Assembly (NCBI GenBank): GCA_037043015.1
Contig: CM073321.1
Location: 13,028,001 to 13,092,000 of the forward strand
DNA: 64,000 nt
Source of the DNA: Bryum argenteum
Lineage: Eukaryota > Streptophyta > Bryopsida > Bryales > Bryaceae
Reading direction: 5' to 3'
Position 1 is the stretch's first letter. Each line of letters opens with the position of its first letter. The notes under the pieces are model-generated. The model did not search any database. It saw only the letters and a program-made list of their open reading frames with translations, and had not been told where the DNA came from. Position numbers and translations under genes: made by a program. Positions 1 to 64,000 of the stretch are shown here, piece by piece.

Positions 1-424
1 GTATATCTTAAAAAACACATAAACATAATATATAAATAATAGATCATGGTAATCTACAAATGTATGGCGCTAGCATGTCTAGTACCAATCAGAAAACAAA
101 TCTCACACTAGGCTGAAGGTGTAGTACCATTAAAGTGCTGATCACACTCATCAGCCTCACAGTCTATAAACTTAAGCACACTATTGCTATAACGTAGACG
201 TGGAGTGTCAGACAAAATAGGAGATGGAGCTTGAACAAACTCTTGAGCAAGATGCTCAGCGTAGGATGGTAGGGTGAATGTTGATGGAGGGCTCTTGTAG
301 AGATGAGCGTTGCGAGTCAATCGCTCTTTCAGACCTGCGATGCTAAAAGTACAAAGAAAGTCAGTACTACAGATATGTAAGCGCGCAATTTAAAATCAAG
401 AAAGAGAATACAAGATGGTATTAC

Positions 425-1404
425 GCATCGATGAACTTTCGTGGCTTCTTCACAACCGGTTTGTCAGAGTCATAATCTGCGGGAGGGGCTGATTCTCCAC
501 TTTCTTCATCACCGGGAGGACCATTCTTGTATTCCGCTAGGACACCATCAAAGATTTCTTCGTCAGGTTCCATAGCGATCAGGTGTCGGTTTAATCGCGC
601 GCAAGCAATTACAGATGCACCTAGAAATTCAGAAGCCTACGTTAGAAATGCGAAATGTATAAACAAATTTTAATGTAGTGTTTATGGAAACATTACATGT
701 ACTTGCGGTCCAGTCGAAGACGATACCTCCATCGTCCGTGAAACAATCCACAAAACATTGAATGAAGGAGGGGTCCTTCTCTCGTGAGCCTCGCCATGGC
801 ATACCGTCCGGACGATAACGCAATGTCTCTTTGTCTGCAAAGTTAGACAGGCGGTCTTCCTCATCAGGTACAATTGTCAAACCCCTGTATGCGTGAGCCA
901 CTTGCCGAGTTCGGAACTTCAAAAGATAATCTTTACGAACATAAACTTTGATAAGGAAGCAGTGAGTCTGCAAACACAAGTTTAGATACATTAACATAGA
1001 AGCATAGAAGGCAATAATAATAATTGTGAAATTAGAAACTAGAATCTGCTCCGTACCTCTTTTGGTTTAGGTACGGTAGAGGCCATAGAGAGGGGATTAT
1101 ATCCCCACCGGTCTCGAACAAGACAAAAACTATATGTATTGGACTCAGAATCGAGAGTACGCTCGATTCTACGACATTTGGGATGCATCAGAAGAATGGC
1201 TCCAACGTCTGTCAAATGTTACGCGGCAAAGAAGAAGAGGTTCTCAAAGTAGTTTTTATCACGCCGGTTCCAGGATGGAACTTCCATTGGAGACACACCC
1301 GGTACAGGCAAGTTCTCTGGAGTGTCTGCAAAAATGAGATCAGTCCCTGGATACTTGGGATTATACTCCAACGCTGAATACGGGTACTTTCGGTCTTTTC
1401 CAAT
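425..1404 (-). other. Methyltransferase-like exons 8-10
   Basis: Three exons (1404-1057, 967-697, 620-425) splice without frame loss except one TAA in exon 8. The order, an Asp-Thr-Pro-Glu box first and the S-adenosylmethionine-type motif I last, is that of beta-class amino-methyltransferases such as phage and restriction-modification enzymes. Key positions are eroded: DTPE instead of DPPY/DPPW, and DWTASTC instead of D-P-F-x-G-x-G. The third intron (696-621) splits motif I itself, after AST. The C-terminal tail of exon 10 is acidic then basic. Catalysis is unlikely from this copy. Confidence 0.55.
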
Positions 1405-3572
1405 CTGAGATACAAGTCAATACTTATATAGTGGCTAATAGGTTTACAAGTACAAAATGTAAGTAGGGAGATTATAAATAACAAATGTACGAAATAGTAC
1501 CTTCTTGATGTGCTGGACAATATTGAGGATTTGCGAATCCCAATTTGCAGTCTTCAACGATTGATGAACCAAATCTCCAATGTTGCCTTTCTCGAGATAC
1601 ATAGGTAAAGTGACTGAAAGTTTTGACAACGAGCTGCTACCAATGTGATTGGGTTTCGGAAGAAGCCGTTTGGCAAATATTGGCTCGCTGAGGCGACGCG
1701 GGGACTGCAGGGAGTTGTGGTCAACAGTGAATGATTAAGGGAGGGACCCAACATTCGTAAGTCAACCTGTAGAAAGTTGAGTCAATCTTGCACCGCGTCG
1801 AATTGCATTGATTGTAGCTCCCTCTAAAGCCTGAGTCAGATCAACATCTTCTGGGCCTGCAATGTCGTCTGGAAGGGGAGCAATTTCTTTGGATTCTTGC
1901 TCAAGATCTACTACAGGCTCCGCAACAGCGTTGCGTCGCTTCCTGTTTGCTCAAGACTAGGGCAGTGAAACTGGTGAAGAAGGAGAAGAGATTGGATCAG
2001 GTGCGACTGGTAAAATGGAGAGGTCGTCATCATCGTCATCTTAGTCTATCTCCATAGGTGCGGTGCCAGCAGCGCTTGTATCGTTTTGAAGAAGATGCTT
2101 CTTTTCCTTATCCACGTAGTTATCCTGGCACTCAAGGAACCAACCACCACTCAGTAATTGTGTTGTAGTAAACTGCCTCTGTTGGTCTGCAGAGATGATG
2201 GTGGAGGGATCGTTGGACACGGAGACGTCTTCAAACTCTACTGAAACGGACCAAGAAGCTAATGCCCTTTTGGCAACAAGCTCTTGTTCCAAGTACCTAC
2301 ATTCAAGAGAAAAAATTAGAATGACAAAATCGAATATTTTATAAAAAAATTATTGCATGTAAAAGGCAACTGAAATGCATACCGAAATAAAAGAAGTTTT
2401 ATTGTAACTTTGCCACCACCAGTCTTCTGAAGATCGGAGCCTTTAATGAACCTCCCGCTTGCATTAAGAGAAAGGTAGTTCCCAAATGCCTACTGCCATA
2501 AAAACAACCTCCACTTCTCGACGTACGCGGATGGTTTTAAGACAGAATCATTCCATTGAATGTTGAGATTGTCATCTTCCACAAGTTTCTGCAATTCACT
2601 TGAAAGGAATTGCTCTAGCTAAAAAAAAAGGAAATCCATTAGAATTTAAAATATTGTAACGACAATAATATAGAAAACACGTTGATAAGCTGCAAGTTAC
2701 CTGTGCCAAAAGTGATGCGCGATGGAGAAAAGCAACCAAAGTTTTATCTTTCATTGGACAGTCTTCTGGAAAGTCAACAGATCGATGAACTTCGAAGGAT
2801 GCATTCCACCATTGGAGCCACTTTCCCTTGAAATCGGAGTCAACGTTTGTGGTGGCTACCATGTGGAAACGATCAATTGTCATATCTGGTTTGTGGATCC
2901 TGCTATAGTGAGACTATATTCGCACATGAAAGAGATTGACAATGTTCAATTGTGGTGTAGGACAAAGACGATTAGGCTTATATCGAAAGTGAGAAGAAAG
3001 CGATGTATACCTCTTTTGGAAATACTTTCCCAAGTTTGTTATTGGCGACAGCGACCATCTTGTCGAAATTGTTGGCCAAGAATCGATTTAATTTCTGATT
3101 TTATGGCGTTATCCATGGCACTCTATAAACCCGACCCTGTTTGTTTATCCTTGGGGACAGTGGCGTAGTAAGTTGCTTCAGCCTCGTCTGATGCTTTCGC
3201 TAGCCTCCTTTGTACAAAATATCGATATGAGTGAGAAAATGTGAAGAACCGAATACAAAATATTACGATGAAGCACATAAAATTCAACTAACCGCATACA
3301 AGAATTTAACAAAAACGTCAAGTGTAACCGGATACCAAGTTTCTTTTTTGCTTTGACGTTCTTCCAAATTCTGTAATCCTCCGGGGAGGTAAGATCCTTG
3401 AAGTCCTCGAGTTTCAATTTCCCAAACTTTCTCATGCATTGCAATTCTGCACACAAACCGTCTTCGACATGGTCATGTTCGGTAGACCTACAGAGCGGAA
3501 TCAAATATTAGAAACATTGTAGTGAAAGATAGTACAAATAAATTGATTCGAATGAATGTGACAATTACTTAC

Positions 3573-4393
3573 CAATTTATGTCGTTCATAGCGTCTAGGA
3601 AGAGATTGCTCTCTCCACGAGCATCAAGAACGATTCAGTCTACAGAGATGTACCACAAAGGATCCATCTTGTGATACCTTTCAATATGACGCAACCATGC
3701 CGTAACACGGTGGTTACCTTCGTACATATAATAGTACTTGTCACTGAGATGTTGAAGATCTGGATCAGACTTCTATATAGTCTCAAACTCTTCAATAGCA
3801 GCTTTCCACAGAGGATTTGTCCACACTGCATCTTCAGCACCAACCATTTTTTCTCTCCCTTTTCTATCAAAGGGAGAAACGTACATTACCCGGTCGCCTT
3901 CCCGATAGCCTTTGTTGAACTCATTCTCCAATTTCCTCACGTCTTGTTCCAAGATAGGTCGAACCTTAGGATAACAGACGAGACGACACAAAGGAATAAG
4001 CATGCGAGACTTTTTAACAGGTTTGAACCGAAACCTGTTTATGATCGCAATTGAATCACTTTTGTGAATCATTCTCATCTCGTTTGTACTCCAATTTGGA
4101 TCCTTGTTCTGAAGATGAGTTGGCATATGGACGATTCCAACGTTGACACTTCCAGGCGAAGGAGTGTCTTCATCCTCTGAAAGAGCGTCGGGTCCATCAT
4201 GATCGTGCATGGCTTGAAGATGACGCTGAGTTTCAGAAGGACTCTCTTCCGGGACTCCAATGCAAAATTTTTCAGCATTTGCGACACTATCACGTAATTG
4301 TTCCTCTCCGTCGGAAGATCGAGTTGGTGGAGAAGTAAGAAGAGGCGGGGTGGTTTCGTCATCTTGATCAGTATGGACTTGAGCTAAGTTCAT
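3573..4393 (-). other. Exon 1: acidic leader and ParB-like domain
   Basis: The exon opens at an ATG directly after a TTGCCAG acceptor. The first 120 codons are rich in D, E, S, T and P. The ParB-like part follows: a P-x-VR box at about codons 150-160, KLENEFNKGYREGDRVMYV, and YMYEGNHRVTAWLRHIE after the first stop. In ParB/Srx folds a G-x-RR or GNHR motif binds the nucleotide phosphate. The donor at 3572 gives a clean splice to 3487, restoring the reading frame across the junction, which supports real former splicing. Two stops (TAG 3773-3775, TGA 3635-3637) lie in the same frame 46 codons apart. Confidence 0.6.
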
Positions 4394-4559
4394 CTGGCAA
4401 TTCAGAAACCAAATACAACACACCACAAAAAGAATACGAATGTGTCAAAAAGACAATGCAATGAAAATAATAAAACACAACCGCTTTATAATTAAATATA
4501 TGATAAACTCATCATATCATCTGACGATACAACTAAGATGATTGCAACTTTGCAGCAAG

Positions 4560-4844
4560 TCGCAGAGAACGTCTGGGTGCAACTCTAGCTAATGCTTTCG
4601 CTTAGATACGTCTAGCTTTGGCCTCATTCTTATAAATTCGCATGTTAATCGCACGTGCAACCCGATCAACGTCAACACGTGAAGTGTGACGAATAGGAGA
4701 GGCATGAGGCGGAGTTCCGGGAACCGAGGACAATGGTATCACTAAACGACCCAACTCTACTACAACCATAACATGATCTCTCAGAGTAGACAAGTTGCTG
4801 TTAGCATCAGATTCCTCTTCACGAACAACTCCATGTAGCTTCAA
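4560..4844 (-). other. Possible 5' exon of the ParB-methyltransferase gene
   Basis: An open frame of 80 codons (4844-4602) ends in a basic stretch (RIYKNEAKARRI), then after one TAG continues in frame with AKALARVAPRRSLRLAAK. It lies about 170 bp upstream of exon 1 on the same strand. The basic C-terminal half could be a nuclear localisation or DNA-contact region. No unambiguous donor was found, so linkage to exon 1 is inference. It could equally be an unrelated relic. Confidence 0.3.
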
Positions 4845-5049
4845 CTACATGTAGCATCAGATTCCTGCACTACAAGTCAAAACCACCAGCACACTAACTA
4901 TCAGATACTATACAACGCCATGTAACTTAACCAAAATTAATACAAATATAACAATAGACCATTGTATGATAAAAATAATCACATAAAAACAAAGTTCATG
5001 GCGCATGGCAGATTCAAGATGCACGGGAAGTTTCATTTCACGCTACGCG

Positions 5050-6238
5050 CAAGGGCAGGGCCTTCATCACCCAGGTCGAGCTTTCAGAAAAGCCTTCATT
5101 TACACCAGCCAGCAATCAGGACTGATGCCTCGCGCTGTCCGAGGTGCAACGACATGAGCCTTCACCGACGGCAATCCACACCGATCGAAGCCTTGGAGGG
5201 ACCACGGCGAAATAGCAATCTTGACAGAAAACATACTGCTCGGGAAATTTTTTTAAAAAAAACAACCTGGCAAAGAGAAATAAGCAGCACCCGCCCTGCC
5301 TTGCATCGACGCAAGGCTGCCATCTAGACAAGCAATTCGAAAAAAAAATAGCAACATCCTTACTCCAACGTCGGATTAGATAAAAAAAAAACACTGAGTT
5401 GGCGGGGCAGTCTCAAGCCAGTACGGGATGTGTGCAAGAGCTTTCATAGACACTAGCCTAGCAATCAAGACTGATGCCTCGGGTTGTCCGAGGTGCAATA
5501 GCAAGAGCCTTCACCGACATCAATCCACACCAATCGAAGCCCTGGAGGGACCACGTTGAAATAGCAATCTTAACAGACAACAGACTCCACGGGAAAACTA
5601 AAAAAGTAAACAAGCTCGCAAAGGGAAATGAGCAGCACCTCCCCACAGCTTGCATCGACGCAAGGCTGCCATGTAGACGAGCAATTCTAGAAAAATAATT
5701 TACAACCTTCTTACTCCGAGGTCAGATCAGATCAAAAAATCCAGTCTGATGGCGAGGCAATTTCAAGCCGGTATGGGATGCTGTGCAAGAGCCTTCGTCG
5801 ACACCAGCCAACAATCAAGATTGATGCCTCGGGCTGTCCAAAGTGCAACAACGGAGCCTTTGCCGACGTCAATCCACACCGATCGAAGCCCTAGAGGGAC
5901 CACGGCAAAATAGCAATCTTGACTGAAAACAGACTCCATGGGAAAAATTTTAAAAAAAAAACAAGCTCGCAAAGAGAAATGAGCAGCACCCCCCGAGCCT
6001 AACATCGACGCAAGGCTGCCATCTAGACGAGCAATTCTAGAAAAGAAATTTAAAATCTTCTTACTCGGAAGTTAAATCAGATAAAAAAAACCACTCTGCT
6101 GGCGGGGCAGTCCCAAGTTGGTACGGGATGCTGTGGAGCAGCCTTCATCGACACCAGCCTAGCAATCAAGAGTGATGCCTATGGAATTTTGTTAAAAGAA
6201 AACAAACTGGTGGAGGCAGATGAGCAGCACCCCCTAGC
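5050..6238. repeat. Tandem repeat, period about 350 bp, just over three units
   Basis: A landmark (TGATGCCT) recurs at about 5122, 5471, 5821 and 6172, giving spacings of 349-351 bp. Each unit also carries CAATCCACACCGATCGAAGC, a G-to-A rich spacer with an A-run, and CATCGACGCAAGGCTGCCAT. The fourth unit lacks about 110 bp and is cut by the MITE at 6239, resuming briefly after 7032. Open frames inside are shadows with no family match. It looks like a short satellite block or tandemly duplicated intergenic unit. Confidence 0.85.
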
Positions 6239-7031
6239 CAGGGTTGTCTTATTAGACATTGTCGGACGTCAGACAGACACGACATGTCAGACAGACATTG
6301 AGCCTCAGAATGTCTAATAGAATCTACAGAATCTTTTTTTTACTCTTGATTTACCTTGTCCACGTTGCATCCAACGTGGCTGCCACGTGGCCTGTACAAC
6401 TCAGCAATACGGTGCGCGACTGCGCCACGTACGACTGGACCGGCGGTTGCCTCGACTGGACCGGTGGTCGCCTCAACTCGACCGGCAGTCGTCTTTTCTG
6501 GACCGGCGGTCGCCTGAGCGACCGACGATCGCCCGATGTTCCAAGAGGGTAGACTGCCGGTCGCCCTCTGAGCTACGTTTGCCCATCACCTGGATCGGCG
6601 GTCGCCTTACTGAGCGACGTTCGCCCATCGGCTGTATCGGCGGTTGCCCAGGGGCGAACGTCGGTTGCTCATGGGCGATCGTCGGTCGCTTATGGGCGAT
6701 CGTCGGTCGCTCAGGCGACCTCCGGTCCGGATGAGGCGACCGCCGGTCTAGTCGAGGCGACCGACGTTCGCCCCTATGCTACCGTCGGTCGCCTAGCGAG
6801 GTCGCCCGCCCCCGGTCGCCCACTGTGACGTGTAGTTTGATTTTCCACGTCATTATCGACCCTACGCCACGTAGAAAAATAGCTTTTTACCTCAATGTCA
6901 ATCTCAACAAGTTTTTTACTATGTAATTTTTGGTAGGGTCGACATTTTCGTCGATCGGACGTCTAACAGACATGTCCAATACGACAAATCAGACACACAT
7001 TCCGAAAAGGGTGTCTAATAAGACAACCCTG
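6239..7031. mobile_element. hAT-type MITE with perfect 8-bp target duplication
   Basis: The ends are exact inverted repeats (CAGGGTTGTCTTATTAGACA and its complement). They are flanked by the direct 8-bp duplication CCCCTAGC at 6231-6238 and 7032-7039; an 8-bp duplication is the hAT hallmark. The 793-bp body has no transposase. About 6420-6830 is a GC-rich array of GACCGGCGGTCGCC-like units. The right-hand 400 bp closely resembles the end of the larger hAT element at 22477-25397, so this is probably a deletion derivative of that family. It is inserted in the 350-bp tandem repeat. Confidence 0.93.
6420..6830. repeat. GC-rich dyad array inside the MITE
   Basis: Degenerate units around GACCGGCGGTCGCC alternate with GACCGACGTTCGCCC and GGGCGATCGTCGGTCGC. 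The core is an interrupted palindrome. The array lies subterminally in the MITE, the usual place of transposase-binding repeats in hAT elements. That role is inferred. Confidence 0.75.
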
Positions 7032-7080
7032 CCCCTAGCCTTTCATTTATCAATGAGCATTTGAAGAATTCGATACTGAC

Positions 7081-7500
7081 CTTGAAGTTGCGTAAGTAGT
7101 ACGCTTCGAGCTCCGCACGGGTTTTGATTGCCTCTCCAAGTTGATAACGATGGCATTTGTAAAACTCCGAGAATAAGCTGGACTCTGACGATTGAGTACT
7201 GACATTCTGCAAATTCATCTCCACGTTCTCTTCTTCTAGCCGCATTGTCATCTCATCTGCTTCTTGCTGCACGGTCCTCTCATCTTCTTTGCCTTAGCTC
7301 CCCATTTCTTGAAACGCAACTCATTCCTTGAAACCGAACTAGACAGTGATGAAATACGCACAGTTCAGAAGCAAAACTAAGCCCTGTAAGACCATCGTTA
7401 TTGTATTCATTGTCGTTCAATGTATCCCCCATGCTAAAATCTGCAATCCCTCTGACACTTTGCAAAAATACCATCCAGCTGGTTTTGTGACTCGGCGGAC
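7081..7500 (-). pseudogene. Coiled-coil gene fragment, unknown function
   Basis: An exon of about 60 codons (7272-7081) encodes EADEMTMRLEEENVEMNLQN and then SEFYKCHRYQLGEAIKTRAE, ending at a good donor (CTTCAAG/GTCAGTAT). The first half is a heptad-like acidic coiled coil. Upstream (7474-7280) is a second open stretch in another frame, beginning near MGDTLNDNEYNND and running into a basic segment; a frameshift separates them. It may be a downstream exon of the 8.3-9.0 kb gene on the same strand. No family was recognised. Confidence 0.4.
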
Positions 7501-7504
7501 CTAG

Positions 7505-7975
7505 ACTACTTGGCGGCAGATCGGAGGAGGAAAGTTTTAGGGTTCGGCGGTGCTGCTACGGCGCTGCTGGAGTCCCGCGTCCAACTGAATCCGGCCCAAT
7601 TATATTGTGGACGACCCAGCCAGCCCGTTATTCGGCGCGGTGATGACCGGCGTTTGGTTCACTCTGCCAGAACCGGCCGGCGCAGTGAAATCCGGCCCCG
7701 ACCGGCCATGACCAGCCCCAACCGGCCCTGACCGGCCTATACCCGCCTCGACTGGCCCCAACCGGCCCGTACCGGCCTAATACTATGCTGATGTGAGGAC
7801 CGGCCTGGACCGGCACTGACCGGCCCTGTCATATTGGGCGGTGACGACCGGCCCTGGTTAGAACCGGCCGGTGTAGGTTGTATGAACCGGGCCCGACTGG
7901 CCTTGCCATATCGGGCGTCGAGAACCAGCCCTGGCAAGAACCGACCCCTGTAGGCGGTGAGAACCAAGAACGGTC
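7505..7975. repeat. GC-rich ACCGGCC-type repeat block
   Basis: Short units of the form GACCGGCCCTG or AACCGGCCC recur irregularly for nearly 500 bp on a GC-rich background. Open frames on both strands across it are low-complexity artefacts. No terminal inverted repeat or target duplication could be fixed. It resembles, but is not identical to, the GACCGSCGGTC arrays elsewhere in the window. Confidence 0.7.
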
Positions 7976-8314
7976 GGGCTTGTGTAATTTCAAGTCTTAT
8001 TGTTAGACTATTATATTATTTACCTGTAAATTGTACACTCCGTAATGATTTTATCCACACACTCTATAGTACTAACAAGCACCAGTGACAACTTCTGTAG
8101 TCATTGCAATCGATATTGATAAGATTTATATGCACCACAACAAATCAAACATACATTCAATAAGTGGTTATACATTTCTTCCTACACCAACACTCGATCT
8201 ATAGCAACATTTGCATATACGAAAGCATAAAGCGTCAATCTAATCTACAGAGGTAAATGCTAATATATGTCGTGTTTCATTCATGACTCTAAAAAAAAAA
8301 GACATATCATTTAC

Positions 8315-9003
8315 CTCCTCCTCTAAAACGCGATCATTGATGTTTTCATTTTCTTCGACATCGAACAACTTCTTCATTGGATTCATGCGCTCGTCGATTT
8401 CGGAAGAGTCCTTCAGATCCTTCTCCGCGTCGCCAGAACTTGAATCTTCTACGTCATTGTCTTTGACATCCCCCTCCGCATCAACCTAATTATTGAACAT
8501 ACAGATCATTAAACTCAAACTCTGATCAATTACAAGCAAAAATTCTAGAAATACAGCCGTACCTGACGCTCGGAATTTTCGGCAGCCTCATCACCTCCTA
8601 CGTAATAATACAAGGATTTGCTCGACGTTGATGAACTTCTACCCCGCTCCTGCTCTTCTATAAATCTCTCGAATTCGTTCACATCTTCAGCTGTATCTTT
8701 CTCGGCAATCTCGATTATTGTGTCAAGATTGATCGACCGCATTTTAAGATTCCGCCTATACTGTGGCCCTACTTCATCATCGTTCACGTCAAATTCAACA
8801 AGGCCTCCCTCATCTCCACTCAACCGAGACGCACTCACCTTCCGCAATGCGCTTCGTTTGCGTGCTTTCGTGTTACTAAAACGAGTACCACCTCTCCTCT
8901 TCTCCTTCTTAGGCACACTGTCATTGGATCTCTCAGACCCGGTGCTCACCGCGTCCATAAGGTCAAGATTCTTTTCTAACCAACACAAAATGGACTGTCT
9001 CAC
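8315..9003 (-). CDS. Acidic Ser-rich protein, two visible exons, unknown function
   Basis: Exon 1 (9003-8563, 147 codons) starts with MRQSILCWLEKNLDLMDAVS. It contains a basic patch (KKEKRRGGTRFSNTKARKR), then an acidic/serine-rich part, and ends at CGTCAG/GTACGG. Exon 2 (8485-8315) continues in phase 0 with VDAEGDVKDNDVEDSSSGDA and ends in ENINDRVLEEE at GAG/GTAAAT. No stops interrupt either exon. The basic patch could be a nuclear localisation signal. Further exons may lie at 7.1-7.5 kb. It may be part of a transposon-linked gene, because the flanks are transposon-rich, or a lineage-specific host gene. Confidence 0.5.
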
Positions 9004-9009
9004 TACCTA

Positions 9010-9400
9010 ACCCACACCAACTAAACGAACAATGGAAAGGACCATATCGTCGTCCAATTCCTATTTAAACACAGTTTAGAAGCCGCCCCATGACCTGATT
9101 TGCGCAGTTGATTATTAATTATTACAACAACTGTGACGGCTAATACGCTTCCAAACGTGACAATCTTTGACATGAGATGCTAATCTATTTTTGAATTTAG
9201 ATCCCAATTCTCTGACAATAACAGCCGCCGTCACTTTTCCAAATTGGAGACTGTGAACTACATGCACATTAATCATACCATCTTACATTGCCTATTACTC
9301 TACAACATTTAATCTACTAGACAGTAATTGTCTGCTTCACTCACTTCACTGTCCTTTTTAACTTCATTATATTATTCCTCTACCAAACTTAGATTATAAA
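9010..9400. other. Spacer between the acidic gene and the MULE relic
   Basis: AT-rich, with no open frame or repeat that could be supported. It presumably holds the divergent promoters of the minus-strand gene ending at 9003 and the plus-strand frames starting at 9415. Confidence 0.5.
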
Positions 9401-9414
9401 CATTTGCATACGAA

Positions 9415-9669
9415 GTGTACATCCTTTTCTCACTTCCACTACCCATTTTCTTTGTTTCCCTCGCGCATCATGGCTGCCTCCTAACAGTTCTCCTGACCCC
9501 ACGTAGTTCTTCCACTATCTCCGCTGTTGCTCCTGCTCATGCTCGAGTGAAGGTTGAACCATGTCTCCAAGTCACAATTGATTTATCCGATTCATCAGAG
9601 GACGAGAAAAAGTCAACTTCGCTGCCATGTCGTCCGTTGTCCCATAATCCTTTGCTGCCTTCTATTTGA
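9415..9669 (+). other. Small ORF with SUMO-type motifs ahead of the MULE
   Basis: An 84-codon frame has a hydrophobic N-terminus (signal-like, FSLPLPIFFVSL). It then contains VKVEP, fitting the psi-K-x-E sumoylation consensus, and VTIDLSDSSEDE, fitting a SUMO-interacting motif followed by acidic residues. It lies about 100 bp before the MULE frame and may be its 5' exon, in which case the hydrophobic start would be outside the real coding part. Function is not established. Confidence 0.35.
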
Positions 9670-9763
9670 GATAATTATCTCACATCCACCCCTTCTTCCC
9701 TTCTTTCCTCGCAAATTTAAAAAACTCAAGAAAAATCTCCCCTCCCTCTACAATCTCGCTAGT

Positions 9764-12700
9764 ATGCCCAGTAGTAAGACTCTACTCAAAAAAATTGATT
9801 TCAATACCATTCGCACTGTCAATGTTTCTTTCTTGCCTCCGTCTTTCAATGGCGATGTTCTCTTCATCTTCCCTCCAACTATTTCGTATGCAACTCACAA
9901 GGTCGCGAAGTCCATGAAGGGGATGGATAAACGGTATGACGGACATGTGTGGACTAGGACAATGACTACGTACATCAGCAACACCTAAGGGTTGTCATTC
10001 CGGTACTCCAACTGTGTAGGTCATCTACAGTGCCACAACCCAAACTGCGACTTCTTGCAACGGCCTGATCGACTCGCTGGAGTGAACGACGTGGACTTTA
10101 ATGGCATTACTAAAGACCCCTTCCCAGTAGGCGGATCGCCCCCGCCCACCTCGACGTTGGTCTGTAAACTTTGCAAACAACCTCTTGTTTGTGTTGAGCC
10201 TTGTTCTGCGAAAATCTTTTACGTAGTTGGAGAAGATTGTCAAGAACGTGCATGTATATAGGAACCCACGAACATCCTGTCAAAGTCGGAGATTATAGAC
10301 GTGTACGGAAAAAGATAGATGAGATACTAGAAGAGCGTGTTGACCGTAACCCTCAAGCAACCGTTTCCAAAATAGTTATGGAAACCAGCAAAGACTTCTT
10401 AGGTAACTTACTTCTCCGTGACGAAGGTGACCCCAAAACCGGCAATCTTTCTCTTCAGTAGCTAGAACCAGTCTTCAAACAATGCAAAGAGTTAAACTCA
10501 CCGAGCATGCAGAATCGTATCTACACTTTCAAGTACTTGCGTAGGTATGGCATTCTCGATGGGATCACAAGTACTTGCGTAGGTATGGCATTCTCGATGG
10601 GATCACAAAGCTCAGAGGTCTCAGCAACTGGGCATATGTGCAACGCAACATGTTCCCTCGCGAAGGCGACGAAGCGGAGAAAGTCTTCATCTTCAAGATG
10701 TCGGAGGTCAGCCCCGGTAGCGGTGTTGATCTGGTTCGCCGTATGCAGCCTGGAGGAAATCTCTCCCACGCATGGATGATATTTGACCATGTCAAACGCG
10801 TTACGGATTAGACCACCATGGCCTGCCACGTGTACGACTCACGTTACCGACGCATTCTAACCATTGCATGCTGTGATTTCCTATCAGAGGACAGAGATGC
10901 TCAACTCGTCTTCTGGAAGAACCTTAATCACGTGATGGCCAGGAACGGAGTACCCAAGCCGCAATTTCAAGGATTTATGGCTGATAATGCTCAAGCCAAC
11001 TGGAACGTTGTGCGCATCATCTACGGCTCTGGAAACCCTGCTGTCCCCATGGAAGGGCGCGAACGAACATGTTATTTTCATTGGATGCAGTCTCTTGAGA
11101 AACATACGAAACAATACATTGTGCCCGAATTGCAAGGCCAACACCGCATTCTCTGTAAGCAGTATAAGGATGCGTGCACCATGGAAGAGGCTGAGACCCG
11201 ATATTGGGCTATAAGAGCATGGTGGGCATTCTCGAAGGCCACCTCCGAAGTTGGTTTAGAACACTTAAGTCATTGGCTTGCGTACTGGCACTTCAGATAC
11301 AGACAATGGGGTGGATTTATGGAACTAGTAAGTATACAATTTCTTTGCGTTATCTTTGCTGATTACATGCTCTACGGTAGCTTCTATAATGTTATGACAA
11401 GTGGCTGCAAGCGTCTGGCAATAAGGGTAGGAATTTATACGTCGCAGCCATTGACGACTACGTTCGGGCCTTCCTCCAAGTGGTCGGCTACCATCCATTC
11501 AACAAAGGCGGAGCAAGTGGTTCTGGACCAATCGTAGAAGAACTTTGTCAGCGTCTTTATACCGCTCAACGTCGAGCTAATCGATCTAGCAATCCATCTT
11601 GCCTCAACAAGGCAGTTATGGACTTCCCTGAAGCAGAAGCTTACTGTACGCATGATGCCCACTTGGAGGGGGCAAAGATTTTTGGTTCCAGGAAACGTAA
11701 GGCTGATGTTCCCATTGGTGCTGACGATGAAACTCATTGACCTGACACCGTGAGCTACTCACGTCCTCGAATTGGGAGAAGGGTCACTCGAGCTCGTGAT
11801 AAGAATCTCACTACCATCCACGAAGAAGATGAAGTTCACGAGCAACCGCTGGAACCGTCCTCTTCTCCTGGACGTAGTATTCAGCGCGTCATTGCTATCC
11901 AAGAGACGAGTGAATGAGCGGCTATGGCACATTGCCCGTTTGAAGAAATCCTCATCCAAGGCTTGTTGGGGTATTATGGCTAAGACTAGAAAGAAATGTG
12001 AATCCCGCATCGTCCAAAACAAGAAGGCTACTACAGCTCCAACTTACACAAGAATATGGTACCCTCCTCAACGTGGTAGCAAAATAGTAGATCAATTCTA
12101 CTTTTCTCCAGACAACATTGAGGGTTGTGTAAAGGGCAATGGTTTTAAATGGATTGAGCCGTTCTCTCGGAAACAAGGTCGTTTCCTCTGTTTGGCCTGT
12201 GAACATTGGGACTAATCTGACACGTGACAAAATAGAGGCGTTGGAGAATGCGGGCTTTCGGCTCTCACAAAAGGAACACCTTCCTCTCAACTGCGCATTC
12301 AATACTTCTGCCCCATCGAGAGACTTGTCACATATTCCTGTGCAGAACAAGGCTGATGTCTACCCGAAATCCCGGAAGTCTAAAGTTCTTCGACGCATTA
12401 AGGTTGTGAGTCCGAAGCACATGAAAAACATTGATTCAGCTCGTGCCATGGAGGCAAAAATACTCAAGGTGACCATGATACCACAACCTGGTTTTGGATG
12501 TATCGTCGCTTTGGAGTCGAATTCAGAGTTTATCTATAAACTATCTCTACCCTAAGTGTTCTTGCCCCGTGTTCAAAAAAACCATTACAAATTTGGGACA
12601 AAAAGGCGAACCGTATAGACATTGCAAGCACCTATACTTCGTGTTGGTATTGGTATGCAAATTTGATATTGATAGAGACCTCTTCATCCACGTGCCCACC

Positions 12701-12764
12701 TTCAGTTCCAACGAGGTCAAAATGATTCTAGAGAAGGGAATCCTAGACCAAGTTAGAGAGTAGA
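9764..12764 (+). pseudogene. MULE transposase relic with WRKY/GCM-like and SWIM zinc fingers
   Basis: The broken frame runs through several segments. First, 9764-9985 is open and ends in a TAA. Next comes a Cys/His finger: CVGHLQCHNPNCDF, VCKLCKQPLVC, then IGTHEHPVKVG, as in WRKY-GCM fingers of Mutator transposases. The DDE-like core is at 10620-11330 (MIFDHVKR, ACCDFLSEDRDAQLVFW, GFMADNAQANW, ERTCYFHW). A SWIM finger is at 12545-12650 (CSCPVF ... YRHCKH). Damage includes the TAA near 9986, a frameshift near 10250, a 38-bp tandem duplication at 10531-10606, a TAG after VKRVTD, and many stops at 11900-12200. The family assignment is from motif order; terminal inverted repeats were not located. 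Confidence 0.72.
10531..10606 (+). repeat. 38-bp tandem duplication disrupting the transposase
   Basis: The 38-bp stretch starting AAGTACTTGCGTAGG is repeated head to tail from 10569 with no visible mismatch. Because 38 is not a multiple of three, it shifts the frame. Deleting one unit conceptually rejoins FKYLRRYGILDGIT to KLRGLSNWAYV. The copies look identical, so the event is recent. Confidence 0.9.
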
Positions 12765-13269
12765 CTACCTCAAAATCACATTACGTAAACCAACATCCAC
12801 ATCTACCCGTTCTATATATTATCCCTGTAATCGTGTGTTTCACACGTAATTTTTCTTGATTTCACCGTTTTACAAAAGTCAAAAAATGTATCCCTATTTA
12901 TATAAACTTATGAATGGCTTTACAACTTCGACTTATGATTTCACAGTTATAAGATACTAGTCTACTCCGTAAAATTCTTAAATCTCTCTTCAAGTTTGCA
13001 GAAAGTGGTTTAAGTCCACCAAATTTCAGAACTTTTAGCCTCATCTCCACGGGTTTAGGAACAGTAAACCACGGTAATAAATCAAGAATATTCAAATATT
13101 CTTGAGAATATTGGGAAAAAATAGCAAAATATTATTTTTAGAAATTTTCTTACTGAGAATACCAATTCACCGCTCAAATTGCTGAAATTTGATGGCTCAA
13201 CGCTCACCGCTTTCCGCTCTCCGCTCACACCGTAGCTACGTCCCCCTTTTTGTAATCCCCGTTTCATGT

Positions 13270-13549
13270 CCTATGAGGGGTACAACTTCGTAATAAAGGA
13301 AAAGCAACAACTGCAAGCTCGTTTGTGCTACCTGAGGGTGGATGGGCTTTAGGCTCATGTGTCCATATGTATCATCCACAGTGTCTCTTAGTTCATTGTT
13401 TGACTCAAAGTCGCTGTGCTATATGCAAAGCGCCTTTTCACGAGCGCTTTTACAAGATGTTCAATCTAAGAACTTATATGCCGCCTTCTTGGGAACACAA
13501 TGCTGAAACTACTGACGAGGTTCGATTTTGGGGTAAAGACCTTATTTAG
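13270..13549 (+). pseudogene. RING-like zinc-finger fragment
   Basis: The frame contains ALGSCVHMYHPQCLLVHCL then RCAICKAPFHERFYKMFNL. This is C-x-H-M-Y-H-x2-C and a later C-x2-C, the second half of a RING-H2-type finger. It follows the MULE SWIM region by about 550 bp on the same strand and could be that element's cargo or C-terminal domain. The N-terminal cysteine pair is not seen. Ubiquitin-ligase activity should not be assumed. Confidence 0.45.
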
Positions 13550-13559
13550 AGTTGGCGTA

Positions 13560-13941
13560 GAGGTGAACATGATCTCGCGAAGAGTACTCCTAGCTCTCAA
13601 TTGAACTGAGAAACTGTCCCATACAAGATTCTAAGAGTTGCACCAATACTTGTCGGACAAGGTCCAGAGCATGAGGGTAATCGGATGTTCCTCTTCCAAT
13701 GCCTTGGGACTATTTTGATGTGAGATCCAATACATTCAAGTGGGGGCCCCACTCCATGGGACATCGATGGAATCAATTTGGGAAAAGAGTAACCGATGGT
13801 GAAGGCCATGCCTCCATGGAAGACTTGGAAGAGTGTCAATATGCTGAATCTACTTGGGGGCCACGATACCACTCCCAAGCGCTGGACTATTTATTGGATG
13901 TATATAGTTCCCTCACAAGAAACACTTTAAAGTCTTAGATC
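13560..13941 (+). pseudogene. Unrecognised coding relic
   Basis: A frame of 79 codons (13699-13938) with a composition compatible with coding (MPWDYFDVRSNTFKWGPHSM) follows the RING-like fragment after stops. No domain was recognised. It may be the tail of the same transposon gene. Confidence 0.25.
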
Positions 13942-14657
13942 TGATCTTAAACGCAGATGGTCCATTCAAACGAACTCGTGCAAAGCGTAAACTCCTTGTT
14001 GGAGAATGCTCCAACCATCAGTCTACTAAATGCTAATTACAATATTGTCATTGCATACACTCTAGCATAGCGTATGGTTTTAGCTATATAGGACTACATT
14101 TGATTTTAGTATTATCAAATGGTAGCTTTTTGCAGCAATGTATCTCACTTCCTATTGTACTACTTTTTGCACCAATTAAATCAATCGTATATATTTGGTT
14201 GACTCCTTTGCTTGTGGTCTATCGATCGTACTTTGTAACCTTTTATTGTATCCTTCATCTCCATAGTCCATATAACCCGCCTAATCCCTTGTACCAATAC
14301 ACATACACATACACACGCATGATGAAAGGTAAAAACAAACTTCTATATATATAGTGTATGCGAATAAGTGCATAGAAGAAATTACGTAAAATTTCCCTAC
14401 ACCTAAATCAAATATCGTTTCAATGAATGTTGAAGGTGTAAGTCCATAGTCTCTACGTTAGGAATCTTCAACTTTGTCCTTGCTCTTTGAAAAATGTGAA
14501 CGTTTCGGTTCCAAATCAGCGTCGATTGCATTTATGTTCATCTCAACTTTTGCGTTAATTTTACGATGAGCCCACTGTGCCCATGCATCCTCAAACAGAG
14601 CATCCTCATCAGCTACACATAGTTGCTTTGCGAGTTTTACATTCTGGTCTTTACTCT
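13942..14657. other. Spacer without a supported gene
   Basis: AT-rich DNA with a short ACACAT run near 14300 and an ATATATAT stretch near 14350. Open frames here are short and of skewed composition. Nothing further is supported. Confidence 0.5.
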
Positions 14658-14665
14658 ATTTCACC

Positions 14666-14968
14666 CAAGGTTGTCGTACCGGGCGGGCACACCGCCCGCT
14701 CGTCCGTCCGCCTTGTCCGTCCGATTGAGTTGTGGCTCGCCTCATAGGGTCAAACGGATGTTGACTTTTAGTTTAGGTGATAACTAAGCCACTTGGCCGC
14801 CGCGTACGGGCCGCGTGGAACGCCATACACGCTTTTTACTGCAAAGTTTGTTACACACGAAAAATTACACACCCCCTACAATCAAGGTGGGCGGGCACGC
14901 CTGTCCATCTGGTAGTACGCCTGTTTTGCCCGCCCGATTACCTCAACATGCCCGATATGACAACCTTA
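14666..14968. mobile_element. hAT-type MITE, copy A
   Basis: The ends CAAGGTTGTCGTACCGGGC and GCCCGATATGACAACCTTA are imperfect inverted repeats. The flanks ATTTCACC (14658-14665) and AATTCACC (14969-14976) agree at 7 of 8 positions, suggesting an aged 8-bp duplication. The body is GC-rich at both ends and non-coding. A related copy in the opposite orientation is at 33043-33376. It abuts the 3' end of the gene at 14984-15628. Confidence 0.8.
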
Positions 14969-14983
14969 AATTCACCAGCCTCT

Positions 14984-15628
14984 TTAATTTGTCAACTTCC
15001 TCTGGAGTCTTGCCATACTTACCCGTGAACACCAAATCACGAATGCCTCAGTGAGCTCGTATTCGTGTGTGAATTCATCCTCCGAGGATTCGGAAGAAGA
15101 CCATGTTACGTAATATTCAACATTGGCCTTAGGACTCATAGATACAGCTCCAATTCCATCTCTTTTGATAGTACTTGATGTCTCTCCAACCTCTTTTGGT
15201 TCAGTATTCTCTTGTATAGGCAAACGTGGACGCGTCGACCAATCCACCCGCTTCCCAAGAATCATTTCCGCATGTGCCATTCTTGTCAAAAAGTAGGGAA
15301 CCTTATATATAAAAATACGGTTGCCACCGTATATAAAATGCCAAGCATACATGCATCTTTGTTTAAATAGGTCGTGATGGCACTCTCGGAGGTTTGCTTC
15401 ATTGTTGTGCCGATGTAGAGCAAAGAACTTGTTGATGTGGCACCACTCCACATATCTTACACACATGGGAAAAGACTACGGCTCCGTCTCTTCCTTCCAT
15501 CCTCTAAACGCTAATATCTTCGGATTCTTCAAGATCTCTATGCGCTTCTTCTCAATCCTGTGCTTTATCTTCCGACCTTGGTCATGTGGCACCATGGATG
15601 TAGCCGCTACAACGGGTAGTGCCTCCAT
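14984..15628 (-). pseudogene. Array-led family, copy 1 (unknown function)
   Basis: One frame runs from an ATG at 15628 to a stop at 14984, broken by a single TAG at 15476-15478. The N-terminal part is strongly basic (RKIKHRIEKKRIEILK). The conserved block follows: VEWCHINKFF, KQRCMYAWHFIYGGNRIF, MAHAEMILGKRVDW. It ends in an acidic, serine-rich tail (WSSSESSEDEFTHEYELTE). The same order of basic N-terminus, WCHI block and acidic tail occurs at 17669-18874 and 20346-21068. A GC-rich dyad array sits upstream at 15740-15990, with a shared leader (15687-15706) between. No known family was recognised. Confidence 0.6.
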
Positions 15629-15739
15629 CAAAAAAATCCGTAGAAACGCAAATTCCCTCTACGAGCAAGCAAGCAGCAACATTGAAGTCGATACTAGTCA
15701 ATGCGCGAAAGGAGGGACTCGCAAAGTGTGAAAATGGAC

Positions 15740-15990
15740 TGTCGGTTGCCTTCTTAAGCACACTAATACGGCGACCGGCGGTCTATAGAATCTGCACCAC
15801 CAGTCGCCCGCCCGTCCAGCTATCGCCCTATCTGTACTGCCGATCCCTCTATCTTCCCGGACGGTCGCCCCTCTCAGCGAGGTTCGCCCATCAACTCGAC
15901 CGGCGGTCGCCCCGTGACCGACGTTCATCAGCTGGACCGCCGGTCGCCCTGTGACCGACGTTCGCCTATCGGCTGGACCGCTGATCGCCC
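15740..15990 (-). promoter_or_regulatory. GC-rich dyad array upstream of family copy 1
   Basis: Units such as GGCGACCGGCGGTC and GGCGAACGTCGGTCAC repeat with about 40-bp spacing. They share the palindromic core GACCGSCGGTC with the arrays before copies 2 and 3. The array lies 5' of copy 1 in the gene's own orientation. A regulatory role is inferred from this repeated placement. Confidence 0.5.
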
Positions 15991-15999
15991 TATTTGCAA

Positions 16000-17240
16000 T
16001 CGAGAATTCCCCATGTTTATGTTGAATGCGAGTCCAAGAGGTTTCGTAGCAGCTTCTACGAGGATGAGATGAGGATGAATATTGGATGGGGGAGGGGTAA
16101 AAGAGCCTTATAGTTTATAATGTATTAGTTTAAAAATTAAGAAGGTATGCATAGGGTAGTAATTTCGGATCGTGGGTCCCATAATTCCCATGTCATGATC
16201 ATTCAATTCGTAAGAAATGGACAAGAGAGGTCTAAGTGGATATTAATGAATGGGAGGAAGGATGGGGTGGGTTCCTCGTCCTCTTCGTAGGCATCAATGG
16301 TATATATTTTTTAGTATGATGTATATTTTAACAAGTCAGATTGTGCCTAACTATTTATAATAATCGATAAAATGTGAATTTATTTATAGAGCATCAGCCT
16401 CTTAAATGCATGAAACACTTTAATGCATCAAACGACTTAATAGCTACAATCTTAGCATTTAATCCAGTTAGTGAATTTCTAGTATCTAGAAAAGATACCA
16501 TCTTTGCACCAAAACTTCACCTTATGTTTCAACATCACATTCAAGAACAATTTGTAGTTTCTTTTTATATCAGTGGAGCCTTTAACAAATCATAAGTTCT
16601 CCATATACAATATTCGAGTATATGTACGCTAATAGATTATCCTTCCAAATAGTTTATTGCCCCATAACATTATAACATTGGTATTTTGAGAGAGGGAAGG
16701 ATTTTGAAAATTTTGGCGAGTTAAATAATAATGCCTTGAAATACGATTAAGTGTAAGGGATTAGTGCATACAGCCTAGTAAGCACTGAGAGAAATAGTTG
16801 CTTACCAAATTAAAGGGTGATATATAACATATTATATGTTTGGAGAAAAAATGAGTGACCACCATCTGAAGGTAAATATTTTAAGTCAACAAGATTAATC
16901 ATTTGCGGACATTCCAATCAACCAATTACTGAGGGTACTATTGAAACTAGTAATTGATGAAAATTTTATGTTGATAATTTTGAGAATGTTGAGAATTTTA
17001 TTTAAAAATTGTGATTAAACTTATACCGATCTAAATCCATATTACTCCAGAAGAGTATCCAATGCGCTTAAAATTTCATTGTTCATTTATCATGGTCACC
17101 GCTCTTAGCAAAAGGCCCATAACCATGAGAATCATTTTCATTTGGGAATGAGAAATAGGAAGAACCGAGTGGGAATGAGAGGGAATGAGGGGGGATGAGG
17201 GGGATTGAAGGGGGAATGGAGGAGATGCTTGAAGCGGTTA
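16000..17240. other. AT-rich spacer with a GGAATGAG microsatellite
   Basis: No gene is supported. At 17155-17225 a purine run of GGGAATGAG/GGGGATGAG units occurs on one strand; a weaker GAGGATGA run is near 16055. The ORF at 16374 has no recognisable composition. Confidence 0.5.
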
Positions 17241-17279
17241 ATTTAAAATTTGAATATTGAAGAAAGAGGATCTAAGAAC

Positions 17280-17460
17280 AAGAGCAGGAGCTCTCGCGAA
17301 GTCGCCCCTGCAGAGTGCCGGTCGCCCCGAACCGCTGCTGAGGCTGGACCTCTTCTACAGCTGCACCGCCGGTCGCCCCAGAGATCTGCTGCAGCTGGAC
17401 CGGCGGTCGCTGCGGAGCGAGTCTTGCAAGAAATACCGGACCGCCGGTCGCTCTAACAAT
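17280..17460 (+). promoter_or_regulatory. GC-rich dyad array upstream of family copy 2
   Basis: Units CACCGCCGGTCGCCCC, CTGGACCGGCGGTCGCTG and GGACCGCCGGTCGCTC share the GACCGSCGGTC core. A TTAAATACAA box follows at about 17480 and the leader GCATTGTCTGGTGTCGAC at about 17540. The coding start is at 17669. The order array, AT box, leader, gene parallels copy 3. Confidence 0.5.
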
Positions 17461-17668
17461 GTCGCCCTGCCACAGGAGGTTAAATACAATCGTTCTTGGC
17501 CGTAGTCGTCACTTTTCAGTCCACGTGCCGTGCTGTTGCGCATTGTCTGGTGTCGACTCAAAGTTTCCACTTGCTTGCAGAATTGTTTGGAGAATGTGGA
17601 CTGCACTATTTTTGGTGATTTGTATCAAACATCACATCATAGCCGCATTTGCGTGTTCGGAGGTAACA

Positions 17669-18874
17669 ATGAGTACGATTGCCGAACGTAAAATAGTACT
17701 TGGCCAACAACGCAATACGAGAGGAAATAAACACAAGAGGAATCACCGTATTCTACAAGATGCCACTCAACGCGCTTTTCCACGGTGGGAGACCGAAGAG
17801 GGTGTTTGGAATCAGAAAAAAGTGAAGAATTGCATCGTATGGTGCCACATCGGCAATTTGTTTCCACACTTTCGACATGAGACGCACATCAAATTAAATG
17901 CTGCAATTCTGCACTATTGTAAGCATGACGAATTTGTACAACGATGTATTGAAGTGTGGAGGTTCCTTTATAGAGGCAAGAATGTCACCAAGAACGAGGT
18001 TTCGTATTATATTGCTTAAATGATGTATGCAGAGGTAATTTTGGAGAAAGTGGTGGATTGGAGGTCATTGAATAAAACGCCTCAAATCTTCCTTCCATTC
18101 ATGCAAGACATTCCAAGAACTCCATTGTCAGAAAACCCACAAGGTCTTACAGCAGCAAGTCATTGGAAAGATGGGAATGCCGATGAAGTATATGTTTGGG
18201 AAAATCCTAATTCTGATGAAGAAGAGGTTCAAGAGAGGCAGCATCATACTCCTCTTTTTGAAGGTTCTATTGGTGACGTAGAAGACTTTCATGTGGGTGA
18301 AACAAGCGTGCGAGATTCGGAGGTGATTAATGCACCTGTGAAGCACGTCAAGGACCTACGAACAGAAGGAGAAGCTGATATCATTGAACACATGGAGGTT
18401 CAAGGAATGTTTGGTGCACAAGGTTTGGGTCAACCCGAAGTTATATTTGGGCCGAGTATGAGCGCCCCTCCTCAAACAAATGTTAGCGTAGAGGAGGGGA
18501 CTCAAGAATATCCAATGGAAACGACTGAAGGGCCAGAAAGAGAAGGAAATGAAGAAGTAGAACTGGAGAAGAAAGTTGTAGTCATCAACGAGAAACGCCT
18601 CAAGAAAGTCGAAGATAGGTGGATGGAGGAGATGAAGTGGGCTTATGAGGATCATGAATATTTGTTTCATGCTTTGTCATTGGAAGAGAGAAAGTGTGTT
18701 GAACTCGAGCATGACATTGAGGAAATCAAGGATGCGAAACGGAAGAGCCAAGAGGTGCCGACAAATGTTTTTCCAGCTCTGGATGCATCGGATCAGGTCG
18801 ATTATGAGAAAGAACTCATAAAGCAAGAAAAACGTTTTGAAGATGTGCGAAGGAGATATAATGAGGTCGATTAA
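17669..18874 (+). pseudogene. Array-led family, copy 2 (longest; unknown function)
   Basis: A 402-codon frame is interrupted once, by TAA at 18017-18019. It starts MSTIAERKIVLGQQ and is basic. It continues with AFPRWETEEG, then the conserved block IVWCHIGNLFPHFRHE, FVQRCIEVWRFLYRG and MYAEVILEKVVDW. The tail is acidic (WENPNSDEEEVQE), then a long Glu-rich segment and a predicted coiled coil of about 90 residues near the end (KKVEDRWMEEMKWAYEDHEY, SLEERKCVELEHDIEEIKDA). The charge pattern suggests a DNA-binding, self-associating nuclear protein. That is inference. The start at 17669 fits the aligned starts of copies 1 and 3. Confidence 0.62.
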
Positions 18875-18879
18875 AAAAT

Positions 18880-19790
18880 GGAAGAAGATTCGAGTAAGCG
18901 GGATCAAATTTTAGAAAGACGGTCATTTGTTGGTTATATCCATTTATTTTATTTTATTCTTGAATTGAAAGTTGCAAGATATGTTCAAGGCTGGATATTA
19001 TACAGTGTACCTACTTGATTATATGATATGTTTGTATTAGTAAGATACCCGTTGTCTCGACAGAGAAGCTTTTTATATGGTACTCTCAAAAAAGTCTACC
19101 ATTGCGATGAACAATGTTATGTTTATTATTTTTATATATGCCCACGGTTTTAGTTTTATCATCATTCTTATTTTTTGAATTTTTTTATTTTTTATTTTAA
19201 ATGCATGACTTAAAAAAATGTAAAAAAAGGTTGGTAGAATGGTAGGTAGGTTGGTAATTTCGTAAGTTGGTAGGTTTGTATGGTTGGTGGATACTTTGGA
19301 TGGTGGTATTTAAAAAAAGTATCTCGTCTATACCATTCCATATTAAATTTATATATGCCCGTGTCTTTTTCAAAAATACATAATTTTATTTTTATTCATT
19401 TTAATTTACTCAATCCAAAAAACATAAAAGAAGTTAGGTAGATAGGTTGGTTGATAAGTTTGTACGATGGTTGGTTGGTACGTTGGGTAAGACGGTTTAG
19501 TCGGTAGGAAGGATTGTTGTATTGTATTTATTATATATATAGATATTGAATTTAGAAAAGCTTTGATTAGCATTAATCCACAATTAAGTAATGATAAATA
19601 ATTTGTAAAAATTTGGAATTGTAACTAAGTTGTTGGAGTTACCTATCAATGTGGTGGGATTTACTTGCAAGTATTTAGAGTGAATAAAAATTTGGACAAA
19701 CCCCCCACACCATCTAAATGTCATGATTCTGTATAATCGTACATGAATTCAAATATAAACAAAAAGATTTGTAGGAAAAGGGGCGGGGGG
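18880..19790. other. Spacer with GGTTGGTAGG-type repeats
   Basis: T-rich DNA with irregular GGTTGGTAGGTTGG units at 19230-19310 and 19430-19505 and blocks of poly(T)/poly(A). No gene is supported. It may hold the 3' untranslated region of family copy 2. Confidence 0.5.
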
Positions 19791-19814
19791 GGGAAGCAAA
19801 TATTTGCGTCCATC

Positions 19815-20115
19815 ATGTAGACCGCCAGTCGCCCTCTCAGGTATATTCGCCCATCAATTGTATCGGCGGTCGACCCACTGACCGACGTTCGCCCATTGGC
19901 GGTATCGGCGCTCACCCCAGTTAGAGGGGTACAAATAGGCTCGCGGACAGTTTGTCCTTGCCAATCAGCTAGATTGTCGCTCGCCCTCTTAGCTACGTTC
20001 CCCCATCAGCTGGATCGGCGCTCGCCCCTAGTGACCGACGTTCGCCCATTCGTTAGATCGGCGGTCGCCCTAGCAGCAGGGGTACAAATAGGCGCACGGA
20101 CACCGGCAGTCGCCA
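19815..20115 (+). promoter_or_regulatory. GC-rich dyad array upstream of family copy 3
   Basis: Two long units share the order ATCGGCGGTCGACCC, GACCGACGTTCGCCCATT, then GGGGTACAAATAGGC. The TACAAATA box occurs twice, near 19930 and 20085, just after each block, and resembles a TATA element. The leader GCATTGTCTGGTGTCGAC is at 20145-20162. This is the clearest promoter-like example of the three arrays. Confidence 0.55.
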
Positions 20116-20345
20116 TTTCTCACCTCCACATGTCGGGCATTTGGGCATTGTCTGGTGTCGACCTCTGGTTGCCGCCTGCTTGTTCGTGTGCTAGAACGTG
20201 CGGTGATTGGCACACATGTGCCTCACTTTTACACAAACGTGCCGCCCGTTTTTTTTGTTCAAATTTTGTGTTGGTTCATCGAATAAATAAAACTTTGTTT
20301 TAAGTTCTTTTTATAGTTTCTTAGTTGGTTAGCATTTGGGTAACA

Positions 20346-21068
20346 ATGACGCCTAGCCAGGAGCGGAAGATACAGAAAGACAAGAACCGCAAGAGGAAAG
20401 GAAAGAAGCAAAGGAGATTTCACAAGATTCTTTTAGATGCCACAACTCATGCTTTTCCTGGGTGGGAGACAGTAGAGGGACCGTGGACCCTTAAGACTTG
20501 CAAGTAGTATATTGCTTGGTGCCACATCAGCCATTTGTTTCCACACTATCGTCACGAATTTCATTGCCGCCTGAATAGCGCAAATTTGCACTATTGCAAT
20601 CACAATGAATTTGTGCAACGATGCATTGAAGTGTTGAAGTTCCTTTACGGCGGTGTGCATGTGGTGAGCAACGAGGTTTCGTACAACATAGCACAAATGG
20701 TGTACGCGGAGATAATTTTGGAGAGGGAGGTGGATTGGAGGAAGTTAAAAAGATCGCCTCAAACTATAAAGCCAACAAAACTCCACATTCCGCGAGCTCC
20801 TTTTCCAGCGGAGAACTCATGAGAAGGTTTTACAACGCCTAGGGGTTACGGAGGAGGAATCCCTGATGAGGACATAGTTTGGTCGGATTCAGAGGAAGAA
20901 AGGAGCAAAAGGCCCAAAGTGGATGAAGGGGAGCCGAACCAAACCAGGGAGGAAGATGAAGTACATTTGAATGAAGGGGGGCCAAGCCAAGTTTATAATC
21001 AAGGGGGGCAAAGCCAAGTTTATAATCAAGGGGGGCCAAGCCATGAAGGGAGCCCAAGCGAAGAATGA
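20346..21068 (+). pseudogene. Array-led family, copy 3 (unknown function)
   Basis: A 240-codon frame has two in-frame stops: TAG at 20505-20507 and TGA at 20820-20822. It starts MTPSQERKIQKDKNRKRKGK, strongly basic. It continues AFPGWETVEGPW, then IAWCHISHLFPHYRHE, FVQRCIEVLKFLYGG and MVYAEIILEREVDW, closely matching copy 2. The tail is acidic (IVWSDSEEERSKRPK) and ends in a Gly/Gln repeat with GGPSQVYNQ-like units. Codon-level similarity to copy 2 across a long block argues for one family. No known domain was recognised. Confidence 0.62.
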
Positions 21069-21069
21069 C

Positions 21070-21630
21070 CGGTAGTATGTTCATCACGTTGAAATGCAGT
21101 TGTTGAACAATAGTGTACGCAATACCAAACACTAAGTGCAATTGCCATTTTGTATCCAAAAACGTTGAATGTGAATATGAAGTTTTTTTTTTCCTCAATT
21201 AAAATATACTTGGTGAACGAATTGTCACTATTGCATTTGGTATAAGCAAAAGGGAAAAACCTTCAATGTCCAAGGTACCTTCATTGATATATGGCAGTTT
21301 TTATCATTCTTAATTATTTAGGGAATGTGGGTTGAGCAATATTGATCCCTTTATTTTTTGGATTTAAAGCAAGAGAAGCTAGAACTCTATTTTCTAATAT
21401 GAGTCCTTATTATTTTCTCTCTTACCCTCCCCTGTTCTCTCTTCTTGTTCAAAAAAATAAAAATAAAATATAGCACACAAGCCAATCAAACATTTTTGAA
21501 CCGCATGGTCTCCGATATTGTAGTTGGGAGTCGTTGTACAATATTGACCATGGAGATTTACCATGGCCCCCTACAAATTTGTCCTTGGGGAGTAAAGTGC
21601 TCTTCGTCGAAGAAATCTGCCATGGCTAGG
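21070..21630. other. Spacer without a supported gene
   Basis: AT-rich DNA between family copy 3 and the next GC-rich array. Only short frames are present; nothing could be assigned. Confidence 0.45.
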
Positions 21631-21634
21631 GCGA

Positions 21635-21800
21635 CCGGCGGTCCAACTGGAGCGAAAGGGGCAGGGCTAGGGCGACCGGCGGTCCAGCTAGCGCGATGAA
21701 GAGCGACCGGCGGTCCAGCTTGCGCGATGAAGGGCGACCGGCGGTTTATATGGCGCGACAGCGTTGTTGTTAGGGCGACCGGCGGTTTATATGGCGCGAC
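21635..21800. repeat. Short tandem array of GGCGACCGGCGGT units
   Basis: Five units of about 30-40 bp each begin GGGCGACCGGCGGT or AGCGACCGGCGGT. Two end in CCAGCTxGCGCGATGAAG and two in TTATATGGCGCGACAGCG. The last pair is nearly identical, so this array is younger than the others. It lies about 110 bp before an unassigned 120-codon frame at 21913-22275 that shows no similarity to the array-led family. Confidence 0.8.
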
Positions 21801-22476
21801 AGCGTTGTTGTCTTGGGTCTCCCCATGAGAAGCCCCCTTTGGTCTATATGTGCAAAGAGTAACATGAGTCCTTGTAGTATGCGTTGCCATCACCAATTTC
21901 ATTGCACCGGCAATGATGCGATTCCGGAACATGGAGCATTCTTCCCAATCTAACGGGGTAGCAGATAATAGAAGAGAAATTGGCAACTGGGACGATTGGC
22001 TACAAGTATCCACAGAACGGAACGACAAGCCAAATACTCGCGTGTGCGTATTCCGTAGGAAAAGCACAGTCTTTGTAGGCAACGAGCATTTGCTCATTTC
22101 GGATATCATAAGAATTCCCCATTACCCCGATGTCAGAGGTTACCTCGTGGAGTTCTCGAGCTATTCCGTAACTGCGGAGGGATGGTTCCAAAGAACAACA
22201 TTCCTTATGCGGATGTTCGTCCTGACTCACGAGTGGATGCCGGCATACCATATGTGGCAAGTGAAACCATGTTGAGTTGGTCCTCCTCATTGTAATTTCA
22301 GTGGACTATGTCCATGTACAAGAGTTTCTGCTGGACGGGTGTCTAGTCAAAAAGCATCGACCCAGGCGTATGTGCAATGTCGGCATGTGGGGGTCGGGTC
22401 ATCTTGAGTGTGGTAAGCGCCCTAGTGGTGTCGATCAAAGAGTCGACCTTCGTCACCCGTGCCTAGTTGCTATGAC

Positions 22477-25397
22477 CAGGGTAGTCTTATGTGACACACT
22501 TTTCGGAATGTCACTCTGAATTGTCGTATTCAACATGTCTGTCTAACGTCCGATTCGACGGGAATGTCTACCGTACCAGAAATTGTATAGTAAAAACTTG
22601 TTGAGGGTTTCTGTGATTGACATTGAGGTAAAAAGCTATTTTCATACGTGGCGTAGGGTCCACAACGACGTGCAAAATGGAAAATAAGTCACAGTAGGCG
22701 ACCGCGGGTGGGCGAGCTCGGGTAGGCGGCCGACGGTAGCCCTGTGCAATCGACGGTTGCCTGCGGCGATCGACGGTTGCCTGTGGCGATCGCCGATCGC
22801 CTTGAGCTACCGCGCGTAGGCGATCGGCGGTCCCTCCAGGAGACCGGCGGTCGCCCTGCCCACCGCGTCTAGGCTACCGGCGGTCTCCAGAGAGCCACCG
22901 ACCATCGCCCAGGGCGATCAACGGTTGCTTATAGCGATCGCCGGTCGCCCTGGAAGTAGCGCGCCCGTAGCGATCTACGGTCGCCTTAGGCCACCGCGTG
23001 TGTAGCGACCAACACCATGGTTCAATACAAAACAACCAAGATAACTTTATATTGGTACAAAACGAGCACCAATGCAATTTATGAATACCTTTGTATGCAA
23101 AACAAGATTAATGGTGCATATCAGAGTAAAAATTTGTCCATGTCTATAATCATAGTATTCATATATATGATGTAACTACTACATATATCGAACCATATAT
23201 ATTATACTCCGAAACATACCAAATTACCAAAATACTGTAAGGTAATAGTTATCCTACTTGCAGTACATTGTAGTATCGTACTAAGTACTTACTACTAACT
23301 TCGTGCTTCCAATCCAAAATAACAAAATTCTAGTAACACGGCTTTAGGTATCCTTCAATGTATACGTATCGTCGCTTGATACTTCATCTCCGTTTGGATC
23401 GGTATCATCTAGAGACTCATCACTGCTTTGGTCGCCATCCTCGTCCCCACCCTCTCTCTTATCGCGTACTCCATACTCAACTACATATGGTATGTCGGCA
23501 TGCTTGCTGCGAACAAGGCAGTTGTACAAAAGTCGGTTGAAGATCAAACAAAACTTTCTATCAAGAAGTACGGAGGAACAATATGCTCAGATGGGTGGAC
23601 AGATGTCACAAAAAGACCACTCATTAACATGATGCTCGATTGTCGAGTGGGGGAGGTCTTTCTGGGATCAGTGGATACCATATGGAAGAAGAAGGACATT
23701 GCATATGTCGCAAATGAAATGGCGAAGTACATAGAGGAGGTTGGACCAAAACACATTGTTTAGATATGCACAGAGAATGCAAGCTCCATGTTAGGGGCTG
23801 TCAAGAAGTTGCAGATAGACTATCCTCACTTATATAGACAAGGTTGTCCGGCACATATTGTAGAGCTCCTTCTAGAGGATTGGAGGACAGAGGCATGGAT
23901 TAAAGATTTCGTAGAACAAGCCAAGAGAATGTGCACATTTATCAAAGGGTCGCATGTCCCACTTGTTCTATTCAGGAAGTACTCCCCAAAGCTGCAGCTC
24001 AAGGAACCACCTTAAACTTGCTTTGCAACAAACTACTTGATGATAGAGCGGTTGTTAAAGCTACAACAACCTCTGAACAACATGGTGATGGATGCGGAGT
24101 GGCATGTGTTTGTCCAGACATTGTTTAACAGACAAAACAGTCACGAGTTACAGACAAAGGCAAGGAATGTGAGGTATAGCATTAGGAGCGATGAGTTTTG
24201 GGAGAATTGTACGAAGTTCGTGAAGGTAGTTGAACCAGTACTCATAGGTCTTCGGGAGTTTGATGGGGAAGTATCAGCCATGCCCAGGGCATATGTGATC
24301 ATGTCGGACTTTAAAGAACACGTGTTCTCTTTGCGTGAACCTCCATTCGAACTATCCATTTGACATAGAATTGCGCAATTCGGCGCGTGAGGTTGAGTAT
24401 GGAGTACGCGATAAGAGAGAGGGTGGGGACGAGGATGGCGACCAAAGCAGTGATGAGTCTCTAGATGATACCGATCCAAACGGAGATGAAGTATCAAGCG
24501 ACGATACGTATACATTGAAGGATACCTAAAGCCGTGTTACTAGAATTTTGTTATTTTGGATTGGAAGCACGAAGTTAGTAGTAAGTACTTAGTACGATAC
24601 TACAATGTACTGCAAGTAGGATAACTATTACCTTACAGTATTTTGGTAATTTGGTATGTTTCGGAGTATAATATATATGGTTCGATATATGTAGTAGTTA
24701 CATCATATATATGAATACTATGATTATAGACATGGACAAATTTTTACTCTTGATATGCACCATTAATCTTGTTTTGCATACAAAGGTATTCATAAATTGC
24801 ATTGGTGCTCGTTTTGTACCAATATAAAGTTATCTTGGTTGTTTTGTATTGAACCATGGTGTTGGTCGCTACACACGCGGTGGCCTAAGGCGACCGTAGA
24901 TCGCTACGGGCGCGCTACTTCCAGGGCGACCGGCGATCGCTATAAGCAACCGTTGATCGCCCTGGGCGATGGTCGGTGGCTCTCTGGAGACCGCCGGTAG
25001 CCTAGACGCGGTGGGCAGGGCGACCGCCGGTCTCCTGGAGGGACCGCCGATCGCCTACGCGCGGTAGCTCAAGGCGATCGGCGATCGCCACAGGCAACCG
25101 TCGATCGCCGCAGGCAACCGTCGATTGCACAGGGCTACCGTCGGCCGCCTACCCGAGCTCGCCCACCCGCGGTCGCCTACTGTGACTTATTTTCCATTTT
25201 GCACGTCGTTGTGGACCCTACGCCACGTATGAAAATAGCTTTTTACCTCAATGTCAATCACAGAAACCCTCAACAAGTTTTTACTATACAATTTCTGGTA
25301 CGGTAGACATTCCCGTCGAATCGGACGTTAGACAGACATGTTGAATACGACAATTCAGAGTGACATTCCGAAAAGTGTGTCACATAAGACTACCCTG
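22477..25397 (+). mobile_element. hAT element with 5' half replaced by inverted 3' half
   Basis: Both ends read CAGGGTAGTCTTATGTGACA inward, matching the ends of the MITE at 6239-7031. Outside the ends, the flanks are GCTATGAC on the left and GTCATAGC on the right: reverse complements, not the direct 8-bp repeat that insertion makes. The left terminus is therefore a copy of the right terminus with its flank. GC-rich subterminal arrays (22690-23010 and 24865-25185) carry ACCGGCGGTCGCC-like units. The host sequence is the gypsy relic continuing at 25.6 kb. Confidence 0.85.
23482..24529 (+). pseudogene. hAT transposase fragment (DUF659-type)
   Basis: The frame covers the DUF659-type core: KKYGGTICSDGWTDVTKRPL, DCRVGEVFLGSVDTIWKKKD, ICTENASSMLGAVKKL, and QGCPAHIVELLLEDW. 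It continues as FATNYLMIERLLKLQQPLN and ends in an acidic tail (EDGDQSSDESLDDTDPNGDE) at 24529. Stops at 23761-23763 (a Q codon site), 24013-24015 and 24361-24363 break it. The N-terminal BED region is missing because of the inverted duplication, and the hAT dimerisation region is not visible. It is catalytically dead. Confidence 0.8.
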
Positions 25398-25603
25398 GTC
25401 ATAGCAACTAGGCACGGGTGACGAAGGTCGACTCTTTGATCGACACCACTAGGGCGCTTACCACACTCAAGATGACCCGACCCCCACATGCCGACATTGC
25501 ACATACGCCTGGGTCGATGCTTTTTGACTAGACACCCGTCCAGCAGAAACTCTTGTACATGGACATAGTCCACTGAAATTACAATGAGGAGGACCAACTC
25601 AAC

Positions 25604-28210
25604 ATGGTCAATGTCGTTACCCCTACTGACCCGAAGTTATTAAAGCTGAACGCCAACTTAAGCCCGACACTCAAAAACGAGGCAGTATCCCTGTTGACGC
25701 AATGCATCAACGTGTTTGCATTTTTCTATAAGGGCTTACGCGGTATTCCTAAGCACATTGCGACCCATCGGATTGACCTCGACCGAACCATATCGCCTAG
25801 TCAGTAGGCTAGGTATCGTATGAACCCCAACTACGCCCAGGCAGTCAAGGACAACCTAGAGCGACTGTTGACTGCTGAGTTCATCAAACCAATCGACCAG
25901 ACAACTTGGCTGTCACCTATCGTCGTGGTCTTCAAAGAACTGCAAACCACGCATCTGTGTCGACTTCCGTCAGCTCAATGCTGCCACCAACCAAGACCCG
26001 TACTTGTTACCCTTCTAGGACAAGGTACTCAACACAGTCATTGGGTATGAGGCATACTCGTTCCTAGACTGTTTTTTTTGCTATCATCGGGTACGAATTC
26101 ATCCGGTCGACCGACCGAAGACGGCATTCATTACCAAGAGGAGAGCGTATGTCTAGGTCGTCATGCCGTTTGGCCTTTAAAATACACCTCTGACATATCA
26201 GCGCATAGTCAACACGATCTTCAAAGAATACCTGGGCGACTTCATGAAGCTGTTTCCGGACGATTTCAGTGTCTAGAGCAACATGTTGACCCACGTACCG
26301 AAAGATGCGTCTGGTGTTTGAAAAATGTCGGCAGTAATTAGTAAGTTTAAACCCCCAAAAATGCATTTTCTTTGTACCGACAGGTGTCATCATGTGGTAC
26401 ATTGTCGGTAAGGAAGGCAAGTTCCCGGATCCTAAAAAGACCCAGGCACTAGTCGACATGCCGACCTCCAAGAATGTCAAGGCCATCCAAGAATTCAACG
26501 GCCACGCAGTCTTCAGTCTCTGCTTCATCAAAAACTATGCAGCGATCATAGAGCCAATCACCCGACTGACGAGGAAGAATGAGCCGTTTGTGTCGTCGAC
26601 TCAGTGTGAAGTAGCCTTCCAAACCATCAAGGGCAAGTATACGTCGGCATCCATCCTGATTGGAGTCGACTTGTCCCTGGAATTCCACATTCACACCGAC
26701 GCGTCCAACATAGTAGTCGGTGCAGTGCTTGCTCAGAACCCGACCGGTAAGGTCGACCAACCCATCGCATATGCATCAAGGTTACTCGACAAGAAAGAGG
26801 CTCTAGCCATGGTTTACGCCATCAACAAGTACCGACAATATTTGCTTGGTAACAGTTTTGTGTTCTATATCGACTACCTTGCCCTACAGTAGCTAGTCAA
26901 CAAACCGCAAGTGTCGGGTCGACTGGCACAATGGCTACTATTGTTCTTCGAATTTGATTTTTTGTAGTTTATAAACCTGGAAAGACACATGGAGTTGTGG
27001 ATGCCCTGTCAAAAAACATAGGGGTGGAACCACCGGTCAGTATGCCCAACCAGTCAAGCGTCACGCACCTCTTTAACGCCGAACCCAACTGGATGGCCCC
27101 AATAGTCAACTACTTCAAGTCGGGTACGTTTCCAGCCAACATGACTAAGGAGGCTAGGAGACGACTCGCTCACAAGGCAATCCCTTTTCAGCTCATCCAC
27201 AGTCGACTCTATTGACTAGGCAAAGAAAACCGACCCCGAGAGGTACTGGTTGGTACCCAACTAACAGCCATCGTGCAAAACTACACGAGGGCAACGCAGG
27301 AGGACATTTCTCAACCGACATCACAATACAAAAGATCTTGGATGCAGGCTACTGGAGGCCGACACTCTACCAAGACACGCACCAGTACGGCTAGTCATGT
27401 CCCAACTGCCACACGTCGAGTAGTCTCACCAAGTTGGTATCAACAGAATTGGTCACACAACTCCCAGCCGAACCATTCATGAAATGGGGACTCGACTTTA
27501 TAGGACCGCTGGTGAAGACTCGACATATAGAATGTTGGTACATCCTGGTGGCAACCGACTATGCTACCAAGTAAGTCGAAGCCCGAGCACTGCGCGGCAA
27601 CACCGCCCTAGAGACAGCCAGATTCCTCTATGAAGTGATCCTCACCCGACTTGGCTGCCCATTGCATGTGGTCAGCGATCAAGGGCCACACTTCATCAAC
27701 AAGACTATCCACACCATGACAGAACATTTCCTGCTCCGACACACGACGTCTACAACGTACTACCCCAGGGGAACGGGCAGGCAGAGTCGACCAACAAGGT
27801 GATCATGCGCATGCTGCAGAAACTGGTCGACACCCACCGAACCGACTAGGATGTCCAATCACACACAGTCCAGTTTGCATAGAGGACTGCCTACAAGGTA
27901 GTCATGGTTCACTCACCTTTTCGGTTAGTCTATGGACTAACCCCTATCATGCCGACAGAATATGTCGTCCCGACTCATAGGTCGACAAGTACCCTAGACT
28001 TACACCCCAGGCGGATTCTCACCGCTAGAGTAACAGACCCGGGAATGTTAGATGAGACCCGACATACGGCTGCAGTCCAACATGGAGCGACGTAGTAGAA
28101 CAGGGCTCAATGGGCTCAGACACAAGGACCGACAACGTAGTATAATGTTGGTGACTATGTACTTTGGCACCCCAAAAGTGTCAACGTCCACGCCGGCAAA
28201 CTACCACTAT
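25604..28210 (+). pseudogene. Ty3/gypsy polyprotein relic (RT, RNase H, integrase)
   Basis: Segments in order: the start of the reverse transcriptase (RYRMNPNYAQAV, TTWLSPIVVVFKE) at 25640-25945; palm motifs at 26060-26275 including VMPFGL and FPDDFSV, where FLDD would be usual; RNase H (FHIHTDASNIVVGAVLAQ) near 26690; an HHCC-type integrase finger and WGLDFIGP, VVSDQGPHF at 27280-27700; and a C-terminal PFRLVYGLTP and VGDYVLWHPK. Many stops and frameshifts make it dead. The 5' part (gag, protease) is not seen; the hAT composite occupies that side. Long terminal repeats were not identified. Confidence 0.85.
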
Positions 28211-28230
28211 AAGAAAAGGCGGTTTTTTTT

Positions 28231-28890
28231 ATGTCTTTTCCGGATCTCAATAATCCTCTGGTGTTTTCCTCCACCGTCCCAACCTTAGTTGCCGGCAGGG
28301 TCGTCTATTGTCATCCCGGGTTGACCGGGTTCCTTCGCTTATTAGATTTGTTTTGCCATATCCACATCTGGAGTACCTTAGATCGTAAGGTTGTCTATGG
28401 ACTCTGCTCCTTTTTGTTCTCGAAGTCAGACGCTGCCCCTGGAGTTGTCTTGGCTTCCAACTAATGCGATAATCTTTTGTTGAAGAATTACGCATTCGCC
28501 AAGTACCCCGGCATGACAAATCCCATCCTCTTAAAATATCCTCGGCGTTGGTTGTATCCTAGGAAGGGTGCCAATTTCAATGACGATAACTTGCTCATTG
28601 TCGATTCCAAGCCTGAGACTTGCATTGCGGTTCCCACAAGGAACACACTTTTCATTGTTCCGTGGAACCATTCCTATCCGGAGGAGCAAAATTCCGAGTT
28701 ATTAAAAAGGATAGGCGAGATATGTCTTGCAGTGCATTTGAACGGTCCTGAGAATTTTCACGAGACTATGCGCTATCGTAGACCCACGCATAATGAATTG
28801 TCGAAGGACTTAGAGTTGTATATGCTCCTGAGCCGTAATCTTCCATATTTGTGGAATCAGGACCAAATCACTGGGAAGAATTTGCCTTGA
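28231..28890 (+). pseudogene. FCP1/NIF-like HAD phosphatase-domain ORF
   Basis: Two frames separated by a stop (TAA at 28462-28464) read as one HAD-like domain. FPDLNNPLVFSS sits where the catalytic D-x-D-x-T box lies; then VVYCHPGLTGFLRLLDLF, IHIWSTLDRK, DDNLLIVDSKPET and NTLFIVPWNHSYPEEQNSEL. This order matches FCP1/NLI-interacting-factor phosphatases, which act on phosphoserine in RNA polymerase II tails and related substrates. The second catalytic Asp position reads N, so activity is doubtful. It begins about 20 bp after the gypsy relic, so it may be transposon cargo or a captured host fragment. Confidence 0.5.
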
Positions 28891-28947
28891 ATACTTTCAT
28901 CATTGGTTATATTCTGATTTTTACCCTAGAAACCTTATGTTTATCGG

Positions 28948-29715
28948 TTGCTTGGATCGAGATATATTGTGGATCGACTGGTGAATCCTTCCTCGACATA
29001 CATGATTAAATGCGTTGTCATATTGTGTACGTTTTTCATTGCACTTAGTGTCATGGACTCACTTTCTAAAATCGGTGTGTTTATAAACCAAGTTGCTGCC
29101 GTTGGACTTCAGCTCTCTCCACTTCCATCATGTGCTTTGCAAGTAAATCTTGTAGTTGGTCCTTCAACGTTGTCTGATCCTTCCATTACAAGTGAAGACT
29201 CGAGTAGTTTCTCGGAACGAAGGTGGGGACGGTTGATCTACTATACTCCGGACGACGCGTCGGCTGTAGATTACACGAAGGAGGACATGGATAATGACGA
29301 GGACGATGTAGTAGATAGTCCCCCTATTCAGATTGAACCAAGTATTGCAACTCGCCATGATCGAATCGGTGTGATGACCTCGGTTGCAGCGGCACCCCAA
29401 GGTGAAGCTGTGTTTCGCAACTCCGTCGTAGATGGCCTTGCCTATTTAGCGTGATTCAATCTAAATAGTTCCTTGCTGAATATTGTGCCTCATTGCTCCT
29501 TGTCTCTTGGGGCAAACACTCGCCTTCATCCTGCACGATTATCGTCCGAGACTCACCGTCTATTACGAAGACGTGCATTGAAGCGTCGTAGAAGTGGTGC
29601 GCTTATGGAGATGGACGAACCTGCCTTCTCTAAATACACATGTAGTGAGGAACCTGTATTCACTAAGAAAGATTCTTGTGGTGATACCTCCTCCCCGCTA
29701 CGTCGTGATTGGTAG
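28948..29715 (+). pseudogene. C-terminal frames following the FCP1-like ORF
   Basis: A 168-codon frame (28948-29454) has a hydrophobic stretch near codons 25-45 and an acidic part (YTKEDMDNDEDDVVDSPP). A second frame (29473-29715) holds a basic run (RLLRRRALKRRRSG). The order acidic then basic could be one broken nuclear-protein tail. No domain was recognised. Linkage to the upstream phosphatase-like frame is inferred from strand and closeness. Confidence 0.3.
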
Positions 29716-30174
29716 ATAATATAATGCCTACCTCTTGGAGGTCTACAATTACACCAATAAATTGTATTTGTGCTTTCATATCAATAAAATTTTCTCTTAG
29801 GGGAACATATTTCTTAGTTTGCATTATGATTTCCTTTCTCTGATTGTCTTTTATATTGAAAATTTTTATCATTATCAGTAATAAACCTGGTGATTTGGTA
29901 AATAATCACGTGAGAATTGATCTAAATGGAAGTCTCCCTGATTACCAAAATCAGTATATATTCCCATTATAACGAATTACGTGTTTAAGCCATCCCAACA
30001 GTAGCTTCTCTCTGACGCTTGCCTACCCAAGAAAATAAAAAGGGGGAGAGGACACGACCATTATTCACAATTGAGATAGTCAATTTGTCCTAGATAGAAT
30101 TTATCCTGTAGCCATAGTTTGGTCTTTAGACATGGATAGTCAAGAGATAGACAGCATTCTAGTCATGTCATTGT

Positions 30175-30690
30175 GAAAGTGGTATTTTTCCTACCACTTC
30201 AATTACCTTATCTACTGACCCCCAGACTGGTCTCCCAAACTGGTTTGGACCCTAAACTGGACCCCGAACTGGTCCCACAAAGTGGTCTGGACCCCAAACT
30301 GGCCCCCAAACTCATTCCGAAACTGGTCCTTGGTGAAACTGGAAATTGTCCCAGACTCAACAGTGATCCTACCTAAGACTCCAAACTGGTTCTGGCTTGA
30401 ACCTCAAACTGGTCCTGGTCTAGACTTTGAACTGGACTAGACTCAAAGCTGGTCCTGCCTTGGATCACAAACTTGTCCTAGCCTAGTCCTAAAACTGTCT
30501 TAGATTCAAAATTGGTCTTGCCTTAGATTCTAGACTTATCTTGAACAGAACCAGAAACTGGCCTGGACCTTGACTAACCCTGCCCTGGACTTCAAACTGG
30601 TCATGAACTGACCTTGAAGTTGGCCTTGAACCAACTTTGAAACTGGCTTGGACAGTACCCGTACAAGCCCTAGACAGTATCACAATGGTA
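30175..30690. repeat. Degenerate ACTGGTCCTGGACC-type minisatellite
   Basis: Units of about 20-30 bp around AAACTGGTC and CCTGGACTTGAA recur irregularly for 500 bp. Open frames across it are periodic artefacts. It lies in the spacer between the FCP1-like relic and the second methyltransferase copy. Confidence 0.75.
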
Positions 30691-30904
30691 CTACAATTCT
30701 AACAATACTACAGATCAACCCCACCTTCTAACCCTATTCCTCCAATATTCCAGAGTGGAAAACTTAGATTCACGCTACAACACATTTACACACAAATCCA
30801 AACATACTTCATTAAAAACTCATGATAGTACAGATAACTTCTGCCCGTGGCAGTCCACTCTCTGGTCCCTCCAGATATATCTCTAAAGCAGTAGTTATCT
30901 CCTC

Positions 30905-30992
30905 TATTCAACACACACACACACTCACAAACACACTCCTACACACACTCTAGCTCCAGCTCCAACTTCCTGAGAGAGAGAGAGAGAGAGCC
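30905..30992. repeat. AC and GA microsatellites
   Basis: An (AC)n-rich tract at 30909-30945 and an (AG)n tract at 30971-30990. They are followed by AAACCCTA-containing sequence, common in plant leaders. Confidence 0.9.
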
Positions 30993-31445
30993 CTCGCTCC
31001 CCAAACCCCTTCCAAACCCTAGCCGCCACACTCGTCTCCAAACCCTAACTGTTTTCATCCATCCAATGGATGTCATCCATCTATCAAATTTCATCCAGAA
31101 TCTCATTTAGGATAACCCAGAAAGTCCAGACCACTGGTCCAGTAACTACAAGATTACTGGCTAGTTAACAGTCATCTCAACCAACGATATCTCGAAGGCA
31201 ACCTCAAGACAAAAATATTGCTTCTCGGAGACCTAGAAGCTAGAAAGGGAGGTGATGTCACGGACATACATTAGAAACTTCTAGAAGATTGAGAAGCGTC
31301 TCAATAGTCGCTTCCTATCTGGTAGTATATATAGGAGTCAAGGCTGAAGGATTCTTCAATCTTGACAACACATTTCTTGGAGTTCTATACTTCTAAGTCA
31401 CCTTTCTTGGTGTTGTTTGTGTTCTCGTTTTGTTAATCCAAGTTC

Positions 31446-32113
31446 TTGTTAGTTTTTGTTCTGAATATCCTTGTGTCTTTCCGTGTCCTTGACACGTACC
31501 ACTTGACAGAAGTTAGGGCGATTATTCTCATGCACTCCAAGGACCATCAAATCGAGCGTATTCTCGACGACCGAGCGGCCGCTTACGAGTTCCGTGTCGT
31601 TCGAGATTGGTGGGGTTACAATCCCCTACCTATGTCTTCTACACTCCTTCACCACAAGGAGGTACTCTTGAAACTAAATTTCATACTCGTTGCTTATTTA
31701 CTAGTATAAATTGTATCTCACCATTGCTTGAGATCTTTTTTGCAGACTTACAATTTCAACATCAAGGTTTTTGCTCGAAGGAAGTTTGTGTCTAAGTTCA
31801 AATCCCGTCAAGTAGCTCAAGCATACGAGGGGGTGAACATAATGCCTGATGAGGAAGACCACGTCTCCAATTTTGCTGACACGGAGACCTTGACTTAATA
31901 CCCCAATGGTACACCTTGGCGTGGATCACGTGAGAAGGACCCATCCTTCATCCAATGCTTTATCGATTGTCTCACCGACGAGGGTGGTATTGTCTTCTAC
32001 GGGAGTACTAGTACTGGTAATACTCCTCTCAAACCTATATCAATGGAGATAAATGAACAATATATTAACATATTTTTCTTCTTCGTCAGGTGCTTCAGTT
32101 AATACCCTGTAAA
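31446..32113 (+). pseudogene. Truncated second copy of the methyltransferase gene
   Basis: Three exons (31446-31661, 31746-32016, 32091-32113) match exons 8-10 of the 0.1-4.4 kb gene, with both introns at the same codons. Shared strings include HLTEVRAIILMH, FNIKVFARRKFVSKFKSRQV, SNFADTETL, PWRGSREKDPSFIQCF and DEGGIVFYGSTSTG. Motif I reads GSTSTGASV here, closer to a G-x-G-like loop than the first copy. A TAA at 31896-31898 breaks exon 2, and the last exon stops after eight codons. The 5' end with the DTPE box and the ParB-like part is absent. Retained introns show a DNA-level copy, not a retrocopy. Confidence 0.7.
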
Positions 32114-32459
32114 TAAACATTTGAACATTTTAATGAAACCCAGTTAGTCGTAATAGGGTCTTAATCTTCGATAAAAAAAATTCAAATTGTGTCGAAATTC
32201 ACGCTCACCGCTCTCCGGTCACACCCGTGCACTCCCCATCTATTGATAAGATCTATTTTTGAGATAGGAAAGTAAAAGACTAGAGATAGACTTCTAGTTC
32301 TTGAGCAAGGAACTTGGGATATATAAGCTCACGGGTGAAAAGATAGAGACTCATTCTTTTGTTGTGAGCTCTTCTTTAAGAATGGGGTTGAGCTTAATAT
32401 AGTCCTTGGTTATGTCATTCTAATTTATTTTTGTTGTTGAGTTGGTAGCAAACCTATTA

Positions 32460-32740
32460 GACGTTTGTTACAATCTTCAAATCCGGCCACCCCCAAGGAG
32501 AAGGGCAAGAGAGAGGCGGAAGCACCTGCCCTAGGCAACTCTGTAGCCAAGAACACTCGTTCTGTGGCCCCGAAACTTCCGGCTGAAGAGTGAGAGAAGT
32601 CGCCAACGGCTTAGAAACTTCACGAGCTGGTCCGCAGCACCATCTCCGATGAAGAGGAGCTGAAGAGCGAAGAGGAGTACAAGGTCGTGGATGGGAAGCG
32701 GATCAAGACAGGCCGGATTTCAGCAACCCTCGTAAAATGA
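32460..32740 (+). pseudogene. Basic/Pro-rich coding relic
   Basis: A broken frame reads PATPKEKGKREAEAPALGN and later DEEELKSEEEYKVVDGKRIK. The alternating basic and acidic composition resembles retroelement gag or nuclear-protein linkers, but no domain was recognised. Stops at about 32592 and 32610 interrupt it. Confidence 0.25.
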
Positions 32741-33042
32741 CAGAGGCGCGGTGTCAGCAAGCGTAACAGGAGGTAGCTATACGGATTGAGGAATCCGGAT
32801 TGAAGTATTAGTATGTGGCCTAGAGTTAGGAATCCGGACTAGGACAATAGGTAGGATCTTTTTGGGAAAGCGAGCCGCTTTCCGTAGCGTAGGCCTAGTA
32901 GAAAGGCGGCCGCTAAGTTTTTTTAGGTCTCAAGGCTTTTTGACTTTGAGTACTTATAGGTGAAGATTATGTCACCTAGTCATTCCTTCCTTGCGTGCTC
33001 ATCAGACAACGTCATATGCGCGTATTCAGTGTGATCCTTGTT

Positions 33043-33376
33043 CAAGGTTGTCAAATCGGGCGCGTATAGGTGATCGGGAGGGCAAACCGGGCGAACTAGT
33101 TGTCCCAGACAGCAGGCGTGCCTGCCCACCTTGATTGTAGGGGGTGAGTAATTTTTCAAGGGTAACAAATTTTGAAATAAAGTGCGTGTGCGGCGTCCCA
33201 CGTAGCCCGTACGTGGCGGCCAAGTGGCTTAGTTTCACCTAAATCCTTGCCACGTTGTCGTATTATTACCTAAACTAAAAGCCAACAGCCGTTTGACCCT
33301 ATCGGAGAAGCGAGAGCTCAATCGGGCGGGCAAGTCAAGCGGGCGGGCGGCGTGCTTGCCCGGTTTAACAACTTTG
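33043..33376. mobile_element. hAT-type MITE, copy B, perfect target duplication
   Basis: The ends CAAGGTTGTCAAATCGGGCG and CCGGTTTAACAACTTTG are inverted repeats, and the element is flanked by the exact 8-bp direct repeat TCCTTGTT (33035-33042 and 33377-33384). The body matches MITE copy A at 14666-14968 in inverse orientation, including a GTAGGGGGTG/CACCCCCTAC block. No coding capacity. Confidence 0.92.
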
Positions 33377-33646
33377 TCCTTGTTTTTTCTCCCTTTACGG
33401 TTGAGTGTTTAGAAGTTTGCATCTACTGTTTTTTGAGTTATAAGTTGGGAGTTAGGAATCCGGATCTCTTGCTGGATCCGATCTATAGAGTTGGAGTCCT
33501 GTTAGGCGTTTTGGCAAGTGCCTTGTGTCTTAATTCGGTCTGGATTTGCTGAGAGAGAGAAATGCCTGTGGCAAACAATTTACAGCCCAGGACGTCGGGG
33601 AGTAAAGTGGGCGAAGCCGGATTGCTATCCGTCCTCCCCCTATTAC

Positions 33647-33890
33647 GGGTAAGGGTTCGTGGCAGCTACCGAGCCAACGGAACCCATACTCTTGTCCATC
33701 CAGAGCTCATCCTGCTCCTGCCGCGACTGCCGCTGCCCTGCCCGACAGCCGCGGGCCCCTGCCCTGCCCGTCTGCTCCCTCTCCGCTCCCCGTTGACGTT
33801 GTTTTTGTTGATCGCTGCTGTCCTCCTCTCCGGAGTCTGGCGCCGCCACCCCCTCCACTGCGCTCAGTCTCGCAAAACGTTACCCTATCT
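33647..33890 (+). repeat. Left terminal inverted repeat of the MULE
   Basis: GC-rich, pyrimidine-biased (GCTCATCCTGCTCCTGCCGC, GCTCCCTCTCCGCTCCCCGT). It matches the complement of 40710-40982 with scattered substitutions and one deletion. Predicted frames within it are repeat artefacts. Confidence 0.88.
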
Positions 33891-35028
33891 TACTGTGTTT
33901 ATCTCCGTATGTTTCTTTCGTTCGTTTGCCGGCATTGCGTTGCTCCGTGCACACATTCAGTTGTTGCATGTCAAGTGCACAAATCTTGCCGAGGCTTGGC
34001 TTTGAGTTTAGTTAAGTGCCTTCGCCAGTCTGCTTGCATGCAGGTTCTTCTCTCTATCATTACTATCATCTTTTCTCTTCTATACCGATTGAAATGTGAA
34101 CTAGTCACTGTATCTAATTTTGTCTACGGTCAGCGCGCTTTAAGTAGATTCAGCTCATTTAAATCTTCTAGTTGCGTGAAGTGATGCTCTTTGCCGGCCG
34201 CATGTACGAAACCCCTAGCGTCTCCATATTGCTACGTTTCAAAAACGTTACAAAGAGTTTTCTTTACTAGTAATGACGTAAGTCTTTAGTTCAGGCATTG
34301 CATCGCTCTGTTCACTGGGCGTGCTCGTATTGCGCTGATCCGCTTGCCATTGTTGCGGCTGTCGCCGTCTTTCTTTCCAGTGCCCCATTCAGGACAGCAA
34401 TCTTCCATCGTATCTTCCTCAGAAGGAGCCTTTACGTAGAATTCCACACTCGCCGGCCCTGCTTCGACCCAATTTTAATTCCAAGTTCGTTGTACTTCTT
34501 CAACACATTTTCTTTGAATTCTTGTGAAGGTTGCTGACAGAATTAATTTAGGTTAACCAAGTCAAAGCTAAAACAGACAATTGGAACATCTAAAATGGCA
34601 GTCAAGTGTAATTTCAGCGATTTATGATTACGAGAGTAATCTTTTGTCTTGGTATTCGTCTGATGCACTTGTGTATTCTTCACGCTGTTTGTGAAAGATT
34701 CAGCAATAAAGCCCATCTAGAATGAGATTGGTTTTGTTACTCAATGCCATTTAGCTGCAGGGAATGAACAAATCAACAGTAAATGTAAGCATACCTTCAT
34801 GATTCAAGAGAGCATAACCTAACTTGGCGATATCATATAATAAGGTAGGGTATTGATAGGGTATTGACAGACTTGAAATTATGTAGAATGAGATTGATTT
34901 TGTTACTCATGCCATTTAGGCATTTAGCTGCATAATCTATTGTAATCTCAGCTTACTTCCTACTCCAGATTGAACAATCCCTCATGCCTTCTATTATGTC
35001 ATTTCAGAAGTAAACTGCCGGTGCGAAA

Positions 35029-36335
35029 ATGGAGGACTATGACAGCGATCCATATGGATCGCCTGTTAAAGAAGATTGTTTCCTAGAAATTGTCAATAAA
35101 TATATTCAGAGGGCTCGAGAAGAACATGTGAATGACACACCTTCTCTTGAGAAGGGTAAAGAAGTTCTCTTTACGAGCCCCGAGGAGAGCCACCAGGAGA
35201 GCTTTGAGAAGAGTACTGACGATGAAGAGAACGATGATGAAAGCGAAGACAACGATGGAGACAGTAGTAAGAGTGGCGGTTTGTTATTCGATGCAGATGG
35301 AGGTATGTGTCAAATAACATCTTATGCTCTAAAACAGAGTAAGATAGAGCATTGTTAGATACGACATAATATTATTCTTGTATATAAGATAGTATATGAT
35401 ATATAAAATAGTATAAGATAGGGTATTGACAGGGTAATACTATGATATAATTATAATTGCAATACCCTATCCTATCATATCTTAATTTTTTTAATCGTTT
35501 GATGTTGCTTTTGATTAGGGTTTGCAAAAGAAGGAGAAGCGTTTGAAAACCAAGGCGATGGTTTGGTTCCTAGATTTGTTTGTTTGGTGGGTAAGGGTAG
35601 GTGTCATACCTACTTATCCAAACAAATAATCAAGAAACACCTCCTTGATTTTCACAACTACGGAGAAGTTGAAGCTGGGCAAGGAGGGCGACTACGTGCA
35701 AATCCAAGAGGATTCATACGAACCACTAAGGAGCAGAACAGAAAGTACAAGCAAAATGCCAAGCGACGTGTGAGTTCCAAGAATGCCATCAATGAGTACA
35801 AGGCGCTATGAGGTGAGCGCTATTCATTAATGGGAGGAAATGCGTAAAGTTGTTGAGAACCTCAAGAATCCACCAAAACCGCCTCTAGCTAGGTTGTTTC
35901 AGCCTTATATTCAGGAGTATTTTGGTATGTCTAGTTGGGGGTGATGGTGACATCACTTCAGCTACATTACATGTGTTTCGTAATAGTAAGGATGCTAGAG
36001 AGATTATTCTTTCTAGCAAAAAACCTTACATGGCCAACATCAAACGGTACTCGGGAGGAAAATGGAGGAATGAGACAAACCGGGAGAAGAGAGAGGACGA
36101 GTTCCAAGCTCTGGTGGCTTATGCCAATGCTAAGAGGGTTTCGAAAGAGTAAGTGTTTAAACTTAAACTCCTTTGTTGTTTTTATTATAATTTTACTATA
36201 GATAGGGTATTGACAGGGGTTTTGAATGTGTACAGATGGGAGAAAAAATCCGTTAAGGAGGACTACGTGAAGGAAAGTGTGGCAAGAAAGATGGCTATTT
36301 GTGATCTCCAGGTTTCTAGAAACACTTACATTTGA
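35029..36335 (+). pseudogene. Second gene of the MULE (zinc-finger-like, unknown role)
   Basis: Exon 1 (35029-35302) starts MEDYDSDPYGSPVKEDCFLE and has a long acidic run (DDEENDDESEDNDGD). It splices cleanly at GGAG/GTATGT to 35519, giving GGFAKEGEAFENQGDG. Exon 2 encodes a C-x6-C, H-x4-H arrangement (CLVGKGRC then KKHLLDFH) and a basic tail, and ends in a TGA near 35811. Further open parts at 35843-35925, 35960-36150 and 36231-36335 keep the coding look (LFQPYIQEYFG, KPYMANIKRYSGGKWRNE). By position it parallels accessory genes of Mutator elements, but no similarity to mudrB was established. The TGA may be real or the splice model incomplete. Confidence 0.45.
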
Positions 36336-37299
36336 TTAGATAGGATTTGATTTGATTTTGGACATATGTTTAGTAAGATATGGTTTGAGATAGGGTATTG
36401 TATTGCCATAAATTCGACTATTTTCCTCCTATCAATACCCTATCAATACCCAATCTTATTTTATGATATCTATATGTATATATATATATGTAAAGGTTAC
36501 CCACTTCGCGCTAATGTCGTTTTCAAAATGAATGAATAGAAATTTAAATAAAATACAATTAATTATCCACCCAAAAGAAATAAAATCCCACAAACCTATT
36601 ATGGTAATAAATATGGATACGCCAGTCAATATTACAAAAGCATAATGATTAACAAAATCACTTTGAAGTTTACTTATCTGCTTGGCTAATTTTCGAAATG
36701 TGTATGAAATTCTATAAGGTCCCAAGATTTTAATACGAAGGTTTTTATGGAGTTATTAAGTGGTAGGAGCCTCATTCACCAAAGTTCTCGAGTGTTGACA
36801 TAAATCATGACATGGAGATGCGTAAGTATTATGGTTTGTCTTATAATTCCATCATGTTCATAGGAACCTTCTTAGCTAGTCCGAGCGTTAGGGGATTAGA
36901 TAAGGTATTGTGAAGTATCTTTGAATTCTAGTTCCAGTGGTGTTTGTAGGGATACTAGTATTTGTCCCTGCATCTGTCGTGTGGTGCAAATATAAGATAA
37001 GATGTAGGATAGAGTATTATATAAGGTATTGTAAAATATCTTTGAATTCTAGCTGAATCTTACCTAAATGAGTAATGACATCGTTTGTAACAACACAGTG
37101 AATAGGGTATTGTCATATAGACTTTTGAATGATATGTGAATCCCCTCTGATAACATGTAGGATAGAAGACTAGATAGGGTATTGTAAAAGATATGTGAAT
37201 CCTAGTTGAAGCTTATTTAAACGAGTAATGGTATCCGTTATAACAATACTGCGGATAGGGTATTGACAAGACCAATCACTACACTGTCTAAAAACTAAT

Positions 37300-40190
37300 C
37301 TATTCACTCTCTAGTCCAGATGATCGATTTCTTCGTGTCATCCTCTCAAACCAATCTTTGTTTCTTAATATACTATTTTCTAAATCGTTATCCACGGTGT
37401 TGAATGGAGCACGAGGATGTAGGAAGTCATTTACACTATCTACATTCAAAGCTCTGATCTTCCTACACAAAATTCTGAATTCCGCAAGACCATGTTGAGC
37501 TAAAAGAAGCCCACCGTCTACCATAGCATTTTCCATTTCTCGAACACTTTTTTGGAACTTCTTCATGATATTCGACAATTTCTTCTCGTAACTTTCATCA
37601 TCAATAATCTCATCCTCTACCAATTCCTTCGGCCATGTTGCATTTGGGTCAATCCAATTGGGAAGATCAACATTAACATCTTCTTCCACGAAACCACCAT
37701 CTTCCTCCATATCTCCAAATGGATCTTCTACATCTGGGATATTACACGCTTCAAGTATAGGGATCACTCCACCCCTTTTTGTTCCGTACCACGTTCCACA
37801 AAACTCAACAATGGTATCGGTAGATAGCCCGAACATCTTCAAATTAGCAACTTGATGTTTGCAGAAATTACCACGAATGGACCACTCACAATTACAACAC
37901 GCGTATTCTGTACACGGAGCTGATACTTTGTACTACACGTCTTCATTTTTTGTACTTTGGACTAACCAAGGTTTGCCATCTCCATCTGGATGAAGGATGT
38001 CTGCTTCTTCAATTTCTTGTGCAGCTTCAACACTTTTGAGGACAATTTCCTCAATCTTAGTGTTTTTGATAAAACCCAAAGACTTTACGTCAAGCCTATC
38101 CGTAGTATTGTTATAACGGATGCTATTACTTGTTTAATTAAGCTTCAACTAAGATTCAAATATCTTTTACAATAACCCTATCTAGTCTTCTATCCTACAT
38201 CTTAACTTTATTATACGCACCGCATGACTAATTGTTTGAATTTGCACTTCTTGTACTTCAACTCACTCTCAACTCAAACACCTTCAAATCAAAATAGTAA
38301 TACGTGACATATTACTTATAATTTGATTAGAAATTAATTTAACCAAAACGGATTATGTTATATTGAAATAATACTTCAATTTAAAGACATACCAAAACGG
38401 CTATAATATGACCATATGTAGTCTTCAAAGTTGACCACATCTTCACCAACTTCATCAAAGAGATCGGTAACAGCTTCGCTCGCCCTTCCAATAAAATCCT
38501 CCTCGGTCTCTCCAAAATTTATGGACATGTACATCATTTTTCTCATTCCATAATACGCGAGGTGTCGGGCATCTTCATTTGCCCTTATTTTTTCAATAGC
38601 CCTCAAATTCCAATTTTTTAAAACATGCCATAAGCAAAGGTAGATAACGACGTCGTCATCTTTCCAAACAGTCCTGCAATTTAAACAAGATGATGTTATA
38701 AACAAAGTACCATAACTAATTATGTATTGGAGAATACACATGAAGAGACTAAATAGAAATATTACGCTAGCGTACACCAACGAACATAAACACAGACATG
38801 GATAGGGTATTGACAGGGTGAAACAATATCCTATCTACAATTTTTTACATACAAATAACAATAGAAGGTATACCTTATTGCATTTTCAGTAGCCGTGATG
38901 TCATCAATGACAAAACATGTTGGATTGAACGTAGGGCAATGAAGGCGTATAGTATGTTTCATGGCGGCCATGAATTTTGTTATACAATCCTCCGTCTCGC
39001 GGTTAGTAATAATCCACGCGCTTGGAAAACCACTCCGACGGTCATCGAATACAAGAATGGTGTATAAATAAAACTTGACCCTAGATGTACCAAACATGGA
39101 ATCCATGGATAAAGCATTATTATTGCCAAAACGGATCATTGCATCTCGTTGTTGTGGAGATTGTATTCCAAGAATGAATGGTTTTTGTTGATCTTCCGGA
39201 AGGTTTGGAATCTCACCCGCCCATTGTACTAAGAACACGCTTTCACAATTAGCTTCAATCCAAGATGAAACACTAGCCGTTTCCGAAGTAGCTCTCTTCC
39301 ATTTATCCATAGCATGACGCTTCTCTATATTTCGAATATTCTCCATTTTCAAGTAGTCATCCTTCCGCATGGGTAGACCAAGCTTCTTCCTTTCTTGCCA
39401 CACCTTCAAATGGTCATCAAAAATTTGCTTTGTCGTGAATCCTGCATCAAGTCGATTCCATATGAAAGTCTTTGTTTCTAGAGAGATCCGTGGTGCTAAT
39501 TGCGAGGCTCGTGAGTCAGAAGCTTTATCATTCAAACCATGAGCAATAGACCCATCCAATCTTGTATGAGTTATATGGTAAAAAGAAATTGTGGCTACAT
39601 CTGATTGGATATACTCTTTTTTGATGGAGAAATTTGCCAAGCATCCACGTTTGTGATTGTGTCGCATGTCTTTGTTGTCACGATGATCTTTAGGCCCATA
39701 CGAGCAATGGTAGCTACATCCAAGTTAGAGATTGAGTAAGAAAAATAAGAAATGTGAATTGCCTTTTATGGATAAGGTATTGGCAAAGGCAAGTGAATAA
39801 TAAATAAATATTGTGGATATGGTATTAACAAGTATTGTTTATGAGTGCCTACAAATACCTTATCACAAATTTAAGTTGGAAACAATATGACATTGGAGTT
39901 CATCTTAGAAAGCCAAATGTACATACATCACATCGCATATAGTTTGAGTATAAATTTGGAAAGTGCAATACTTACTATTTGTGACCGCGATGCATTGTGC
40001 TTCTTGCATTTGGATGGCCATCTTCAGAGCCGGAGAGATTCTTTGTTATGTCCCATTCTACACCTTCTTCAAGTGATCGTTCCCCTAAAAGAAAATCATC
40101 AATCCGTGATGTAGGAGGGCGAGCTTGTTTGCACGATACAAACTTCCCCTTCCCGGTTCGGATAGCATCATTTCAAATGAGATCATGATG
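37300..40190 (-). CDS. MULE transposase with Cys/His finger, DDE core and SWIM finger
   Basis: Exons on the minus strand: about 40190-39970, 39735-38875, about 38672-38396, and about 37985-37300. The first exon ends HPNARSTMHRGHK. The second opens with CSYHCSYGPKDH and RHNHKRGC, a zinc finger as in MULE/FAR1 proteins, then the core ALSMDSMFGTSRVKFYLYTI and CFVIDDITATENAIR. The third has IYLCLWHVLKNW, the usual catalytic-region C-x2-H. The last has the SWIM finger CCNCEWSIRGNFCKH and an acidic to basic tail. The visible exons have no internal stops, and the ENAIR/TVWKDD junction splices cleanly. This could be the autonomous transposase; exon borders at both ends are approximate. Confidence 0.7.
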
Positions 40191-40709
40191 GGAGAACGGG
40201 TGTGGAGGGGTACTTTATACCGCCAAAACTTGTGTCATTTTTTAATACCTTATTTTGCATAAAAACATGACACTAGATTAAGAAAAATGTAGAGCATATC
40301 AATATATTCCAAAAGAAACATAGGCATGTGCATTTTGAAGTATCAATTATATGTGTTATAACTACAATTATCATGTGTTAGGACAAAATCATATCAACTA
40401 CAATACCCTATCTTACCTTACCAACAATCAGTACACACCTTAACATTGTTACAATACCCTATCATACCCTATTCACAATGGGTGCACACATTCAGTTGTT
40501 GCATGTCTAGTTATAATGTTGTTCACGACCGAGAGTGATGCGAGCAATACCGGCGCACTAGTGCTCGAACACGAAGAGGTCAAGTTTGTTGTGGCTTAGA
40601 CATTTAAAGCAGGTTTAGGATTTGAATCCCATAGTACAGTCGGCCACCTAAACCAGTCCACTATTGCGGAATGAATAGCCAAATACCTCCATCTGGACAA
40701 ATACCGAAA

Positions 40710-40982
40710 CAGCATAAACGTTTCGGGAGACTGAGCTGAAGATGAAGCGCCGGAGTTGAGCGGAGCCGCAGTGGAGCGGGTGGCGGCACTGGGCTCCGGA
40801 GAGGAGGACAGCAGCGATGAAGAAAAACAACATCAACGGGGAGCGGAGAGGGAGCGGACGGGCACGGCAGGGGCCCGCGGCTGTCGGGCAGGGCAGCGGC
40901 AGTCGCGGCAGGAGCAGGATGAGCTCTAGATGGACAGGGGTATGGGTTCCGTCGGCTTGGTAGTTGCCACGAACCCTTACCC
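40710..40982 (-). repeat. Right terminal inverted repeat of the MULE
   Basis: Inverted partner of 33647-33890, with about 30 extra bases (around TTGAGCGGAGCCGC). Such long repeats usually hold the promoter and transposase-binding sites in Mutator elements. Confidence 0.88.
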
Positions 40983-40991
40983 CCCTGTTAC

Positions 40992-42060
40992 AGAGTTGGG
41001 TTCCTTTCTAGTCTTAGAGGACGGGTCGAGAGGAGTAAGTGACCAAAACATGTGTATCTGTCCCCTAGCCGGATCCGGATCTCTTGAGGTTTGTCATTGT
41101 AATTGGGTGATAGAATAATTAGGACTTTCTGCGATACCTACTAATCCAGCCTGAGCGGATTGGTTGTGAGGAGGTAATGAATGCCTAGTGTGTTTGAGTG
41201 TGAGTAGGAGTTAGACGTGGAGGTTTCCGCCACATAAAACATAAGGGAAAGAGTCTTTGTTCATCTCCTCTTGCAAAAGAATACCCTTGGTAATCAATGC
41301 TAAAATACAGATTCGAGGGTAGGACGGAATTCGGAGTTAGTTGTCATAGGTACTATTTTGTCTTGGTTACTTCATAGAATTCCTAGAACAATACACAAGT
41401 CATCTATATGCATTTAGTACTGTTGTAAATGTATAAGGGAAGGCAAATGTATAACATGTGTTCTAACTCTTGTAAGCTTTGATTGTTTTGTATTCATTAT
41501 CTCCCTCTATTGAACTTCAATAATCCGCTCGATGCATTTTTTGATACTTCTTCAATATAAAGACCGAGTTTCATAGTGCATCATGCACTCTATCTTCCAA
41601 CCACTGCATGAATCCAAGCTTATCAGTCTCCTTGGACCACATCATAGCTTAGAGCACTTGCGTCATGAGCTCGATCATCTGAAGTTTGAACTTCAAGAGG
41701 GCCTCGTGCTGAAATCTCACGTATTTGCTAACCAGTGCTGGAAGCTAGTTGGTCTTATAAAAATTTAAAGTAATCTCATGGAGGAATGTCTTACACACTT
41801 CTTTGATGGTATCTCGCAAGCCGGCTGTTTAAAAAACACTCCAACCCCATGCTTCTTATTCTACTTCGGCATCTTGATTGAGTTAATTTCCACGTGGGTA
41901 CTCCAAGTCACAACGAGGTGCAACTTATTAGAAAAACTTTTTGAAATCCCCCCTCCCCTTACAGAATAAAAGACTTCTATCCTCCTCTGGATGGAAAATT
42001 CAGAGAACTTGCGAGCTAGCAGCCACTCACCAACCTCTTGTACTGATTAGGGAGGAAATA
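40992..42060. other. Spacer right of the MULE
   Basis: Contains GGATCCGGATCTCTTG, which resembles 33455-33475 left of the MULE and so marks the host repeat that the MULE entered. Open frames at 41583 and 41778 have no recognisable features. No gene is supported. Confidence 0.45.
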
Positions 42061-42069
42061 AGTGTAGAG

Positions 42070-42345
42070 AAATGAGGACCGGTAGGCCTTATATAGGCCG
42101 CGTTCAACCGGCCAACTGGCCCGCCCTAGATTTGACGACAAATGTCGATTAGACGGCCGTCTGAGATCGATCGGCCGCGAGCAATTGGACGACCTACGAC
42201 CGATCGGTCGCCCGCGACTGTTCCAACGGCCGTCAACGGATAGGTCGGCCGTAATCAATCTTACTGTCGTAGGCCGCCCAATCCGTTCTAATATCCAGCG
42301 CACACTTTGCTCGGCTTGTCCCGCTTGATTTTTCCTCATCGTTCT
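42070..42345 (-). promoter_or_regulatory. GC-rich block with a TATA-like box
   Basis: On the minus strand CCTATATAAGGCC occurs near 42090-42102, preceded by GC-rich CGGCCGTC/CGGCCGAC units (42120-42260). The downstream minus-strand DNA has no gene of note. It resembles the U3 region of a retroelement terminal repeat. Only the box and the repeats are seen directly. Confidence 0.35.
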
Positions 42346-42399
42346 TCACCAGATCATACTTGACCGAGTAAGATGCAAGCTCCAAGACGATTCAACGGT

Positions 42400-45190
42400 T
42401 AGAAATTTTACTACCATCGTAGAAACTACGATTTATCCCTCCCGGACTTTCGTATGTTTGCTGTTTAGACGTCCTCCCAAAAAATCCCAAAATCCCAAAA
42501 GACATTTTGACATTCCTGATCATGACCGAGATTCCAAGGAGCTCAACTCATCAAATTGTTTGTAATTAATGAGACGCTAGTGGATCGAGTTGAGTTTAAA
42601 GTTAGGGATCGTGTTTATATCTGCTTGAAGTTCACAACAACATTATAGTGACAATTGGGAGAATCAATTGTCTCCAAGACCCAAACAACTGTATATTAGA
42701 TTGCAAATGAAGGGTTTTTGAAAAGCACTTTTATAAGAGTTTCTTATTTGTGACTACCCTCTTATTGTATGTAAAAAAAAACAATCCAGAATTGTTGTAC
42801 GTTCGAGATATTCAAGATACTAGTATTATATATGTACCACCTTCACTTTGTACACTTATGCAAATATCGCATATAATTTATTGAATATGGTTGAATAAAT
42901 CTTCATGAACAAAAAATCCCTTTTTACAATAAGATGTAAACAATGTACAAATTTGAATAATGGAAAAGCCTATGAATTCCTTGTAAAATTTCTCATTATT
43001 CAGCTTGTTTTTGAAGTATTACATTGATTGAAGTAGATTTAGAGGCAAAAACCGCAATTGTCTATAAGCGGTATTACCAAATCCTTGTTATATATACTTT
43101 GATTTTGCGTCATGAAAAATACGAGATGATGCTCTAATTTGTCTCTGAGTATGCTGATGATTAGAAGAGATGTGGCAAGCTAATAGTCAAACATCTTAGT
43201 TTATCAATTTATGTGTGCTTGACAATGGTGTTTTCATCTGACGAGTCTCAACAGCTTTCTACTTCTTCAAGCAAGTTGACATTGTTGACAAAGCACTTTT
43301 AAAATAATTTGCTACATTCTTACATTGCATCCCTCTTTCACGCATCTTAACCATTAAAATTTTGTCTTTGCATGATTCAATAATTGATGGTTGAGTGCTA
43401 TATTGGTGTTGAATAGGCAATGCACGCTTGCATAATATAAATTCATTGTGTCTTTGTTGATAAAGTTTAGTGCCAAATGGATGTTGTCTTTGATACGTAC
43501 ATATGTTTTGCCTTGTGTGGAGAAGATGTCTAATGTACTAAATTATTTTTATATGCTCCATGAATGTGCAAATTTTGTTTGCATATCTTTCAAGGGAGTA
43601 CACTTTAACAAGCCATGTGGCTGTGGAATTGTCTTGGTAAAAATGATGCATGTGTGGTTATAGAGGGAGAATGGAAGCGTAAGTGGAGGGTTCAATAATG
43701 ATGCGAGTTTCAAATTTAAAAATTTGTAATGAATTTAAGTGTGAGTCTATTTTCTGTGCATATAGAAAGCATAATATAGATCAAGTGGAATAATAGATTT
43801 GAACTCTTCCACAATTTATGAATTTTTGAAGCTACACTTATAGGTCTTCTTAAAATGGTTCTCTTAGAATCCCTAATTTAGGCCATAGTTTCAATTATAA
43901 TCATTTTTCAGAATAAATACTTTTAATTTTTTTTTAATTACAGTGTGGACATTATTGAATTTTTAGATTTGTTATGAGCATAGAGTTGATGATGGTTGTA
44001 ATTAGGATTATTATTCCATCTTCTGAACTACAATTTGAAGTATTGCTCCAGGACAAATTCGACTTTGAATTTGTTATGTACTTATCAGTTACAAACTTCT
44101 TGAGCCCTTTTTTGTATTGAGTTAATTTCAAGCAATCTCCTTACTTATTTTTATGTAATCCATTCTAGATTGACCTTTAAGGCTCAGTATACAAATATAC
44201 GTGAAGTTTATATTATGAGTCTTTAACACTCCATTTACAATTTGGAGTTGTATAACGCTAAAAATTGCTAAGAATAAAACACAAAGTACGTGAAATACAC
44301 TAAAATGCAGTGAATACATACAACCTACTATGTTATATTTGATACACATGGACAAAAGAAACAAGCTAAAATTAAATTCTAGAAGAGCTACTACTTTGAA
44401 ACTATTAGTACTTCTAAAATAAGGAAATGCTTAAACTAATGTGCAACCAACTGACACTATCTAACAACTCATATTCTTATCATACTTATAGAAATGCCTC
44501 GATAAATCAATTTTGAAGACTAAATATGCCAAGTTATGGCGAGTATGGTTGAAAGGACATTTTAGTATTCTATGCTGTAAGCAAAAAGACTATTGCAAAC
44601 ATTTAGTTCGTCGGTGACACTTTTCAGAAAGTACAAGTCAAAGTGAGAAGAGACGGTTTAGGGATTGGGAGCCCTATTCCATTGCTCGCGGTCCCTCTGC
44701 AATCCCACCTTGTGTGCATCGATTGGAGATGTCGCAACTACACTTTAAGATTTGTTAAGGGAGTCTCTCAAAAAGCTGCACTTACGAGTCAAAGTTTGTG
44801 CCTCTGCTAGTTACTGTGAGTTGAGTTGTGCAATAAAACTAACAGAGTGCAAAATAAGTTCGAAAGTCCAACTAGTAAGCCACTAGTGTACCAATAGACA
44901 CTAATGTTAGTTTTTCTAATTACTACAAAGAGAAAATTGCGCAATTCCAACATACAAATTAAGAATCTAGTACATTGAAGTCGACTATCCTATTCAAGCA
45001 TACACAGCAAGAGAACAAAATTGAAGAACATGCAAGAAACTCAGGTTAGTAGCAAAGTTAGAAATAATTTAGCTAACAACAACTCTTACATAGAGGAAAG
45101 AAATACATATATATGGCTTGGTCTAAGTGAATGTCATATCCAATTGATGACAATTAATCACCCAACCTAATTGCAAAGTCAACCATGAAG
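42400..45190. other. AT-rich region without a supported gene
   Basis: Nearly 2.8 kb of AT-rich DNA on both strands. The frames at 43448 and 44128 are long by chance in AT-rich sequence. No repeat, terminal structure or RNA gene was recognised. Confidence 0.5.
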
Positions 45191-45196
45191 TTGTGT

Positions 45197-45390
45197 GTCC
45201 AAAACAAGTCTATGTCTCTAACTATGCTCAATAGAGAACCGTCATGCTGATCTTTACTAGGTATCGCGTGCTCGGCTTACTAGGTATCGCATGCTCGGCT
45301 TACTAGGTATCACGTGTTGGACTTATATATGTTGAGTATAGACTACACCACAAACAACCTACAAAATAAACTGCAAGTATTCTCTTAACA
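45197..45390. repeat. Dispersed repeat, copy 1
   Basis: Contains CCAAAACAAGTCTATG, CTCAATAGAGAACCG and GTATAGACTACACCACAAAC, matching 51580-51720 in the same orientation with substitutions. Within it a 23-24 bp unit (TACTAGGTATCGCGTGCTCGGC) is tandemly repeated three times (45256-45325). It could be a solo terminal repeat or a MITE. Confidence 0.6.
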
Positions 45391-46810
45391 TTGCCCTCCA
45401 TTTAAGACAATTACACTCCTATGAACTTGTAGCCTAAAAATGGTTGGCAATCGGTTTAGGTCGGTCCGCAGAGCAACTTGGCCAAACGTTGATGTGGCTG
45501 ACGAGAGAGGTCCGAGATTTCCTAGGTCAGACTCCCCTCCTATGTCGGTTTAACAAGCGCTTGCTAGACAGCAGAGGTTTGTGACGTCGTTGTGTGACGT
45601 TGTTGATAGGCTCCGAACGAGAGCTCGATTGATCCATGTCGTAGAATTACTAAAGGCTTGGTCGCCTAGTAAAGGAGAGCGCTATTAGCGTCCGGTAGGA
45701 TGCTAAGGCTCGTCAAGATGAGGTCTAGCTTGCTGTAAGAAAAGTGTGATGCATTGGGCTGTCCTAAGAAGACCATTTGGTCAGCCCGATCAACACGTAA
45801 TTTGTTATAATAGGAATATTCAGATTATCAAATTGATGACAATTGAGCTTGAGTTGAACCAAATGTATTGTGTGGGTACATTTAGCTCGACTCGAGCGAA
45901 ACCCACATTTTTCAAAATCACTGAATAATACCATTATAACGAATTACATGTTGATTGTAAAATTGTAGAGTGAGTCAGGTTGGATTGAAGGTAGTTCCTG
46001 AGGCCAAACACGGTAAGGGTAGATTTGGAAAGAAGAAAAGGTGTCCTGCAATGATGACGGAATGGACAGGGTCTCCATCTATAATCAATGTTGATCAACT
46101 AGGTCCATTGAACTGGCAAGGCAATGCTAGAAGTGGTGTTAGTGGAATTTCAACTCCGTGATGAGCAATACCATGTTCAGATGATCGGCTCTTGGTGTAA
46201 GGTATGCTAAAGTCAGCTCCGTTGGTATTGCCAACTAAGGATCCGAGAGTTGCACCTCTGCTTAAAAAGATTGCTTTATTGGCGGGTCTTGTTGGCTTCT
46301 ATCATCTCTAGGCGGGTGGTTTCATGTACCCGACTGGTCGGATCCCTCAACCTGCTGACTGCCTTTGTTGCTTGATTGGTCATCCCAATTATCCCGGTCA
46401 CCTTCGTCATTGCATTTTCATAGTGTTGTCTTCATCATCGCACCTCTTCTTGTCTGTGTGTTAATCATCTCCCAACCTTAGGTTATCGCGTAGTGTAACT
46501 TTGCCTTCGGGCAGCTGTACGTCACTCTCGGTCAATAAGTTCTCAAACAATGTCAATTCTGTCAGCTAGTCCTCCTCCTGTTCTTTGTCTAAAGGTGTAA
46601 GGACAATGTGAGCAGTCGATACGGTCCACACTTGCCGGAAATCCTTTCGGTAGGGTAAAGTTGTTTTTACATGTATTTTATTGTCATAATTTGGGCGTTT
46701 TAGCCAGTTCCCTCGACTCATGGAATTTCCGTATGTCAGGTTTTGCGTTATTGTTCCGGAATTACCCTAATTCATGTTAATTTGATGTTTCTTTTTATGC
46801 CAATATATTA

Positions 46811-47188
46811 GTGGCTAGGGGTTGTGGTTCTTACGCTTTTTGCTTTTCTCTTTTTTCCCCTTCCTTATCCTTCTTTTTTCTTCCCTGGTATTTCTTTTTT
46901 ATTTGTCTATCCTCTCTTTCTCTCTCTTGTGTTGGGAGAGGGAGAATTGTTTTGGGAAAGAATCCAAATAGATTGGAAGAGTGTGTGTATTGCCTAGGAG
47001 TAGTGGCGGCTAATCAAGTGAAGGCGCATTGGCTACGGCGGCACATTGGAAGGCCAACTTTGAGGCGCAATATCTCGCAACCTAGGACAAACCAAGGAAC
47101 AAGCCTTACAAATTTAAAGAGGTCTTCAAGTTATCTTATCAAAAGCCAAGGATCATCTTTAGTAGATCAAGAACAAAAGAGAGGCTAG
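46811..47188 (+). other. Frame with a C2H2/BED-like finger
   Basis: The C-terminal half reads EECVYCLGVVAANQVKAHWL then RRHIGRPTLRRN. C-x2-C and H-x4-H at finger spacing resemble BED fingers of hAT transposases. The N-terminal half is a hydrophobic, pyrimidine-tract artefact. It is isolated in the gypsy relic and may be a fragment. Confidence 0.25.
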
Positions 47189-49088
47189 GGGTCCAACTAT
47201 GGGCTGGAAGCCAGTTGTACACCTTCACTTTGCATTGTGTGTACTTTTGTTGCAATCCATGTGGTTTTGATAATTGTGTGGGAGTGTATGGATGATCTTA
47301 GCGTATGCTCTCTTAGTATGCTTGGAGTCTATTACTTGGGAGTATTAAGTTACACTCACCAACTAGCCGCATGTGAACATCTACCGGGTAACCGGTATTT
47401 GACTTTACAGACGAGGTGCAGGTAGGACTTCTGGATGACAGTGAGGTGGTGGCTTTAATAGGAAAATGGGCATGCCTAGGAGTCAATAGTATGGTTGGAG
47501 AGTCACATCTTCTCTCTCGGGTGTTCGCGAAGGGTATGCTTTACTATTCAAAGTCGAGGCAGCATTTGGTCACGTTGATCGGAGGTGCGTTGACACTTTA
47601 GATTGTCTTCAACGATCTTCTAGAGCTTGCGTTGGGTATATCAAGCTCGCATGTCGGCATCCTAGTACTCCCCTTTCAGTACCACGTAGTCATTCCAAAA
47701 AGTAGTGTAGGTTTCGTTTCTGGTGTACAGCAAGGCTCGAGCGTCTATAAGTCTGCTTTGTCTCCCGCAGTCGTCGATTGTTGCTTAGGCTGTTCCGCAA
47801 CTCCTACTGTAAGAAGTCGATTTGTTGTGGAGTCTCCCATAGCTACTCCATGGTCGTGTTGAGTTTAAGATGCATCTCTACTAAGTCCGTCGAGAGGCGT
47901 TGTCTCTCGAGTTGGGCGTTGCCAAGCTAAATTTGCGCCTCTGTTGGGGCAACGTCTTTTGGAGATAGACACTAAGTATGGCCTTACGAGCCTTAGTTTA
48001 ATTGAGATTGTGACAAAGAGCCTAAATGTGCACTCGAAATTTCCTATCGTGGGAGAAAAATGGAAGGGTTTGTCTGGAGTGTTCGTGGAGGCGATTGAGT
48101 AATTGCAGGCCACGGTGATATCGCGGTTTATGGCCAAAATCCTTCCGTCTGAGGGTTGACCTTAATGGCGTCGGTGTCCACACACACCGTATCGACTAAT
48201 AGATTATTAAGAGAGTTTTCTAGGAGACGAAGAGTGTGAAACTTGTCTGGGGACGACTGGATGTCGCTTTTGAAAGGAGTAAAGGGCATTACCTTGTCGG
48301 ATGATTTAGCTATGACCAGAAGTGTGCGTCATTCATGCGTCAAGCTGAGCATGTCGTTCATGGGTTTGTTGCGTCCAGGCTTCTTGTTGGCTACCAAACG
48401 CGTCTCTATGAGGTGAGTGTCAACTGCTCAGCTACTTGAAGTTGACAGCCTAGCGTGATAGAAGCTGATCTAATGGAAGGTCGTCCAAACTTATCAAGTC
48501 AATTGTCGGAGGTGGGCGAAGGTTTCACCGGCTGGATTTTGGGTGCGCAGGTCAACTTCTACAAGTTGAATGCATGGGTTGAATTCTAACCCCTCGTTAG
48601 CCACTAGGTGGGTGGGGTCCTAGTAATTGTTCTTAGCGTACTTCTCAGGACATCTTTACTGAGATACCTGGGAGTGCGCATCCACAAGGTCTATGGTCGA
48701 CCTGGTCTATAGCTTTAATACGCTCTACATAAACTCTACGTAAATGCTGACGAGCCAACCGCAACTCGAGCCGTTATAGCACTCTTGTTGGCACTCTTCT
48801 TGTCGATGTCTAGTGCATTGACAAACTCTTCGACAAGCTCCATGCGTGGTGCGGTCATCAGGTTGGCCTCATTGAGTAACAGAAAGGGTGAGAAGCCCAA
48901 CTTCATGACAAAGAGGTCCTTCTCTGTCTAATTGTACGTAAAGACACAATTTGCGCCACTTTACTAACTTCGCCATCCTCACAAATGACAGTACCTTGTA
49001 TCAACCGTTGGTAGTACGGATGAGCTCTGCCCCGCTCTCCGGACGCGGCTATTGTTGCGCACAACCATTTGATGTGGTCGACTTCCCT

Positions 49089-49149
49089 CTCGCCAAGGAA
49101 GAGTCGCGCCAAGGAAGAGTCGCGCCAAGGAAGAGTGCGCCAAGGAAGA
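49089..49149. repeat. Short tandem repeat, CGCCAAGGAAGAGT units
   Basis: Four head-to-tail units of 14-16 bp. It gives spurious long frames on both strands. Confidence 0.85.
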
Positions 49150-50619
49150 GTCAAGTGGGTACTTTTGGGTACTTTTGTTCTTGAAGAATCAGATTAACAT
49201 GTGGAAGCGTGACCGAAATACCGCGAAGTGAATGAGGTCGGTATCTCCAAAACTTGTCCGCAGCTGTTGTTGGGCCGTTGCGCTCTCTGCCCACTTCGAC
49301 GAGGGCAGTTGTCGGTAGAAACCCTCGCTGCGGCGTTCTGCTTCCTTCGAACCGTCGATTTGCGGTGTCAACTAGGAAGAGTCCGCACCTTGAACACCTT
49401 CGCTTTCGCGTGCTTCCTCTTCTAGGACAACGATCCGTGCTGCCGACAAATCATGGCATCGCTTCCCAAACCCGTACTCTTATTTGCTGCAATTGTAGTC
49501 GATGATAGCCGCAGCTGGAAGTCGGTGCTTCGCAAATCCTCGGGCCTGCTGGCCGCCGCCTTTGAAATATTTATCAATAGTGGCAGCGCTTGGAGAAGGT
49601 GGGGATTACTTGAACTCTTGCTGCGCGTCGCTGGTACACCTCCCTCCGCCTGACACAAATAGGATTGGCGTGGGCTACTTCGTCTACGTAGTGCTCCGCC
49701 TCCACGCCTAAGTTGTTGCCGTCTTCGATTTGTGTCACTAGCGAGGCTATGGCAAACCCCTTTGCTAATGCTAAGACTGCGAAGTGATGACGTTGACTGC
49801 GAATTGATGACGTTGCTGCATGCTGCTCGTCAGAGGGAGTGAACGATGAAAGCGGAGAATGCAAAAGAGGGAGATAAATAGGCTCTGCTATTAAATTAAA
49901 TAATTACCTTCAAAAAAGTGGAACATTTTCAGAACTCGGCACGTAACATAGAGTTGTTATTCCGAGTTCTGAAAATGTAACATAATGTTTTCAGCATGTA
50001 ACATAATGTTTTCAGCACGTAAATACTGGTCAAGAAGGTAACTGGCAGTTAACCATCAAAAAACTACCAGTTCACTTCTGTTTATTTGTTGGAGAACAAC
50101 CAATTGACTATTGGTCGACTTCCCGTTGTGTGGTTAGGTCACCGAAGTCTCGACCATGGTGAGTCGTTCGTTGACTGCTAGTGGACTTCTTGCTGCTGGA
50201 TCAGGTTACTATAGTCACTGCTACCGTTAAGGGAGCTGATGCGGGGCTTGTTCGTTGTAGTTTCGTAACACTGTGTCTTCATATCCGACTTGCTGGTAGT
50301 TGATTGAGTAGAGCGGTCGGTAGGTGTTCATCCGGTAGACGGCAAGGTTTGAGCTTCTCGACATTGACTACTACTTTGTCAAAGTCAAAGTTTTGAACGT
50401 TAAGTAGAAGTACTATATTGTTTAGGAGAATATTTTGTATCCGGTAGAGTCTGAACTACTAACCCCATCGTTTGTCGGCATGTCTATTGGCACGTTTGAG
50501 GTACCACGGTACGTAGTCGCCTACATTGTACTGTGTTGTCGGTTCTTTGGCCTGATCGCAGTGGGCCCTGTTCTACTGCTTTGCACCGTGCTAGGCTGCA
50601 GCAGAGTGATGGGTTTCAC

Positions 50620-51200
50620 CCAGCATCTCTAACTTGGCTAACGCGGTGACGACACGATTGGGGGTGAGTGAAATCCAAATTGCTACTCCACCTCAGGGTT
50701 GGTACTACTTCTTCGGTTGGCAAAAGCTGGGTTTGTTCATATACTAACGAGAAAAGTGAGTGGCTAATCACTACCTTGTAAACAGTCTTGGCTGCAAACA
50801 ATAGTGTGTGGAGATGGACGTCCCAATCAGTTTGGTTGTCATTGACCAACGTCTGCAGTATTCACACGATCACCTTCTTGGTCCACTCTGGCTGCCTATT
50901 TTGTCGAAGGTAATATGTTGTGGATGTTATATATCGAAGCAAGAAATGCTTGGACATAGTTAATTATCGTAGAGTTATAAAGTGACTTCCTTGGTCGCAG
51001 ACGGAGTGTAGGGACAGCCAAATCTGGTCAAGATTTCATTGTACAAAAAATTTGTCGTTACTTTAGCACTGTTAGATCGTGGCGCCTTATCTTCAACCCA
51101 CTTGGTGGCATATACGATTGCCACCAATATGTACCGACATTCAGTACGTCGCGTCTTCACTACCGATCCTATGAAGTCGAGTTTCCATTCATGAATGGCC
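50620..51200 (-). pseudogene. Integrase fragment, Ty3/gypsy
   Basis: Reads HEWKLDFIGS, YILVAIVYATKWVEDKAPRS, TTNFLYNEILTRFGCP, then after a gap TDWDVHLHTLLFAAKTVYKV and SLFSLVYEQTQLLPTEEVVP. This is the core and C-terminal part of a Ty3/gypsy integrase. It is close in wording to the plus-strand relic at 27.4-28.0 kb (YILVATDYATK, PFRLVYGLTPIMPTEYVVP), so the two are related families. Confidence 0.75.
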
Positions 51201-51574
51201 CAATTGGTTGTTGAGTGACCAATTTTGTTGATATTGACTCGGTCAGACTAGTCGTCAAGTGGCACTTGTAGCATAAGTGGTACTTGTAGCATAAGTGGTA
51301 CTACTGGACACTTTTTTGAGAAAAAAGTTAGCCACAAGTATCATGCATCTAAGATCTTCCTAATAGAGATATCGAGTGAGAAACAACCTCCAACATTGCT
51401 CTTCTGCAGTCCTTGAATGATTGTTTTCACCTGGCTACCTGTAAAGAGTTGCCATAGCCTATCGTCCTTACCCACATGGTAGAGTCAAGGGTGCACAACT
51501 TGGAACAAAGTGGCTTTTAGGGCCAACCGCTCCCTAGCCTCCTTCGACATGGCGGTCAGAAACGTACTTGTTGG

Positions 51575-51725
51575 GTGTTCAAAACAAGTCCATGATACTA
51601 ACTATGTCCAATAGAGAACCGACATGCATACCCTACCAAGTATTGCCTGCTAGGTCTATACATGCTAGAAATAGACCAGAGCACAAATAGCCTAAAAAAT
51701 ATATCATAATTATTCTAATAATCAT
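51575..51725. repeat. Dispersed repeat, copy 2
   Basis: Contains TCAAAACAAGTCCATG, CCAATAGAGAACCGACATGC and a segment AATAGACCAGAGCACAAATA matching the copy at 45197-45390. It lies immediately right of the integrase relic, so the pair may be terminal repeats of a much-deleted element or two unrelated insertions. Confidence 0.55.
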
Positions 51726-51729
51726 GGTC

Positions 51730-52495
51730 CGCGGAATGAGATAACGCTCTACTTTCTTTCGTTTTCTTAGTTGTCATTGAAACAGGAAAATGTCTTCTCA
51801 TATCAGGTACTATCAGAAAATAGTGAAAGCTCCTTGTGCACATGAAGTGACATGAATGTGCACATGAAGTACTCTGTACGTTCCAGCACCAATCGTTCAT
51901 AAGTACGAACCGACAATGTGCATACTTTTCAATTTTTGATACACCTTTTTTTAACTTTTAGTCGCAGATTAAAAATTGGGTCATGATGTTCTGTTACAAC
52001 TGTGTGTAAAATTCTAATTCAAATTTCTTGCAAGGATATTAACCTTACTTTTAAAATCTTCATGTAACTTGTGTGTTTATCATAAGCTTTGTTTAACCTC
52101 CTAGAACATTAAGACAGGTATCTGTGACCAACGAAGTTGGTCGTGTCCATCTTGGTTGATCACATCCATCTTGTTTAATGCTACAAGGACCAAGCTACAC
52201 ATCACAAAAAACTGAGCCTGGTTGCTCCCTGCAGAACAACTCCTCTTAAGCCTAAGCGGACACATACTGGACAATAGACAACGTATTTTCATCCAAATGC
52301 ATCTTCCCAACTTCCTCATTATCCACAGTAGTGCACTCCGACGTTCTAGGTTTAAGGTTGAAGAAACGAACAGTGGTACACGATAAATCTCCCAAGACCA
52401 CGCACAGGCATGAACATGCCTCAGTCCATACAACGTAAATGCAGTAAATAAGATAACGACGATGACAAGTCGTAGTCCTCTCTATAAACTGCATC
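51730..52495. other. 3' flank of FAB1
   Basis: AT-rich, with a 25-bp near-duplicate (GTGCACATGAAGT) at 51836-51872. 52240-52495 is the likely 3' untranslated region of the kinase gene. Minus-strand frames here are short. Confidence 0.4.
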
Positions 52496-55400
52496 CTATC
52501 GTTTCGCCTCTTTTTTAGCAGCGCCATCTTCTGGTAAGGCTGATTCACTATTTCGGCGAGGTCCCATGACTTGAGGGCTCCACTCATCAGGCACCATGGA
52601 GAAGTAGGTCGACATTGCCTTGCGAAATCGTATCTTGTACTGTTCTGGAGATATCACCGTCGGAGCTGCATTTCTAGATCCACCGAGGATGCGAGATGCT
52701 TTCACCAACGTCTCCATTTGCTTATCCCATGTATATTGACGTATGAAATCGATAATACCTAGAACTAACTCTTGTCGGACTTCATCCACTCCAACAAGCA
52801 GCGAGTAATCCATAACTTGTTCCCTCTAGAACACAAATACCGATTTGAGAAATTAGACAATGTACCCGAATCACTTATTGCTCGCACCTTTAAGATAACA
52901 AGAAAATAGTAGATCTGACCGAACATAGTTCATTCCAAACTAGATTTGAAACGATAATCGTAACAGCGATACTAAACGTATGGCTAGAGCCTACAAACAT
53001 ACTAACAACTCCACTTCCACATCATTACTGAAGCAAGACAGTTTCCAATCTAACAGAAGAAAGAATGAAACTCCAAATTTAATGAAATACGTAACCTTGC
53101 TTCTAGAAATTGAAATTCAACTCAACAAACACTCAAGATCACAAAAGCTGTGAAATCAGGTTCAGGCTGCCAATTGAGTGTCTCGTATCCAATATACTCG
53201 ATACATAATTACTGACCGCTAAGAAGCCTGTGTCATTCCAAACAGCCCTTGAGAGCAAATGCTTGGCAACTCCGCTGACGAAAATGGGAGACGTTGGCAT
53301 CATCTCCAGAAGGTTTTCATCCAGCAGCACCTTATTGTTTCCTGTAACGTCAGGATTATATCGTGATCGAACAGATCCCTTCAGGTCATAGAGGCGACTC
53401 ACATTACGTGCATAGAGAAGGTTCTCCATGACAAGTAAGTCGAGTTCTCTGTTCCCTTTGGCCTGCTTCACCGACACCTGCCAAGAACATTGCTAATAGG
53501 TAAAGCATACAAAGTGATTTGCTCAGACATTTCTATTGATAATTACCATCAGGTTTCAAAATCGAAACTGGACTCACCCTGTACAGTCCAACAATCTTGG
53601 CAAGACTTGTCGGGCTGCCAGAATTGAGGGACTCTGTGAGATAATTGAAGTATCGTGGAGCGAAGCCCAGGAATGAGATCTTCTCCGTGCTAGTCACTTG
53701 TTTCACCACAAATCGATCATCCATAGTCTTCGCAAAAAACACGTTGCTTTTCCCTCCATGAGCTCCCCACTTCCTGCATCTGCTCATTGAGCGAATATAA
53801 TCCATATCTCCTCCACAACACTTCTTCCGAAGCGCATCAAACTGTTTGGCGTAATAGCATGTGACATGAAACTCCACTTTCCCGCTTTGACTCGATTCAG
53901 TGAACGCAACCTTCACATCGCGCTTCTCTCGTATTGCCAACACATCCATGGAAGCCGTTCTAAACATCTTCCTCTTGTGAATCAGATCATTCTTGACATC
54001 AATGCTGGCGTTAGACTCGTCCAAATGATGGATAGAATCCATAATGCTCGAAATATCTGTATTTTCGATCTCCTCCTTTTCTTGGAACTTCACTCTGGGC
54101 TTCTCCCTGTCATTATCTACAACTGCTTCCCAAAGGGATGCCTGCCGTAGATCTTCACACGTTTAGAGATATAATCAAAGAGACTAGAATAATGAGTTAC
54201 ACTGATCGAACTTTGACATGCCCACTTGCCTGGTAATCTGGTGTCAGAAGGGCATACGCGATGATGCTTGTAGGTTCATCATCATACACATTGATTATAG
54301 TGTCACTGATGCCAGGTGGAAGTTTAAGTCGTGCTGCACCAGGAGCAGGCAGACGCCCAGTAAGAGAAACAATCATGGGCGTTGATGGAAGTAACCGGGG
54401 TGGGGATCCTGCAACGCTACTCTGAGTAGATCCCGATCGACTATAGATGGAGTTTTTGTACACATAGGACAATGTCCCTATTCCAACCTCAGAAACGATG
54501 TTGTTCTTCCCATTCGCTCTTCCTGGATATGTTGGCCTGCTTACTTGCAAAGGTACATCTCCACTCTCCAATTGAAAGGGTTCCATGATGAAGCTAGCCG
54601 TATTTTCAGGACTACTGCCTTCGGGGAGTATGGGGACATCAGTGCATCTGAGATTCTCCATCGAGGCCACATCAACGTTCTTGGAGTCTGCAGTAGCAAG
54701 GCTATTAACCTTAGGACTAAGACTACCCAACTCTGCCTTTTTTGAATCTGGACAACTGAGAGTTGAAACAACTGGCACACGAAAGTCGATTTGGAAAGAG
54801 AAAGGTTTCACAATTCTGTAAATTGTATTCTAACAAACGCGACAGCTAATGGTACAACAGAACCTGGTTCTAATATATGATTGTCAGTTGATTAGAACTT
54901 GGATGACTTCTTATCTATGATTGTCAGTTGGGTGAGTACGAAAAAGCGATAACATACCTTGTCTGCACGCTACGGAAGCTTCTTGAACCGGTTCCTCATT
55001 TATTGCACATGCCGGTATTTCCCTAGCAACAGCAGTAGGTGAAGGACATAATAACTGTCTTGAGAGAAGTAATGAATTGCCATGATCGGATACAGGACTT
55101 TCCTCGACGATTGTGAATTCGTCGTCATCAGCAGTACCACACTCGCCACTGGTCTCGAGAGGGCCGCTCCCATTCGGCTGCTTGTGAGCAGTCTGAATTG
55201 TCATTTGTTCAGTAGAATTACCACCGACATGCTCTCGCTCAGATCGAGTTCCAAACTCAAGAGTGGCACCTATTACTGCTTCCTCATTTGTTGTCAAGCT
55301 ACTCTCTGCCTCCCTTGATCGCCCAAATGAGGCATTGACAACCTTTGAAAGTGACAATGATGAATCAAAAACTCCTGAATCAGAGCTTCTCGACTGCTGT

Positions 55401-58400
55401 GATTGCCAGTGAAGAAAGCAAGAAATATCGTAGAGACGTGTATCCCACGCAGCAGAAGTATCTGCAAGATATCGTCTTATTCTGTTGAGCTCTAAGATGT
55501 CAGCTACCATGTGCCCTGGTATGCATTTCGGAGGGGCAGCCTTTCGAAATTTTGCCTGAGAGACAGTGCGAAAATAGCCATAACAAAAATCATGCTCTGT
55601 AAATGTGGCTGTCACGCTTAATGAGATTCCTACAAGTAAAGAAGATTAAAATGACCCACAAGCAGCTTCTACACACAGCTCGTAATACATACTCCAAAAA
55701 TGGAATGACAAACCTCAACCTCGGCCTTCTCTTCTTGCAGTAGGATTTCCAACTCCACAATCTGCCGCCTAGCATCAGAGAGTTTGGCGCTGGAGTACAA
55801 CAATTTTGAACTTGCAAATTTTTCATCCAGAGCACCTAAAGCGTTGAAGATTTCTGCGAACATTAGATTTGACTTATCCGCGACCTGTTTGGCACGCGAA
55901 GTGAGAATGATACCTTCATCGAAACAAAAAAATTCAAAAAGCAAACCAAAATTCAGAAAACCTAAACAAACAAATATGAAGGTACAAGGGAACCCAACAA
56001 GCTATTAAGAAACACAAAGTGTTCCAAAATATAAGATTAAACCATCACCGATACCAGATGTACTTACAATCTGTCACGATCTACATACCTCAGCAGACTC
56101 TTTCAGAAGCCAACCCTGTTGTTTAGGATTATGAAACTCGATCTGCGGAGGAGGGACAGCCACAGAGTAAAGGTTGATGGTCGCGTATTTGAAGCAAGCC
56201 ACAAAATTGCCACATCTGAACTCACCATGAACACCAACTTAGTATTGCAACTCAGTACTGGAAGTGTTAACTGGTCTACAAGCTGAAGACCCTGCGCATC
56301 TTGCAATTCATGTGTCTACCCATATCTCAACAAAACTAGCATACAGACGAGGCAACAAATGACCAAAGAAGCAGAAGGAAACGCCAGACAAAAGAGAATC
56401 ACATCCAAGATACAGAACTCGGGATAAAGACGTCACGATGATATACCCATAAAATCTCAGACAATCCCTATGTAAAGAGTGGCCGCAAGCTGCAGCACGA
56501 CTGGCTGCACCGTGATTTGAAAAACTCAGCTCTAAGAACTTTCCAAACGAAAGGCCCCAAGCAGCATCAGACATTACAATTCTCCTTGTTGCGGGAGGAA
56601 CGCCGTCAGTCCGTGGACAACGAAGACAACGATGCCACATCCATATCTTCCCATCTTTCTCTCCAGGCAGCACGGAGGAACTCAGTCGCTGCACAGAGAT
56701 CGTCAGACTCCCCTGCCGATGTGTGTAACAATGAACATGCGAATCCAGGGGCTCTTCACAAGAACTGCAACTGCTGCTCTGTTAAGACAAAAGAGTCGAA
56801 CAGTCAAAAAATTTGAAGCAAGTGCAAAAGAAAATCAGCGTTTAAGTTAGCTTGATTCATTTTGCATAAGCATAAAACTCGACAAACAATTTATAATAAA
56901 ATTACTCAACTGCACATGAAAGAACATGACGAAATTTATACTTTAAGTACTAACCATCATAATAAATTGTGAGTGGATCATGTTGCAATTTTTGCACTGT
57001 GACCAACACCTCTGCAATCCTAAATTCAACAAAGCCTACTTAGTAACACAGATATCCAACCAAGCTCGATGACTTATTACGATTTCATTAGAGGTCGTGC
57101 AGGTAGACACACAAGCACCACAACAACTCACCACATTAAATAGCGAATCCTTCAAGAATTTTCCGAGAGGCTTATCTTTGCTACCATAGAACTTTATACG
57201 CATGAAGTGAGGTTGCTCACAAACACTTCCTTTGCGCAAACAACGACTCGATACAGATATCAATATACGCTGATGATTTGATAATGGTGGAAGCAAATCG
57301 TCCTTCAGACCCCTTGAAGCAACGGAGCTTTCATAAATGTCGCTTGTATTCTCGACCTTGGACTTTTTCTCCAATTGGTGGAAAGTCCAAGGAGACGGAA
57401 GTGGAGTGTTTTCTACTTCATCCTGAGCAAACCAAAAAAGTTTCAGGGTACATTCTACTATACCTACAGCTGCTAGTCGACTTCTACGCGATGGCACGAG
57501 GGTCGGACAACAAATACCAACCGCTAGTCTAACAAATCAGACCGGTTAATAAGAAGATTTTTGTAAAAAAAAATTGTAACACAGCGTCTCCAAGAAACTG
57601 CAAGGAGAAATATATAATCAATCAATCGTATAGTGCTTACTTGAGACATCAATCCGATACATAGTAGACTTCAGCAAGATAAATGTGAGAAGAATAGGAA
57701 AGGGAGCTCAACTAAAATTGAACATTAAGTTCGACAGGAACATGGAAAAGGTGTAACTGAGCCTACCCGCGAACAGGTGTTGAACTTCATGGACCTGGAT
57801 CTCAGTGTAGGATCCACATCACAATCAACTTTAGCTGGCTGTTCGAAAAAAAGACTACTAATTCCAGGATTATCCGCAATGCTCCGTATATCGAAATTCG
57901 TGAAGGCACCAGAACTAGCCCCTTGCGAAGCATTAGTCGGCAGTGAGAACTGTTTCTGCACAGATAGAGCATTGGAAGTTGAATAGGTACAACCTATTAT
58001 CAACTATATCACCTGCCTTGAAGTTCACGTGCTTTACCAAAAGAGTGGTGTGTCATGAAACAAAATTGTTTGTGTAGAATTTCACTAGAAAGCTTCAAGT
58101 AGTGGTTAGTCACGAAACACCTAAAAGCATGTACTTACCGACGCTTGCCCAATTAATTGTTGCTTGGAAAAACCGAAAATTGCCCTGTCTGAGACCCGCT
58201 GAGTGCCACTGACTGTGCTCAAAGGAGAAGAATGAGAGAGCTCAGGCAGAGTTGCACCCTCGTCAGCCAAAAACGAGGTCTCCAAAGCTAGATGGTATGC
58301 AGCAAAGACTGCAAACTGAACTACCTTCTTCACGCTTTTCAGTTCTTCTGTTGTTGCTCCCCGGAGCAGAACAGTGCAGCCCAAAGGTCTTGGACAGCCT

Positions 58401-61400
58401 TCAAAGAACATTAAATATTTTGGACCAGGTCGACCTCCCTGACCCTTGTAATCATGCACCTCGACGAATTTCTCAATATGAAATAGTTCACACTGACCGG
58501 CCGTTGGAGCCACAAGGTACTCGGGAGAGGCAACGATCTGCCAAGTCCAAGTACATCGATAAATAACTCAGCTTACTGCTCTTCGAAAGAATAAGCACGA
58601 TTTCAGCGAGGTTCAACTTCACTAAGAAGCTGCTTAGAGATTGTTGTCATCATTGCAAATAAAAATTATCATCACAGAATATGGAAAAACACAAAACCAT
58701 GAGACTGAAAACCTAAGTAACAGCAGATGAGCTAGCGTGAGGCTGCGATAAGATACATATACAGAGTTTCTGGAAGCGCACCTAGAAATGAAAATCTGAT
58801 CAGGTAAACAAAGAGCACACAGGCGCACACAACGATGTGATACTTACCGATTCTAGATTAAACAGACTCATGAACAAATACGTCCCACTCGAGAACACCA
58901 GTAAGAAGTTACTACTGTGCTAGACATGAACCAGAGAATGATTGCATCAGGTGTCTAAGCTGAAATCAAGTCAGGTTAACCAGTATCTAGACGTCGTGCG
59001 TGCGAAACAATGGATTGTTACGACCTTATCCCACAAGTGACCAGCTGCCTTTAGCTTTTCTAACTTGCTACCGGCAACCTTAATAACAACACGATGATGG
59101 AACTGGAATGCTGACCTGAGCACCAGTGCAGCGGGCGATGCGCTCCAGAAGTGGCCGCTTAACATTTAAAACTACCGATATTTCCCTTTCCAAAAGCTTA
59201 TCTTGTGCATACCTTGACACACTTTTCTCCACTAAGAGAACGTTGGGGTGGTGCGCTTCAATACGAGCAACTGTCATGCTGAGATGGTCCCTCTCCTGCA
59301 AAGAATTGATGCGGTGGATTAGTAGAGGGCTAGGCATATACTATGTAGCACTTAATTACGCCCTTCAATTCACCAATATGATCTTTGTCATAGAAATCGA
59401 CTGGCCGCTGTTCGGATGTAGACGATCCCAACAAGATTATATTACAATCATTCTAGCAAGGGAAGTACAATAAATTACTCAAACCCTCCACCTCTGCGAA
59501 CCTGCTGCAATAAAGTGTCGAGTGATGAAAGTTGATTAGAAACACGATGATATTCCAAGGCTCCACCCAACAAGAGAAGTCGAGGATTCTTGAAATGAGA
59601 AGTCATCCGGCGGTTCTGTACATTCTTGTGACAAACGATGCCTTTTACGACCATGCTGCCCGACAACACCAACGACGAAAATGTCAGCTTCGGTCAACCA
59701 ACGCGACTCCTCTTTATCGACAGCATCTCTATTGTAGCTCAAATCTCCACAAACAATTATGTGTTTCGCTGTATTGTGATGATGTGAATGAATTGATTGA
59801 TATCTGGTAATTACTGATACTTCAACAGCTCATGTATTTATACAAACTACTGCTGTACAAGACCAGTCAAGGAAGCAAATTTACCTATCCTGCCGCTGCC
59901 CGGAAGCAATACATTTCACTTTCACATAGCCACCTGGGTCCATTCCCCCTCCTTTGCTTGTATCCGGTTTAACTAAATTGGCAGCTTGCAAGGACAAAGT
60001 ACTCACAATTTCCAACCAGCTGTTTGGACCACCTTCTTCTCCATACTGTTAACACAAGTTACTCGAATTTACAAAAGCTTCAAACAATAAGACTGTATAT
60101 AATCCGAGGTCTAAAAAATGACTTCAAGTAAAGGGGTGCGTGACATAATCGGATCCATTTCCAGCTACTCATGACGAGTAGCCTCTTCACATATCCTGAA
60201 GGGCTATTAGTTACAGTATCCAGTGAAATTACAGTATCCATTGAAGATGGAAGGACTACAAAATATAGCAGTGAAAATGGAAGCGGTACAAAATATTGCA
60301 AGACGTGACGTACCCGTACATCCACTGCGATAAGAAGCTGAGCAACGAGGGCTCTAAAATGGCCATCGACTATGGCCCGCATTGCTGCCTTGCTACTGTT
60401 CTCACTGCTACTGAGACTCCCTGGCATTCGTGGCACCCATTCAACATCCTCGTCATCCTCATCAACCTGTATATGCCAACGCCATAGACTGCCCCAATAA
60501 GTAGAGCACTTCAGCATCTGCTGACACAGGACCAGCTACGACAATCTACGACGTTTGTAAGAGACATCAAAGCATTGGACAGGTTGAGAAATGAATCTTA
60601 ACCCATACGAAAGCAGTAGAAGTAGCTTCATATATGCCGATAGTAGCGTCTGAACGACCACAACATGTATTTCTTTACGGAAAGACCAGGTAGCTTCATT
60701 ACATTGGATATGTTAAACTCAAATAACGTGCATGTCTGGATTCAGTGGGATACGCCTGTTTGTGCTGCACTGACGTCCACTTTCCACGCTACACGTCCTC
60801 CTACTAAGCGAAGAATTTACCAAGCTCATATCAGCTTCATCATCCTCGTCTTCAGGCGGCGGTGGCTCCCAAATGACCCCATTGCTATCATAATCAACAC
60901 TAGGATGGTCGATTTCGTTAGCAACAAGTGACTGTGAACCTGCTTCTTCGTAAATAGAGTACCTCGCTGGAGGTTCGCTTAGGCTACCGTCAAGGCTCTC
61001 TGTAGCATCGCAGAACTGAGTAATTCTCCACGTTCCGGAACTTTCTCCGTCGACATCCCTGTCCATGAAATTGATAAGGTCGTGCTCAATTGAATTGCTA
61101 CCTGAACTCGAGGCCCTAACTCAATCATCTAGACAGCAACGAATACAAGCTCACATTACATACTTCGCTGCATGATGTCACACCACTGTGAAGAGTGTGT
61201 CGACTAGGTAGTGGATGCTTTGTGAAGAGGGAGCTCACTCGGGTAGTGCACAAACGATCTCATTCGAATATCTGAAACCAGCAAAGTATCTAAACGAAAG
61301 TACAATATTGGATTAAAACCATCGACTACGCAGCCCCTGCTGAAAGCATTATCTAAGCCCTTTCCTAAGTAACAGGTACATCAGACAGAAAATCACACCT

Positions 61401-62527
61401 GCAATCACCAACTTCCTTCACTATCAAGGGAAAATCCTTCACATTCTGCGAACCCTCAATTGAGGTGGGTGATTTTCCGCAACTGCTGTCAGCATACTCC
61501 AGCTCCATGACGCTACCATCTTCATCTTCAATATTCTCGTGACCTCTTTCAGCCTTCACGGGGCGATCCTCCTCATCATCGCTTTTGCACAAATTCAGAA
61601 ATCACCGAAAAAAGTCTCAGAAAACTGCACTTCCAGGTGTCTTAGAATCTCATTACTTTTAAGTCTCTTTCCAAATTGCAAAAGACCGTACTTCACAGGA
61701 GCTTGGTCAAAGCTCACACAGATGCCAAAGCGGCTGTTGCTAGTGTACTCATGCTAATTGATTCCAGCCTGCTATGACAAACTATCACATCTTTAATTCG
61801 GGCAAACAAGCTCCAGCGAGACATCTGACCTGCAAAATACGTGATTCCTCAAAGCTTGAGGCCTTGACTGTACATGTATAGACATTCTGCTCTTTGGTTG
61901 AGCGTCCATGCACAATGCATAGCCAGGGTTCCTGTCTTCAGACATCTCCGATTCCACCACAGTGGCATCAGAACAAAAAGGTCGGCAAGTAGACACCGAA
62001 TCATGTTTGCCTGCAAGAGCCCTCGCACCTGAACCGGAGGCATTGTTGATACTGTGACCTGCTGGCTCCGATGGACTCACTATCTGACTTGGTGTAGACT
62101 TCAGAGTGAAAATTTCCCGATTAATATGGTCCTGCTCAGACCGATCAGTATGAATCTTGAAACAATAGTTGCACGCGCGAACTCGCTCATTTTCGTCGTG
62201 GCCACGTCGAGGACTATTGACAGGGGCGGCAATGGTATTGAGAGTGCATCTTCCACAGAACACTTTACCACAAATTCGACAGTGATGACGCCTGTTGAAA
62301 ATTGTAAACTGGGACTCGCATTCATAACACATGCGACAGCTCCGATCGGGCATCCAAAAATCTCGAGACATGACTATGGCCTCATCCTGCAAATTGCCAA
62401 GACGAGGAATCCACGCGCTCACTCGTCCAACAATTTCGCTCCATGCTATGACTGCTTCTTCCATTAGCCATGCCAGCAAGTCCACATTTTCTGCTTTCGC
62501 TTCTGCAGAAATATGATACACAAACAA
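52496..62527 (-). CDS. FAB1: FAB1-type 1-phosphatidylinositol-3-phosphate 5-kinase
   Basis: About 19-20 exons read without stops. The N-terminus (62527-61830) has a FYVE zinc finger: FWMPDRSCRMCYECESQF, RRHHCRICGKVFCGRC, RACNYC; it binds PtdIns3P on endosomes. A linker includes DYDSNGVIWEPPPPEDEDDE. The Cpn60-like part spans about 60400-57000 (GHFRALVAQLL, MDPGGYVKVKC, VVKGIVCHKNV, NPRLLLLGGALEYH, PNVLLVEKSVSR, ERIARCTGAQ, MFFEGCPRPLGCTVLLRG). A Cys-rich middle region follows. The kinase is at 54150-52496: GKSNVFFAKTMDDRFVVKQV, SRLYDLKGSVRSRYN, MDYSLLVGVDE, LGIIDFIRQYTWDKQ and the loop PTVISPEQYKIRFRKAM. The product makes PtdIns(3,5)P2. The likely start is ATG 62464 or the earlier 62527. It stops at TAA/TAG-type end 52496 after KKEAKR. 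It appears intact. Confidence 0.93.
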
Positions 62528-63400
62528 TACAACCTTGACGAATTGCTTATTGCAGGCAATAAGCTACGATCTTCCAAAACATACTAGCAGCCGAGAGATT
62601 CTACGACATTACACACCCCGTTGCACCTTCCTTTCAAATGGTATGAATAATCATCAGTAGTACAGATATACGTCTATACCCACATCAAAAATTCTGGCAA
62701 GCCACCGGGGATCCTTGACACCAGATTTGCATCATTGACGATCCAAAGTATCCCCAAAGAAGAACACCAATTCACATACGCTGCCACTCTCTACTTGCTG
62801 CCAACAATACCACTCCAGCTACTCTCAAAATAGAGCTACTATCGAATATCACAGACTACCACACTCCTTTATACCTCACGGGAAAATAGGGCAATCACTT
62901 CCAACATCTGAGACGCTGCGAATATACCACCACGCGTACAAATAGCAATTCCTCCGCGAATTGAGCCCAAACCTCGCCGACCGAAAAGGTTGACTTCATG
63001 TACACCGCCAACCTTTCGACAAGAAAACTAAGCTATACATGTCCCAAAAGCAGATCAATCTCACAAATTCTCTCTTCGTCCGCAGACACTCCTTCATGAT
63101 CAGACCAAATCGGACTGAACACAAATACTCTGCTCTTGACACTAAAACGACACAAAGCAGCTTAATGCGAGATCAACGTCGACAGAAGCGTATTCTAGCA
63201 GCAAGTGGAAATTAGCACAATAACTGAGAAAATAAGGCGAGCTCGATCACCTACTAGCTTACAGGAGCTCCGATGATCGCAAGACAGCACAAGTACGAAA
63301 AACGAGGAAGGAGTTTCGTGTGGCCTGCGCACTCCACTTCTTGAGCGGGGAACGAAGCCTCGTCCCAGAGATAACTCGACTCATGCCATCTCAGCCGTTG
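62528..63400 (-). promoter_or_regulatory. FAB1 5' untranslated region and promoter
   Basis: An acceptor-like TATTTCTGCAG lies at 62498-62508, so the 5' leader probably contains an intron and the translation start may be at 62464. The region 62580-63350 is pyrimidine/purine biased without coding frames. The transcription start cannot be fixed from sequence alone. Confidence 0.4.
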
Positions 63401-64000
63401 ATTCATGTGTCGAATTTTGGGCTGTTAGATTAGCCTCCAAACCAGATAGAGGTCTGATTCGGGTCGTTTGGGGGCTGATCAGTCTCTGATTTACTATATT
63501 TAGCTTGCGAGAAGTTGAATCCTTGTGCAAGACGTAGATTGTTCCATATATTTCTAGTAAGTTATTTCAATACTTCAAAAGTTCTCGTACTTAAGGAAAT
63601 ATTTAGAGTCAAAGTTTGAATACAGTATTAAAAATTTGTCTAAAATTGCCCAAATTGCAATATAGACTCAATTATTCTTAAAATCTGCCCAAAATCAATT
63701 TACTTTTATATACTTCAAAAATTCTCCAAAAATTAAAATTTTACTTTTTTCAAGTTTTGTATGTGTACATGTAAGCAAGGTTCTAAGGCATGATCTCATT
63801 GTTTGCACTTTCGATCAAATTATTTTTCTAATGTATTTTTTTTTTTTTTGTCCTAGAGGGCCTTTGTATCCGAATATCAACTTACCTCGATATGAATAAT
63901 CAAGCATTCCTTTGGGCTTTATAAGCCGCATGAGGGTTAGATTGCATAGAGATATTCCTAGTTCATCTAGAAACAAAAATTTGGATAGTCCCATATAAAA
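63400..64000. other. AT-rich right edge
   Basis: AT-rich DNA with a poly(T) run at about 63838-63850. No gene or element was recognised. Confidence 0.5.

Follow-up and report, generated by a model that had tools for sequence, protein, structure and literature searches.

We find that a 64,000-nucleotide stretch of the Bryum argenteum genome (C1:13028001-13092000, referred to here as the window) contains a decayed, dead copy of a ten-exon gene, designated gene A, at positions 108-4393. The land-plant nature of the host also shows in 28 matches to NAM-domain exons in this genome. The reading that we favor, with a probability of about 0.6, is that gene A is an accessory gene of a large repeated transposon and that its product would bind or methylate DNA under the guidance of a ParB-like domain and so act against silencing by the host.

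The gene A model, which comprises ten exons and 1,168 codons, was built on copy L040 and then projected on 22 copies including that of the window, L009, in which it spans 108-4393 exactly from ATG to TAG. Its exons in the window are as follows.

3573..4393, minus strand: exon 1, with the start codon and the ParB-like box PKVR ... YEGNHRVTAW (phrog_1033, E 0.0035)
3293..3487, minus strand: exon 2, projected model
3011..3209, minus strand: exon 3, projected model; acceptor AA in the window copy
2701..2919, minus strand: exon 4, projected model; acceptor GA in the window copy
2383..2618, minus strand: exon 5, projected model
1501..2296, minus strand: exon 6, charged linker and beginning of the methyltransferase-like domain
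1057..1404, minus strand: exon 7, position of motif IV, DTPEN in the window copy
697..967, minus strand: exon 8, GGIVFDWTAST as the first half of the putative SAM-binding motif I
429..620, minus strand: exon 9, with the rest of motif I plus motif II (RHLIAMEPDEEIF); donor AT in the window copy
108..334, minus strand: exon 10, containing the stop codon TAG

All motifs named in the initial annotation are present on the minus strand: exon 1 (3573-4393) holds YEGNHRVTAWLRH and YPKVRP, FADTPEN lies in exon 7 (1057-1404), and GGIVFDW lies in exon 8 (697-967). The motif order given there stands, whereas the exon numbering (8-10) was one too high, the exons being 7 and 8 in our model. The plant-type introns and the multiplication of the gene that it proposed are both borne out. 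All nine junctions are GT-AG in five of the 22 projected copies, and in the genome of 258.8 Mb we found at least 40 nonself matches to gene A at 87-90% identity (40 of 628 candidates were scored), while a part of exon 1 alone had 165 matches including the window (150 of them listed). The window copy carries 10 in-frame stops and has canonical sequences at only six of the nine junctions, three introns being damaged. Copy L015 is without an in-frame stop over 1,167 codons; because the projection drops insertions and this copy has one insertion with a length not divisible by three, we do not call its intactness proven.

The C-terminal half of the gene A protein is, judging from profile and sequence comparisons, related to permuted N6/N4 DNA methyltransferases. 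Five of six members matched the Pfam model PF01555 (N6_N4_Mtase) weakly, with a best E value of 0.0045 for exons 8-9 joined, a match too weak to reach the curated cut-off, and the gene A alignment covers positions 170-217 of the 221 in the profile. Matches to PHROG methyltransferase families 3008, 18293, and 8769 were stronger (best E values 3.6e-5, 4e-5, and 7e-5), and a tblastn search against phages with an E value limit of 10 returned 119 records, the best of which (E value 2e-4, 68% query coverage) is a site-specific DNA-methyltransferase. Among the best 20 of these 119 rows, 17 carry a methylase or methyltransferase annotation, although several of these come from near-identical phages. 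When four phage methyltransferases were compared by hhalign, 58 columns surrounding motif I aligned at 96.6%; the value for a bacterial ParB-methyltransferase was 93.0% over 57 columns in the motif I region, versus 0.4% for an unrelated ParB alignment used as negative control. A PDB profile search with the C-terminal half gave no methyltransferase match. The order of the motifs is permuted, with motif IV (DAPEN, exon 7) preceding motif I (FDWSASTG, exons 8/9); in β-class N6/N4 amino-methyltransferases motif IV likewise precedes motif I. The methyltransferase-like half proposed from the sequence alone is thereby upheld by the PHROG, phage tblastn, and hhalign comparisons.

It is likely, although unproven, that the N-terminal half is ParB-like and possibly forms a DNA-clamp domain. 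The GxHRxxA box is a ParB motif, and the order LIPLCRLVCYPKVRPISEQDVRKLENEF ... YVYEGNHRVTAW in this half is one that we take to resemble ParB. Among the 17 copies that cover the box, EGNHRVTAW is intact in eight and has at least one change in nine. The PHROG family phrog_1033, a ParB-like partition protein, was matched weakly by four of five members (best E value 0.0035). The proposal of a ParB half thus has these motifs and one weak profile match in its favor; the other comparisons gave it no support. A Pfam search with the N-terminal half did not match ParB, a PDB profile search with it gave no meaningful match, and tblastn with it against phages returned nothing at an E value of 10. Comparison with P1 ParB gave no support, and neither a five-member alignment of phage ParB sequences nor the N-termini of two bacterial ParB-methyltransferases showed detectable likeness to this half. 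With an HMM of 11 ParB-N domains the best of the 22 copies scored -0.6 bits versus 5.6 bits for the best of 2,000 shuffles, and PF02195 was matched in 0/1 and 0/4 of five phage records. AlphaFold2 run on exon 1 of the window without alignments gave a pLDDT of 36, and this model was set aside.

Gene A has evolved under purifying selection and was kept by it. For this measure 12 of the 22 projected copies were taken, and the remaining 10, which include the copies with extensive gaps and that of the window, were set aside; over the 66 pairs of the 12, dN/dS has a mean of 0.218 and ranges from 0.134 to 0.350. Median values by region are 0.654 for residues 1-84, 0.088 for the ParB-like region (residues 85-275), which is the lowest, 0.125 for residues 276-560, 0.308 for the linker, 0.231 for the methyltransferase-like region, and 0.325 for the tail. 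From the low dN/dS among these 12 copies we infer that for much of its history the family encoded a functional gene A protein. A chance origin of the motifs is ruled out by dN/dS together with the copy number.

Not one of the 22 copies shows the catalytic consensus (D/N/S)PP(Y/F/W). At motif IV, 15 of them have DAPEN and one has DTPEN; the divergent L029 family has DVPEN there. In motif I a Ser stands in place of the first Gly, and ASTG departs from the SAM-binding consensus. Because the catalytic motif is DAPEN and not (D/N/S)PP(Y/F/W), the enzymatic activity of gene A is uncertain. These replacements in both motifs, together with the stronger constraint on the ParB-like region than on the methyltransferase region, are what one would expect if the domain were catalytically dead and gene A were a VANC-like DNA-binding factor for anti-silencing or transposition that acts by occupancy. 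We give this alternative appreciable weight but less than even odds; purifying selection is seen in the methyltransferase region as well, and L015 and many other copies retain the D and second P of motif IV, the second Gly in motif I, and the acidic residue in motif II. The opposite alternative, in which gene A encodes an active N4-cytosine or N6-adenine methyltransferase and marks the DNA of its own element, as suggested for algal relatives (PMC12477816), agrees with the domain order and the methyltransferase affinity but not with the altered motifs IV and I, and we give it slightly less weight than the catalytically dead domain.

The carrier of gene A was delimited from its ends. The left terminus, GGGGAATGCACGGGTGTGAGCGGAGAGCGG, is common to many copies and precedes the window by 582 bases (L009:2418), and an inverted terminus starts at window position 13243, where the right end is placed by 39 nonself matches to window 12500-13600 that end at query positions 733-757 (mode 744, equal to window 13243). 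These two termini give an element of about 13.8 kb. Its features in the window, other than gene A, are as follows.

1..13243, no strand assigned: DNA transposon, probably Mutator-like, about 13.8 kb with its left terminus
4533..4844, minus strand: probable last exon of a small gene C, with one in-frame stop, common to many copies, by eye
5091..6180, no strand assigned: internal tandem repeats with units of about 349 bp, between genes A and B; similar arrays in L012, L020, and L021
7110..7293, minus strand: probable first exon of gene C, by eye, resembling L029:1340-1470
about 9551..12763, plus strand: gene B, divergent and transposase-like, decayed here; D..D..CxxH..E and a C-terminal SWIM-like CxC...CxH, by eye
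13194..13243, minus strand: right terminal repeat, with GGTGTGAGCGGAGAGCGG as at the left end
13244..13252, no strand assigned: possible decayed 9-bp target site duplication, CCCTTTTTG; CCCTTTTCA on the left side, seven of nine bases equal

The inverted termini are GGGG-ended, and both ends have GGTGTGAGCGGAGAGCGG in inverted orientation. Copy L023 is flanked on both sides by an exact 9-bp duplication, ATGTCGCAC; its flanks have a further 14-bp stretch in common, CGCTAAAATGGCAC, and its target may therefore be repetitive. The length of the duplication falls within the 8-11 bp range of target site duplications in the MULE superfamily (PMC6446971). The flanks differ in a third case, in which the two presumed ends are separated by 19 kb and may belong to two copies; two predicted right ends were missed.

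Gene B would, by the general motif rules for DDE transposases and SWIM-like fingers, encode a putative Mutator-like transposase of the DDE kind, bearing a SWIM-like finger. Pfam, including its MULE families, had no match to gene B, none of the 74 matches in a genome search with the Pfam MULE models fell on the listed gene B places (by eye), and phmmer with a part of gene B gave no meaningful match; AlphaFold2 run on the gene B core without alignments gave a pLDDT of 37, and this model too was set aside. At least 55 of the 150 listed gene A exons have a gene B exon within 20 kb, at least 49 of them divergent on the expected side and six otherwise arranged. The mean expected by chance is 1.62 (200 randomisations of gene A positions, with some sequence lengths assumed), and the count of 49 is a lower bound, as gene A and gene B loci were both taken from among the matches listed. 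Gene C is located between genes A and B, and the reading of its last exon ends in KLQSS and a stop in L040. Taken together, the inverted GGGG termini, gene B on the expected side, and the 9-bp flanking duplication suggest that the carrier is a Mutator-like element.

Mutator-like elements often pick up fragments of host genes (PMC6446971), and there are other methyltransferase-like loci in the genome, so that gene A might be a host plant gene that was captured and amplified as cargo of no use to the element, in the manner of Pack-MULEs. This seems improbable to us, as gene A is a complete, intron-bearing gene under purifying selection across copies, gene B is repeatedly associated with it, and the divergent L029 family has the same gene, with 57% identity across the C-terminal part that was aligned. 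The free-standing, horizontally acquired and duplicated plant gene family of the initial annotation accounts for the prokaryotic domain affinity and the introns but misses that gene A is carried by a DNA transposon, along with which it multiplied; the common termini, partner gene, and flanking duplication point to transposition as a unit, which makes such a family highly improbable and rules out an isolated horizontally acquired gene.

In the accessory-gene reading that we favor, the N-terminal domain, probably ParB-like, would load the gene A protein onto the DNA of the element, perhaps at the G-rich termini or the internal repeats. The methyltransferase-like domain would then either methylate the element, at N6-adenine or N4-cytosine, or, given the altered catalytic motif, only bind it. 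Either way expression or transposition of the element could be favored against host silencing, by analogy with VANC for VANDAL. VANC proteins are accessory proteins of the Arabidopsis VANDAL elements (PMC5735166, PMC10398659), which are MuDR families (PMC12730594). As they have been described, they resemble gene A in being encoded by Mutator-type accessory genes whose products may act on the chromatin of their own element, and anti-silencing by gene A is proposed as an analogy only. To our knowledge, VANC has no methyltransferase or ParB-like domain. DNA transposons that carry TET/JBP and SET enzymes (PMC12730594) likewise combine a DNA transposon with a gene related to epigenetic modification, but from what is described of them they differ from the present case in enzyme folds, hosts, and transposon families.

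The closest published counterparts are accessory proteins that join ParB to a methyltransferase and are encoded by transposons of brown, red, and green algae (PMC12477816), among them the 1104-aa ParB plus N4/N6 methyltransferase protein encoded by the Ectocarpus transposon Sola1-1_Ec32 (PMC12477816). Compared by description, as given in the part of that report drawn on here, this protein is like gene A in length (1104 vs. 1167 aa) and in two-domain plan, the ParB-like half of gene A being a probable one, and both are encoded by accessory genes on the strand opposite to the transposase (in our case the transposase-like gene B) in a large DNA transposon; it differs in having a Sola1 carrier and an algal host, whereas gene A has DAPEN and a probably Mutator-like carrier (9-bp duplication) in a land plant. 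The earlier claim of an undescribed system was therefore too strong, and what is probably new is the land-plant host, the Mutator-like carrier, and the altered catalytic motif; among the matches listed in a search of titles and abstract beginnings in the open-licence literature, there was no ParB-methyltransferase case from a land plant or a Mutator element. We raise only tentatively the broader proposition that land-plant Mutator-like elements carry a bacterial-type, ParB-guided DNA-modification protein with a rebuilt catalytic motif (DAPEN), a transposon-encoded epigenetic effector distinct from VANC that would act on the DNA of its element through a new chemistry or through occupancy. If true, land-plant transposons would have DNA-modifying proteins of their own, a point of relevance to their escape from silencing and to the disputed 6mA/4mC signals of plants, and the cases reported from the three algal groups would be connected to land plants and the Mutator superfamily. 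The question is made testable by a high-copy, selected gene A with a stop-free copy.

A scan of bacterial genomes gave 123 candidate stretches, of which one was confirmed, with 32% identity over query residues 235-290. This relative lies in a ParB-methyltransferase fusion on a contig of a Pseudomonadota MAG (L058), where two genes in tandem look like such fusions, in keeping with the prokaryote or phage affinity noted at the outset, and the phage relatives of one of the two genes are annotated as methylases and ParB-like proteins. The L058 and phage fusions have a ParB-like N-terminus followed by a permuted methyltransferase, as gene A probably does, and it is around motif I that the likeness was detected by hhalign (93%); their N-terminal halves had no detectable alignment to gene A. 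The L058 genes differ in being without introns, in keeping SPPY and DPPY, and in having open frames of 513 and 426 aa versus 1167. Scans of viral contigs with the two halves of gene A gave 39 and 126 candidate stretches with none confirmed, and a viral origin is ruled out by these two scans together with the DNA-transposon termini. The plant genome itself also contains a second methyltransferase-like family (L047), with three close copies and 53 remote matches.

Besides the decayed copy of gene A, the ten-exon accessory gene with a methyltransferase-like C-terminal half, the window contains two further fragments related to transposons:

31476-32237, + strand: fragment (exons 7-8) of a second, divergent copy of gene A
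37303-39724, - strand: separate transposase fragment that clearly matches Pfam MULE (E 4e-7)

Another GGGG terminus lies at 32192-32237, the end of the exon 7-8 fragment. The transposase fragment matches the Pfam MULE model, unlike gene B, the transposase-like gene of the transposon that carries gene A.

The start of a divergent element family was noted at L029:6407-10000, where gene A segments share 34-65% identity with L015, a gene A copy free of in-frame stops; the motif in this divergent gene A is DVPEN and the terminus of the element is GGGGAATGTAGAGGCGTGAGCG. For the window's own subfamily, 34 of the 41 matches listed, counting the window itself, are on its contig, C1, which makes up 17% of the genome; this count of 34 comes from a query taken from C1 itself, with only the 40 best matches scored. 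Our guess would be that this contig is a sex or low-recombination chromosome.

Additional methyltransferase-like sequences (VDLTASTGASLRACRASGRHFFGIEED) are present at L047 (C4:20498341), C7:9878472, and C4:20517780, together with 53 remote matches. Many matches break off at about the same position in motif I, as they would at an intron.

Elsewhere in the window, two ORFs at 14987-15475 (-) and 17342-18016 (+) resemble each other by eye, and a Pfam search with the latter found no good match (best E 0.58). ORFs at 53536-62563 (-) resemble a kinase gene of the FAB1/PIKfyve type and include a FYVE-like finger.
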